Positions 1 to 44,872 of a DNA stretch of 44,872 nt are shown in pieces (the first letter of the stretch is position 1; every line of letters starts with the position of its first letter). The DNA is from a virus, in IMG/VR virus record IMGVR_UViG_3300045996_001246, positions 1 through 44,872 of that record; one strand, 5' to 3'. Both the position numbers and the translations under genes were made by a program. The notes beneath the pieces are model-generated. The model ran no database searches. It saw nothing but the letters and a program-made list of their open reading frames with translations, and had not been told where the DNA came from.

Positions 1-51
1 TGGTACATCAAACTCAAAGAGATATTCAGAAAGAAGTATACCGATGTATGA
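1..51 (+). CDS. C-terminal end of an upstream gene (partial)
   Basis: The first reading frame is open from base 1 to a TGA at 49-51, giving 16 residues rich in lysine and aromatic residues. It overlaps the next start codon (ATG at 44) by 8 bases, the same tight coupling seen through this phage. Too little is present to assign a function, and it could be chance. Confidence 0.4.
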   Translation, partial: WYIKLKEIFRKKYTDV

Positions 52-784
52 GGTAATAGGCCACGAGAAGGTCCGTGAGGAGCTCAAGAATCATAAGGGC
101 TCTTTCGTTATTTTGGGCCCTGAGGGTGTGGGGCGACGAGGAATCTTGGATGAGTGGGTCCAGAATTCGAGAGCTGAGGTACTTCCCAGCCTGAACCTTA
201 AGGTCGCCCAGATTACCGCTGAGCGCGTAACGAATGAGCCCGGCCTCACGGTAGCTACTGATGCGGATGGAGCTATAGATGCGGCCTGGGGGCCACTGTT
301 GCGTCCGATCGAGGAGGGAATTCTAAAGATCGGAGCAATTATCGATGACTATCCCTCCAAAGAGTTAAAGACGCGCGTTCGCCTGTTTAATGTCGGCTAC
401 CTGGCTGAGTCTGAAATTTTGCGAATTCTCGCAACTCAATATCCAAGCTATACTCCTCGACCCTGGATTGCCAAGGCCGCGAAAGGGACCCTGAAGGATC
501 TGGATCATCTTGCAGCCGTAGTTCACGTTTTCGAGCCGATCAATTACGCCCTGGAGAATCACAAGGTTCCGAACCAGACATTGACCAACCCTCGTGCCAC
601 GTTTGAATGTATTAGGCTGGCGTGTGCGGCCCGTCTCGGGGCTGTCAATCTCCCATGGACTCCGGCAGCACTTTCCTACCTGGACCATAGCATGGCTCAG
701 ACTTTTCTGGCATTGAATACTCCCGGCAGTATTCACGATTATCGCAACCTCAACCAACTATTCTTCGGGTGGATCTATGGCTAG
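44..784 (+). CDS. Clamp-loader delta prime-like AAA+ protein
   Basis: This 246-residue protein begins with a short helix typical of AAA+ clamp-loader subunits (IGHEKVREEL), followed by a degenerate P-loop, GPEGVGRR, near residues 22-29, with Arg where Lys is expected. Near residues 107-117 the stretch SKELKTRVRLF resembles the 'L..tirSRc' segment of DnaX/HolB proteins, with SRC replaced by TRV. A non-catalytic P-loop suits delta prime, which does not hydrolyse ATP in bacterial loaders. It is shorter than HolB (about 330 residues). It is followed at 1076 by a delta-like gene and then the polymerase, and the phage encodes DnaX and a beta clamp elsewhere. The start follows AGAAAGAAG. A generic AAA+ ATPase is the main alternative. 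Confidence 0.55.
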   Translation: MYEVIGHEKVREELKNHKGSFVILGPEGVGRRGILDEWVQNSRAEVLPSLNLKVAQITAERVTNEPGLTVATDADGAIDAAWGPLLRPIEEGILKIGAIIDDYPSKELKTRVRLFNVGYLAESEILRILATQYPSYTPRPWIAKAAKGTLKDLDHLAAVVHVFEPINYALENHKVPNQTLTNPRATFECIRLACAARLGAVNLPWTPAALSYLDHSMAQTFLALNTPGSIHDYRNLNQLFFGWIYG

Positions 785-1079
785 CTATGAGGGACGCGAA
801 CATTTCCTTCGCATCAGTGAGGAAGAGGGTTTGGAGGTGTTCCACCCCGAGGGTTGTGAGCAGCGAGAGATAATGGCCAAAGTTTTGATCTATTCGTGCG
901 ACATTGGCGAACACATCAATGAGTGGGGGATGGACTTACACTTATCCGAGTTAGAGCCTGGAATCTATTTAGCTCAGTATTGGTATGTCCCTATGAAGTG
1001 GGCCGGATCTCATCCGATCGAGGCAGACGACGGAATCAATCTTACTCGTTTGACGAAGGACACGACTTGGACTGGGTGA
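777..1079 (+). CDS. Hypothetical protein, 100 aa
   Basis: I do not recognise this family. The product is a soluble, acidic protein with several aromatic residues, and has no membrane segment or metal-binding cysteine cluster. It overlaps the delta prime-like gene by 8 bases and the delta-like gene by 4 bases (GTGA at 1076-1079), so it lies in one translationally coupled cluster with the two clamp-loader candidates and the polymerase. A role as an accessory replication factor is inference from position only. Confidence 0.6.
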   Translation: MASYEGREHFLRISEEEGLEVFHPEGCEQREIMAKVLIYSCDIGEHINEWGMDLHLSELEPGIYLAQYWYVPMKWAGSHPIEADDGINLTRLTKDTTWTG

Positions 1080-2002
1080 ACGGCCATTCTCGCGTGGTCC
1101 CTGGTAAGAAGGTTTACCTCTTTCTCGGACCCGGAGGACATCTGCGCGATCTTCTCATTCAGCAGGCCGTGGCTCAGTCCGATTTCGTGAGGAGCCTTCG
1201 GCCTCCTCTTTCATCCTCTGATCTGAGTTTCTCGACCGGGCTTGAGCAGACCCAGACGACGGTAATTCGCGGGACAGAGGATATGAAATCCTCTGACTGG
1301 GAGGTCGTGGCGGGATATCTCGACGGGCGAAAGCCTCCTGGCCAGTCCCTCATCCTCAGTGGCGAGCTCGTGCCCGAACTTCCCGAGGCCAAGAAGGCCA
1401 AGAACAAGATCCAGGGCCAGGGCATCATGGTTGACACAACCCCACCCGGGGGCGAGATCGGGAGGAAGGATCTTGTTCAGTGGGTGCTGGAGGAATGGAA
1501 AGTCACGATCGATGTCGCCCGCCAGGCCTGCTCCCGCGCGGGATACTCTCCAGAGGCCCTGGTGTGGGCCACACCGGTCTGGAAGACCCTCTCCGGAGGA
1601 CGGCCGGTGGTCGGCTACCAGGCCCCTAAGATGGTCGAGTTGGTCTTGCCCGCGACCGATGAGGAGTCTGTCTATGGCCTGATCCTGACCCGTCACAGGA
1701 TGACTGCATGGGAGGCCGCGAAGACCCTGCCTCCCGAGTCCATTCTCGGTCTGCTGCGCAGGCTGGAGGCGGCTGTGACCGATCTCGGGAGGTTGCATTC
1801 AGTCCTCGGGGATGGTAGACTGTCTGCAAAGATCCTATCGAATCGAAGCGGGGTCCACATCGTTCGAACGCTGGAGCTGATGTCCCTCGCTTCCCACTAT
1901 AGCCCAGCATCCGTGGCTCAATGCCGACAGGCTCTGCAAATCGGGTTCGATAACCATCGGCAGCCAGAAGTGGCCGCCCTTACTGCTCTGATATGGGGAT
2001 AG
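1076..2002 (+). CDS. Clamp-loader delta subunit-like protein
   Basis: The protein is 308 residues from GTG 1076, which overlaps the upstream stop codon. The frame is open further upstream, but that part lies inside the preceding gene. An N-terminal strand-loop (KVYLFLGPGG) is followed near residues 85-130 by a layout typical of HolA: a short helix and Pro-rich loop, a hydrophobic strand (SLILSG), a lysine-rich helix and then a beta strand. Next comes a W-rich segment (LVQWVLEEWKV) of the kind HolA uses in its 'l..wi....' region, and an all-helical C-terminal half like the collar domain. There is no Walker A lysine motif, as expected for delta. In bacteria delta opens the beta ring. Assignment rests on architecture and neighbours; sequence similarity is weak. 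Confidence 0.45.
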   Translation: MNGHSRVVPGKKVYLFLGPGGHLRDLLIQQAVAQSDFVRSLRPPLSSSDLSFSTGLEQTQTTVIRGTEDMKSSDWEVVAGYLDGRKPPGQSLILSGELVPELPEAKKAKNKIQGQGIMVDTTPPGGEIGRKDLVQWVLEEWKVTIDVARQACSRAGYSPEALVWATPVWKTLSGGRPVVGYQAPKMVELVLPATDEESVYGLILTRHRMTAWEAAKTLPPESILGLLRRLEAAVTDLGRLHSVLGDGRLSAKILSNRSGVHIVRTLELMSLASHYSPASVAQCRQALQIGFDNHRQPEVAALTALIWG

Positions 2003-4237
2003 ATGCCTGACCTGCAAAGGCTTTACAAGCTTGATGAAGTCAAGCTCATGGCCGACAAGCTTATGGAGGCCGAGAAACCCGTCTGTTTTGACCTTGAAAC
2101 GGGATATCACGGAATGGATTCCCCGAAGAACTCCCTGAACGTCTATGCCGCCAATCAATTCGTGGTTGGATGCTCTATGACCAACGATGTTCGATGGGCT
2201 CGATATATCCCATTGCTGCATGACTTCGGCGATAATCTGGATCCAGAACAGGTCTGGCCAATCCTTCAGCCCGTTCTTGAAACTCTGCCGGTCACTGCCC
2301 ATAACATCTTCTTCGAGGCTTCCAATGTTGAGGCCCTGGATCACAAGGGTCACGGACCTCGGATTATCTTTGATCGTAGCAAATGGAACGACAGCCAGAT
2401 TCAGTCCTACGTTCTGTCCGAATTCCGAGATCATCGACTGAAGCACCTCTCCAAGGATGTGTTCGGATATGACCAGGCCGAGATCACCAGCCTGTTTGGC
2501 GGAAAGCTGACCAAACACCAGCAGGACTGCATCCGATTCAACATCCTCCCCATTTCTCCCGAGGTCATTGACTACGCCTGTGATGACGTTATCATGTCAT
2601 TGAAGCTCGACCAGCGGAATGCCGAGAAGGTTTGGGCCGAGAGAGCAGACATCTATCGTCTGGAAATGCAGATCGTTGATGTCTTGATCGACATGACCCG
2701 GTTCGGGCTGGAAGTGGATTGGGACCTCATTGATCAAGAGATACTTCTCTACAACAAGTTCGTCCAGAACATGGAGCTTCGCACCCGTAAACTGTTTGAG
2801 GAATCAGCGGGCAAAGACCTCACCTCATTCAACTTCAATTCCTCCCAGCAGATGCAGAAGCTTCTGTTCGAGGATCTTGGACTGAAGCCCGCCCGGTATT
2901 CGAAGAAGACCAAGAAGCCCTCGACTGAGCAGGCAGCTCTGGAGGCTTTGCGTCGTCAGCATCCTGCCGTCGATCAACTTCTGCGCTATCGCCAGGTAAT
3001 GAAGATGGGCCAATTCTACGAGACCTGGAAGCCTCTCCAGGGATTCAGTGAGGACAATCGTGTCCACGCTCCGTTGAACCAGACCAGGGTTCAGTCCGGG
3101 CGATTCGCATCCTCTGAGCCAAACTATCAGAACATTCGCAAGGAGTTCTTCTACACCACAGAATCCCAGGAAGAGTGGGGTATAGAGGACGACAAGGAAT
3201 TTCAGAAGGCGGTCATTGCCTCGGGCACCAATGGGGATAACTACTGGGCAGGAAAGCCCCGGAGCATTATCGAGGCCTCGCCTGGATGGACCCTGCTGTC
3301 CTTCGACTATTCCCAGCAGGAGCTTCGAGTCGTGGCCGCCCTAGCCAACGAGACCCGCCTGCTCGATTCCTTCGCTCGTGGTGAGGATGTCCACCGCAGG
3401 ACCGCATCCCTGGTCTTCAGTGTCCCGCTGGAGAGAGTCACCGACACCCAACGTCAGCAGGCCAAGACGGTCAACTTCGGTCTGATCTACGGCCAGGGCG
3501 CTCAGGCCTTTGGAGAGAGCCTCGGAATCACTACCGAGGAAGCACAGAACCTGATCGATCGCTACTTCGCAGCTTTACCTGCCTTGAGCGCATGGTTCGA
3601 TGAGATCAAGGCCTTGGGTCGCCGTCAGGGTTATGTCGAGTCTTTTATGGGCCGCAAGTCCAAGCTCTGGGATCTGGAGAGTCAGTTCAAGGGTGTTCGG
3701 AACAAGGCCGACCGGATGTGTGTCAACCTCCCAGTCCAGGGTGGTGGGGCAGACATTGCCAAGGTCGCCATGGTCCAGGCCCGTAGAGAGTTGATCAAGC
3801 TCGGATGGTGGGGAGTATCTGTTCGTCTTCTGATGAACCAGCACGACTCCCTGGTCTTCGAGGTCCGCGACGACATGGATCTCAAGAAGGTCCGCGATAT
3901 TCTCCAGCCTCTTGTCTCGTTCAGGATCGAGGGCTTCCCGGAATTCACCGTGGATTGGGAGTATGGCCAGGAGTGGGGTAACTTGAAAAAGCTGGAGAAC
4001 GCTGCTAAAATAGAGGTAGTCGAGCAGCAGCCAGCGACACCTCAACATTTCGATGTAGTGTTCTCAGGGCTTGCCTCGGCCGAGCATGTAAAGGCTGTCG
4101 CCGATCTGCTCAAGAAGCATCCTGGCGACACCCCCGTTCGATTCATTGTCGGGGGTGTTGCTAAGGAGCTGAAACTCAAGGTCACACCATCCGACGATCT
4201 GCACATGGCTGCAGACGTTCTCATGCCGGAGGAGTAG
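2003..4237 (+). CDS. polA-like: Family A DNA polymerase with 3'-5' exonuclease and a DnaE-like C-terminal extension
   Basis: This 744-residue protein is the replicative polymerase candidate. It has no 5'-3' exonuclease domain and starts directly with the 3'-5' proofreading domain: Exo I FDLET (29-33), Exo II HNIFFEASN near residue 100, and Exo III YACDD near 192. The polymerase core shows motif A SFDYSQQELR (about 433), motif B RQQAKTVNFGLIYG (about 484-497) and motif C NQHDS (about 611-615). Pol I enzymes normally end shortly after the segment seen here as EYGQEWGNL (about 655). This one continues for roughly 80 residues, including KKHPGDTPVRF and a VTPSDDL segment, a pattern I associate with the C-terminal domain of bacterial Pol III alpha (DnaE). 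It directly follows the delta-like gene. The polymerase call is very secure; the nature of the tail is inference. Confidence 0.96.
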   Translation: MPDLQRLYKLDEVKLMADKLMEAEKPVCFDLETGYHGMDSPKNSLNVYAANQFVVGCSMTNDVRWARYIPLLHDFGDNLDPEQVWPILQPVLETLPVTAHNIFFEASNVEALDHKGHGPRIIFDRSKWNDSQIQSYVLSEFRDHRLKHLSKDVFGYDQAEITSLFGGKLTKHQQDCIRFNILPISPEVIDYACDDVIMSLKLDQRNAEKVWAERADIYRLEMQIVDVLIDMTRFGLEVDWDLIDQEILLYNKFVQNMELRTRKLFEESAGKDLTSFNFNSSQQMQKLLFEDLGLKPARYSKKTKKPSTEQAALEALRRQHPAVDQLLRYRQVMKMGQFYETWKPLQGFSEDNRVHAPLNQTRVQSGRFASSEPNYQNIRKEFFYTTESQEEWGIEDDKEFQKAVIASGTNGDNYWAGKPRSIIEASPGWTLLSFDYSQQELRVVAALANETRLLDSFARGEDVHRRTASLVFSVPLERVTDTQRQQAKTVNFGLIYGQGAQAFGESLGITTEEAQNLIDRYFAALPALSAWFDEIKALGRRQGYVESFMGRKSKLWDLESQFKGVRNKADRMCVNLPVQGGGADIAKVAMVQARRELIKLGWWGVSVRLLMNQHDSLVFEVRDDMDLKKVRDILQPLVSFRIEGFPEFTVDWEYGQEWGNLKKLENAAKIEVVEQQPATPQHFDVVFSGLASAEHVKAVADLLKKHPGDTPVRFIVGGVAKELKLKVTPSDDLHMAADVLMPEE

Positions 4238-4238
4238 A

Positions 4239-4481
4239 ATGCACATAACCACGGGTGCTCGATTCGGGGCTAGGTCTTACGAGGTTGGGCTCGACTCCTC
4301 AGATGGATTGGCCAAGTGGCCGGACGAATGGGATTCTTGGCCTCTCGCTAAGAAGGCCCGAAAGCTCACCGCTGCTGCGGATCTATTAGTGATCCTGTAT
4401 GCCGAGCGCGAAAAAAATCTTCTTACTCCGGAGGAGATCAACATCAGAAAGGCCCACCATGTCGAGGTCATGAACGAATGA
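4239..4481 (+). CDS. Hypothetical protein, 80 aa
   Basis: The start codon lies one base after the polymerase stop, and GGAGG in the end of the polymerase gene can act as ribosome-binding site. The product is a small mixed-charge protein with a helical second half and no recognised motif. It ends in an ATGA overlap with the next gene at 4478. Its place in the polymerase operon is the only functional clue. Confidence 0.6.
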   Translation: MHITTGARFGARSYEVGLDSSDGLAKWPDEWDSWPLAKKARKLTAAADLLVILYAEREKNLLTPEEINIRKAHHVEVMNE

Positions 4482-4972
4482 CTGTCGAGACTGAGGCGAT
4501 CTCCCAGGCTTTGGTTAGCAAGGTCAAGGCTATTGGAGAGGTGAAGGATCACATCGACCTCCCCGAACCTCACCTCGGAGAGAGTCTGACCGACCTCCAC
4601 AACCGTCTGTTGGTCGTGAGAAGCCACCAGACGACCGTAGCGGCCCTCGTGGGAGACCTGGTACGCCTTAGGGCCGGGGTCCGCAAGAAACGCCTAGACC
4701 TTCAGGGAGCCCTGGAGACGGCAGAGGCTGAAGCTGTCACGTCCCGCAGGCCCAAGGTCACGGAGGACTACTCTTCTGCCATGGAGAAGAACTCCACACT
4801 CAAGGCCGCCACCTTGAACGAGAGGATTGCTCTCCGTTCGGTCGAGAAGCTGATCGAGGATGTGGAGGCTGCCCTCGCCTATGCGCGCGGAGTTCATGCT
4901 GAGCTTGGATCCCAGGTCCAGGATGTGAACACCCGCCTGAGAATCTTGAACTCGGAGGCCAATCTGGGTTGA
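4478..4972 (+). CDS. Coiled-coil hypothetical protein, 164 aa
   Basis: Almost the whole 164-residue protein reads as alpha helix with heptad-like spacing of Leu/Val/Ala and many Glu, Arg and Lys residues, especially residues 50-90 and 110-160. There are no cysteines and no nucleotide-binding loop. It overlaps the preceding gene by ATGA and ends 3 bases after the start of the -35 box of the promoter for the SSB gene. It could be a structural partner of replication or recombination proteins, but no family is recognised. Confidence 0.6.
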   Translation: MTVETEAISQALVSKVKAIGEVKDHIDLPEPHLGESLTDLHNRLLVVRSHQTTVAALVGDLVRLRAGVRKKRLDLQGALETAEAEAVTSRRPKVTEDYSSAMEKNSTLKAATLNERIALRSVEKLIEDVEAALAYARGVHAELGSQVQDVNTRLRILNSEANLG

Positions 4973-4997
4973 CAACCGGCTCTGAAAGCGTTATACT
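4969..4997 (+). promoter_or_regulatory. Near-consensus sigma70 promoter upstream of the SSB gene
   Basis: TTGACA at 4969-4974 and TATACT at 4992-4997 are separated by exactly 17 bases. This is the best -35/-10 pair I see in the window. Predicted transcription start is near 5004, giving a leader of about 60 bases before the ATG at 5067. Confidence 0.85.
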
Positions 4998-5008
4998 AGA
5001 TATCAAGT

Positions 5009-5020
5009 GGGCATTTGCCC
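5009..5020 (+). other. Hairpin at the 5' end of the SSB mRNA leader
   Basis: GGGCA (5009-5013) and TGCCC (5016-5020) form a perfect 5-bp stem with a TT loop, about 5 bases after the predicted transcription start. There is no U-tract, so it is not a terminator. A 5'-terminal stem of this kind can protect mRNA; that is inference. Confidence 0.5.
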
Positions 5021-5049
5021 TAGTGGCCATAAGGTCTCATTCATTCCAA

Positions 5050-5066
5050 GGTATAAGGAGTATACC
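5050..5066 (+). promoter_or_regulatory. Hairpin with the Shine-Dalgarno sequence in its loop, next to the SSB start codon
   Basis: GGTATA (5050-5055) and TATACC (5061-5066) are perfect inverted repeats enclosing AGGAG (5056-5060), and the ATG follows at 5067 with no gap. The ribosome-binding site is therefore the loop of a 6-bp hairpin. This could tune or autoregulate translation, or the dyad could be an operator in DNA. Confidence 0.6.
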
Positions 5067-6014
5067 ATGCCGAAATCAGGATTTGGTTCGGACTACAAGC
5101 AGAAGGACCCCTTCGATTACCCGAGGCTCAAGCTCTCGGTGGGCGACAGGGCCAGGATTTGCGTAATCGGTGAACCCGACTACGAGTACCTACATACCAT
5201 CGAGGCTGTCATCACCGAAGATGGTAGGCCCAAGATGGTGAAGTCCACCGTTTCAGGCGGACGCGAGATCGAACGCCCCGCAACCGATTTCCGGGGTCAG
5301 TTCGTTTGCCTCGGAGACCTTGACACCCTGGCTAAGAAGGGCATCGACCCTGACAACTGCCCGGCCTGCAAGGCTCACGTCGAGAATGGCCAGGCCGTCA
5401 AGCGTCCTGAGCGGCGATACATCGTCCACATTCTCAAGTACACGACCAAGAAAGGTTCGTTCACCGCAACTCAGCCATTTTCGGCCGAAGTCATGGCCTG
5501 GACCTTCAACGACAAGAGGCATGCCTCGCTCTCCGACATTGCTGATGAGCACGGAGACATCAGCCGGATCGATCTGTTGCTCGGGCCGTCTGAGCCTCCG
5601 GAGAAGTTCCAGAGGTACCCAATCATGCCGGGCGGGCAGGCTGAGTGGACCAAGAGCGAAGAGAATAAGAAGATCGCTATGGAGACTCTGAAGAACAACA
5701 AGTCTGACGATCTCCCTCGTCTTCTCGGTCGCAAGGTTGACGCCACCTCTCTGCGCAGTGCGGTCCAGGAGGTCGTGAACATCTACAACCAGGCATTCGG
5801 GTTCCCGGGTCAGATTCCGACCCAGGAGGCCGAGAAGGAGATTCCGCAGGCGTCGTCCGATCTCGATAGTGAGATCAAGAACCTGCTGGATGAAGAGACC
5901 TCAAATGAAGAGCCGAACACCGAGGAGTCGGCAAGCACGGAGGAGAAGGAGGCGAAGCCTGTGAAGGAAGAAGGCAAGAACGTAAGCCTGCTAGACCTCG
6001 TGGATTCTTTGTAG
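5067..6014 (+). CDS. ssb: Single-stranded DNA-binding protein, T4 gp32-like
   Basis: This 315-residue protein starts at ATG 5067 behind AGGAG. The frame is open to 5007 but lacks a ribosome site there. The layout matches gp32-type SSBs: a basic/aromatic N-terminal segment, a core with a Cys-rich zinc-binding-like cluster (Cys near residue 77, then CPACKAH near 97-103), a basic stretch (KRPERRY), and a long acidic tail of about 60 residues dominated by Glu, ending in a hydrophobic tip, LLDLVDSL. Acidic tails of SSBs recruit partner proteins. It sits between polymerase and recombination genes behind its own strong promoter, as expected for a highly expressed SSB. The gp32 family assignment rests on architecture. 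Confidence 0.65.
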   Translation: MPKSGFGSDYKQKDPFDYPRLKLSVGDRARICVIGEPDYEYLHTIEAVITEDGRPKMVKSTVSGGREIERPATDFRGQFVCLGDLDTLAKKGIDPDNCPACKAHVENGQAVKRPERRYIVHILKYTTKKGSFTATQPFSAEVMAWTFNDKRHASLSDIADEHGDISRIDLLLGPSEPPEKFQRYPIMPGGQAEWTKSEENKKIAMETLKNNKSDDLPRLLGRKVDATSLRSAVQEVVNIYNQAFGFPGQIPTQEAEKEIPQASSDLDSEIKNLLDEETSNEEPNTEESASTEEKEAKPVKEEGKNVSLLDLVDSL

Positions 6015-6035
6015 ATCTAGTCAGGCTTATCCAGG

Positions 6036-6479
6036 ATGGTGGCGGCAAAGCCGAAGCAACCGGTTAAAAAGAGACCCTGCACTCAGTGCCAAAAACCCAA
6101 TGCGGTCCCCCCGGCTCGGCTTTGTCCCACCTGTAAGAGGCAGAACAAAAAGAAAGCCGCTGTAGCTCGGCATGACAAGTACGTTGCAGACACCTACGGC
6201 CTGGAACCCGGCGAGTATCAAACCCTCTATGAGTTCCAGGGCGGGGTGTGTGCGATCTGCAAGAAGGGCAAAGGGAAGTCCCTTCGCCTGGCGGTCGATC
6301 ACGACCATGCCAAGGAAGGACGGGCCTCTATTCGGGGCCTGCTCTGCAAGTCCTGCAATCACATTCTATTAGGCAAGATTGCTCATGACGACATTGAAAC
6401 CCTGAAGCGGATTCTCCAAGCCGCGATTGACTACCTAGAAAATCCCCCGTACCAAAAGATGAGGAAAGACAGTGCTTAA
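6036..6479 (+). CDS. Recombination endonuclease VII-like HNH nuclease
   Basis: The 147-residue protein has two pairs of zinc-binding cysteines near the N terminus (CTQC and CPTC) in a basic region, then the endonuclease VII core: a C-x-x-C pair (CAIC, about residues 72-75), the catalytic DHDH motif near residue 90, and GLLCKSCNHILLG near 105-117, which supplies the second zinc pair. Endonuclease VII of T4 resolves Holliday junctions and branched DNA before packaging. Its neighbours (SSB, RecA) fit recombination-dependent replication. HNH proteins of this type can also be homing endonucleases, but this one sits in frame in the operon without disturbing another gene. The start could be ATG 6036 or GTG 6039. 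Confidence 0.85.
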   Translation: MVAAKPKQPVKKRPCTQCQKPNAVPPARLCPTCKRQNKKKAAVARHDKYVADTYGLEPGEYQTLYEFQGGVCAICKKGKGKSLRLAVDHDHAKEGRASIRGLLCKSCNHILLGKIAHDDIETLKRILQAAIDYLENPPYQKMRKDSA

Positions 6480-6570
6480 ATTCTTGGGCGGCGCAGCCGT
6501 CATCGCAGTGGTGTTCGCCGGATGGCGGTTCTGGGAGGGCTGGAAGCAGCAGTTCGAGGAGGAGAAGTGA
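6472..6570 (+). CDS. Small single-pass membrane protein, 32 aa
   Basis: GTG 6472 overlaps the end of the nuclease gene and is preceded by AGGAAAG. The 32-residue product has a hydrophobic helix from about residue 4 to 17, then aromatic and charged residues and an acidic tail (FEEEK). It ends in a GTGA overlap with the next gene. Two-sided coupling and a good ribosome site support a real gene. Function is unknown. Confidence 0.55.
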   Translation: MLKFLGGAAVIAVVFAGWRFWEGWKQQFEEEK

Positions 6571-6947
6571 GCCGAGTTTACGCCTACGTAAACCTCGCAG
6601 GCTCCTATGAGGAGGCTTCCCAGTATAGGTTCGCTCCTCAGGAGGATTCCAATATCGAGACCTCCGTGGATTCCTCCTTCCAGAACCCAGGTTTGGTAGA
6701 GGGCGGAATGCATCTCCCGGTCATTGACCTGGATATCCCGCACACCTACCGACCTTCTACGACTCCAGGACACGGGCATCTTCTGCTCGATGTGGCCGTT
6801 CCGTGGGATAAGTACGTGAAGTGGCTGGAGTTGAGTGCTGAGCTGGGATTTGTCCAGGAGGGATGGGTTCGAGCCTCGAAGGCTCGTGGATTCACCTCCA
6901 TTCGCAAAGAGGGGGTCTACAAGACCGAGACGGAGGGTAATCAGTAA
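6567..6947 (+). CDS. Conserved-looking hypothetical protein, 126 aa
   Basis: Translation most likely starts at GTG 6567, which overlaps the stop of the small membrane protein and has GAGGAGGAG just upstream. The protein includes a block around residues 45-90 (HLPVIDLDIPH, then TTPGHGHLLLD) rich in His, Asp and Pro, followed by a helix and the tail FTSIRKEGV. I do not know a function for this pattern, but it looks like a compact globular domain with possible metal ligands. It abuts recA with a TAATG overlap, suggesting co-expression with the recombinase. Confidence 0.65.
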   Translation: MSRVYAYVNLAGSYEEASQYRFAPQEDSNIETSVDSSFQNPGLVEGGMHLPVIDLDIPHTYRPSTTPGHGHLLLDVAVPWDKYVKWLELSAELGFVQEGWVRASKARGFTSIRKEGVYKTETEGNQ

Positions 6948-8101
6948 TGCCGACGAAAGCCGCACCCTCCCAGGAATCCCTGGCCAGTGTCCTCGCCGAG
7001 CTCAAGAAGAAGGACACCAAGATCGGAACCCTCTCGGATTTCCATCTGGTTCCCGAGGATCCTTTCTCCACCGGCAACATCGTCTTGGATTACATCACTG
7101 GAGTGTGGGGCTTCCCGCGCGGGAGGATTCTGGAGCTTTATGGGCTGAATCAGTCCGGGAAGACGACCAGCGCTCTCCAGGCCGCAGCCCTCCATCAGAA
7201 GCGCGTGAAGGCCGGAGAATCCACGGGGCTTATCATCTTCCTCGACTATGAGCGGTCCCTGGATGAGAAGTATTGTCGGGCTCTCGGACTGGATGTGGAT
7301 GATTCCGAGACGTTCTTGATGATGCAGCCCGACTCTTTCGAGGATGGCGTCAACGCCTACCGCAAGCTTCTTAGGACTGGCGAGGTTGCCCTGGCGATCG
7401 TGGACTCGGTAGCGGCCATGGTGCCAGAGGCTGAGTTGTGGGGCGACACCGGGAAGGCCGAGTTCGCATCCAGAGCCAAGCTCATGCATCAATTCATGCG
7501 CCAGGTGACCGGCCCTCTCCATCAACATCAGTCAACCCTGATCATGCTCAACCATGTCATGGAGGTCATCGACACCTCCCCGATGGGCCAGCGCATGGCT
7601 TCGCAGGGGATAAAGCGTCAGACCACTCCGGGCGGGCGGGCACTGGGATACTACACCAGCATGCGTATCGAGTTCAAGCAGATTAAGTCCATCAAGACTG
7701 CTGTTGCGGATGTGGTGACCGGAGAGGCTCAGAAGTTTGTCACCTCCACCGATATCGAGGCCAAGGTCACCAAGAACAAGGTGGCCGTGCCCTGGCGCAG
7801 TGCACCTCTCCGGGTCAGGTTCGGGCTTGGGTTCTCTCAAGCCTACAGCGCATTCCGGGTCTTGGTAAATAACAACGTGGTCAAGTCCAAGGGCTCAGGA
7901 CGGTTCTTGATTCCCGATGAGCTGCTTCCGGCAGACAAGATTGTTCCGGTCGGTGAGGAGAACATTCTGTCCGCTATCGAGAAGGACGAGGAATGGCTTT
8001 CCAGGCTCGTGGACCGGACCAGGGAGGTCTTGAGTGAGCTTCCGGATCCGATCGGTCAACCCGAGGAGGAAATTGACCCAGAGACCGGAGAGGTCCTGTA
8101 A
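6947..8101 (+). CDS. recA: RecA-type recombinase
   Basis: The 384-residue protein is a bacterial-type RecA. After an N-terminal helix it shows Walker A GLNQSGKTT (about residues 66-74), the catalytic-glutamate region YERSLD near 102, a Walker B strand ending in DSVAAMVP near 150, and the L2/DNA-binding segment TTPGGRALGYYTSMRIEF near 227. It forms ATP-dependent filaments on single-stranded DNA for strand exchange. The C-terminal ~40 residues are acidic, like the regulatory tail of cellular RecA. It lies between the SSB and nuclease genes and a DUF932-like gene, overlapping both immediate neighbours by one base (TAATG). No LexA-type regulator is visible nearby. Confidence 0.93.
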   Translation: MPTKAAPSQESLASVLAELKKKDTKIGTLSDFHLVPEDPFSTGNIVLDYITGVWGFPRGRILELYGLNQSGKTTSALQAAALHQKRVKAGESTGLIIFLDYERSLDEKYCRALGLDVDDSETFLMMQPDSFEDGVNAYRKLLRTGEVALAIVDSVAAMVPEAELWGDTGKAEFASRAKLMHQFMRQVTGPLHQHQSTLIMLNHVMEVIDTSPMGQRMASQGIKRQTTPGGRALGYYTSMRIEFKQIKSIKTAVADVVTGEAQKFVTSTDIEAKVTKNKVAVPWRSAPLRVRFGLGFSQAYSAFRVLVNNNVVKSKGSGRFLIPDELLPADKIVPVGEENILSAIEKDEEWLSRLVDRTREVLSELPDPIGQPEEEIDPETGEVL

Positions 8102-8337
8102 TGGCAGTTCTGGTCGGATACGTCGTAGGTCTTGAGGTCGTGGGCATGCTTTCGGCCCCTAAGATCGATGAGATGTTGATTGAGGACGGGGCTCGTTGGC
8201 ATGGGGGGAAGGGATCTGCCCTGACCGTCTATGGGCTGGATAGGTTTCAGAATGCTTCTGTCGAGCTTGCAATCTTCAAGGAATGGGTGTATGCTAGGAA
8301 GGTAGACCCAGACACTAATAGTTCAGGAGAGAAATGA
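8101..8337 (+). CDS. Hypothetical protein, 78 aa
   Basis: This gene starts on the last base of the recA stop codon (TAATG) and ends in an ATGA overlap with the next gene. The product begins with a hydrophobic stretch (VLVGYVVGLEVVGML) that could be a buried strand pair, then becomes mixed and charged with a helix near residues 50-65. I see no motif. Placement implies co-translation with recA. Confidence 0.6.
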   Translation: MAVLVGYVVGLEVVGMLSAPKIDEMLIEDGARWHGGKGSALTVYGLDRFQNASVELAIFKEWVYARKVDPDTNSSGEK

Positions 8338-9458
8338 CACAGACCGTTACCCCAGAAGCCGTCCGCGAAGCTGGCAACCTCATCACGGTTGACCAGGCCA
8401 TGGATATCCTTCGCACTACCGAGCCCATGAGCACGGTTGACTTCCGCCTCGACGGATCCGATCGTGTGAAGTTCACGATCCCGAACGAGTGGAACGAGAA
8501 CATCGCCGAGGTCCCTGACGGTGAGGTAACTTCCTGTCGGGTCGATATCAATGGGGTTGAGGCTCCCCTCACTAAGGAAGCCGTGATGACCTTGGCCTCG
8601 TTCATCGGTCTTCAGCAGTCCTACGTCAAGCGCACCCCAGGATCCCTCATCGAGCCTCATTTCGATTACTGGGTAGCCAATCAGGGCGTAGCCCAGACCG
8701 ATTCTCTCAAGCTCGTCCGCAAGGATGATACCGGCGTTGCCTTCGTCAAGGGCTCCCGTTCGGTCTTCCCGAATATCCCTGTCGTGGAGAAGATCTTGGA
8801 AACCGCTCGGGAGCGTTTCCAGACCGATGAGATCCTTGTGGACTACAAGCTGGCCCACTCCCTGAAGCGTACCGCACTTCGCCTGATCGTCCCTTCGGTC
8901 ACCCGCACCATTGAGACCCGCAAGGGTCAGGGCCGTGAGGATTGGAGTCTGGGTATCCAGCTCACCAACTCTCTCCAGGCCGCAGACGATACCCGCCTCA
9001 ACGTATCGGGGTACCTTTTCAATTGGTGGTGCACCAATGGATCTATTAGCACACACGCCACCTCCGGCAACTACAATCGCCGTGTTCAGGGTCAGGACTT
9101 CGATGAGGTTCTGGCATGGGTCGGACAATCTACAGAGACCATCTTCCAGGATCTGACCCTCGACCTCAATGACATCGAGGAGCTGACCCGGGTCGAGCTG
9201 ACCGGCGAGGTTAACGATGTCGTGCAGGACGTGTTCCGTCAGTTCAATGTCCCAGTCCCTGCCCGTGACTCGATCATGGCAGCACTCGTGGATGGCGATG
9301 ACCTGACCGGGTATGGCCTCATGCAGGCCATCACCCAGGCCGCTAACAACCCGGCTCTGACCGACCAGGTTCGTGAGTCCACCATGAGGATTGGTGGGGC
9401 GGTACCTGGCGTCCTGTCGGATCGTTGCCCTAACTGCCACCGTCTCCACGTCAACTGA
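8334..9458 (+). CDS. DUF932-like phage protein of unknown function, 374 aa
   Basis: The protein is 374 residues with no membrane segment. The central part (residues ~140-260) contains repeated beta-strand/helix patterns and the sequence WWCTNGSIS near 235, which resembles the 'R.vCtNG' signature of DUF932-type phage/plasmid proteins. The C terminus has a zinc-knuckle-like CPNCHRLH. DUF932 proteins occur near recombination and single-strand DNA genes in phages, but their biochemical role is not settled. Here it follows recA directly, so a recombination or replication accessory role is plausible. Codon choice is strongly biased to C-ending codons, like recA, suggesting high expression. The family link is tentative. 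Confidence 0.5.
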   Translation: MTQTVTPEAVREAGNLITVDQAMDILRTTEPMSTVDFRLDGSDRVKFTIPNEWNENIAEVPDGEVTSCRVDINGVEAPLTKEAVMTLASFIGLQQSYVKRTPGSLIEPHFDYWVANQGVAQTDSLKLVRKDDTGVAFVKGSRSVFPNIPVVEKILETARERFQTDEILVDYKLAHSLKRTALRLIVPSVTRTIETRKGQGREDWSLGIQLTNSLQAADDTRLNVSGYLFNWWCTNGSISTHATSGNYNRRVQGQDFDEVLAWVGQSTETIFQDLTLDLNDIEELTRVELTGEVNDVVQDVFRQFNVPVPARDSIMAALVDGDDLTGYGLMQAITQAANNPALTDQVRESTMRIGGAVPGVLSDRCPNCHRLHVN

Positions 9459-9468
9459 GAGCCTTCCT

Positions 9469-9702
9469 ATGTCCGATCGATCAATTCTTCTTTTCCACGG
9501 TAAAATCCGTGAGGTTCTTGGTCTAGCCGAGGATGTGGAGGTGATTGGGGTCGAGTCGTCCAATGACCCCCTAGTTATCAAGGTCTTCGTTCGTTCGGAT
9601 AGATTTAGCGACGATGAGGACTATGGATACTCCAATTGGCCCCTCGGTGAGCGAATTATCACCTCCCTGGAGAGTGCTCAGGAAAGAGAAATAGAGACAT
9701 GA
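9469..9702 (+). CDS. Hypothetical protein, 77 aa
   Basis: The start is ATG 9469, 10 bases after the preceding stop. The in-frame extension upstream would overlap the coding end of the DUF932-like gene and is rejected. The product has alternating short strands followed by an acidic patch (SDDEDYG) and a C-terminal helix. It has no recognised motif and ends in an ATGA overlap with the next tiny gene. Confidence 0.6.
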   Translation: MSDRSILLFHGKIREVLGLAEDVEVIGVESSNDPLVIKVFVRSDRFSDDEDYGYSNWPLGERIITSLESAQEREIET

Positions 9703-9803
9703 AGCTATTAGCCCTGGCCGCTGCATTTGCCATCGGAATCTACATCGGCCAACGAGTCCCGGCACCTATGCCTCCTCCAGGCTGGAAGCTCCGCATTGGC
9801 TGA
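9699..9803 (+). CDS. Small membrane or signal-peptide-like protein, 34 aa
   Basis: ATG 9699 overlaps the preceding stop and follows GGAAAGAG. The product starts MKLLALAAAFAIGIYIG, a classic hydrophobic N-terminal helix, then a proline-rich segment (VPAPMPPPG) and a short basic end. It could be a tiny membrane protein. Its reading frame overlaps the probable TTG start of the SWIM-type gene downstream. Confidence 0.5.
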   Translation: MKLLALAAAFAIGIYIGQRVPAPMPPPGWKLRIG

Positions 9804-10089
9804 GAACCTTGAGCTCAAGGCCCATCGTTACCTGACCGAGGGCCGGGTAACAGCGGTGTTCGTTGATCATAACCGAGGAAGCTTTAATGTCCGGGGTTCG
9901 GATGATTTACCCTACACCATTAGCTTCTCGGGAGACTGGACCTGTGACTGTCCCGCCCGCGTGCCTGTGTGCGCACACATTCTAGCATGCCAGCAAATCA
10001 CCCATTTCAATACTGATCTGTCACTCTATCGGCCTGTTGATGATGATCTCACGGCCGAACTCAAAGCTGTACTGCACGCCGATACTTGA
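9796..10089 (+). CDS. SWIM-type zinc-finger protein
   Basis: From TTG 9796 (GGAAG 8 bases upstream) the product is 97 residues. It contains the SWIM zinc-finger signature CDCPARVPVCAH near residues 55-66 (C-x-C-x7-C-x-H), after strands YTISFSGDW that normally precede the finger. SWIM domains bind DNA or proteins and are found in DNA repair and transposition proteins. The start is uncertain: an upstream ATG at 9727 is in frame but would overlap the small membrane gene extensively. The stop codon immediately follows a CGATACT motif. Confidence 0.65.
   Translation: MAENLELKAHRYLTEGRVTAVFVDHNRGSFNVRGSDDLPYTISFSGDWTCDCPARVPVCAHILACQQITHFNTDLSLYRPVDDDLTAELKAVLHADT
10080..10086 (+). promoter_or_regulatory. 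CGATACT motif, candidate -10 element
   Basis: First of a recurring motif (others listed separately). It overlaps the last codons of the SWIM gene and lies 49 bases before the ATG at 10135. No matching -35 box is evident. Predicted transcription start is near 10093, just before a 6-bp hairpin. Confidence 0.5.
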
Positions 10090-10095
10090 TAGGAC

Positions 10096-10111
10096 GGGGG
10101 AGATATCCCCC
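10096..10111 (+). other. Hairpin in the leader of the 10135 gene
   Basis: GGGGGA (10096-10101) pairs perfectly with TCCCCC (10106-10111) around a GATA loop. It lies 10 bases after the CGATACT motif and is not followed by a U-tract, so it is more likely an mRNA 5'-end structure or operator dyad than a terminator. Confidence 0.55.
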
Positions 10112-10134
10112 ACCTAATCTCAAGGAGGCACTCT

Positions 10135-10326
10135 ATGGCTGAAAGAACCGCCAAGCAGGCCGAGGAGGAGACCGTTGCCGGTGATCCTCGCCCAACGAAG
10201 CAGCAGCTTGATCAGTATGCGAAGGACCAGGAAGAGATTGCCAAGAACCCTAACGCGGTTCATGCTCGTGAGGCCAAGGACTTCATGGGTGGCGAGGGCG
10301 GCGAAGCCCCCAAGCCCGCCGAGTAA
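10135..10326 (+). CDS. Small charged hypothetical protein, 63 aa
   Basis: An excellent ribosome site (AAGGAGG) precedes ATG 10135. The product is hydrophilic, helical and rich in Glu, Lys, Ala and Gln, with a glycine/proline tail. It has its own candidate promoter upstream (10080) and a strong terminator downstream (10364-10414), so it may be transcribed as a single-gene unit at high level. I do not recognise the family; it is similar in style to the acidic Ala/Glu protein at 34524. Confidence 0.7.
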   Translation: MAERTAKQAEEETVAGDPRPTKQQLDQYAKDQEEIAKNPNAVHAREAKDFMGGEGGEAPKPAE

Positions 10327-10363
10327 TTCTTTCCTTCCAACTTCGTAACGGAGGTCTCCACAT

Positions 10364-10414
10364 CTCACGCCCCTCTCCCCTCTGCGCGGGAGAGGGGTAG
10401 TGGAGCGTTTTTTT
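10364..10414 (+). terminator. Rho-independent terminator
   Basis: CCCCTCTCCC (10370-10379) pairs perfectly with GGGAGAGGGG (10388-10397) around an 8-base loop. The stem can be extended downward with CTCAC against GTGGAG (bulges), bringing its base to about 10105. A run of seven T follows at 10408-10414. It separates the small 10135 gene from the tail-fibre block. The rest of the 106-base gap (10327-10432) holds nothing else I can identify. Confidence 0.85.
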
Positions 10415-10432
10415 ATCTAGAGGGGTGAACCT

Positions 10433-10909
10433 GTGACCGTCGCACCGACCGACGCAACGCCTTTCTTTCCACCCCTGCCCAACGTAAGCACCCGTATTAT
10501 CTGGGATCGTTGGATTGATACGAACGGCAACGCCATCGCTCCGCCCACCATCACCTATGTGGGCGGACCTTACACGAATACGACCTACCAGACCACGATC
10601 TGGCCTGCCGATGCAAAGTCTGCCAGCGTGCCGGTGACCGTGGATGACACCAACGTCGGAGTATGGTACGCCGAGGTGCTGGTGGCTGATGATCCAGATC
10701 TGACTGGCGAGGTCGTGATCAAGATTTCTTCTCCGAAGATCTCTGGCGGAAGCATTCAGATCCAGGTGCCTTACGGCGTCCCACCTCTGCACCTAGGAGA
10801 TGCCCTGGTCGTTGCAGGGCCTGCTCAGGGACCATTCCAGTATGCGGGCGAAAACATCGCCTTGGATGTGGACGGAGTGCCATACTTCATCCCGAATACG
10901 GGTGGGTGA
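10433..10909 (+). CDS. Probable minor structural protein of the fibre block, 158 aa
   Basis: GTG 10433 follows GAGGGGTG. The 158-residue product is beta-rich, with many Pro, Thr, Val and Gly residues and an immunoglobulin-like layout in residues 20-105 (strands such as RIIWDRWID, TYQTTIW and VWYAEVLV). A second part begins near residue 118. It has no cysteine and no catalytic signature. It precedes the large tail fibre gene by three bases, so a baseplate or fibre-connecting role is likely from context, without direct family evidence. Confidence 0.5.
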   Translation: MTVAPTDATPFFPPLPNVSTRIIWDRWIDTNGNAIAPPTITYVGGPYTNTTYQTTIWPADAKSASVPVTVDDTNVGVWYAEVLVADDPDLTGEVVIKISSPKISGGSIQIQVPYGVPPLHLGDALVVAGPAQGPFQYAGENIALDVDGVPYFIPNTGG

Positions 10910-10912
10910 GAC

Positions 10913-13432
10913 ATGGTTGCCCCAGCAAACCGGCGTCTCATCACAGAGGCGCGCATCTTCGACTCCGAAGGCTACTTCAAGATCGACCTTATCCCAGAGG
11001 CGGTTGGAGGAGGTGGTGGAGGTCTCACCACCGATCAGGTCCAGGACCTCATCGCCGATGCAGTGCTCGATCCTGTCGGCCTATTGATCACCCCACACCC
11101 TGAGGGTGATTCTATCACCATCTATGATGGGGGAACCAGCGGCGGTACTGGCGGAGGACTTTCCACCGAAGAGGTGAGAGATCTCATTGGTGCGGTGCTT
11201 GTCGCTGGATCCGGAATTACCCTGGCCGTAAATGACTCTGCCAACACGGTAACCATCTCCGCTCCGAGCGCGGGAATTGATGCTGAAGCCGTCCGAGACA
11301 TTATCGCCCAGACTCTTGTGGCGTCCAGCAACATCAGTATCACCGTGAATGATGCTGGAGACACCATCGCTATCGCTTCAACGGGAGGGAGTGGCGGCAG
11401 CGGCGGCACCATCGCCATTGCCGAGGACCCTTCCGATGCTGGAACCTATATCTATGGCAGCAGTGCAATCACAGATGAATTGATCCGAGACACCGTAGCC
11501 ACCGCCCTGGTTCCCGGCTCGGGTGTGACCATCGTAGTCAATGATGCTTCAGACACAATTACTATCAACGCCACCGGAACCACCGATCCGGAGGTTGTCC
11601 GGGACACGATGGCCACCGCTCTCGTCGCTGGGACCAATGTTACGATCACCCCGAGCGATGCCGGAGATACGATCACTATTTCGGCCACCGGAGGCGGTGG
11701 AGCTACTAACGCAAGCCCGACGATGGTCTACGTCGATCCTACGACAGGATCGGATGCCAGCCCGGGAACCCGTGGAGGTTCTTGGGATTTGGCCTTCGCG
11801 ACGATCCAGGCTGCGGTGGACAACTCCCAGGCTGGAGCTAGGATTATTTTGGCTCCGACTTCTCATGATGTAGGTTCGGGAATCGTGATCGATCGCGCAG
11901 AGCTTCAGAGTATTGAGGGCGCGGTCCCATTGTATGCACGTCAGCATGCCAGCGGAACGGCTAAGCAGGCTAGGCTATATTCTAGCGCGAGCACAAAGCC
12001 GAGTTCCTTCATTCGCATCCCTGCCGGTACGGGCAATGCCTATGGTTGGACGATTAAGCATGTTTACATGGATCTCGATACGCTCGCCAATGCGGGGGCC
12101 GCTATTGAAACTCATGCCGTAAACATGGTTTTGATTGACGATGTTCGAGGACGGGCCCTCGCTCCCAACATTGATGAGCCCAACACTAGAAGCTTGATCT
12201 TCGCCGACCGATCGGGAGGAGACGATTCGTCCTGGTGGACCGTCCGAAATTGCGGCACCCAGGGGGCGAAGACCGGAGAAATCTGGGGTAATTATCTTCA
12301 GTTCCCTGGAACCTTTGCCGGAGGTAATAACTCGACCAAGCCTGCGGGACCAGCCCTCCATATTGTCGAAGGTACTCAACCAAACCTAAACGGCTATGAT
12401 AGTGAGGGTTGGGAGACCGGAGTTAAGCTGACCGGAGTTCGGGGATCTATGAACCTCGGACACACTGGAGAATCCCTGGATACAATTCTTCATCTGAAGA
12501 ATTGCTATGACTGCATTGTGATTGTTAACTCCACTGCAGGCTCCGGTCAGTCTCGGGTCAAGGATGAGAATGGGCTGCGGAACACTTTCATCACTAATCT
12601 CCCGATCGAGAGAATTAGTACTCCCGGAGACGTTGGCCCCGGAGGCTCGACTCATACTCATCCTGTGCACAGTTTCCAGATTAGCACTCGTGGAACTTCT
12701 CCGAGCCAGCTTGCTCCAGGATATATCGGCCCCATTTTTGGAAATAACTCATCATTCCCGGACAGCGCGCCAGAATTGCTGCCGGAGGTAAACAATGAGA
12801 TCTGCGTTGCAGTAGGCATTAACTTCGAGTATTGGACTGGATCGGCGTGGACTTCATGGTCTCCGACCGGAGCTAACAATGTCTATCTCAATGACCAGAG
12901 CTCGATCACGATTGATGAAACCCACAAGCGTTTCCGTATTCGTACAGCCAGCTCAGCCTCCAACCTGATCTCTGGTCTCGTCTATGTTCGCTTGACGCAG
13001 AGCGTGGGAACCAATGGGACGATCGCGGTCAGGGCTCTGGATACCAGCTTCGCTACCCTTGAGGAATTGAAGACCCCGTACGTCCCAGGAATGCAGGAGA
13101 ACGTCGGAGTTTCTCAGACCCGAGGAATCTTTGCTACCCTGCCTTTGTCAGCCGGGGATTATCTGGAGATTGAATTCGACCTGGGGTTGGGTTCCGGAAA
13201 TACTGCCACCCTCCGAAGGGTCGCCTTGTTTAGCCCTGGTGGAGAAATGCCTTCCGGTTCAGGATTTGGTGGTCGCCATCTTCGAGGGCGTGCAACCCCG
13301 GAGGGTAATGTGATCGGTACCCGTGGTGACATGTACCAATACATCAGCACCTCCGATAACGTGTCCGGTCTTTACATCAAGGTCAGTGGAAGCAATACTA
13401 ACGTCGGCTGGCAGAAAGTGCAGACGGCATAA
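10913..13432 (+). CDS. Tail fibre/spike with repeat shaft and beta-helix-like domain, 839 aa
   Basis: The 839-residue protein begins with a short anchor (residues ~1-30), then a shaft of five ~37-residue repeats of the type VRDxxxxxLVxGSNVTIxxNDAxDTITI separated by Gly/Ser-rich linkers. Near residue 270 a DPTTGSDASPGT segment opens a pectin-lyase-like beta-helix region (WDLAFATIQAAVDNS, then RIILAP), the usual fold of depolymerising or receptor-binding tailspikes. The C-terminal part (from about 560) includes a WTGSAWTSWSP stretch and a final beta-rich domain ending in VGWQKVQTA. No catalytic residues can be named. It would act outside the cell, at host adsorption. The next gene overlaps it by one base. 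Confidence 0.75.
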   Translation: MVAPANRRLITEARIFDSEGYFKIDLIPEAVGGGGGGLTTDQVQDLIADAVLDPVGLLITPHPEGDSITIYDGGTSGGTGGGLSTEEVRDLIGAVLVAGSGITLAVNDSANTVTISAPSAGIDAEAVRDIIAQTLVASSNISITVNDAGDTIAIASTGGSGGSGGTIAIAEDPSDAGTYIYGSSAITDELIRDTVATALVPGSGVTIVVNDASDTITINATGTTDPEVVRDTMATALVAGTNVTITPSDAGDTITISATGGGGATNASPTMVYVDPTTGSDASPGTRGGSWDLAFATIQAAVDNSQAGARIILAPTSHDVGSGIVIDRAELQSIEGAVPLYARQHASGTAKQARLYSSASTKPSSFIRIPAGTGNAYGWTIKHVYMDLDTLANAGAAIETHAVNMVLIDDVRGRALAPNIDEPNTRSLIFADRSGGDDSSWWTVRNCGTQGAKTGEIWGNYLQFPGTFAGGNNSTKPAGPALHIVEGTQPNLNGYDSEGWETGVKLTGVRGSMNLGHTGESLDTILHLKNCYDCIVIVNSTAGSGQSRVKDENGLRNTFITNLPIERISTPGDVGPGGSTHTHPVHSFQISTRGTSPSQLAPGYIGPIFGNNSSFPDSAPELLPEVNNEICVAVGINFEYWTGSAWTSWSPTGANNVYLNDQSSITIDETHKRFRIRTASSASNLISGLVYVRLTQSVGTNGTIAVRALDTSFATLEELKTPYVPGMQENVGVSQTRGIFATLPLSAGDYLEIEFDLGLGSGNTATLRRVALFSPGGEMPSGSGFGGRHLRGRATPEGNVIGTRGDMYQYISTSDNVSGLYIKVSGSNTNVGWQKVQTA
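11020..11700 (+). repeat. Five tandem ~37-residue coding repeats in the fibre shaft
   Basis: Units begin near residues 37, 80, 124, 184 and 222 of the fibre, each with a helix (V/IRDxI/TxxxLV) followed by strands ending in DTITI-like sequence. Linkers are Gly/Ser/Thr-rich. A sixth copy opens the shaft of the next gene (13432) and a worn seventh lies in the 13895 gene. Boundaries are approximate. Confidence 0.7.
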
Positions 13433-13887
13433 TGGTTACTTATAAGCCCGTTGGCATTGACGAGAACTCTGAGTTTCCTTCTCGCGTTGAAACACGCCTT
13501 GCTGAAAAGATTCGAGACACTATGGCTTCGGCCTTGGTGGCTGGCTCAAACGTGTCTATCACAATCAACGACCCGTCAGACACAATCACAATCAACTCTT
13601 CTGGTGGTGGAGGAGGGTCCGGAGGAGCTGGGTCAGCCACCGAAGACCTATCTGACCCTGGATTTTATGTGGGAGCCAGTTCGGCCGATGTGGAAGATCC
13701 CGCCGACCCAGGTACCTTCATCTCGGGCACGGGGCTGGTAACGAATGTGACTTCACTGCCTACGGCCTCTGTTTCTCTTCGCGGAGCCTTGAGGCTATTG
13801 CAGGGTGCCACTGGAGTGGCCGATTCTTTGCACGTATGCATGAAGAACTCATCGAACGCCTACGTTTGGGTACAGATTAAGCCATAG
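13432..13887 (+). CDS. Short tail fibre-type protein with shared N-terminal anchor, 151 aa
   Basis: The first 25 residues contain YKPVGIDENSEFPSRVETRL, nearly the same as the N termini of the proteins at 13895 and 15360. Then comes one shaft repeat (IRDTMASALVAGSNVSITIN and following strands), a glycine-rich linker and a small C-terminal beta domain ending in AYVWVQIKP. This is a short fibre or adaptor. The start overlaps the previous stop (TAATG). Confidence 0.6.
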   Translation: MVTYKPVGIDENSEFPSRVETRLAEKIRDTMASALVAGSNVSITINDPSDTITINSSGGGGGSGGAGSATEDLSDPGFYVGASSADVEDPADPGTFISGTGLVTNVTSLPTASVSLRGALRLLQGATGVADSLHVCMKNSSNAYVWVQIKP

Positions 13888-13894
13888 GAGAATT

Positions 13895-14380
13895 ATGCCA
13901 ACATACAAGCAGGTCGGCATAGACGAGAACTCACTGTTCCCGCCTAGGGTTGAAACGCGCCTGGCTGAGCTTATCGAGGATAAAATCGGAACCAAAATCA
14001 TTGCGGGTTCGAATGTCACCAAGTCCTACAATGACACTACCGGAGAGACTACCCTTTCCAGCAGTTCCGGCAGCGATGTGGTGACAAATACTCGTACTGC
14101 GTCCTACACTCTAGTTCTCTCTGATTCGGGAAAGCTTGTGGAGATGAACGTGTCCGGCGCTAATACCCTGACTGTTCCTCCTAATTCTTCAGTGGCTTTT
14201 CCTACGGGAACAACAATCGGAATTCGGCAGTATGGTGCCGGAACGACCACGATTGTGGCAGGCTCGGGTGTAACCATTCGATCTCGCGGGTCTCTTCTCG
14301 CATTGGCTGGCAGATACACTGAGGCTGTTCTCACCAAGAGAGCTACCGATGAATGGGTCTTGGTAGGGGATCTGGCGTGA
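13895..14380 (+). CDS. Short tail fibre-type protein with shared N-terminal anchor, 161 aa
   Basis: It begins MPTYKQVGIDENSLFPPRVE, the shared anchor, followed by a degenerate shaft repeat (AGSNVTKSYND). The C-terminal ~90 residues form a repetitive beta domain (strands SGKLVEMNV, GTTIGIRQYG, VTIRSRGSL and the end DEWVLVGDLA) of the type found at tips of phage fibres and in the head-region protein at 30442. GGAGAATT precedes the ATG. The protein is a probable virion component for host contact. The next gene overlaps it by GTGA. Confidence 0.6.
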   Translation: MPTYKQVGIDENSLFPPRVETRLAELIEDKIGTKIIAGSNVTKSYNDTTGETTLSSSSGSDVVTNTRTASYTLVLSDSGKLVEMNVSGANTLTVPPNSSVAFPTGTTIGIRQYGAGTTTIVAGSGVTIRSRGSLLALAGRYTEAVLTKRATDEWVLVGDLA

Positions 14381-15318
14381 CTGCGTTATCTCGTCGTGGA
14401 GCTGTCTCGACCTCCAGAAGGAGAGGGTCGGTCGTCATGACCGACAGCTTTACAGGCACGAATGGTCAAATCCTGACGAGTTCTGACTACAATAATTTTG
14501 ATGGGGGGATCGAGACTCTCACTGAGCACACTATTGACCCTTCTAACCCTTCTCCGAATTGGTGTATGACTCTGGGAGAGCTTCAGGTCCAGAACAACCA
14601 GGGGTGGACTGGGCGAGCCAAGGATCTTGGGAAGGCTTCTCACTTCAGGTTAAGGTCTCTTACCCAGAAGGCGCTAAACTTTGATATTGATTTCGACTAT
14701 AAGGTCGCCTCGTGGGCGTCCGGAACCTATGGAACTAATGCAACCGCCGATGGCACTGCTGTTTGGGGCAGGTACATCACTCAATGGGGGGCGCTGTACG
14801 AGGTCTATATCGATAAGTACGATAATAAGGTATCGTGCAAGCGAAAGGTCCCGGCCATCGGCTATACTGGTTCTGCCAGTGTCAATAATGAAGGCGTTTA
14901 TTATACCCTGTGGTCAGATGCCCAATGCCCCGTGATCGGGGCAGGGACCCTCCAGGGAACTTACACTTCGGTCGGTTCCACCAATCTTGTTCGGGACGCG
15001 ACTGATGGTACTGGAGCTTCTGGGACCTCCTACCACTTCAAGGTTACCTTCCGAACCATTGCCACCAATCAGGTTCAGGCTCAGCTCTTCCGTAATGGCG
15101 TTTTGGTTTGGTCGTGCACCGATAACAACAATGATTGCACCAACGATGCAACGGGCGTCTCCCTTGCGAATGAGCTAGCCAATAATCGGTACAACACGAG
15201 CGATTCTCGATGGGACCCGAACACCATGGCGAAGCCCATCCAGACGACCGGACACTTTGGTTTCAGGTGCGTTAACTCTCAGGCCTTCTTCGACAATGTG
15301 TCGGTCGTCTCCTACTGA
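14377..15318 (+). CDS. Lectin-fold-like virion protein, 313 aa
   Basis: GTG 14377 overlaps the preceding stop, giving 313 residues. An internal ATG at 14437 is an alternative that removes a basic 20-residue leader. From there DSFTGTNGQIL opens a domain whose layout matches concanavalin A-like lectin/glucanase folds, closing with FGFRCVNSQAFFDNVSV, the typical 'GF+...fDNv.v' ending. Several Trp, Tyr and Cys residues occur in between. Such domains bind sugars on the host surface. No hydrolase residues can be assigned. It lies between two fibre genes sharing the anchor, but itself lacks that anchor. Confidence 0.55.
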   Translation: MTALSRRGAVSTSRRRGSVVMTDSFTGTNGQILTSSDYNNFDGGIETLTEHTIDPSNPSPNWCMTLGELQVQNNQGWTGRAKDLGKASHFRLRSLTQKALNFDIDFDYKVASWASGTYGTNATADGTAVWGRYITQWGALYEVYIDKYDNKVSCKRKVPAIGYTGSASVNNEGVYYTLWSDAQCPVIGAGTLQGTYTSVGSTNLVRDATDGTGASGTSYHFKVTFRTIATNQVQAQLFRNGVLVWSCTDNNNDCTNDATGVSLANELANNRYNTSDSRWDPNTMAKPIQTTGHFGFRCVNSQAFFDNVSVVSY

Positions 15319-15326
15319 GACCGATC

Positions 15327-15333
15327 CGATACT
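15327..15333 (+). promoter_or_regulatory. CGATACT motif, candidate -10 element
   Basis: This copy is intergenic, 9 bases after the stop of the 14377 gene and 27 bases before the ATG at 15360, where AGGCGAGGGAG supplies a ribosome site. Confidence 0.5.
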
Positions 15334-15359
15334 AACAAGACAAGGCGAGGGAGCATAGG

Positions 15360-16901
15360 ATGCCAACATACAAGCAGGTCGGGGCGGATGAGAATGGGGA
15401 CTTTCCACCCCGGGTTGAAGCACGCCTGGCGACTAAGTTCAGTGCTTCCGCAGACAATGGATCAGACACCGACTGGACCTATTACGTAGCCAAGTGGGGC
15501 TCGGACAGCAACGATGGCCGAAAGGTAACCAAACCTCTCTTGACCCTGGGGGCGGCGGTCGCCAAGCAGCCTCCTCTAACAGGAACGTTTGGATCAACCC
15601 GTCGCGGCATGAAGATCGTCATGGGCCCCGGGGATTACGTTGAGTCTGCGTTGACAATCAACCGCGCCGCCAACCTCCAGATTGTTGGTGTGGGTGGTCG
15701 CGGCGGGGCTACTGCCGGTGCCTATGGCGGAACAAACATCTTTACTCCTCTCGGTGGAATCGGTTTGACGATTGGCTATCGTAATGATGCCAACACTAGC
15801 TGGCTAAACTCTAAGTCTGGTGTGGTGCTCCGAGACCTTCAATTCCGGCCGAATGGAACTGACCCCGGTAGCTCGACCGCCATCAAGATTATTGGCTTGT
15901 CGAACTGCGTCTTTGAGAATGTGACGGTCGCCAATTATGACGGAACCAGCTCCATCGGCTGGCATGCGCAATCCAACCTCATAGCCAACGGCGGCAGTGG
16001 GGGTGCCACAATGTATAATGAGTGGTATTCCTGCACCGTCAGCAAAACCAAGCTGGGATTCTACAATCAGGGCGGTTCAGATGCCGTGTGGGTCGGCGGC
16101 ATTTTCGATGGTCAAGATGATTTGGTGGGTAATTACCTTACCTCTTCTAAGGGCGTGTTGTGTGAAAGCGGCAGCGGATTCACTGGTTTTGGTACACGGT
16201 TCCAGGCATTGGAGACGGCTATTGATCAGTCACAGTCTCACGCAGCGGGCACTGTGTACCAGCTTCATCTTTACAAGGTTCGCATGGAGTCTTGCAAGGT
16301 TGGAGTGATCTCCAACCAGCTTCAGACCTCAATCACCGGAGGAACGTACTATTCTGGTGGATTGTCTGCCGGAACATCGGGCACGATTGCGTTCCAGATG
16401 TTGGCTGGGGCGGAGTTCTCTCTCAATGATGTGTGGATCGGCGGCTGTGAGACTCATCTTGATGTGGTGTCTGGTGCGAAGGGATTTCGTCGTGATGCCC
16501 AGACCGGAGTCACCTACTACGGATCAGACCTCCGTGGAAAGATCAACAAGTACGGAGGCACCACCGAAGCGGGCTCCACACCTACTGGCGTGATTGGGGG
16601 CAATGCCGGGACCGGAGCTACTTGGGACGGCTTCACCGCTGGCAGCACTGACATGGCTGGTGAGTTCAAGTTCACCACCGGAACATCTCCTGGTTCGGGC
16701 ACAATGGCTACGATCTCCTTCGCCAACGCCCTCCCTTCGGGCGCGATTCCTTTGGTAATGATCAGTCGCATTGGATCCATTAACAACACCGTGATGCTGG
16801 TCAATTCCCCTACCAACACGGGATTCAGCATCGTGTATCAGGCGGCTCCGAGTGCATCGACCCAATATCGGGTGCAGTACTTCATTGCTGGAGTTTTGTG
16901 A
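15360..16901 (+). CDS. Tailspike with shared anchor and beta-helix domain, 513 aa
   Basis: Residues 1-25 repeat the anchor seen at 13432 and 13895 (MPTYKQVGADENGDFPPRVE). From about residue 36 a tailspike head follows (YYVAKWGSDSNDGRK, then KPLLTLGAAV), leading into a right-handed beta-helix-like region of roughly 300 residues with short Gly/Asn-rich turns (for example NLQIVGVGGRGG and VFENVTVANYDG). The last ~100 residues form a beta-sandwich-like domain. Such proteins degrade or bind surface polysaccharide. The anchor suggests attachment at the same virion site as its neighbours. It has its own upstream CGATACT motif. Confidence 0.75.
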   Translation: MPTYKQVGADENGDFPPRVEARLATKFSASADNGSDTDWTYYVAKWGSDSNDGRKVTKPLLTLGAAVAKQPPLTGTFGSTRRGMKIVMGPGDYVESALTINRAANLQIVGVGGRGGATAGAYGGTNIFTPLGGIGLTIGYRNDANTSWLNSKSGVVLRDLQFRPNGTDPGSSTAIKIIGLSNCVFENVTVANYDGTSSIGWHAQSNLIANGGSGGATMYNEWYSCTVSKTKLGFYNQGGSDAVWVGGIFDGQDDLVGNYLTSSKGVLCESGSGFTGFGTRFQALETAIDQSQSHAAGTVYQLHLYKVRMESCKVGVISNQLQTSITGGTYYSGGLSAGTSGTIAFQMLAGAEFSLNDVWIGGCETHLDVVSGAKGFRRDAQTGVTYYGSDLRGKINKYGGTTEAGSTPTGVIGGNAGTGATWDGFTAGSTDMAGEFKFTTGTSPGSGTMATISFANALPSGAIPLVMISRIGSINNTVMLVNSPTNTGFSIVYQAAPSASTQYRVQYFIAGVL

Positions 16902-16907
16902 TATAAT
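16902..16907 (+). promoter_or_regulatory. Consensus -10 hexamer for a probable leaderless SbcC-N transcript
   Basis: TATAAT lies 6 bases before the GTG at 16914, so a start at the normal distance from a -10 box falls on the start codon itself. No Shine-Dalgarno sequence is present. A convincing -35 box is not visible at 16-18 bases upstream. Confidence 0.6.
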
Positions 16908-16913
16908 GGTTGG

Positions 16914-17843
16914 GTGACACTAGCATCCGCAGAGATTCAAAACTTTCAGTCCATCGGCTCCGCTCTCCTCGATTTTGAGAAGTTCACGGTTCTGGTAGGA
17001 CCTTCGAGCTCGGGGAAGTCTGCAGTGCTTCGAGCCCTGCGCGCCCTGCTCCGCAACACCTTCGTTCCTTCCAACGTCCGCCAGGGCAAGACCAAGGCCT
17101 CGGTCACTGTCTATCTTAATGACCACCAGATCTCGATGGAACGAGGCAAGTCACTCTCGACCTATTATCTCGACGGTGAGGCCTACCCCAAGTCTGGACG
17201 CAGTGTCCCTGACCCGATCCTGAAGGTCCTGAAGCTCCCACTCATCGAGGGAGTGGATCCGACCTTCTCGTTCCAGTTTGATCGCCCCTTCCTACTGTCT
17301 GAGCCTGGGTCTGTGGCTGCGAATGTCATCGGTTCTCTCACCAACGTTTCAATGCTGCATGCCGCCACGCGCGAGGCCAACCGTAGACGCACCGAGGCCT
17401 CAGGGGTTCTAAGGGTCCGTCAGGCCGACGTAGAGCGCCTGTCTGAGAGGGTTGAGACCTTCCGCCATCTGCCTGCCCGCAAGAAGGCCCTCCAGAAGGC
17501 CCGTGAGGGCCTCCAGAGCGTCCAGGAGCTTGCTGCCCAGGCAGACACACTCCGCACTGTCCTAGGCCGTCTAGAGGCCGCACAGGGCTTCCTAGAGGGT
17601 GTAGAGCTGCCGGAGGTTCCAGACATCGAGGATCAGATCCAGGCCATCGAGGATGCCGTCTTCGATCAGGCCAAGTATGTCTCGGCCGTAGAGCGGATTG
17701 AGGCCGCCTTGACTCTGGTTCAGTCCTATGGTAAGCTCATCACCGAACATGACGAGCAGATCCAGCAACTACGAGAGGAGTATGATGCAGTCCTTAGAGA
17801 AGCCGGAGTCTGCCCTACCTGCGGAAAGCCGACCCACGCCTAA
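16914..17843 (+). CDS. sbcC-N: Rad50/SbcC N-terminal half: ATPase lobe, coiled coil and zinc hook
   Basis: The 309-residue protein opens like Rad50/SbcC: an IQNFQSIG strand, then Walker A GPSSSGKS (about residues 29-36) followed by a helix. Residues 150-295 are a coiled coil with long Glu/Arg/Lys/Leu runs, and the chain ends with CPTCGKPTHA, a CxxC zinc hook. In normal SbcC the hook is in the middle, and a second coiled coil plus the Walker B lobe follow in the same chain. Here the chain stops just after the hook, and the missing lobe is encoded at 22102. SbcD/Mre11 is at 18405. The complex would process DNA ends and hairpins. The start is GTG, apparently leaderless. Confidence 0.8.
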   Translation: MTLASAEIQNFQSIGSALLDFEKFTVLVGPSSSGKSAVLRALRALLRNTFVPSNVRQGKTKASVTVYLNDHQISMERGKSLSTYYLDGEAYPKSGRSVPDPILKVLKLPLIEGVDPTFSFQFDRPFLLSEPGSVAANVIGSLTNVSMLHAATREANRRRTEASGVLRVRQADVERLSERVETFRHLPARKKALQKAREGLQSVQELAAQADTLRTVLGRLEAAQGFLEGVELPEVPDIEDQIQAIEDAVFDQAKYVSAVERIEAALTLVQSYGKLITEHDEQIQQLREEYDAVLREAGVCPTCGKPTHA

Positions 17844-17862
17844 AGTGCTCCCCGATAGGGTC

Positions 17863-18006
17863 ATGGACAATGTGTATATCGCGGGGAACGCTCTTGTGAC
17901 GGTGGCCATCGCTATAGCATTGATTGTTCTGGTTCATCAAGTAGTGGGGCTTGTCTTTATTGTAGGGATGGGCATGATGCTCTGGTCTAAGGATGAGGTC
18001 CGATGA
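17863..18006 (+). CDS. Small membrane protein, about 47 aa
   Basis: From ATG 17863 the product is a short membrane protein with one long or two short hydrophobic segments (LVTVAIAIALIVLVHQVVGLVFIVGMGMML) and the tail WSKDEVR. In-frame alternatives are GTG 17845 and ATG 17782/17785; the latter have the best ribosome site (GAGAGGAG) but would overlap the SbcC-N gene by about 60 bases. The gene ends in an ATGA overlap with the next membrane gene. Confidence 0.5.
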   Translation: MDNVYIAGNALVTVAIAIALIVLVHQVVGLVFIVGMGMMLWSKDEVR

Positions 18007-18221
18007 CTGAGGATCAGTTTCTGTTCTTGGTCGGCCTGGTCGCGATCCTGACCACCATTGGCATTATCGTGTATTTCGTGCTAAAGCTTATGGGCAAGGA
18101 CCCGGAGTGGATGGCCTTCCAGCTCCTTTTCAAGTTCATGGCGTGGAATGAGAGACTACAGGAAGAGGTGAAGACCCAACGTGAAGAAATTCATCGGAAG
18201 AAGTCTGATAAGGGCGGTTGA
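18003..18221 (+). CDS. Single-pass membrane protein, 72 aa
   Basis: The product has a hydrophobic helix at about residues 6-30 (FLVGLVAILTTIGIIVYFVLKL), then an amphipathic segment and a strongly charged helical tail. It is coupled to the upstream small membrane gene by an ATGA overlap and overlaps the 18181 gene by 41 bases. The two membrane proteins may act as a pair. No function is assigned. Confidence 0.6.
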   Translation: MTEDQFLFLVGLVAILTTIGIIVYFVLKLMGKDPEWMAFQLLFKFMAWNERLQEEVKTQREEIHRKKSDKGG

Positions 18222-18408
18222 GTGGGCCGAGGCCCATGATGTCGAGAATTGGCCAGTAGTCCGAAACATCATTGTTGAGAGTTCGTGGGGCCTGGAAGAC
18301 GGTTACGGGTTTACTGTGGGTGGGGACTACGGGATCGCCCTCAGGCTTGGAAGCCGTATTGTCTTCTACAAGCGTAACTACGATCCCGTTCTCCATTACG
18401 ACTCATGA
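18181..18408 (+). CDS. Hypothetical protein, 75 aa
   Basis: GTG 18181 lies within the end of the preceding gene, with GGAAGAGGTGAAG about 10-20 bases upstream. The product begins with a basic helix, then a beta-rich part with alternating Tyr/Gly/Val (such as DGYGFTVGGDYGIALRL). It ends in an ATGA overlap with the SbcD-like gene. No family is recognised. Confidence 0.55.
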   Translation: MKKFIGRSLIRAVEWAEAHDVENWPVVRNIIVESSWGLEDGYGFTVGGDYGIALRLGSRIVFYKRNYDPVLHYDS

Positions 18409-19325
18409 GGCTGCTCCTGATTGGGGATGTGCATCTTTCGGACACCCCGCCGAGCGTAAGGACTGACTCCTATGCTGACGACATCCTCGCCAAGCTCGAA
18501 TGGATTGTGGATACGGCTAATAGATCCAAAGTAGATTGGATTGTTCAGCTTGGTGATCTTTTCCACATCAAAACGCCCTCTCGTACTTCCCATGCTCTTC
18601 TCCAGAGGACAGCCCAAGTTCTGGAGCAATCCAGAGTCTGGACTTGGGTAGTGCCGGGTAATCATGACATGCGGCATGACCGTCTTGACAGCCTTTCTTC
18701 CCAGCCCCTCGGAACACTGGCACTGAGTCCAGATGTGTGGCTCCTCGATGGTCAGGCTGGGGAAATTTACGGAATACCCTACACCGAGGACCTTGAGAAG
18801 TTTCAAGCTGAGCTGGACAAAGCTAAGTCCCGCAGGATCAAGCTGATTGCAGCGCATGCGGCCATCTTCCCTCCCGGTGTGCATCCGCCCTACCCGCATT
18901 GGAATGCCGACCAGCTTGATACCCACGGCACCCCTTTGGCCTACGGCCACATCCATGAACCTCATGGCTTCTATGAGGTCAATGGGACATGGTTCTGCAA
19001 CAATGGAGCTATTAGCAGGGGGTCTCTCCATGAGGAGACATTGAACCGCGAGCCAGCCGTTACTATCTTTGACGATTCTGTGGGAGGGAATCCGTTCACG
19101 TCAATCCCCGTACCTTTCAAACCAGCAGAGCAAGTTTTCAGACTTGCAGAGCATCAGGAGGAAAGAGCCAAGGCGGCAAGACTGGATGACTTTCTCCGCA
19201 GTGTTGGAGGCGTGTCACTGACTTCTCTGAGTCTGGAGCAGATCATAGATCACGTCAGGCAAGGAGATCTCCTGGGCGAAGATGCCCAGCGAGAACTCAG
19301 AGACATTGTTGAGTCACTAGCTTGA
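18405..19325 (+). CDS. sbcD: SbcD/Mre11-like nuclease subunit
   Basis: The 306-residue protein has all metallophosphoesterase motifs in order: GDVHLS (residues 7-12), GDLFH near 49-53, GNHD near 85-88, the AAHAA region near 147, and GHIHEP near 184-189. Mre11/SbcD uses two metal ions to cut DNA ends and hairpins, powered by Rad50/SbcC. The C-terminal ~60 residues are charged and helical, suitable for the ATPase-binding helices of Mre11. It lies between the two halves of the split SbcC and just before a Cas4-like nuclease and the beta clamp, so a shared role in end processing during replication is likely. Confidence 0.85.
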   Translation: MRLLLIGDVHLSDTPPSVRTDSYADDILAKLEWIVDTANRSKVDWIVQLGDLFHIKTPSRTSHALLQRTAQVLEQSRVWTWVVPGNHDMRHDRLDSLSSQPLGTLALSPDVWLLDGQAGEIYGIPYTEDLEKFQAELDKAKSRRIKLIAAHAAIFPPGVHPPYPHWNADQLDTHGTPLAYGHIHEPHGFYEVNGTWFCNNGAISRGSLHEETLNREPAVTIFDDSVGGNPFTSIPVPFKPAEQVFRLAEHQEERAKAARLDDFLRSVGGVSLTSLSLEQIIDHVRQGDLLGEDAQRELRDIVESLA

Positions 19326-19334
19326 GAGGTTGCC

Positions 19335-19535
19335 ATGAGCACATCGGTCATTGAGTCCGCCGCCCTGAATGCCTCCGACCGATGCGATCGGTGCGGGGCA
19401 CAGGCCTACGTCCGCGTCACCATGATTAACGGATTTGAACTCCTTTTCTGTGGTCACCACAGCCGAGAGCACTCCGACAAGCTCAAGCAGGTCGCCCTCA
19501 AGATCCAGGACGAATCCGAGCGCATCCTGAATTGA
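19335..19535 (+). CDS. DUF7455-like zinc-ribbon protein, 66 aa
   Basis: The product shows a compact pattern: CDRCGAQAYVRV, a strand pair (ELLFCGHH), the REH sequence and a C-terminal helix ending DESERILN. This matches small zinc-ribbon proteins common in actinobacteria and their phages (DUF7455). Ligands would be CxxC plus CGHH. The function is not known; zinc ribbons of this size often regulate transcription or bind nucleic acid. AGGTTGCC precedes the ATG. Confidence 0.75.
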   Translation: MSTSVIESAALNASDRCDRCGAQAYVRVTMINGFELLFCGHHSREHSDKLKQVALKIQDESERILN

Positions 19536-19560
19536 CAGACATCTCCTCGTATGGTAGGAT
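19532..19560 (+). promoter_or_regulatory. Sigma70-type promoter upstream of the 19587 gene
   Basis: TTGACA at 19532-19537 and TAGGAT at 19555-19560 are 17 bases apart. The predicted start near 19567 leaves a ~20-base leader with GAGGAG before GTG 19587. It would also drive the Cas4-like, beta-clamp, SbcC-C and DnaX genes downstream, which are coupled by overlaps. Confidence 0.7.
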
Positions 19561-19586
19561 GGGAGTTTGAATACGAGGAGCTAAGT

Positions 19587-19868
19587 GTGAATGAATCGGA
19601 TGCATTGAACGAGCTGGTGAGAAAGTTTCAGGAATTAAGATTGTCAGCCCCGATAGTCACCGAGGTTGCGATGTCTCCCGAGACTCTCAATTCCCTGATA
19701 GAGTTGAGCGCTTCCTTTGATAGCGCCTTCCCCCGGTATAGGGAACTGGGATCCAATCCTTATGCTGGCATACCCTACTTCATAGACGAGAACTTGCCTT
19801 ATCCCGTCGTAAGGGCGAAGTTTAGTGACGGCACTGAGAAGATAATTGGCGGCCCTAGAGATGGCTGA
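19587..19868 (+). CDS. Hypothetical protein, 93 aa
   Basis: GTG 19587 is preferred because GAGGAG lies 6 bases upstream and the in-frame ATG at 19551 falls inside the promoter -10 region. The product is helical in its first half (residues 1-50), with a Pro/Tyr-rich segment near 55-75 and a short strand (VRAKFSDGTEKIIGG). No motif is recognised. Codon use is less biased and includes TTA, unlike its neighbours. The Cas4-like gene overlaps its end by 8 bases. Confidence 0.6.
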   Translation: MNESDALNELVRKFQELRLSAPIVTEVAMSPETLNSLIELSASFDSAFPRYRELGSNPYAGIPYFIDENLPYPVVRAKFSDGTEKIIGGPRDG

Positions 19869-20784
19869 GTGCGATGATGCGCCGCGCCGGATAGAGCTAT
19901 CCTGGTCTCGGCTCAAGGCCTATGAGGTCTGCCACCAGCGTGGCAAGCTCATGCTTGAAGGTAAGAAGAGTAAGGCCATCGATGGTCGCGTATTCCTGGC
20001 CGGTAACCTCGCTGACCGCGCCATGATGAAGTGGCTGAACGAGGGCAAAAAGACTGGGGATTTCCGGCCCGGAGGGATGGAAGCACTCATCCCCGAGCTC
20101 TGGCGTGAGCAGACCGGACCAGAAGGAGAATACTCCTATCAATGGAAGGGCGACCCCCGCGAGGATAAGCTGGGGATTCTTCAGAAGGCGATCAATGGTC
20201 TTCGAATCCTTGAGCCCATCTTGATGGAGAAGGTAGTTCCCTACGAATTCCGGACTGATTACCGATTCAAGGCTCCGGTAGGGATTCCGGGTCTCGATGG
20301 AGAGACGGTCAACATCGAACTTTCGGCCGCCGTTGACGTGGCAGTCCAAATCTCGGACCAGCAATACGGCCTTTATGACCTTAAGCTCTCCGATAAGGCA
20401 GGCTACCTCCGCTCGACTCTCGGCCAGCTTATCTTCTATGATCTGGTATTCAAGGCCTACACCGGCCTGCAGGCCGTCGAGCATGAGTTCTGGGCCCCTC
20501 TTCTCCCGATCGCGGACAAGCCGGAGTCGGCCATCATCGCCCTCGATGTGCAGCCAGAACATCGCAAGCAGATGGTCAGCCGCATCATCGCCTACAGCCA
20601 CGGTGTCTGGAGCGGATCCTGGGAGCTTACCCCGGATGAGAATGAGTGCTACTTCTGTCCTGTCAAGCATGCCTGTCCCAGATGGTTGCCCTCCCTCACC
20701 AAGGATGACCAGGGCAGGAACCGTGCTGCGTTTGGACGCAACGGTGCCTCCTATGGTATCATGGACAAGAAGGAGAAGGAGTGA
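19861..20784 (+). CDS. Cas4/RecB-like PD-(D/E)XK nuclease with iron-sulphur cysteines
   Basis: From ATG 19861 the product is 307 residues. The first helix carries WSRLKAYEVCHQR, with a lone cysteine near residue 23. The nuclease core follows: an acidic residue in the strand around SAAVDVAV, then YDLKLSDK (the D-x-K part, about residues 172-179) and the QhxxY-type helix GQLIFYDLVF near 188. The C-terminal CYFCPVKHAC supplies three more cysteines, completing the Cys1+Cys3 pattern of a 4Fe-4S cluster, as in Cas4 and AddB. Such proteins are single-strand exonucleases. There is no CRISPR nearby; its neighbours (SbcD, SbcC halves, beta clamp) indicate a DNA-end resection or recombination role. Confidence 0.8.
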   Translation: MAECDDAPRRIELSWSRLKAYEVCHQRGKLMLEGKKSKAIDGRVFLAGNLADRAMMKWLNEGKKTGDFRPGGMEALIPELWREQTGPEGEYSYQWKGDPREDKLGILQKAINGLRILEPILMEKVVPYEFRTDYRFKAPVGIPGLDGETVNIELSAAVDVAVQISDQQYGLYDLKLSDKAGYLRSTLGQLIFYDLVFKAYTGLQAVEHEFWAPLLPIADKPESAIIALDVQPEHRKQMVSRIIAYSHGVWSGSWELTPDENECYFCPVKHACPRWLPSLTKDDQGRNRAAFGRNGASYGIMDKKEKE

Positions 20785-21008
20785 GCGTAGAGCAAGAACT
20801 AGCCCGAATCCGGAAGGCCCAAGAAGCCACCGCGCGGGAGCGCTCAAGGGTGGAGGCTCAGATCGAGCACCAGAAGTCCATCATCAAGGGAGCTGCCCAG
20901 GAGCTTGCCGAGCTTGGATGCAATACCGTAGAGGATGCCAAGAAAGCCATTAAGAACTATCAGGTCCGAATCGATGAGGGCCTAGAGGAGATCAGGAAGA
21001 TTCTGTGA
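20781..21008 (+). CDS. Small coiled-coil protein, 75 aa
   Basis: GTG 20781 overlaps the Cas4-like stop by 4 bases and the gene ends in a GTGA overlap with the beta clamp, so all three are co-translated. The product is a single charged helix with a short break near residues 45-50 (ELGCNTVEDAK), rich in Glu, Arg, Lys and Gln. It contains one cysteine and no hook motif. It could partner the split SbcC halves, but this is inference from position and shape. Confidence 0.6.
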   Translation: MSVEQELARIRKAQEATARERSRVEAQIEHQKSIIKGAAQELAELGCNTVEDAKKAIKNYQVRIDEGLEEIRKIL

Positions 21009-22105
21009 AGATCGGTCTGTACCGCCAGGACCTTCTGGCTGCACTGGAGAAGGTGTCGAAGGTCGCCTCTACCTCTGGATCGGTATCCATCCTCTCCTAT
21101 TTCTTGATCGAGGCTGAAGGCGAATCTATTAGGCTTTCCGCCACAGACCAGTCCGTCTCTCTCATCCTCCCTGTGGAGGGAATCGTTTCCGAGCCAGGTC
21201 GAGCATTGCTCCCGGCCAAGGAGGCTTTGCAGATCTTGAAGACTGCCCAGGAGTCGGGAGTGGCCGTCGCCACCCGAGACAATGACATCGTTTCCATCCT
21301 GTGCGGCACAAGATGGAATCTCAAGACTCGAAGTGTGGACGCCTACCCCGAACTCAAATTCGATGCCTCCGGAGCCTCTATCGAGGGGGATTTCTCCAGG
21401 GATAAGATGCTCACCGCACTCAACTCCGTCAAGCGCGCCATGTCAACCTCACTCGCACTCGCCCAGATTGGGATTGTCAAGGGCAACGTTCGAGCCGGGG
21501 ATGGGGTATGGTTTCAGGAGTACAAGTTCCCGAACGCTCCCCTGCTTGATATGACCGTCGTCCGTGCAGCGGTGCCCCATCTCGTATCCATGCTCTCTAA
21601 CTCAGATCAGGATCGGATACATATCACCATCCTGGAGGATGGTATGATGCTCCTTGATGTCGGGCAGGAGCGCCTGACTGTTCGTCCTCCGGCATATGAG
21701 TTCCCGGATCTCGACAAGACTTTCCTGGTCCCAATGATGGCGAATTCGGATACCTTGAAGGTGAACCGACGCCATTTGATCGGAGCCATCCAGCGGGTGT
21801 GCATCACTTCCGAGCAAAGCTCAAAAGCCGTTGTCTTCGGCCTTGGGCCGACCACGAACATGGAGGTCTCGGCCAGGAACCAATCCGGATCCTCCTCCCA
21901 AGAGACCGTACCGGTGCAATGGCTGGGTCAGCCGCGCAAGGTTATCCTGCATCACGAATATGCCTTGGCCATGCTCCATTCGTTCTCCGATGAGGACCTG
22001 TTCATGGCATTCGGTTCTGATCAGCCTAGCAAGCCATCGACTTTGTTCATCCGTACGGATACCCAGACCGCCGTCCTTAACCAACTCAGGTCGGAGTTCG
22101 TATGA
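21005..22105 (+). CDS. dnaN: DNA polymerase III beta-like sliding clamp
   Basis: The 366-residue length equals that of bacterial beta clamps. The N terminus (KIGLYRQDLLAALEKVSKVAS, then ILSYFLIEAEGESIRLSATD) is the classic first-domain pattern of DnaN: a helix, 'p.l....l..' strand and 'l.lsaTD'. It continues with AYPEL near residue 110 and a third domain of similar layout, ending near the C terminus in strands that normally close the ring. The protein would encircle DNA and tether a polymerase. It is unusual for a phage to carry a bacterial-type clamp. The start is GTG 21005, overlapping the coiled-coil gene; SbcC-C overlaps its end by ATGA. Confidence 0.85.
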   Translation: MKIGLYRQDLLAALEKVSKVASTSGSVSILSYFLIEAEGESIRLSATDQSVSLILPVEGIVSEPGRALLPAKEALQILKTAQESGVAVATRDNDIVSILCGTRWNLKTRSVDAYPELKFDASGASIEGDFSRDKMLTALNSVKRAMSTSLALAQIGIVKGNVRAGDGVWFQEYKFPNAPLLDMTVVRAAVPHLVSMLSNSDQDRIHITILEDGMMLLDVGQERLTVRPPAYEFPDLDKTFLVPMMANSDTLKVNRRHLIGAIQRVCITSEQSSKAVVFGLGPTTNMEVSARNQSGSSSQETVPVQWLGQPRKVILHHEYALAMLHSFSDEDLFMAFGSDQPSKPSTLFIRTDTQTAVLNQLRSEFV

Positions 22106-22746
22106 CCGTATCCGAGATTGAAGCCTTTCTCCGCCAGGAGGAGGATATCTATGCCCGCAAGGCGGGCGAGGCTATTTCAGTGATCCGGGATCTCCAATCC
22201 AAGCAGGAGGAGGTCGAATCTCTCAAGGCCAGGATCGAATACCTTGATCGGATCGCGGTTGTTCTCAGCTCCTATGCGGATGAGCGCCAAGCTGTGGTCC
22301 AGCACCAGATCGAGGGTATCGTGACTCAAGGCCTGCGGACCATCTTTGGCGAGGACCTGGCATTCAAGGTCGTGAACAAGATGGTTGGTAGGCGACCCGA
22401 GATTGATTTCATGTTGGTCTCCAGGCATGGGGACACCGAGCTTGAGACTTCTATTCTCGATGCCCGTGGCGGAGGAGTGGCAGCCGTTGCAGGATTCCTC
22501 CTTCAGGCCGTGCTGGTCCTGCTTGTGCCGAACCAAACCCCCGTGCTATTCTTGGACGAGGTATTCTCGCAGGTAAGCGTAGATTTTTTGCCTGCTGTGT
22601 CATCCTTCATTAGGGAATTGGTGGACAGGACCGATCTTCAAGTCGTGATGGTGACGCATTCGGATGTGTTCACCGATGATGCCGATCGCGTATATCGTTT
22701 TACCCAATCCAATGGCTTGACGAGGATTACCGATGCTAGCCATTAA
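22102..22746 (+). CDS. sbcC-C: Rad50/SbcC C-terminal half: coiled coil, signature loop and Walker B lobe
   Basis: The 214-residue protein starts with a coiled coil (residues 1-75) and then a beta-rich lobe. The region DARGGGVAAVAGFLLQA (about 137-153) sits where the ABC signature (LSGGE-like) is expected, although degenerate. Walker B follows as PVLFLDEVFSQVS near 161-173, and the H-loop as VMVTHSD near 193-199. This is the half missing from the protein at 16914, including the catalytic glutamate of DE. No Walker A or zinc hook is present. It overlaps the beta-clamp stop by ATGA and the DnaX-like start by 14 bases. Confidence 0.8.
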   Translation: MTVSEIEAFLRQEEDIYARKAGEAISVIRDLQSKQEEVESLKARIEYLDRIAVVLSSYADERQAVVQHQIEGIVTQGLRTIFGEDLAFKVVNKMVGRRPEIDFMLVSRHGDTELETSILDARGGGVAAVAGFLLQAVLVLLVPNQTPVLFLDEVFSQVSVDFLPAVSSFIRELVDRTDLQVVMVTHSDVFTDDADRVYRFTQSNGLTRITDASH

Positions 22747-23809
22747 GTGGCGGCCGACAGAGGTCAAGCACCTCGCCGGACAAGACTCAGCCAAGACCTT
22801 GCTGCTCGCGCTCGCCCACAGTGGTGAGCTTCCTTCCGCGTTCTTGTTCAGCGGCCCCAGCGGAACCGGCAAGACTTCAGCCGCCAGAGCCTTTGCTGCC
22901 CTCATCAACTGTGAGGAGCCTCAGGACAGCCTCTCCTGCGATCAGTGCGACTCCTGCTACCAGATACGGAAGGGGACCTCCCAGGCCGTCTATGAGCTTG
23001 ACGCGGCTTCCCATGGGGGGATTGAGGATGTCCGTCTCCTGCAGGAGCTGTCCCAGTTCTCGGTGAACGAGAAATGGCGAGTCATCATCCTTGATGAGGC
23101 TCATTCCATGAGCAAGGCAGCATTCAACTCCCTGCTCAAGATCTTGGAGGAGCCTCCGGCTTCGACCATCTTTCTGCTCCTGACCACGGAGCCGGATAAG
23201 ATCCTAGAGACAGTGCGCTCGCGTTGCATGCCCATCCCCTTCCGTGCGGTGCCGGACAAGGATATCCTGCGCTGGCTTACTATGGTTGCTCAGAATGAGC
23301 AGATCGCGTTCGAGCCTAAGGCTCTGGAGGAGATTGTCCGTCTCTCTGGTGGCAGTGTTCGGGAGGCCTTGATGACTCTCGATGCTCTTATTTGGTCAGG
23401 GCCTGTGACACCAGATGCGGTGTATCAGCTTTCAGGACACTTTCCCGTAGCCCCTCTTTTGGTTCGGGCGTTTATCACTCAAGATCATGTCTCAGCCCAG
23501 AAAACACTGGCCAGCTATTTTGAGTCTTCGGGTGATGTGTCGATGTTGATCTCCGATCTGATCGAGCAATTCCAGCTTCAGTTTGCCAGCAATGCGATCT
23601 CTCCGGCCCAAATGATTGCCGCGACCAAGATTCTTTGGAATGCTCGATCCGTCAATCTTTCGTCTCGTGATTTGCGCCTGCATACAGAGGCCCTAGTCAC
23701 GATGCTGTACGGGATCTTTTATGTGGAGCCCAAAGCTGAAAAGCCGATACTACGGGAAACGACCTCCCTGTCTTCATTGGAGGAAATGGCAGCCGTAGCA
23801 GAGGAGTAG
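22733..23809 (+). CDS. dnaX: DnaX (gamma/tau)-type clamp-loader ATPase
   Basis: The 358-residue protein has IKWRPTEVKHLAGQ at its start (the 'l.rkyRP..f.dvvGQ' region), Walker A GPSGTGKTS near residues 41-49, four zinc cysteines in canonical spacing (INCEE, then CDQCDSC), Walker B IILDEAHSM near 120, and LETVRSRCMPIPF, the SRC arginine-finger segment near 160-172. The C-terminal third is helical (collar domain). Its length corresponds to the gamma form; the long tau-specific domains that bind helicase and polymerase are absent. With delta- and delta prime-like proteins at 44-2002 it would load the beta clamp encoded just upstream. Confidence 0.9.
   Translation: MLAIKWRPTEVKHLAGQDSAKTLLLALAHSGELPSAFLFSGPSGTGKTSAARAFAALINCEEPQDSLSCDQCDSCYQIRKGTSQAVYELDAASHGGIEDVRLLQELSQFSVNEKWRVIILDEAHSMSKAAFNSLLKILEEPPASTIFLLLTTEPDKILETVRSRCMPIPFRAVPDKDILRWLTMVAQNEQIAFEPKALEEIVRLSGGSVREALMTLDALIWSGPVTPDAVYQLSGHFPVAPLLVRAFITQDHVSAQKTLASYFESSGDVSMLISDLIEQFQLQFASNAISPAQMIAATKILWNARSVNLSSRDLRLHTEALVTMLYGIFYVEPKAEKPILRETTSLSSLEEMAAVAEE
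23745..23751 (+). promoter_or_regulatory. CGATACT motif inside the end of dnaX
   Basis: This copy lies inside the dnaX coding region, 62 bases before the GTG of the putative small terminase gene, the first gene of the packaging block. It may serve as a promoter for the block; a chance coding match is possible. Confidence 0.3.
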
Positions 23810-23813
23810 CGCC

Positions 23814-24257
23814 GTGAGCGAGGACCAGAATAGTCTTGATGTAGGCCTCCCAGCCTCATTCTGGAATGTTCCTGAGCCCTTCATCCCCGACCAAACTCTC
23901 CGGTTCCTGCACTCCGATCTTTCCGTTCGCCTGCGCGAGGATAATCCGGACGCCGACACCCTTGAGCTAATGGCGATCGAGCGTGTCGCCTCCCTTTACA
24001 TCTGGATGCGCGCCAAGGAGTCTGCTCAGGGATTCAGTTCTGACGCTTCCTACAAGAGCATCATCCAGCTTTGGACCACCATGGCTGCCGATCTTCGCAA
24101 GGCTCGCACCGATCTCAAGACCACTGCCGAAGCTCAGGCTGAAATCATGACCATGCTGGTCAAGGCCATCAATGACGGCCTCGCCGGAGTGGATCCAGAA
24201 ATCGCCAACACCGTGAAGCGTCGTGTGATGGAGAGCATCCAGGGAGCTGGGCGATAG
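23814..24257 (+). CDS. Putative terminase small subunit, 147 aa
   Basis: GTG 23814 follows GAGGAG. The 147-residue product is acidic and mostly helical, with a helix pair near residues 45-75 and an amphipathic helix from 85 to 130. I see no recognisable DNA-binding helix-turn-helix sequence. It sits immediately before the large terminase gene (next base after its stop), the usual position of TerS, and its size is right. TerS would recognise packaging sites on the phage DNA. The assignment is from context. Confidence 0.5.
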   Translation: MSEDQNSLDVGLPASFWNVPEPFIPDQTLRFLHSDLSVRLREDNPDADTLELMAIERVASLYIWMRAKESAQGFSSDASYKSIIQLWTTMAADLRKARTDLKTTAEAQAEIMTMLVKAINDGLAGVDPEIANTVKRRVMESIQGAGR

Positions 24258-26183
24258 ATGGCGAGCGGCGGCTACGCTCGTCGCATTGCCGCTGACATGC
24301 TTCGAGAGTCAATGCAGTCCGAGGGCGTTAAGACCTCCTCCCTCAGCGGAATCTTTGAGCGTGAGCCGGTAGACCTCACGACCTTCATCACGGACACGAA
24401 TTATTTGGCGAACCCACGTCTCGGGGACATTCAATTCGAGTTTGTCCGGCACCTGGAACAGATCTTCAAGCCTGACCTCTATCCTGCGATGGTCGAGGAA
24501 TTTGGCGTCCATTGGATGCCGGTTCGCATGGTCAACTTCCTTGTCGCCCAATGGGGTAAGGGATCCGGGAAGGACCACTGCTGCCGCATTGGTGTTGCCC
24601 GTTCTGCGGATCTATTAATGTGTCTGCGTTCTCCGCAGGAGTATTTTGGCATGCCTTCCCAGGATGATATCCACATTCTGAACGTGGCCGCCTCGGCTGA
24701 TCAGGCCCGCCGTGCCTTCTTCTCCCCGATGAAGAAGTTGTTCGTGACCAACTCCCATCTCCAGCAATTCTTCCGTGGGGATGTTAAGCCCGGGGAAATG
24801 GCAACCTCGATTCGACTTCGTAAGAATGTCGAGCTTGTCTCCGGACACTCCATGGCCGAGACCCAGGAAGGTCTGAACCTCCTGGTCGCCATCGCCGACG
24901 AAATCTCGGCCTTCAAGACGGCCGAAGAATTAGCTCGATCCGGGCGAGTGCCTGAGGGCCGTGCTCCTATGAACTCCGCAGAGGGAATTATTCGAGTTCT
25001 CTACTCCTCGGCTCGAACCCGTTTCCCGGAGAGCTTCAAGCTCGCCCAGATCTCCTATCCCCGTTTCCGTGGCGATGCTATCCAGCAGGCCACCAGAGAT
25101 GCCCGCAAGAACATTGAGCGTAACGGTGAGGAGTCTCAGTACTATGTCTCCGGACCTTACCCAACCTGGGATGTAAATCCTCGTGTCTCCAGCAAGAAGT
25201 ATTTCGCTAGCGACTATGAAGAGGATGCCGAAACCGCCCGGGCTATGTATGAGTGTGATCCTCCGGCATCCGTCAACCGGTTCATGCGCAATGATACCCT
25301 CATCGATGCCGCCTTCGAGCGCAAGATCTCTGATCCTATCGAGGTCGAATACTTTTGGGGCAAGCCAGAGAATCAGATCGAGAGTGAGTTGGCTCCGCCC
25401 GAGGTGGATAGCTGGCAGGTCCGGTTCCGCTATGCTCCGGACTTCCAGGCCATGGATGGTGCCCTGTATGCCATCCACGGAGATCTCGCTATCAAGGGGG
25501 ATCGTGCAGGCGTGGCCATGTCCCACGTTAGGACCAACGTGGAGTCCGAACCCCTCCCAGGCGACGAGACGATCGAATGGCGTCCGGTCATCAAGAATGA
25601 TTTCGTGTTCTCTTTCGAGTCCGATCTTAATGCGGTGCATCCGGTTACTGAGGAACCTGCCCCCCGAGAAATTCAGATTCGTTGGTATCGCCAGCTCATC
25701 TGGGAACTGATCGCTCGCGGATTCTGGATTGCCTCGGCCACTTTCGATCAATTCCAGTCTGCCGACATGATCCAGATCTTGGAGGCCCGTGGAGTGATTT
25801 CGGAGAAGCTCAGCCTCGACCGCAATGATAAGGTCTATCAGGTTTTCAAGGATGTGCTGTACGACAACCGTTTTGAGTCTTACTACCGGCCCCAGGTGAT
25901 CGCAGAGATCCAGGGTCTGCGTAAGCTCCCGAACGGAAAGATCGACCATCCGGATGGTGGAAGTAAGGATGAAGCTGACGCCCTTGCCGGTTCTGTATAC
26001 GGAGCGATTGAGGTTGGCGGTAATGAGGGAGAAGTCCCTATGTCGGTCAATTCGGCTCCGCCATTTACGTTCTTGGGACCTCCACCACAGAAGGGCTCCA
26101 TGCTTGGGTTCGGTGACTACAGCACCGACCTGAGTTTTGGGGTCACCGACATGTCATCTCTCAATGAGCTGTCGTTCGGATAG
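24258..26183 (+). CDS. terL: Terminase large subunit
   Basis: The 641-residue protein has the packaging ATPase motifs: Walker A as QWGKGSGKD near residues 97-105, preceded by a motif MVNFLVA strand, and Walker B as LLVAIADEIS near 211-220 (catalytic Glu after Asp). A segment with SSAR near 250 may be motif III. The nuclease half has a first acidic strand IHGDLAIKGDRAG near 409-421 and the closing DEADALAGSVYGA near 573-585, as in RNase H-like terminase nucleases. It cuts and pumps phage DNA into the prohead at the portal. It follows directly on the candidate small subunit and precedes the portal. Confidence 0.92.
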   Translation: MASGGYARRIAADMLRESMQSEGVKTSSLSGIFEREPVDLTTFITDTNYLANPRLGDIQFEFVRHLEQIFKPDLYPAMVEEFGVHWMPVRMVNFLVAQWGKGSGKDHCCRIGVARSADLLMCLRSPQEYFGMPSQDDIHILNVAASADQARRAFFSPMKKLFVTNSHLQQFFRGDVKPGEMATSIRLRKNVELVSGHSMAETQEGLNLLVAIADEISAFKTAEELARSGRVPEGRAPMNSAEGIIRVLYSSARTRFPESFKLAQISYPRFRGDAIQQATRDARKNIERNGEESQYYVSGPYPTWDVNPRVSSKKYFASDYEEDAETARAMYECDPPASVNRFMRNDTLIDAAFERKISDPIEVEYFWGKPENQIESELAPPEVDSWQVRFRYAPDFQAMDGALYAIHGDLAIKGDRAGVAMSHVRTNVESEPLPGDETIEWRPVIKNDFVFSFESDLNAVHPVTEEPAPREIQIRWYRQLIWELIARGFWIASATFDQFQSADMIQILEARGVISEKLSLDRNDKVYQVFKDVLYDNRFESYYRPQVIAEIQGLRKLPNGKIDHPDGGSKDEADALAGSVYGAIEVGGNEGEVPMSVNSAPPFTFLGPPPQKGSMLGFGDYSTDLSFGVTDMSSLNELSFG

Positions 26184-26188
26184 TGGGA

Positions 26189-26195
26189 CGATACT
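26189..26195 (+). promoter_or_regulatory. CGATACT motif, candidate -10 element
   Basis: This copy is intergenic, 5 bases after the terL stop and 28 bases before the portal ATG at 26223. A start near 26202 would leave a ~20-base leader with GAAGGG. No -35 box is evident. Confidence 0.5.
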
Positions 26196-26222
26196 CTATG
26201 CATCTGGTGAAGGGATAACAGA

Positions 26223-27809
26223 ATGGCTACGCTCGATACCTCGGATGCCGTACAACCGGCTCCGCCGCCAAAGAACCTCGGCATTGAGCTTGGCGTTGGC
26301 ACAATCTTCCCTAACAGTATTTGGATTGATCCCCTCAACCCTAACGGATCAACCATCGTCAACAAGCCAGTCGTTACTATCGACCAGCTCACAGACATGC
26401 GTCGTAGGGATGGTCAGGCTAAGGCCCTGATCCAGCTTGTGACTCTTCCACTTCGTTTGGCACTTCAGTCTGGTGAGTGGGTTTCTCCCGATGACGATGA
26501 GGAAGAGGCGACCGAGGAGGTTGAGTTCGCTAACCAAGCATGGAGCCTTCCTCCCACCGCTGGTGGTATGACCACCCCAAAGAGTAAGCTCATTCGTCAG
26601 ATTCTATTAGGATTGGTGGATGGGTTCGCGGCATTTGAGACTGTTCACCAGTATGCCGAGAATGGTCCTCTCAAGGGAAAGTACACCCCTCGCAAGCTCG
26701 CCTATCGAGATCCTCGCACCATTAAGTTCAAGGTGGATGATAAGGGAGGCTTCAACGGCTTCCAGCAGACCACCCACGACTTCCTGGGAAATCCAGTCGA
26801 TGTTTATATTCCTCGTCAAGAGGCGTGGGTCTTTACCATGCACGACGAGCTCAACCCGTTCTATGGTGTGAGCCTGTTCGAGAGTGCCTACCCACACTTC
26901 GATACCAAGAAGAAGCTCTACTACATCGCCCACATGGCTGCCCAGTTCGCAGCCGTGCCTGGCCGTGTTGGTTATGCCCCCCTCGGAGCCAAGTCTACCG
27001 ATGTTCAGGCATTCCTCAAGGCTATGGCTAACTTCGCCTTCAATGGATCCATGGTCACTTGGGACAACTATAAGGTCGAGCCTTTCGAGGGTAATTCGGG
27101 ATTCGACTTCCTCAAGCTGATCGATCACCACAACCAGCAGATGAGTAAGTCCATCCTGGCCCCATTCTTCGACCAAGAGAACCGCACGGTCCTGATCGAG
27201 AACAATGCCCAGAACGATTCTGACGCGGACCTGTTCTTGCAGTGCATGGTTTCTATCGCTGACAACATCGCCGAGAACTTGAGCCATTACTTTATGCCTA
27301 AATACATCGATTGGAACTTCGGTACCCGCCGCTACCCGGTATTCAAGCCAGGACAGCTCTCGGATTCGGCCAAGAAGGCTGTCATGCAGCTCTTCTCGAC
27401 CTTGGTGACCGCCTCGACCATTAACGCCACCCCAGAGCTGGTGCGTGAGATGGAGAAGAAGGTCTCCGCAGATGTGCTCGGACTCGACATCGACTACGAG
27501 GAGATCGAGGAGAAGGAGGCCGAGGCCGCAGAGGAGGCCCAGCGCCAGCAGGCCGAACAGGTCAAGCAAGAGAACGAGATGGCCAAGATGGAGGCTGAGA
27601 CCCAACTCCAGGCGGCCAAGGCAGCAGCCAAGGCCCCAGCCCCTGCAGCACGTCCGGGAGGCCCTGCAAGGCCCCGTAGCATCCGTTTGAGTGCGGAGGG
27701 GCAGGAGAGTGCCGGAGAGATTGACGAGCTTGTACGGGCCGCACAGGACCTGTTCCTGGCACGTCCCGATGACACCTCCGAGGAGACCCCGTGGGATGAG
27801 GGGCTGTAA
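26223..27809 (+). CDS. Portal protein, Mu gp29/DUF935-like
   Basis: The 528-residue protein has portal features: an N-terminal arm, the LTDMRRRDGQAKALIQLVTLPL region near residues 55-80 (typical of Mu gp29-like portals, where a 'd..i...l......v...++..+' helix pair occurs), a central wing with FETVHQY near 140, and a stem/clip region around 290-400. The last ~110 residues form a Glu/Gln/Ala-rich coiled coil followed by a Pro/Ala-rich flexible tail. The portal forms the dodecameric ring for DNA entry. It follows terL and precedes a MuF-like gene, the Mu-type order. Confidence 0.88.
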   Translation: MATLDTSDAVQPAPPPKNLGIELGVGTIFPNSIWIDPLNPNGSTIVNKPVVTIDQLTDMRRRDGQAKALIQLVTLPLRLALQSGEWVSPDDDEEEATEEVEFANQAWSLPPTAGGMTTPKSKLIRQILLGLVDGFAAFETVHQYAENGPLKGKYTPRKLAYRDPRTIKFKVDDKGGFNGFQQTTHDFLGNPVDVYIPRQEAWVFTMHDELNPFYGVSLFESAYPHFDTKKKLYYIAHMAAQFAAVPGRVGYAPLGAKSTDVQAFLKAMANFAFNGSMVTWDNYKVEPFEGNSGFDFLKLIDHHNQQMSKSILAPFFDQENRTVLIENNAQNDSDADLFLQCMVSIADNIAENLSHYFMPKYIDWNFGTRRYPVFKPGQLSDSAKKAVMQLFSTLVTASTINATPELVREMEKKVSADVLGLDIDYEEIEEKEAEAAEEAQRQQAEQVKQENEMAKMEAETQLQAAKAAAKAPAPAARPGGPARPRSIRLSAEGQESAGEIDELVRAAQDLFLARPDDTSEETPWDEGL

Positions 27810-28099
27810 TGCCTATCAACGAGATCAAGGGCTACACGAAGACCCTCAAGAGCGGCAAGCAGGTCCAGGTTCGTGACTATCGCCGCGAGCAGAACGACGC
27901 CCAGGCCCAGGTAGCGGCAGCCACCCCGGGCCGTCCACCGATGGCAGGCAAGCCGGGAATGTTTGCGAACGGGCGTTCGATTCCTGGCATCTGGCTCAAT
28001 GATAGCCGGATCACAGTTGATCGTCCAACCACCGCACAGGCTCAGAAGCTTCGTAAGAAGAGGGGAACGGCTAAGCCCTTGGTTCCGAGGACTAAGTGA
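27809..28099 (+). CDS. Basic hypothetical protein, 96 aa
   Basis: The start overlaps the portal stop (TAATG). The product opens KGYTKTLKSGKQVQVRDYRR, a short basic module I have seen in head-region proteins of actinophages, and is otherwise Pro/Ala/Gly-rich with basic residues throughout, including the C-terminal KKRGTAKPLVPRTK. A nucleic-acid or capsid contact is plausible. It ends in a GTGA overlap with the MuF-like gene. Confidence 0.6.
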   Translation: MPINEIKGYTKTLKSGKQVQVRDYRREQNDAQAQVAAATPGRPPMAGKPGMFANGRSIPGIWLNDSRITVDRPTTAQAQKLRKKRGTAKPLVPRTK

Positions 28100-28746
28100 C
28101 CAAGGAAGAGTTGCGGGCTAAGATATATAGCCTTGATCCCGGGGCCTGGCAAATAGCCGAGGCCCTTACTCTTTTGCGTCTTGTTCTGGAGAATAATCCT
28201 CAAAGGACGATCGAGGAGATTCTTGAACGCTCCGATGCCGCCCAGGCTATCGAGACAATCGATGAATGGCTGGCTGAGACCACCCAAGCCGCTCAAGCCC
28301 TGGCCGGAATGCTCACACCCAAGATTAGTACTGCAATCCAGTCTGACACTAGTACCACTCTGGCCAAGTTGGAGTCGGATACCCGATTCTCCCGAGAGAC
28401 GATGTTGCAGGGGACTCCCCAGAAATGGGGTGCCGGAATCATTCTGAGAATGCGATGGCTCCTGGCTTGGATGGTCCGCAATCTAGATTTGGTGATGGAT
28501 GCTCCCTACAAGGTGTGGCGCTCACGCCTGGCCAACAACTCATGCCGGTTTTGTCTAGGTCTGCACGGCGCTGTGATACCGGCCAAGAACTCATTCCGGC
28601 CGCTGGCTCGTAGGCTCGGATGGACCAGGTTCTACGGAGGATTGTATGGACCTCCTCTCCATCCCGCATGCCAATGCTGGCTCGAACCCGTATCGCGTGA
28701 GGTCTATGAGGCATTGACTCAGCAGGGAAGGTTCCGGGCCTTCTGA
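28096..28746 (+). CDS. MuF-like minor head protein
   Basis: The GTG start overlaps the previous stop. The 216-residue protein is helical for the first ~150 residues. It then shows the MuF signature: CRFCLGLHG near 154-162 and GPPLHPACQCWL near 189-200, i.e. the C-x-x-C...HPxCxC pattern of phage Mu gpF and SPP1 gp7. Such proteins are packaged with the portal and may be ejected with DNA. The position next to the portal fits exactly. Compared with MuF proteins it is small and carries no extra toxin domain. Confidence 0.85.
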   Translation: MTKEELRAKIYSLDPGAWQIAEALTLLRLVLENNPQRTIEEILERSDAAQAIETIDEWLAETTQAAQALAGMLTPKISTAIQSDTSTTLAKLESDTRFSRETMLQGTPQKWGAGIILRMRWLLAWMVRNLDLVMDAPYKVWRSRLANNSCRFCLGLHGAVIPAKNSFRPLARRLGWTRFYGGLYGPPLHPACQCWLEPVSREVYEALTQQGRFRAF

Positions 28747-28753
28747 CGATACT
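28747..28753 (+). promoter_or_regulatory. CGATACT motif, candidate -10 element
   Basis: It starts on the first base after the MuF stop, 24 bases upstream of the most likely ATG at 28777. Confidence 0.5.
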
Positions 28754-28776
28754 TTGGTGTGACGAAAGGGATACCC

Positions 28777-29190
28777 ATGGCTGACGAGGTTGAATACACC
28801 GACGAGGAACGCATTGAGGCGTACCGCACCGTTGCTAACTTCACCGCCCCAGAGCACCTGGCCGTAAAGCTCATGTCGGACAGCCTGTATCTGTCACCGA
28901 TTGATGAGCTCGTGGTTAAGCTAGCCCGCCCGAAGGATTCCCTCGATCGATCCCCTAAGAAGAACTGGGTTGAGAACGTAGGAGGATTGCCAGCCTACAT
29001 TCGCAGGATTGCCAACGACCTCCACAAGGAGCGTGGCATGAGCATCTCCCGGGCCATCGCCACAGCAATCAGCATCTGCAAGAAGTGGGCCGCAGGCGGA
29101 AAGAATGTCAAGGCCGATACCAGGGCAAAGGCTGCCAAGGCTATCGCAGAATGGGAAGCCAAGAAGGCTCGCAGCGGTCGGAAGAAGTAG
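28777..29190 (+). CDS. Small head-region protein, 137 aa
   Basis: ATG 28777 follows GAAAGGGA; an in-frame start 18 bases upstream would lie in the motif leader. The 137-residue product has an acidic N-terminal half and a C-terminal module (NWVENVGGLPAYIRRIAN, then SRAIATAISICKKWAAGG and AKAIAEWE) that I recognise as a small recurring helical domain in phage and prophage structural loci. Its function is unknown. The position between MuF and a surface-type protein suggests a virion or assembly role. Confidence 0.65.
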   Translation: MADEVEYTDEERIEAYRTVANFTAPEHLAVKLMSDSLYLSPIDELVVKLARPKDSLDRSPKKNWVENVGGLPAYIRRIANDLHKERGMSISRAIATAISICKKWAAGGKNVKADTRAKAAKAIAEWEAKKARSGRKK

Positions 29191-29191
29191 C

Positions 29192-30217
29192 ATGTTCAAC
29201 GTCGAAGGATGGAAAGTATCCACCTGGCGAGAGCTGGAGATCGGCGCGGACGAGACATTGCAGTCCTTCGTTATCGATGGTTCTCGGATAATCGCCTCTC
29301 AGGGTGTTCCGGTCAAGGGTCAGGATGTAGAGAATCTCCGCCTTACCCTCATGGACTCCGGAGGCAATCGCCTTGAGACAGCTACGCTTGTCGGTGGAGG
29401 CCATGGAACTATTATTTCCGGTCTCGGCGGGCTCAAGATCGTTCTGGATTTCCATGGTCAGCTTGCCGAATTCGCCTGGAAGGCGGGCACCCACACCCTA
29501 TCCTCTCCGAGCCTGAAGCCTTGGGGAGGGGTCTACCAGCGTGGAGCTGTCTATGCCTCCGTTGATATCGCGAACAAGAACGCCCTTTTCCGCAAGAGCC
29601 TGGACGCCGACACCAAGGAATATACCGTGGTGCCGCTGTTCGAGGTCCGTGACCAGAACATGATCCCTCCCCTGGGGCAGTTCACTCTTTCACAGGCGGG
29701 CAAGGTTTTCCAGGGAATGGCTCTTTGGAAGGACCAGATGTTCTGGCTCGCAGGCACTGCCAAGGCCGACCAGCGCCTCTACAGCTACGACATCCGCACC
29801 GGCAGGAAGCAATGGGATCGTCCTGCAGCTTATCTCAAGACTCCGAACCAAGAACCGGAGGGAGTGTTCGTCTCCTCCCAGTGGGTGGTCAGCGGTAACC
29901 CGATGGTCTACATCGGTTACACAGTGAGGTTCTACAATTCGGACGGATCTTTTAGGCGTCGTTCCTTCATCGTGCGACTCCGAGACCATGACTCTAGACT
30001 CACCACGGATGCCGGACAGTACTATGTGGATCCTGCCAAGGTGAGCACCCATCTCAACGGTCGCAATGCAGCACGCGAGATTGTCAAGCAGCGCCCTCCG
30101 GGTTTTAATCTCTGGGGGGAGAAGATCATCACGAAGTGGGATCAAAAGCAGCTCGTCACCACCTACGGCACTCATTACGATATGCGATTTTTGGCGAAGG
30201 GAGCTTTCGGTGGGTGA
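29192..30217 (+). CDS. Beta-propeller-like surface protein, 341 aa
   Basis: From ATG 29192 the product is 341 residues. Repeated blocks of four strands with small turns (e.g. TLQSFVIDGSRIIASQG, VFQGMALWKDQMFWLAG and SYDIRTGRKQWDRPA) suggest a beta-propeller like the helveticin J/receptor-binding type, where 'vQ.fai....iy..' repeats recur. There is no signal peptide, membrane helix or catalytic signature. Propellers of this kind in virions bind host glycans. It is encoded within the head cluster, so it could be a head fibre. The fold is inferred from strand pattern only. Confidence 0.5.
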   Translation: MFNVEGWKVSTWRELEIGADETLQSFVIDGSRIIASQGVPVKGQDVENLRLTLMDSGGNRLETATLVGGGHGTIISGLGGLKIVLDFHGQLAEFAWKAGTHTLSSPSLKPWGGVYQRGAVYASVDIANKNALFRKSLDADTKEYTVVPLFEVRDQNMIPPLGQFTLSQAGKVFQGMALWKDQMFWLAGTAKADQRLYSYDIRTGRKQWDRPAAYLKTPNQEPEGVFVSSQWVVSGNPMVYIGYTVRFYNSDGSFRRRSFIVRLRDHDSRLTTDAGQYYVDPAKVSTHLNGRNAAREIVKQRPPGFNLWGEKIITKWDQKQLVTTYGTHYDMRFLAKGAFGG

Positions 30218-30392
30218 GTCAATTAAGACCATCGAGGCCTACACTATCGAGATCAAGTACTACTTCGATGAGAATGGTGTCGAATATGTGAGTGTAGAAC
30301 CGAGCGAGGACATGAGCAGCACAATGCTGGTCGGTGTTTTAGAGATGGCGAAGTTCCATATCCGCTTTCCTCCCGAGGAAGATGAAGACTGA
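30210..30392 (+). CDS. Hypothetical protein, 60 aa
   Basis: GTG 30210 overlaps the end of the propeller-like gene by 8 bases and follows AAGGGAG. The frame is open further upstream but only as an overlap. The product is acidic, with strands (TIEIKYYFDENGVEYVSV) and a helix, and ends PPEEDED. No motif is known. Confidence 0.55.
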   Translation: MGESIKTIEAYTIEIKYYFDENGVEYVSVEPSEDMSSTMLVGVLEMAKFHIRFPPEEDED

Positions 30393-30395
30393 GGC

Positions 30396-30402
30396 CGATA
30401 CT
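30396..30402 (+). promoter_or_regulatory. CGATACT motif, candidate -10 element
   Basis: This copy is intergenic, 3 bases after the stop of the 30210 gene and 40 bases before ATG 30442. A 12-base palindrome begins just downstream. Confidence 0.5.
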
Positions 30403-30407
30403 TGCTG

Positions 30408-30419
30408 TAGTACGTACTA
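30408..30419. promoter_or_regulatory. Perfect 12-base palindrome, possible operator or RNA hairpin
   Basis: TAGTACGTACTA reads identically on both strands and sits 6 bases downstream of the CGATACT motif, at or near the predicted transcription start. It could bind a dimeric regulator. There is no T-tract, so it is not a terminator. Confidence 0.4.
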
Positions 30420-30441
30420 ACGCCCTTTAGGAGGGTTTCTC

Positions 30442-30873
30442 ATGGCTCTACTTAGATTTGGTCGCACTAACCGTCTGCGCGAGATTGCAGCCGCCAACGT
30501 GACCGCTGACACCGAAGTTCTCCGCAAGGGCGAGGCAGGCTACATCTCCGAGACCGGAGAGATTCGCGTCGGGGATGGAACCAACACCTTCCTGAACCTT
30601 AAGGGCGGTTCTCGTGTTCGCGGAGTCCGTACCGCAACCGCGACCGGAAACGTTACTCGTTCCGATGATGTCGTGATCGTGAACTCTGGTTCTGCCACGA
30701 CCCAGACCCTGCCTTCCGCAGTTTTGAACTCCGGTCGCGCATTCACGATCAAGAACCGTGGTGCCGGTACCGTAACCGTAGCTGCTGTTGCTGGCACCGT
30801 GGAGACGACCTCCCTGGCTACCAACGCCTCAGCTCGTTACGTATCCGATGGCGCCAACTGGTACGCCATCTGA
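30442..30873 (+). CDS. Head fibre or decoration-type protein, 143 aa
   Basis: A ribosome site (GGAGGG) sits in a small CCCT/AGGG hairpin 6 bases before ATG 30442. The N-terminal half includes LRKGEAGYISETGEIRVGDG near residues 28-47, the pattern of the N-terminal domain of tropism determinants and head fibres ('GEl.....tg.l.iGDG'). The C-terminal half is a repetitive beta domain (residues 60-143, ending SDGANWYAI) similar in style to the tip of the 13895 fibre. A trimeric fibre on the capsid is the likely form. Codon use is strongly biased, suggesting high expression. Confidence 0.6.
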   Translation: MALLRFGRTNRLREIAAANVTADTEVLRKGEAGYISETGEIRVGDGTNTFLNLKGGSRVRGVRTATATGNVTRSDDVVIVNSGSATTQTLPSAVLNSGRAFTIKNRGAGTVTVAAVAGTVETTSLATNASARYVSDGANWYAI

Positions 30874-30916
30874 GCCGAGTGAATAGCTCCGCACGCTTTC
30901 TCCTTGGTAGGTCCTC

Positions 30917-31381
30917 ATGACAGTCGTTCGTGAGGACTTTGCCAAGGAGACTTTGCGTTATCTGGGCATTACGGATCCAGATTCCCTAGCCAAGTGGGCA
31001 AAGAGCAAGGGCCTCCTCGGAGTCTATATCTTTTTCCGTGCCCGCACCACCTACATGTCTGGCGCTTGGCAGGTTGTTCGTCCAGGATACAAGACTGACC
31101 CCAATACCTTGGCCACCAACCTAGGTCGTAAGACCTTCAAGTTTGAGGGTCTTCGGGAGAAGCACCTCGCCGAGCAGAGGGCCAAGGACTGGGCCGACAA
31201 TGAGTTCGGGGGAGGCCACTCCATCGGATGGTGGCGAATCGAGCATTTTGGTCCGAATTTATTTCCCGAGTCAGTGGCCCGGGAGCTCAATCGGTTCCTG
31301 CCTGAGCTGAAGATCTACGCTCAGAGGCAGCATACGGTCAAAAAGAAGGCCGCGAAGAAGCCTAGTCGATACTTTGATTAA
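30917..31381 (+). CDS. Hypothetical head-region protein, 154 aa
   Basis: The 154-residue product is basic in its tail (VKKKAAKKPSRYFD) and rich in aromatic residues (e.g. WWRIEHFGPNLFP). No catalytic pattern is visible. The start follows a weak ribosome site (TTGGTAGG). The CGATACT motif at 31367 lies within its last codons. Its position between the putative head fibre and a peptidoglycan-binding protein suggests a structural role. Confidence 0.55.
   Translation: MTVVREDFAKETLRYLGITDPDSLAKWAKSKGLLGVYIFFRARTTYMSGAWQVVRPGYKTDPNTLATNLGRKTFKFEGLREKHLAEQRAKDWADNEFGGGHSIGWWRIEHFGPNLFPESVARELNRFLPELKIYAQRQHTVKKKAAKKPSRYFD
31367..31373 (+). promoter_or_regulatory. CGATACT motif at the end of the 30917 gene
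   Basis: The motif lies 9 bases before the TAA stop and 32 bases before the GTG at 31405. It could drive the peptidoglycan-binding and protease genes. Confidence 0.45.
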
Positions 31382-31404
31382 CCGTATGCAGAAGGGAGCC
31401 TCCA

Positions 31405-31737
31405 GTGTTTGGCCGCAGGATTTTTAGCCGCGTCGGGAGGCTCCTAAAGTTTGCTTACCTGGAGGTGCGTTTTCGATTCGATCGACGCATCCCCATTTGC
31501 CATTCTTTGCTGCAAACCCCTAACGCATCCGGGGACGAAGTGTCAGTCTTCCAGAAGCGGTTCAATCACTATGCCGAGCGATACAATCTCCGCATCCCGG
31601 TGACCGGTGTGTATGACGAAGCCACTCAGGCAGCCGTAGCCACCTTCCAGAAGTTGGCCCTTTATGTCCTGAACGGCGATGGATTCGTGGGTCCTGTCAC
31701 CGCCCGAGAGCTAAGAATTAAGCTCCTCGGGGAATAG
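31405..31737 (+). CDS. Peptidoglycan-binding domain protein, 110 aa
   Basis: GTG 31405 follows GAAGGGAG. Residues ~40-110 form one peptidoglycan-binding type 1 domain: SGDEVSVFQKRFNHY, then VTGVYDEATQAAVATFQK and GDGFVGPVTARELRIKL, the classic 'l...L...G.....dG.fg..T..av..fQ' layout. The first ~25 residues are basic with aromatic residues. No catalytic domain is attached. Because it lies in the head cluster and not beside the endolysin, it may be a virion component contacting the cell wall; it could also be a lysis helper. Confidence 0.75.
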   Translation: MFGRRIFSRVGRLLKFAYLEVRFRFDRRIPICHSLLQTPNASGDEVSVFQKRFNHYAERYNLRIPVTGVYDEATQAAVATFQKLALYVLNGDGFVGPVTARELRIKLLGE

Positions 31738-31742
31738 GTTGC

Positions 31743-31749
31743 CGATACT
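31743..31749 (+). promoter_or_regulatory. CGATACT motif placed for leaderless transcription of the protease gene
   Basis: The final T is 6 bases before the ATG at 31756. No Shine-Dalgarno sequence is present between 31738 and 31755. If the hexamer GATACT is a -10 box, the first transcribed base is the start codon A. Confidence 0.55.
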
Positions 31750-31755
31750 GTCATC

Positions 31756-32931
31756 ATGAGCACAAACATTGTCTACAGCGGCCGGGACACCGAGGGCTAT
31801 GTTGAGCTCGCCTCTTCCCGTCTCAAGCCGCAGGGCAAGCTTTTTCGCAAGCATATCCTCCCTTGGGGCGACCTCAAGTATGACGGCTCCACCATCGAAA
31901 TCAACGAGCAGTTTGCTGACAAGTTGATCAAGAACTTCAGTGCGGGCGTATGTGACATCGTTCAGGTTCCTCTGGTCGATGATAAGAATCGTCACTCCGA
32001 GGATCCTACCCGTAACGTTGGCCGGGTGGTCGATATCGAGACCGGCCCCAAGGGGATTTACGCCGTCATCGATGCCGTAAAGCATGCGGATGATTTTGGT
32101 AAGACTTTGCTTGGCGCATCCGCAATGATGCACACAAACTATACCGATACTAAAACAGGAAACAAAGTTGGGCCCACTCTGATCCATTGTGCAGTGACTA
32201 ACAGGCCCTACATTACAAACCTGGATGACTTCGATGAAGTGATCGCCATGTCGGTCGATACTTCCGGAGAAGAGACCGTTCTTTTGGGAGCGGCAAACAC
32301 TGAGGAGAAGGTTATGCCGAAGACCCGCGAAGAACTGCTCGCCGAGCTGAAGAAGGACCACGGCATTGATGTTGAGGCCCTGCAGGCTCAGGTCGCCGAG
32401 AAGGACACCAAGGTCACCGAGCTGTCCGCCTCTGTGGAGGAGAAGGACGCCAAGATCGTTGAGCTTTCCGGCAAGATCGAGGAGAAGGACGCCGAGGTTG
32501 TCGAGCTGGCTGCCAAGGTTGTAGAGGTCAACGAGGGTGATGAGGTTTCTCTCGCCGATGTCGGCAATGCGATCGTAGAGCTTTCCGCCAAGATCGATGC
32601 GAAGGATGCCCAGATCGTTGAGCTTTCCGGTAAGGTTGATGCAATCGAGGCTGAGAAGGAAGAGCTTCGCACCGCCGCAGCCGAGGCCGAGGTCGAGGGC
32701 TACATTAAGACCGGACGCATCCTGCCTAAGCAGCGCGAGCGCATGATCACGCTTTCCCTGGAGGACCGTGAGGCCTTCGAGGATCTCCTTCCGGAGAACG
32801 CCATCGTAACTCTCTCCGAGAGCGGCGTTACCTCCCACCAGGACACCAATAGTGACGAGGCCAAGGAGCAGCAGTCCGAGACCGAGCGTCTGGCGAAGCT
32901 GGCTCGCGAACTGGCCGGAATCAAGGAATAG
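31756..32931 (+). CDS. Prohead protease fused to scaffold
   Basis: This 391-residue protein combines a protease (residues 1-~165) with a scaffold-like coiled coil. The first part (ILPWGDLKYDGSTIEIN, then VPLVDDKNRHSEDPTRNVG near 75-93 and GASAMMHTNY near 120) follows the layout of Mu gpI-type prohead proteases, with a candidate His and Ser in those segments. Residues ~190-310 are heptads such as EEKDAKIVELSGKI, typical of scaffolds. The C-terminal ~90 residues are acidic helices ending LARELAGIKE. An internal start at 32314 could give scaffold alone. Its place before the decoration and capsid genes is standard. Confidence 0.8.
   Translation: MSTNIVYSGRDTEGYVELASSRLKPQGKLFRKHILPWGDLKYDGSTIEINEQFADKLIKNFSAGVCDIVQVPLVDDKNRHSEDPTRNVGRVVDIETGPKGIYAVIDAVKHADDFGKTLLGASAMMHTNYTDTKTGNKVGPTLIHCAVTNRPYITNLDDFDEVIAMSVDTSGEETVLLGAANTEEKVMPKTREELLAELKKDHGIDVEALQAQVAEKDTKVTELSASVEEKDAKIVELSGKIEEKDAEVVELAAKVVEVNEGDEVSLADVGNAIVELSAKIDAKDAQIVELSGKVDAIEAEKEELRTAAAEAEVEGYIKTGRILPKQRERMITLSLEDREAFEDLLPENAIVTLSESGVTSHQDTNSDEAKEQQSETERLAKLARELAGIKE
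32256..32262 (+). promoter_or_regulatory. CGATACT motif before the internal scaffold start
   Basis: The motif lies inside the protease coding region, 51 bases upstream of the nested ATG at 32314. A second copy at 32145-32151 has no such relation. Its role is uncertain. Confidence 0.3.
32314..32931 (+). CDS. Nested scaffold protein (internal start), 205 aa
   Basis: ATG 32314 is in frame with the protease-scaffold gene and has AGGAG at 32303-32307 at normal spacing. It begins MPKTREELLAELKK, a natural N terminus, and contains the whole coiled coil and C-terminal tail. Lambda C/Nu3 and related phages make scaffold this way. The start is predicted from ribosome-site quality; no direct proof exists. 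Confidence 0.55.
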   Translation: MPKTREELLAELKKDHGIDVEALQAQVAEKDTKVTELSASVEEKDAKIVELSGKIEEKDAEVVELAAKVVEVNEGDEVSLADVGNAIVELSAKIDAKDAQIVELSGKVDAIEAEKEELRTAAAEAEVEGYIKTGRILPKQRERMITLSLEDREAFEDLLPENAIVTLSESGVTSHQDTNSDEAKEQQSETERLAKLARELAGIKE

Positions 32932-32960
32932 TAACAACCCAAAGGAAGAGGTAGAAAGAA

Positions 32961-33353
32961 ATGGCTGAACTAGAAGGTAATGTCCTTCGGCCTCCGGGCT
33001 TTGGGCCAACCGTCACCCTTGCTCCGGTCGAAGAGCTCTTGGCCAAGACTGGCTATGGAACGATCCAGGTCGGTGGCACTGTCGCAGCGGGCGAAGGAAT
33101 CATCCGTGTGGGTGAGCCGATGCGCCGCAAGACCTCAGGCAACACCAAGCTCTGGGAGAAGACGACCTACGCCAACGCGCAGGCTCTTTCCCGCAATGCC
33201 GTGGACGCTACGTCCGAGGCCAAGCTTGTCGATCTTGTTCTCGGCGGTGTGATCAACGTGAACGTGCAGGCCATCCTGCCCGCCAACGCTGCCGCCCTTG
33301 CCACCGCTCTCGGTGGTACCTACTACCCAACGTTCGAGTGGATTAAGTTCTGA
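32961..33353 (+). CDS. Head decoration-like protein, 130 aa
   Basis: ATG 32961 follows GGAAGAGG. The 130-residue protein has a Gly/Val/Ala-rich beta core (VGGTVAAGEGIIRVGEPM) followed by a helical, Ala-rich half and an aromatic end (YYPTFEWIKF). Position immediately before the major capsid protein and size are typical of capsid decoration proteins, which stabilise the shell after expansion. Codon use is strongly biased, as for an abundant virion protein. No direct sequence match is claimed. Confidence 0.6.
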   Translation: MAELEGNVLRPPGFGPTVTLAPVEELLAKTGYGTIQVGGTVAAGEGIIRVGEPMRRKTSGNTKLWEKTTYANAQALSRNAVDATSEAKLVDLVLGGVINVNVQAILPANAAALATALGGTYYPTFEWIKF

Positions 33354-33424
33354 CGCACCAGGCAATGGGGGGTCTCGCAGGCAATTGACCCAACCAGAGC
33401 ACTTATACCGAAGGAGATCAACCA

Positions 33425-34432
33425 ATGCCTGAACTACAGATCAGTCTGTTGGAGGCCACGACCTTCCTGGACGTGGTGCAGCAGTTGCCGACGCCACCAA
33501 CGCTGACCCTGCTCAACAGGGCTACCAAGGTCCCAAGCCCTTACCCAACTGCAACGTGGGAGATCATTAAGGGCCAGCGCACGGTCGCTACGCCGAACGT
33601 ACCGAACGCCGAAGCACACATCGTGCCAAGGCTCGGACGCTCACAGCGCTCGGCCGAGTTTGTCTACCTTCGTGAGAAGAAGGTCTTCCAGCCAACCACG
33701 ATCCACTGGCTACGTTCCGCGAATACTCGCGCCAACCAGGCCAACGCCGAGAGGGCCGTCCTGCAGGAGGTCCGTGACCTCAACACCAGGTACGATAACT
33801 TCTGGGAGTGGGCACTTTGGCAGGCAGTCCAGGGAACCCTGACGATCGATTCTCCTGATGTACAGGCCACGATCGACTACGGCTTCACCTCTGCCCACAA
33901 GCCAGCAGCAACCCCGATGTGGGATGTGGCAACCCCGCAGAACATCATCGATAACGTCAATGCCTGGAAGCAGCTAATTTTGCGCGATGGACAGGTAGCG
34001 GCAAACGAGGCTTATTCGACATCCACCACCCTCGGATACATCGTTAAGTCCTTCGTGAACTCCGGAATTGATCTTCTGTCCGACCGCATGAAGGACGAGT
34101 ACTACTCGACCGGCACGCTGAAGGGCTTCATGGGCCTGAACTGGACCGCCGTTGACACCGTGTACGATGTGCGCGCCGTCAACGGAACCTTCACCCAGGT
34201 GAACTTCGTTCCTGACAATGTGGTTGTATTCGGTAACTTCACCGATAACAACCCGATTGAGTTGATGCAGGGACCGACCGCCGATGATGAGGCTCCTGAG
34301 GGCTTCATTGGTCGCTTCGCCAAGACGTGGAAGGAAAAGGACCCTTCGGCTCGTCAGTACCTGCTGGAGGAGCACGCACTTCCGGTGCTGCGTCGTCCAG
34401 AGCAGTTCGTGGTCGCCACAGTCAAGAGCTGA
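33425..34432 (+). CDS. Major capsid protein, lambda gpE-like
   Basis: The 335-residue protein begins with the short hydrophobic N-terminal segment typical of gpE-family capsids (LLEATTFLDVVQQLP), then an R-x-YLREKKVF-like region (FVYLREKKVFQP near 78-89) followed by helices (LRSANTRANQAN near 95). Later parts include DNFWEWALWQAVQG and a C-terminal EEHALPVLRRPEQFVVATVKS, like gpE's closing strands. AAGGAG precedes the ATG. Codon bias is the strongest in the window (very few rare codons), consistent with the most abundant protein. Its upstream gap (33354-33424) holds only a poor promoter-like pair. Confidence 0.9.
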   Translation: MPELQISLLEATTFLDVVQQLPTPPTLTLLNRATKVPSPYPTATWEIIKGQRTVATPNVPNAEAHIVPRLGRSQRSAEFVYLREKKVFQPTTIHWLRSANTRANQANAERAVLQEVRDLNTRYDNFWEWALWQAVQGTLTIDSPDVQATIDYGFTSAHKPAATPMWDVATPQNIIDNVNAWKQLILRDGQVAANEAYSTSTTLGYIVKSFVNSGIDLLSDRMKDEYYSTGTLKGFMGLNWTAVDTVYDVRAVNGTFTQVNFVPDNVVVFGNFTDNNPIELMQGPTADDEAPEGFIGRFAKTWKEKDPSARQYLLEEHALPVLRRPEQFVVATVKS

Positions 34433-34459
34433 TCTTGAACTAGAAATAACGAAACGAGG

Positions 34460-34502
34460 AATCCCGTTTGATATCCTGAAAAGGGAATTCAAGCGGGATT
34501 TT
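34460..34502 (+). terminator. Terminator or attenuator after the capsid gene
   Basis: AATCCCGTTTGA (34460-34471) pairs with TCAAGCGGGATT (34489-34500), 12 pairs including one G-T, around a 17-base loop that can itself fold. Four T (34499-34502) close it. The T-run is short, so partial read-through to the next gene is likely. Confidence 0.65.
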
Positions 34503-34523
34503 CTCACTACAGGAGGAATCATC

Positions 34524-34964
34524 ATGGCAGGACGTAAGGAAGAGGCCCCAAAGGGCGACAGCCAGGTTGAGGACCAGGAAAAGTCCGAGGGAAGCTTCGG
34601 AATTTCTGGCGGCAACGTTGTGGCCGACAAGGCAGCCGAAGGAGACCCGGATGCGGGAACCGCTCCGGTCGAGTCTGAGGCTGAGAAGCTGGCCGCCAAG
34701 GCAGCCGAGGCTCAGCGCGATGCTGATGCTGCAGAGGCCCAGGCCCGTCAGGTCCAGGTCGATGCCGCAGTCGAGGCAGCCAAGGACGCTCGTGCAGAGT
34801 CAGTCGAGACTGACGACCAGGGACGTGTCATTGGCGTTGATGGAAAGAACCCGGTTTCCAACATCAACCCAGATCCTCGCACCATTCGTGGAGCCGAGGG
34901 CGTCATTGTCACCGATCAGGTTGTGACCGAGTACCAGAACGCACCAAGCAACGACGACGAATAA
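34524..34964 (+). CDS. Acidic Ala/Glu-rich head-region protein, 146 aa
   Basis: ATG 34524 follows AGGAGG. The 146-residue product is very acidic. Residues 50-100 form a single Ala/Glu/Gln helix, followed by a DDQGRVIGVDGKNP turn and a strand-rich end. It lacks cysteine and aromatic core residues. It follows the terminator after the capsid gene and so is expected to be expressed below the level of the capsid protein. It could be a head-tail or scaffolding accessory; its family is unknown. Confidence 0.55.
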   Translation: MAGRKEEAPKGDSQVEDQEKSEGSFGISGGNVVADKAAEGDPDAGTAPVESEAEKLAAKAAEAQRDADAAEAQARQVQVDAAVEAAKDARAESVETDDQGRVIGVDGKNPVSNINPDPRTIRGAEGVIVTDQVVTEYQNAPSNDDE

Positions 34965-34982
34965 CAACCCAAGGAGAACGCA

Positions 34983-35564
34983 GTGAGCGTCGAAACCCCT
35001 GAAGACATCAAGCCGTTGGACAGCATCATTGGTGAGCCAAAGCCCGCTGAGAGGCGGGTGCCTACCAAGAAGGCTGCCCCACGGAAGAAGGTTTCTGTCC
35101 CGAAGCCTCGAACAGAAGCAGAGATTCGCGCAGAGATAGAAGCGGAATATCGCTTGAAGGAAGAGATTCGGGAGCAGATTCGGGCAGAGGAGCGAGCAAA
35201 GCTTGAGGCCGAGCTCGCTTCTCGACCCACCCCCGCAGCAACAGGCATTCAAGATCTTTCCCAGTTGGCGGAATTGGAGGAAACTCCGTACGTCCATATT
35301 ACGCCAGGACCAGGAGAGATCGTTATTCATTTCTTAGATGATGGTGCCACAATAGGTTCTCGACTCACCCGACGTGGTGAGGAGCTGGCTGTTAATCCGG
35401 AGAAAGAGACTTGGGTGAATATGACCCGGGTTCAGCAGCAGAAGGTCTACGGTCGCCAGCTTTGGGCTAAGGGTCCATGGCCCTATGGAGGTTTCGACCT
35501 CACCGATCCGGAGCTGACTGTCGAGGATAAGCTCAAGCTTATTGCGATTACGAACAAGAACTAG
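34983..35564 (+). CDS. Hypothetical head-region protein, 193 aa
   Basis: GTG 34983 follows AAGGAG. Residues 20-45 are strongly basic and Pro-rich (VPTKKAAPRKKVSVPKPR); residues 48-85 form a charged helix (EAEIRAEIEAEYRLKEEIRE). The C-terminal ~90 residues are a globular domain with VHITPGPGEIVIHFLDDG and WAKGPWPYGGFD. This basic-tail plus globular layout could suit a connector or capsid-associated protein. No family is recognised. Confidence 0.6.
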   Translation: MSVETPEDIKPLDSIIGEPKPAERRVPTKKAAPRKKVSVPKPRTEAEIRAEIEAEYRLKEEIREQIRAEERAKLEAELASRPTPAATGIQDLSQLAELEETPYVHITPGPGEIVIHFLDDGATIGSRLTRRGEELAVNPEKETWVNMTRVQQQKVYGRQLWAKGPWPYGGFDLTDPELTVEDKLKLIAITNKN

Positions 35565-35582
35565 ACTAGGAGGAGGGAAGAC

Positions 35583-36143
35583 GTGGCCCTCACACTTCCC
35601 ACTCCTGAGGAGTTGGAGAACCATCAGGAGGAAATGACTCCTGAGACTGCTCTTCAGCGCGCCGCCGATCTATTAACCCTGGCTACCGGTCTAGATGCAA
35701 CACCGACCGATCCACTCGCTGCCAGAATGGCCAAAACAGCCATCCTGGATATGGCTCGTTTCTTGATCGAAGATCACGATAACTTCACCGCTCGCACCAG
35801 CCCATTCTCGTCCGAGCGTATCGGCTCCTACTCCTACACCAAGATGCAGGAGAAGCTCAAGCTCGATCCCTATGCCGGAACCGGAGTTCCTGGATTCGAT
35901 CAGGCCGTCGATTACTTCCGGGGTCTTGAGGATTCTCAGATCGAGACCATCTCCCAGTGGGTATTCCTGCCCGAGGAACAGCTCGAACTGTTCTACACCA
36001 AGGATGGGGTCTCACTCATCGATCACGATCCTGGATCCTTTTCCCTCTTCCCTGATATGCCCTACGATCGTATTCTGGTTGCGCGCGAGGACGATATTAC
36101 AGTCAGCGAGGATGGATTCCCAATTTTGGTGGTGGAGCCGTAA
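35583..36143 (+). CDS. Putative head-tail adaptor, 186 aa
   Basis: GTG 35583 follows GGAGGAGGG. The product is a helical protein whose residues 20-60 (ALQRAADLLTLATGL, then AKTAILDMARFLIE) resemble the helix bundle of HK97 gp6/SPP1 gp15-type adaptors, which ring the portal. The tail is beta-rich, ending FPILVVEP. Position downstream of the capsid gene and upstream of the head-closure candidate is normal for an adaptor. Similarity is judged by pattern; confidence is moderate. Confidence 0.55.
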   Translation: MALTLPTPEELENHQEEMTPETALQRAADLLTLATGLDATPTDPLAARMAKTAILDMARFLIEDHDNFTARTSPFSSERIGSYSYTKMQEKLKLDPYAGTGVPGFDQAVDYFRGLEDSQIETISQWVFLPEEQLELFYTKDGVSLIDHDPGSFSLFPDMPYDRILVAREDDITVSEDGFPILVVEP

Positions 36144-36454
36144 TGACTGTTTCGTATGAAGTGCCGGTATTCAACGGCTTAGGTCAGGTGACCGATAAGT
36201 TTCACCGACCCCTAGCCACCGTGGAAGAGTTGGACCAGGCTGTGTCCGATACTTCTGGTGACTACGAGAGACTACCAATCGGCAGTACGATCACTATCAC
36301 CAAGTCCGGGGGGACCTGGCCAGGATCCCCTACCGGACGGGAAGATTTGGTAATCATTTGGAAAGGCGCTGAGCCCTCTCCTCCGATTGTATCTACCAGG
36401 ACTGTCGGGGTAGCAGGATTGCTCGACAACGTTGACCTTCGTTTGATCGTCTAA
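36143..36454 (+). CDS. Hypothetical protein, 103 aa
   Basis: The start overlaps the last base of the previous stop (TAATG). The 103-residue product is beta-rich (strands near 50-60, GSTITITKSGG, and 68-75, DLVIIWKG). A CGATACT copy at 36247 lies inside it. It is probably a structural protein by position, with no recognised family. Confidence 0.5.
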   Translation: MTVSYEVPVFNGLGQVTDKFHRPLATVEELDQAVSDTSGDYERLPIGSTITITKSGGTWPGSPTGREDLVIIWKGAEPSPPIVSTRTVGVAGLLDNVDLRLIV

Positions 36455-36463
36455 GGAGAAGAA

Positions 36464-37237
36464 ATGCCGGAAGTAACCAAGCGCAAGGTCACCATGCGCA
36501 CAGCGAATGTGATCGGTTATGATGAAGACAGCAAGCCCATTGTCACCGTTAGCGGCGCAGAGGATTATGTTCGTCCGGACTTCTTGGATGAGTATGTGGC
36601 CGATGCGCGTACCCGTTGGCAGGATGTAACGGTCTCGGAGGAGCCCGACGCCGGACCTGGTGGGTATGAAGGTGCCACCTATATCCCTGAGACCCTGAAT
36701 CACCCCGAGGCTGGTAAGTATTTCCCAGCCGAAGGTGAGGCTATTGAGGGTGAGGTAGTCGAGGACGACAAGCCCCGCAAGCGCGGAGGCGGGAAAGTAT
36801 CTGCTTTCCTTCCAGGTAATGGCGTTCTTGGTAATGCAGCATTCTTCCTCGGTCTTCAGGCTTCCTTGGCAGTGGCCGTGGCGACCCTGGCAGCGGCTAT
36901 CCAGACCACGACTCAGAAGAACACTGTAGCTACCGCCTACGGAACTGCTGCTACCTATGCGGCACTCTACACGACCGTTCCCGGCGGCTCTGCAGGTACT
37001 GAGGTCTCTGGTGGATCTCCGGCCTATGCCCGCAAGGCTTTGACCTGGGGTGCCGCCTCAAACGGTGTGATCACGGTTACGGTGACCTTCGATGTGCCAG
37101 CCTCGACCACGGTCGTTGGTGCCGGTGTGCATACCGCTGTCACTGCAGGAACCTACCTGGATGGTGCTTCGGTCACCTCCCAGAACTTCGCCTCACAAGG
37201 CACGTACCAGGTTACGCTCACCTACACCCAGACCTAA
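36464..37237 (+). CDS. Virion protein with C-terminal beta-sandwich, 257 aa
   Basis: ATG 36464 follows AAGGAGAAG. Residues 1-~105 are an acidic region joined by a basic, Gly-rich linker (KPRKRGGGK) to a hydrophobic helix pair (residues 115-145). The last ~110 residues (YAALYTTVPGGSAGTEVSGG, then TVTFDVPASTTVVGAGVHT) form the beta-sandwich seen in many phage decoration and minor tail proteins, with the 'G.yaR....W' core (YARKALTWGAAS). It may be a surface decoration protein or capsid-associated adhesin. Assignment is by pattern. Confidence 0.5.
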   Translation: MPEVTKRKVTMRTANVIGYDEDSKPIVTVSGAEDYVRPDFLDEYVADARTRWQDVTVSEEPDAGPGGYEGATYIPETLNHPEAGKYFPAEGEAIEGEVVEDDKPRKRGGGKVSAFLPGNGVLGNAAFFLGLQASLAVAVATLAAAIQTTTQKNTVATAYGTAATYAALYTTVPGGSAGTEVSGGSPAYARKALTWGAASNGVITVTVTFDVPASTTVVGAGVHTAVTAGTYLDGASVTSQNFASQGTYQVTLTYTQT

Positions 37238-37257
37238 GTCGCCGGGGGCGGTGACGC

Positions 37258-37431
37258 ATGGCTCTTCTGGAGGTTAAGTACAGGGATGGCGCGGTGTTCT
37301 TGAATACAGATATCCCTTTGGCTGATGCGCAGGCTTTTCTAACCAACTTGAATTCTCAGCGTACCGCTATCTCAATTCCCAATGGAGCCGCTATCACCCG
37401 CGCAAACGTAATGTATGCCAGGGTAGAGTGA
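37258..37431 (+). CDS. Short protein, 57 aa
   Basis: ATG 37258 follows GGGGGCGG. The 57-residue product has a strand pair (LLEVKYRDGAVFLN) followed by a helix (ADAQAFLTNLNSQ) and another short strand. It fits exactly between two structural genes, with a CGATACT motif directly after it. I do not recognise it. The coding call rests on the open frame, ribosome site and gap filling. Confidence 0.5.
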   Translation: MALLEVKYRDGAVFLNTDIPLADAQAFLTNLNSQRTAISIPNGAAITRANVMYARVE

Positions 37432-37437
37432 CCGGGA

Positions 37438-37444
37438 CGATACT
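37438..37444 (+). promoter_or_regulatory. CGATACT motif, candidate -10 element
   Basis: This copy is intergenic, 6 bases after the stop of the 37258 gene and 36 bases before the ATG at 37481, with a ribosome site (AGGAGG) at 37453 and a weaker GAAAGG nearer the start. Confidence 0.5.
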
Positions 37445-37480
37445 TCTGTAAACAGGAGGCATTGAGAGAAAGGTAGGCCG

Positions 37481-40400
37481 ATGGCAACTCTAACGGCCTA
37501 CCCCACATCTAACTCTGTTATTTCGGGCACTGTCTGGGCCACTCTTACTAATGCCTACGGCGCTCCTGATACCACGGTCGCAACCTATACGTCTTCGACC
37601 TCTAGCGCCACCGGTACTGTTGAGTATGGCACATATGATTTTTCGGCCATTCCTGCCGGTTCCACGATCAACTCTGTTACAGTTGGCGTAACCCAGGGAT
37701 GTAACAACACTGGCCGACTTCTAGCCCCTCAGTACCAGGTATTCTTGGCCGGTTCTCAGAGTGGTACGACTCAGACTGGAACTCTTCAGACCGCGCTAAC
37801 GCTGAACACCTTTGCGGCTACTGTCTTTACGTTGGCTCAGCTTCAGACTTCAAACAACGTTCGTGTTCGCATCATTGCCCGCAAGGCAGCCTCCACCCAG
37901 TCCGGTATTCAAAACATTGATGCCGTCGCCATTACGGTTGACTATACCCCACCATCCCAGAACTTCTCGGGGTCTGCAACCCTGTCCGGATCGGGAACTT
38001 TGAGCGGCGTCGGTACTGTCGTTTCTTCGGGAACCTTTTCAGGTTCCGGCACTCTAACACTAGCTCCCCCTCCGACCTCGATTCCGAATGTTGTTCTTTG
38101 GTACACGGCGAAGGATGTTTCGGGGCTCGCTGACGGTGCGGCTGTCACTACTCTGGCATCTCGCGTAGGTAGTTCAAACGCTGCGCAGGCCACTTCAAAC
38201 CAGCAGCCAACCAAGCAAACAGTCAGCGGTGAACCTGTTATTCGATTCGACGGTTTTGACGATTCTCTCACCCTCGACGGTACGGCCTTGGGTGTTACGA
38301 ATAACATTGCCGGGTTAAGCATATTTATCCGGGCGAAGCTTAACAGTGTTCCCACTGTCACTTCGGGACATTTCCTATCCTTTTCAACCAACGCTATTAA
38401 CTCTAGCCGCATAACTGTTCGGATTCCGGGAAATACTTCCAACTTTGCCCTTGGAGGTCGTCGAGTTGACGGTACGTCGTTGGTTGTAGTGAGTGGTGGC
38501 ACTTACGGAACCAGCGCGCCGCGCGCTATCAGTGCGATCTACGATTTTGCTAACAACGATCTATTTGGCTGGCTTGATGGATCCTCAGTAATATCTAACA
38601 CCAACTGGGATACCTCCTCTGGCAATACCTCAGCCACTAATTCTGCCGGTGCCGCGTTGGGTGCGCTAGCCAGTGGGTCAAGTGAATTTTTGGCCATTGA
38701 CCTGTATGAAGTCGTCATTATAAATCGGGTTGTAACGACGGCCGAGCGTCAAGTTCTTGAGAGCTACCTCAATCAATCTTCTTCTGGATTCGCGAACCTC
38801 TCTGGATCCGGAACCCTGGTTATTGAATCACCTTCTGAAACCGGCTATTACTCAGAAATCTACTCGGATGTTTACGGTGCAGCTCCTACTGGCTTTACCG
38901 GCTCTCTGACCCTCTCCGGATCAGGAACTCTTTCGTTCCCGACCCAGACGCCTACTCCTATCCAGACGGCGAACCTATCGGGTGCGGGAACTCTGAGTTT
39001 CCCAACCCAGATTCCTACCCCGATTCAGATCGCTAACTTGTCCGGATCGGGAACTCTGAGTTTCCCAACCCAGATTCCTACCCCAATTCAGGTTGCAAAC
39101 CTTTCTGGATCAGGAACTCTAAGCCTCCCATCTCAGATTCCTGCCCCTATCCAGACCGCAAATCTCTCTGGCTCCGGAACTCTTTCTGGGCTAGGATCCC
39201 CGACGCCGCTGGGAGCATTGGCCCTTTCAGGCTCAGGAACCCTTTCCGGGTTATCTTCTCTTGTCACTACCTTGGGCTCCGTCCTGCTTTCTGGTTCTGG
39301 TACCCTTTCTACTTCGGCTATCCCCTCTCCTATCCAGGCCTTGAACCTGTCCGGATCCGGAACACTGTCGGGGGTCGGCCTGGTGATCTTTGTCGGTACT
39401 TTGAACTTGGCGGGTTCGGGAACCCTGACCACTTCGGGGGCTCCTAATCCTATCTCTGCGGTCGCTCTCTCGGGTTCTGGCACCTTGTCCGCATTGTCGG
39501 GGCCCATTACTATCTCAAACCTATCTCTGTGGTTTAAGGCCTCTGCCCTTTCTGGACAAGCCGATGGATCGGCGGTTACCTCCTGGAATTCTGAAGTTGG
39601 GACATCCACAGCCTCCCAGGCTACGGGAGCGAATCAACCGACCAAGGTGACCCCGATCGGTGCGACCGCTGTTCGGTTTGACGGTAGCAATGATTACCTT
39701 CTGTTGAACGGAGATGCGCTGACTTTCTCGAATAATATTGCCGGAGCTACGGTGTTTGTTCGGGCCAAGTTTACAACCACTCCTTCGGTGGGGCACATGC
39801 TTTATGCTACTGTGAATGGTTCGAATGGCATTCGTCTTTCGGTCTATTCGAGTTCAGGTGCCGGATCTTTGGCCGCCCGTAGGCCTGACGGTAGCACGCT
39901 CGCACTTCTTGTCGGCGGCACTGGTGCGGGTACGACTTTGGTAAAGACTCACACAGCCGTATTCGATTTCGCCAACAGCGATGCCTTTATTTATCTGGAT
40001 GGGGTATTAACTAATTCCAGCACTTCATTTTTGACTTCTGGAAATACGAATGCGTCGGACGCTTCTCTCGTAGCGATTGGATCTCATCCTGCAGGGGGCA
40101 CTGAATTTTTGGGCTTTGACCTGTATGAGCTGCTGGTCTACAACAGAGTTCTTTCCAGTACCGAGCGTCAGGTCGTAGAAAGTTACCTGAATCAGACATT
40201 GACTCTGGTCGGATCCACCGCCCTATCTGGTTCTGGAACTCTTACTACGGCGGCGATCCCGAAGCCTCTCGGAGCCGCGTCATTGGCGGGTTCGGGATCT
40301 CTTTCCACCTCGTCTATTCCGAAGCCTTTCGGTGCGTCTGTCCTATCCGGCTCTGGAACCCTGTCTGCGGTCCAGGTCGGCAATGACTTCTACGATGATG

Positions 40401-40879
40401 ACTATGAAGCAGATCCGATCTATTATGTGTCGTTGTCGGGATCAGGCTCATTAACTGCGCTAGCAATTCCAAAGCCAACCCAGGCGGTGGGCCTCTCCGG
40501 ATCCGGTACTCTTACTACTTCTGGTGCCCCTGCTCTGATCCAGACCGCAAATCTCTCCGGAACAGGCTCTCTGACGGCCGTAGGAGCTCCAGGAGGTTAT
40601 GCTGGTACCTTGACCCTCTCGGGGGCTGGAACGCTCTCAGTGGCTCTCCTGCCGCGTCCTACGGGCAGTTTAGGGCTCTCGGGGGACGGTACTCTGAGTG
40701 TCACAGCTCGTCTGGGAGTGGCAAGGTCGATAAATCTTTCTGGGTCCGGTACACTGACGCTCTATGGCATCGTCCCAAGCCCCGGTGGAGGAGCGACCGT
40801 CGTCAAGGTCATCAGCGGAGGCGTTCAGGTCACCGCCACCCTCAAGGCTGTGGTCAACGGGGCCTTGGTAACGGTGTAA
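37481..40879 (+). CDS. Large repeat protein with two lectin-like domains, 1132 aa
   Basis: The 1132-residue protein has an N-terminal beta-sandwich (1-155), then about 22 short repeats of the form LSGSGTL(S/T), many separated by 12-16 residue linkers such as PTQIPTPIQ. Two ~220-residue domains (about 200-430 and 685-905) are copies of each other: LWYTAKDVSG/LWFKASALSG, then IRFDGFDDSLTL/VRFDGSNDYLLL and a closing VVTTAERQVLESYLNQ/VLSSTERQVVESYLNQ, the concanavalin A-like (LamG) pattern. It has no signal peptide. Codons are richer in T than in its neighbours. It is likely a virion adhesin; a head fibre or connector-region spike fits its place between connectors. Confidence 0.65.
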   Translation: MATLTAYPTSNSVISGTVWATLTNAYGAPDTTVATYTSSTSSATGTVEYGTYDFSAIPAGSTINSVTVGVTQGCNNTGRLLAPQYQVFLAGSQSGTTQTGTLQTALTLNTFAATVFTLAQLQTSNNVRVRIIARKAASTQSGIQNIDAVAITVDYTPPSQNFSGSATLSGSGTLSGVGTVVSSGTFSGSGTLTLAPPPTSIPNVVLWYTAKDVSGLADGAAVTTLASRVGSSNAAQATSNQQPTKQTVSGEPVIRFDGFDDSLTLDGTALGVTNNIAGLSIFIRAKLNSVPTVTSGHFLSFSTNAINSSRITVRIPGNTSNFALGGRRVDGTSLVVVSGGTYGTSAPRAISAIYDFANNDLFGWLDGSSVISNTNWDTSSGNTSATNSAGAALGALASGSSEFLAIDLYEVVIINRVVTTAERQVLESYLNQSSSGFANLSGSGTLVIESPSETGYYSEIYSDVYGAAPTGFTGSLTLSGSGTLSFPTQTPTPIQTANLSGAGTLSFPTQIPTPIQIANLSGSGTLSFPTQIPTPIQVANLSGSGTLSLPSQIPAPIQTANLSGSGTLSGLGSPTPLGALALSGSGTLSGLSSLVTTLGSVLLSGSGTLSTSAIPSPIQALNLSGSGTLSGVGLVIFVGTLNLAGSGTLTTSGAPNPISAVALSGSGTLSALSGPITISNLSLWFKASALSGQADGSAVTSWNSEVGTSTASQATGANQPTKVTPIGATAVRFDGSNDYLLLNGDALTFSNNIAGATVFVRAKFTTTPSVGHMLYATVNGSNGIRLSVYSSSGAGSLAARRPDGSTLALLVGGTGAGTTLVKTHTAVFDFANSDAFIYLDGVLTNSSTSFLTSGNTNASDASLVAIGSHPAGGTEFLGFDLYELLVYNRVLSSTERQVVESYLNQTLTLVGSTALSGSGTLTTAAIPKPLGAASLAGSGSLSTSSIPKPFGASVLSGSGTLSAVQVGNDFYDDDYEADPIYYVSLSGSGSLTALAIPKPTQAVGLSGSGTLTTSGAPALIQTANLSGTGSLTAVGAPGGYAGTLTLSGAGTLSVALLPRPTGSLGLSGDGTLSVTARLGVARSINLSGSGTLTLYGIVPSPGGGATVVKVISGGVQVTATLKAVVNGALVTV
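38910..39510 (+). repeat. Dense block of LSGSGTL repeats
   Basis: Within the 1132-aa protein, ten consecutive repeat units lie here, three with near-identical linkers (FPTQIPTPIQ type). Further units lie at 37970-38060, 38800, 40220-40370 and 40430-40760. At the DNA level the copies differ at many third positions, so this is an old or diverged expansion. Confidence 0.7.
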
Positions 40880-40881
40880 AC

Positions 40882-40888
40882 CGATACT
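40882..40888 (+). promoter_or_regulatory. CGATACT motif, candidate -10 element
   Basis: This copy is intergenic, 2 bases after the stop of the large repeat gene and 16 bases before ATG 40905, with GGGAGGAG in between. Confidence 0.5.
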
Positions 40889-40904
40889 AAGAGGGAGGAG
40901 ATTT

Positions 40905-41327
40905 ATGTCATTCCAGGGTATGCTGGCCCATCGTTGTAAGCTCATCGATTCTGTCGAGACATCGACCGATGGGTCTTCTACCTATGCCTGGACCTATCTC
41001 ACCGAAGCCGATCTCACGACCCATAAGATTTTCCGCTGCTTTCTAGATCTTAATTTCCTGCGCCGGGGCAAGGATTCAATGTGGGTTGAGGCCGCAGGCC
41101 GCCCCCAGGATCGTACCGGAGTAGTCTTCTTCCCCGGAAATACTCCGGTCAAGTCTGGCATGAGGATCGAAATGACCAAGGGGCCTTCCGGGATCTTTTC
41201 TATCGGAGGAGCCCTGGATGAAGCCTGGACTCCACACAAGATGCATCACCTGGAGTTTGGGGTGATCGAGGTTGCTGCGGTCGTGAAGCGCCCTAACCGG
41301 GTTAACAATCCGAGCACGGCCGGGTGA
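40905..41327 (+). CDS. Putative head-closure protein, 140 aa
   Basis: ATG 40905 follows GGGAGGAG. The 140-residue protein is beta-rich with a small barrel pattern: RCFLDLNFL, RTGVVFFPGNTPVKSGMRIEM and HHLEFGVIEVAAV. The order 'W...+...G......G.+i.........i' followed by H..h.v....' is usual in head-closure/stopper proteins such as SPP1 gp16 and HK97-type homologues. It is followed by the HK97 gp10-like and tail-terminator candidates, the normal connector order. Confidence 0.6.
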   Translation: MSFQGMLAHRCKLIDSVETSTDGSSTYAWTYLTEADLTTHKIFRCFLDLNFLRRGKDSMWVEAAGRPQDRTGVVFFPGNTPVKSGMRIEMTKGPSGIFSIGGALDEAWTPHKMHHLEFGVIEVAAVVKRPNRVNNPSTAG

Positions 41328-41331
41328 TCTC

Positions 41332-41733
41332 ATGGCTCAGGGATATTTTCAGATCCTGGTGACAGGACTCGATGACATGATCGATGCGATGGATACTCTC
41401 ATGAAGCCTCCATCCTTTCGAACGACCGCAGCCCTGGAGGCCGCACTCCAGAAGGGATTCGGAATCACTCAAGAGGATGTCCACATAATCAGCGGCAATC
41501 TGTTTGATTCTGGCTACACCGAATCCGACCTGGATCGCTGGACCTGGGAGGGTTCGATCAACTACGGAGGGGTGCCCGGAACTCCGGCCTATTATGCGAT
41601 CTACGAGCTCAACAGGCCCGGCACTAGACCAGATGGAACCCCCCACGATTTCTTTCTCGGCCTTGAGGCCGTAGAACAGGACTTCGAGGATGCCATCGAC
41701 ACTTTCTTCGATCCATTGAAGGGACATGTCTGA
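41332..41733 (+). CDS. HK97 gp10-like tail-completion protein
   Basis: The 133-residue protein has the gp10 pattern: an N-terminal helix with LDDMIDAMDTL, then HIISGNLFDSGYTES near residues 48-62 ('tG.L..S'), a W-x-G-x-I-x-Y-G strand pair (TWEGSINYGG near 70-79), YYAIYELNRPG ('YA.yqE'), and a closing HDFFLGLEAVEQDF helix. Such proteins link head and tail. The next gene starts on the last base of its stop codon (TGATG). Confidence 0.75.
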   Translation: MAQGYFQILVTGLDDMIDAMDTLMKPPSFRTTAALEAALQKGFGITQEDVHIISGNLFDSGYTESDLDRWTWEGSINYGGVPGTPAYYAIYELNRPGTRPDGTPHDFFLGLEAVEQDFEDAIDTFFDPLKGHV

Positions 41734-42245
41734 TGTCTGACTCGAATCTATTACTTCCTGCGGCGTATCGCTATGTCATGGCTCAGGCTTCCGTGCAGGC
41801 CTTGATCACGGATGGTACGATCGGCAAAGATACCGTAGGCGGGGCCTATGCATCGGGTTGGGTCTTCTCTGGATCTAACGATGGCATTCCTCCTCGCAAT
41901 GTTGAGGGCTCTGAGCAGTGTGCGATTCTATTCATGTCCTACTCCCATTGGTCCTCGGCAGTCCGCCACCATTCTGGACAGTTCCCGATCCTCACGGTAT
42001 CGATCTTTGCCGATCCGGATCGTGATGATAACGATAGCCCGATTGCCAAGAATGCGGAATCCAAGGCCAAGCGTGTGTGGGATGTCATAGACCCGTTGTT
42101 CCATGATCCACGAAACGTGGTTCATTGGTTCGATACTCTGCCTGTAATCTCTACCGTCCAGGGTTCCCCCCTTTCCATCCTTGACATCCCTGACGGCGAT
42201 GGTGCCGTTCGTGGAACGGCTCGCTACAATTTACATCTCTACTGA
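41733..42245 (+). CDS. Putative tail terminator, 170 aa
   Basis: ATG 41733 overlaps the previous stop codon. The 170-residue product has a small alpha/beta layout typical of tail terminators: a first helix (LPAAYRYVMAQASVQAL), then strands (CAILFMSYSHWS and FPILTVSIFADP), a charged helix (KNAESKAKRVWDVIDPLF) and closing strands (GTARYNLHLY). Such proteins cap the tail tube and set its length. The order adaptor, closure, completion, terminator is correct. A chance CGATACT copy lies at 42131 within it. Confidence 0.65.
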   Translation: MSDSNLLLPAAYRYVMAQASVQALITDGTIGKDTVGGAYASGWVFSGSNDGIPPRNVEGSEQCAILFMSYSHWSSAVRHHSGQFPILTVSIFADPDRDDNDSPIAKNAESKAKRVWDVIDPLFHDPRNVVHWFDTLPVISTVQGSPLSILDIPDGDGAVRGTARYNLHLY

Positions 42246-42255
42246 GGAGGATGCC

Positions 42256-42606
42256 ATGCCCCACAGCAGGCTGACGCGCATCCCCAAGAGTGTGTTCATC
42301 TTCATGTTGGTTGGTGCGTTGTTGATGGGTGTCGCCATCACCTACGGAATTCGAGCTCGTGAGGAAGCCAAGGGTCATCCTTTCAGTGCCGAGCAATTAG
42401 AGTGGATCGATGGCGTTGCTGTGGGTGCAGCATATAAGGATCAATACTCGACCTGGAAGGCCACCCCAGGCCATAGCGAGAACGATGCCCGAGCATTCCC
42501 TGAAATCAGGTGCGCGGGGAAGTTTTATCCTTCTCAGCCTGTTGCTATGAAAGGCTGCGTGACAGCGGTCAAGGGCCGTCCAGATAACGGTTACCAATAT
42601 CCATAA
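42256..42606 (+). CDS. Single-pass membrane protein before the endolysin, 116 aa
   Basis: ATG 42256 follows GAGGAGGAT; the in-frame start at 42181 lies in the preceding gene. The product has one transmembrane helix (FIFMLVGALLMGVAITYGI, about residues 14-33) and a ~80-residue outside or periplasmic-type tail with two cysteines (IRCAGK and KGCVTA). Lying just before the endolysin it could be a lysis partner, but a holin usually has at least one more helix or a characteristic charge pattern. A virion or membrane protein of other function is possible. Confidence 0.55.
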   Translation: MPHSRLTRIPKSVFIFMLVGALLMGVAITYGIRAREEAKGHPFSAEQLEWIDGVAVGAAYKDQYSTWKATPGHSENDARAFPEIRCAGKFYPSQPVAMKGCVTAVKGRPDNGYQYP

Positions 42607-42615
42607 GGAGTGCTC

Positions 42616-43908
42616 TTGACTCTCGTAGGTGTCGATGTTTCTCAGTACCAGACCTCGTGGACTCCCGAGTCTGGTATTTCCTTTGCCTTTGTGAGAGCCA
42701 CCAAAGGCAACAACCACAAGGACGAGGCCTACACACGAAATCTCGCTGCCGCCCGTGCAGCCGGTCTGGTCGTTGGCCACTATCATTTTCAGGATGCCCT
42801 GTCCCCTGTTGCTGATCAAGTCCAGTGGTTCCTCGCAAACTCCGACATCCGAGACGGCGACATGATCGTCTGGGATTGGGAGGTCCGTGATGCGGGCCAC
42901 AATCCGATCTTGAAGTCTGCGGACAAGGACTATGCTCTCAAGACGCTGGCACTAGCCAAGCCCCATTGCCAGGTCGGGCTCTACACAGGCCGCAACTATT
43001 GGGAAGTCCAGGATGAGACCGGATTCTTCGGAGATTTTCTGTGGATGGCTTATTACAGTGAGTTGCCTCCGCCTCATCCATGGACCTTTTGGCAGTATGT
43101 GGATGGCAAGAATCATCCGACCGGCGTCGATCATAACAAAGCAAACTTCACCACCAAGTCTGAACTATTAGCCTGGGCTCGTGCCCGCATTCCGAAGGAA
43201 CCTGTAGTGACTGCCAATATTATCAACACCGGGGGAGCTCTTCTGCCCGAGATCAATTCCATCGCCCGGGAAATTGAAAGCCATCTTCGCACCAAGGGTT
43301 ACGTCCTGACCACCATTTATGGGACGACCACCTGGCCAGACCACCAGAACCTCCGCTGTCTTGATTTTATGATCAGCACATCATCGAGTTTGGGTAAGGC
43401 AGCCGGAGACGCCATCGCGGCCTACATCATTGCCAATGCTGCCCGGTTGAGGGTTAATTGGTTTATCTGGTATGGTCGGATTTGGCGTCGGCTTGATCTC
43501 GGTAAGGGTCAGGGATGGGACACTTACTACGGCACGAACAAGCACTATGACCACGTGCATCTGGAGTGTGCTGCCGGAACCTACGTACCTCCTCCGGATG
43601 TTCCATTGCCTCCTCCGCCACCACCTTACCCAATTCCGACCACTAAGACGGTCTATGCCTCCAAGCTCATCCCCGGTCAGCAGAACTCGGATTCGGTGTG
43701 GTGGGTCCAGAAGTCCCTCAACAAGATTAGTCCTACCCTTGTGGGTGGAAAGATCTTGGTCTTGAACGGCGACTATGATGCAGCCACGGTGGCCCAGGTC
43801 AAGCTCTTCCAGAAGCAGAAGTGCTACGACTATCCGGACGGGGATATCGGCCCTAGGCAGGCCACGGTTCTGTTCAAGCTCGCTGGCTATACCTTGACCA
43901 TCGTCTGA
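42616..43908 (+). CDS. Three-domain endolysin: GH25 muramidase, ARB-07466-like domain, peptidoglycan-binding domain
   Basis: TTG 42616 is preferred, because AAGGAG (42605-42610) lies 5 bases upstream; a GTG at 42610 overlaps that site. Residues 1-~190 form a GH25 muramidase: VGVDVSQYQ, FAFVRATKG, VGHYHFQDA and IVWDWEVRD. Residues ~200-335 match an ARB-07466-like C-terminal domain: TTTWPDHQNLRCLDFMI, WFIWYGRIWRR and HYDHVHLE. A Pro-rich linker follows (PLPPPPPPYP), then a peptidoglycan-binding domain (WWVQKSLNKISP, then GDYDAATVAQVKLFQKQ). The enzyme would cut the cell-wall glycan at lysis. It overlaps the next gene by one base. Confidence 0.88.
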   Translation: MTLVGVDVSQYQTSWTPESGISFAFVRATKGNNHKDEAYTRNLAAARAAGLVVGHYHFQDALSPVADQVQWFLANSDIRDGDMIVWDWEVRDAGHNPILKSADKDYALKTLALAKPHCQVGLYTGRNYWEVQDETGFFGDFLWMAYYSELPPPHPWTFWQYVDGKNHPTGVDHNKANFTTKSELLAWARARIPKEPVVTANIINTGGALLPEINSIAREIESHLRTKGYVLTTIYGTTTWPDHQNLRCLDFMISTSSSLGKAAGDAIAAYIIANAARLRVNWFIWYGRIWRRLDLGKGQGWDTYYGTNKHYDHVHLECAAGTYVPPPDVPLPPPPPPYPIPTTKTVYASKLIPGQQNSDSVWWVQKSLNKISPTLVGGKILVLNGDYDAATVAQVKLFQKQKCYDYPDGDIGPRQATVLFKLAGYTLTIV

Positions 43909-44872
43909 TGAAGATAGGAATGCGAACGGCCCTGAGCCAGCGCAACGGTTATGGTAAGGACGGCATTGGCCTGGCTCGGGCATTGGTGGCCCGAGGCCAT
44001 GATGTGCGGATCGCGCCCACCGATGTGGATGTTCCTATCCCTCGGGACATTGCCGCTTTGCTGACCAAGCCCTACGATGCTTCGATGGATCTTTCGATCT
44101 GGCACCTGGGCCCCGAGAGGACCGATCTTTTCAAGCCTCACGATATCAAGATCGGGAGGCGCAATATCCATTGGACCATGACCGGATGGAAGATGGTCTC
44201 CCATCTCGATTGGGCTCCGAAGTGGGCCGAGGCCATGGAGTATTTCGATGATGTGGTGGTCTATGATCCGGCATCATTCGAGGCGGTTGAGCCGTTGGTC
44301 CCGGCAGAGAAGTTGTATCGGGTCATGGGAGGGTACGATGCAGACTCATGGAAGCCCCGCCCAGCACCGCGCACTGAGATGCCGTATCGCTTCGGGATGC
44401 TCGGAGTCCTTGGCGCACGTAAGGGTCCGATGACGGCGCTGTTATCCTGGATGATGTTGAAGCAGAAGTATGGAGAGGGGTTCAATGCAGAACTTCACCT
44501 GTGGAGCAACGCACCTGTCATCACAGTGGGTACACGGCTCCCTGAGGGGGTCTACGTTAACCACGGCTATTGGCTCCCAGAGCAGGTTCAGCAGTATTAC
44601 TACGGACTGGACACCCTACTCTGCCCATCTATCGCTGAAGGAAAGACCCTACCAGCGGTAGAGGCCATAGCCTCGGCCACCAACGTGATCTTGTCCGACA
44701 TTCCGGCCCACCGTGCTTGGTGTGATCCGAGCATGGCGACCTTCGTCCCCATCGAAAAGGAGATCATTCCTCTTGAGGGGTATGTAGGCGATCAGGTTTC
44801 GACCGAGGCCCTTGCGGATGCGATGTGGGACGCCTACCAGAATCGATCAAGGTATGCCGAACGAGCTCGTCA
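43908..44872 (+). CDS. GT-B-type glycosyltransferase (partial, runs off the window)
   Basis: The frame is open from ATG 43908 (TGATG overlap with the endolysin stop) to the window end, 321 codons. It begins KIGMRTALSQRNGYGKDGIGLARALVARGH, the glycine-rich start of a GT-B nucleotide-sugar fold. The C-terminal half has NHGYWLPEQVQQYYYGLDTLLCPSIAEGKTLPAVEA, the 'l...y..ad.l..PS..EG...p..Ea.A' signature of GT4-type retaining transferases with the E-x7-E pair (EG...VEA). A phage glycosyltransferase could modify host surface sugars or phage DNA or virion. The acceptor cannot be told. The real end lies beyond 44872. Confidence 0.8.
   Translation, partial: MKIGMRTALSQRNGYGKDGIGLARALVARGHDVRIAPTDVDVPIPRDIAALLTKPYDASMDLSIWHLGPERTDLFKPHDIKIGRRNIHWTMTGWKMVSHLDWAPKWAEAMEYFDDVVVYDPASFEAVEPLVPAEKLYRVMGGYDADSWKPRPAPRTEMPYRFGMLGVLGARKGPMTALLSWMMLKQKYGEGFNAELHLWSNAPVITVGTRLPEGVYVNHGYWLPEQVQQYYYGLDTLLCPSIAEGKTLPAVEAIASATNVILSDIPAHRAWCDPSMATFVPIEKEIIPLEGYVGDQVSTEALADAMWDAYQNRSRYAERAR

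Follow-up and report, generated by a model that had tools for sequence, protein, structure and literature searches.

DNA polymerases of families A and C have unrelated catalytic domains, and we know of no Pol I-type enzyme in which a dedicated domain provides the coupling to a clamp loader. In Escherichia coli, tau binds through its last residues to the C-terminal domain (CTD) of the Pol III alpha subunit, DnaE, and thereby keeps the polymerase on the clamp loader. The tau-binding domain spans alpha residues 1079-1160, and the tau C-terminal domains of E. coli and Taq are unrelated to each other (PMC4703070), so that the partner half of this contact varies while the CTD is its constant half. 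The naming of the DnaE CTD and its role with tau are also reviewed in PMC3919608.

Several viral replication systems share components with this arrangement. The T4 replisome (gp43, gp44/62 and gp45) comprises a phage-encoded polymerase, loader and clamp, the polymerase belonging to family B and the clamp being of the PCNA type. Aquificae viruses (TOSV and relatives) combine PolA with a Pol III beta clamp, with no loader recognised; the portion of the source available does not mention a CTD of the DnaE type (PMC7689252). Jumbo phages of subgroup 3.1 encode a T7-like polymerase and an RFC-like clamp loader but no clamp, and the available sections of their description mention neither a CTD nor a DnaX C-terminal motif (PMC7824862). 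Pol I, T7-like polymerases and virioplankton PolA consist of exonuclease and polymerase domains.

The window analysed here, a 44,872-nucleotide stretch corresponding to the viral record IMGVR_UViG_3300045996_001246, encodes a family A polymerase together with a bacterial-type clamp loader and a beta clamp. As in the DnaE system, the clamp loader is encoded alongside a CTD-bearing polymerase, whereas the CTD is carried by a family A rather than a C-family enzyme, is not preceded by an OB domain and coexists with a DnaX that has only a short C-terminal motif in place of tau domains IV and V. The polymerase has its two enzymatic domains and motifs A and B in common with other family A polymerases, from which it differs by the CTD, the accompanying loader and clamp, and the altered motif C. 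A family A polymerase and a bacterial-type clamp are shared with the Aquificae viruses, a family A polymerase and a phage-encoded loader with jumbo subgroup 3.1, and the full set of phage-encoded polymerase, loader and clamp with T4. No report of a family A polymerase bearing a DnaE CTD was found in the searchable literature, the coverage of which is incomplete, and the arrangement is therefore presented as unreported there rather than as proven novel.

Domain organization of the polymerase

The polymerase gene occupies positions 2003..4237 of the + strand and encodes a 744-aa ORF with an ATG start (PF00476, PF01612), consisting of a family A DNA polymerase with a C-terminal DnaE-type CTD. The 3'-5' exonuclease domain (2105..2614; Pfam, residues 35-204) retains the complete DxE...N...YxxxD motif set as read from the sequence, namely D30/E32 just upstream of the Pfam span, N101 and Y191/D195, which according to alignment are kept in relatives. 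The polymerase domain DNA_pol_A (2786..3979; residues 262-659; PF00476, 5e-92) follows. Its motif C aligns as HDS in the window (3842-3850) and as HDA in relatives, compared with HDE, so that the catalytic Asp is retained and the third residue changed.

Downstream of the polymerase domain, the chain continues with a linker read from the sequence (3983..4039; residues 661-679, 19 residues) and then QHFDVVFSGLASAEHVKAVADLLKKHPGDTPVRFIVGGVAKELKLKVTPSDDLHMAADVLMPEE, the DnaE-type CTD (4040..4234; residues 680-744; HMM core 691-735). These ~19 residues are all that separates the polymerase domain from the CTD, leaving no OB domain between them, and the linkers of relatives are variable and longer. 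The original prediction, made by eye from the sequence, was that Pol I proteins usually end earlier and that about 80 extra residues are present here. This is borne out by the lengths: past motif C, the polymerase of the window runs on for 128 residues, compared with 45-48 in 18 complete cellular Pol I proteins, an excess of ~85 residues over the usual Pol I end. The two strings on which that prediction drew, LKKHPGDTPVRF and VTPSDDL, are indeed present in the tail. The PHP and Pol3 catalytic domains of DnaE were not found, there being no TIGR00594 match in the window and no corresponding Pfam match in the polymerase.

Sequence comparison of the tail with DnaE

A purpose-built DnaE CTD HMM was derived from 77 C-terminal domains, the sources being 80 diverse bacterial DnaE loci together with E. 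coli, Streptomyces-plasmid and phage DnaEs. This profile matched residues 691-735 at 25.9 bits (E 3e-7 at Z=1000), well above chance given that the highest score among 2000 shuffled tails was 7.8 bits and the highest among ~330 other window ORFs was 9.4 bits. Comparison of the tail with the DnaE CTD alignment by hhalign gave E 2.4e-8. When the full DnaE alignment was divided into 85-column windows, only the C-terminal windows matched the tail (E 5e-8), the best value elsewhere being 0.0037 and the best of 200 shuffled tails 3e-4. A clade tail profile built without the window and its closest relative likewise matched the DnaE CTD, colinear across 72 columns with E 5.4e-7, compared with 0.023 for the best among 200 column-shuffled alignments.

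When 30 bacterial genomes, translated in all six frames, were searched with a combined profile of the DnaE CTDs, the window tail and the tail of the nearest relative (L139), E values below 1e-4 were confined to ORFs of ~1130-1240 aa, the length of DnaE. Cellular Pol I gave no CTD match, either in the 18 complete proteins or in the Pol I genes covered by the six-frame search, and a tail of this kind is thus not a feature of ordinary cellular Pol I within this sample. In the PDB, the same profile matched E. coli alpha residues 1082-1158 and two other bacterial alphas, one of them from Taq. Collectively, these comparisons bear out the proposed resemblance and identify the tail, at the level of sequence, as a genuine homologous copy of the DnaE CTD, placed as in DnaE (E. 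coli 1079-1160; Taq 2HPI, 3E0D and 4IQJ; 7PU7) at the extreme C-terminus of the polymerase.

The tail used as a single sequence gave no credible match in Pfam, NCBIfam, PHROGs or the PDB (phmmer), and it would therefore escape library searches. Among phages, tblastn of the tail found no match; among plasmids it returned 13 weak matches, one of which falls on the C-terminal end of DnaE from Streptomyces and is regarded only as a lead. A genome scan with a peptide pattern taken from the tail alone revealed no relative, and a viral contig scan with a degenerate DNA pattern for LxxHPGxTPVR yielded eight stretches, none of them a CTD or a PolA relative.

Predicted fold of the tail

An AF2 model of the tail of a relative, L157, obtained from a viral-only alignment, reached a pLDDT of ~92 over residues 1-70 and displays a b-a-b-b-a-b fold. 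Compared with 350,542 PDB chains, its best six matches were all Taq Pol III alpha (2hpi, 4iqj A-D and 3e0d), with probabilities of 0.95-1.00 and Foldseek E values of 0.008-0.04, that is, not below 0.001. The ranking is nonetheless clean, the next match having a probability of 0.18. Within a viral structure library, the best match of this model was another phage DNA polymerase. For the window tail, modelled alone and from its single sequence, the model was weak (pLDDT 67) and had no significant fold match, and the structural evidence consequently rests on L157. The expected similarity to DnaE C-terminal structures is thus recovered in the predicted fold of the clade representative.

Distribution of the domain among viral polymerases

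The clade of viral PolA proteins was assembled from two pattern scans of viral contigs, with the addition of phage Magritte. The linker and CTD occur in ~28 related viral polymerases, the closest relative of the window enzyme (L139) being 46% identical and carrying a clear CTD. Across the clade the domain is small (~65-75 aa) and its fold core is conserved, with nearly invariant P11 and G28 positions; individual HMM scores often fall below 10 bits. The PolA of Gordonia phage MScarn has no tail. Three members of the clade (L140, L142 and L147) lack the CTD while DnaX is present in all three, indicating that the CTD is dispensable, and no stand-alone CTD gene was found in these members on stretches of up to 20 kb each.

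A further group, clade B (L099, L100, L101, L103, L110 and L111), is found on contigs of 250-400 kb, except for L111, a 37-kb fragment; by description, these large phages resemble jumbo subgroup 3.1 (PMC7824862). Their PolA proteins have a long linker and a CTD-like tail and form a separate branch in the tree, with weak support at the separating node. Clade B tails gave a suggestive match to the DnaE CTD (E 4e-5, probability 69) and none to clade A tails, so that a CTD is not firmly claimed for this group.

Two further features were noted among the relatives. In many members, including L104, L114, L143, L155 and L157, the tail ends in a conserved hydrophobic motif (RGIEL, ADIAF, VGISL) that may bind the clamp as a peptide; this motif is absent from the window and from L139. 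Within the L139 polA ORF (994-4320), the exonuclease domain is interrupted at the HN/FE motif by an insert resembling an intein, which runs from CFSGDAEFLT... to ...GGVLTGNS. A delta-polymerase fusion considered for L139 was rejected, as the extra N-terminal length corresponds to this insert and delta is encoded upstream by an ORF of its own in a different frame.

Clamp loader, clamp and gene neighbourhood

Upstream of polA, the window encodes a divergent delta'-like AAA+ clamp loader subunit (44..784, + strand), whose family profile matches DnaX/gamma at 5e-16 and E. coli delta' (1a5t) at 2e-9. It is followed by a small ORF (777-1079), which lies between delta' and delta, and then by a HolA-like clamp loader delta (1076..2002, + strand), whose family profile matches B. 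subtilis delta (3zh9_B) over its full length at 4e-15. The delta gene more likely starts at the GTG at 1076, which overlaps the upstream stop, than where its ORF opens at 923, and its TAG stop immediately abuts the polA ATG. This delta'-delta-polA order recurs across the clade. Downstream, a protein conserved across the clade (5007..6014, + strand; 38 matches) is annotated in phage Magritte as a single-stranded DNA-binding protein (gene 72).

The remaining components are placed away from this cluster in the window: a DnaN-like beta sliding clamp (21005..22105, + strand; PF00712 4e-14, phrog_947 2e-29) and a DnaX-like clamp loader ATPase of 358 aa comprising domains I-III (22733..23809, + strand; PF13177 4e-41, phrog_5846 3.5e-59). 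DnaX, delta and delta' of a bacterial-type clamp loader are all encoded. In phage Magritte (OR553905.1), genes 4 and 247, both annotated as 'ASCE ATPase', match DnaX and the beta clamp, respectively.

DnaX accompanies the CTD in 12 of 13 CTD-type records, the single miss being a 37-kb fragment, compared with none of 14 viral records with a tailless PolA. In the second record set, true DnaX was identified in 18 of 26 records, and the remaining eight gave delta' matches only, on fragments of 26-105 kb. Within the first set, all seven records belonging to clade A contain the beta clamp, as do 19 of 26 in the second, and no PF00712 clamp was detected in clade B. Each of 31 records encodes exactly one family A polymerase (31/31), and DnaE occurs in addition in only one of them, which suggests that PolA is the replicase and that this phage lineage probably has no other replicative polymerase.

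Two contigs depart from the common gene content. The contig of L146 (G033:99166-99975) encodes a full-length DnaE (ORF of 1233 aa) in addition to a CTD-bearing PolA. The DnaX ORF of L224, on the contig of L142, is 723 aa long and its match to DnaX is split in two, as would fit an intein interrupting this ATPase.

A DnaX C-terminal motif lost together with the CTD

The original prediction carried the caveat that the phage DnaX is short and without the tau domains that contact alpha, and this was confirmed: at 358 aa the protein of the window ends just after domain III, and E. coli-type tau domains IV and V are absent from the phage DnaX. Where the polymerase has the CTD, DnaX continues beyond domain III with a linker rich in Pro and Ala and closes with a conserved C-terminal motif, [RK]x[LM][ST]LxE[ML], exemplified by RKLSLAEMQRG (Magritte), RRLSLADM and KKLTLQEMRERVGK. 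The strict motif is present in 21 of 23 CTD-bearing members, 19 recognised by regular expression and two (L205 and L206) by eye, and a loose form occurs in the window (SLSSLEEM) and in L220. Shuffled tails produce the motif at a rate of 1.7%, and the C-termini of cellular DnaX proteins differ from it. In clade B, DnaX ends in a related L[ST]PxEWR motif (L[ST]PxEWRxxF), except in L111.

In each of the three members lacking the CTD (L140, L142 and L147), DnaX ends at domain III and the motif is missing. The association between CTD and motif has a hypergeometric p of 0.004 for the strict and 0.0004 for the loose form, values that are descriptive rather than an independent test because the motif was noticed in the same sequences. 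L140 and L142 are nested within the CTD clade in the tree, a placement that makes their condition a loss of the CTD within the clade, and L147 probably represents a second loss; the paired absence thus corresponds to about two events.

Proposed function of the CTD and alternative explanations

We consider it likely that the CTD, by way of the DnaX motif, tethers the Pol I-type replicase to the clamp loader of the phage, in analogy to alpha and tau in E. coli. The CTD would dock on the short conserved motif with which the phage DnaX ends and which is borne on a flexible linker, and the Pol I-type enzyme would so be tied to the loader; the tethered polymerase could then receive the newly loaded clamp and remain in the replisome. 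Such a contact would constitute a minimal analogue of the alpha-CTD/tau interaction of E. coli that dispenses with tau domains IV and V. Operon order, co-occurrence and the paired loss of CTD and motif support the link to the clamp loader indirectly. The homology of the CTD, its conservation across the clade, the loader and clamp genes, their order and the paired absence are observed, whereas physical binding of the CTD to DnaX, clamp hand-off and a replicative role are inferred. It is moderately probable that these phages represent a new class of replisome, in which the sole family A replicase carries a DnaE CTD that binds the motif of a tau-less DnaX, found in one clade and possibly arisen independently in clade B.

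Among the alternatives, binding of the CTD, or of the extreme C-terminus beyond it, to the phage beta clamp instead of DnaX, as in the tether of T4 gp43, is unlikely, though two points favour it: the hydrophobic termini of many clade tails fall in a low-pLDDT segment and resemble a short linear motif, and the tail module of E. coli alpha adjoins the clamp when DNA is bound (PMC4703070). These termini are, however, missing from the window and from L139, clade B combines a CTD-like domain and DnaX with no detectable PF00712 clamp, and it is the DnaX motif that was lost along with the CTD, the beta clamp being retained in L140 and L147, two of the three members that have no CTD. A DnaE-derived CTD might otherwise capture tau or SSB of the host and thereby recruit the phage polymerase to host forks; SSB is the protein whose C-terminal tail retains DnaE at the fork in B. 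subtilis. Retention of B. subtilis DnaE through another protein's C-terminal tail rather than through tau is described in PMC3919608, and the CTD is a host-type domain. We nevertheless regard host capture as improbable, as the phages encode their own DnaX, delta and delta', an SSB-like protein and usually a beta clamp, and as the CTD is found only alongside a phage-encoded DnaX and disappears together with its motif.

The remaining explanations question the domain itself. Its small size and the low similarity of most clade members to the DnaE profile would be compatible with convergence of small b-a-b-b-a-b folds, a reading rendered very improbable by the shuffle and window controls, the colinearity over the whole domain, the identical C-terminal position in the polymerase, the fold ranking and the six-frame specificity for DnaE. 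Even less credible is a vestigial, functionless leftover: losses in two lineages (L140/L142 and L147) might be expected of one, yet the domain is kept in ~28 diverged members with its core and near-invariant positions preserved, and where it is lost the DnaX motif goes with it.

If the preferred reading, a tether between the CTD and the DnaX motif, is correct, the DnaE CTD grafted in nature onto a family A enzyme would show that a module for tethering the loader can be moved from one polymerase family to another, and a minimal alpha-tau-like contact would be isolated in a ~65-residue domain and a ~10-residue peptide. The joint loss of both halves of the contact would amount to a natural experiment, and phage Magritte, an isolate on Microbacterium foliorum, offers a route to testing. 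The replication machine appears to have been reassembled from unrelated parts, namely a repair-type polymerase, a DnaE domain and the phage's own clamp loader, and the same domain would explain unannotated C-terminal extensions in current databases.

Other features of the window

Outside the replication genes, a 1132-aa protein (37481-40879) in the structural gene region consists mostly of LSGSGTLS-type repeats. Three neighbouring genes (at 13432, 13895 and 15360) have a common N-terminal segment, TYKxVGxDENxxFPxRVExRLA, in the manner of swappable tail or fibre modules. Separate genes at 16914-17843 and 22102-22746 match different portions of SbcC-like proteins, as if the ATPase were split, and an SbcD-like gene is located at 18405-19325.
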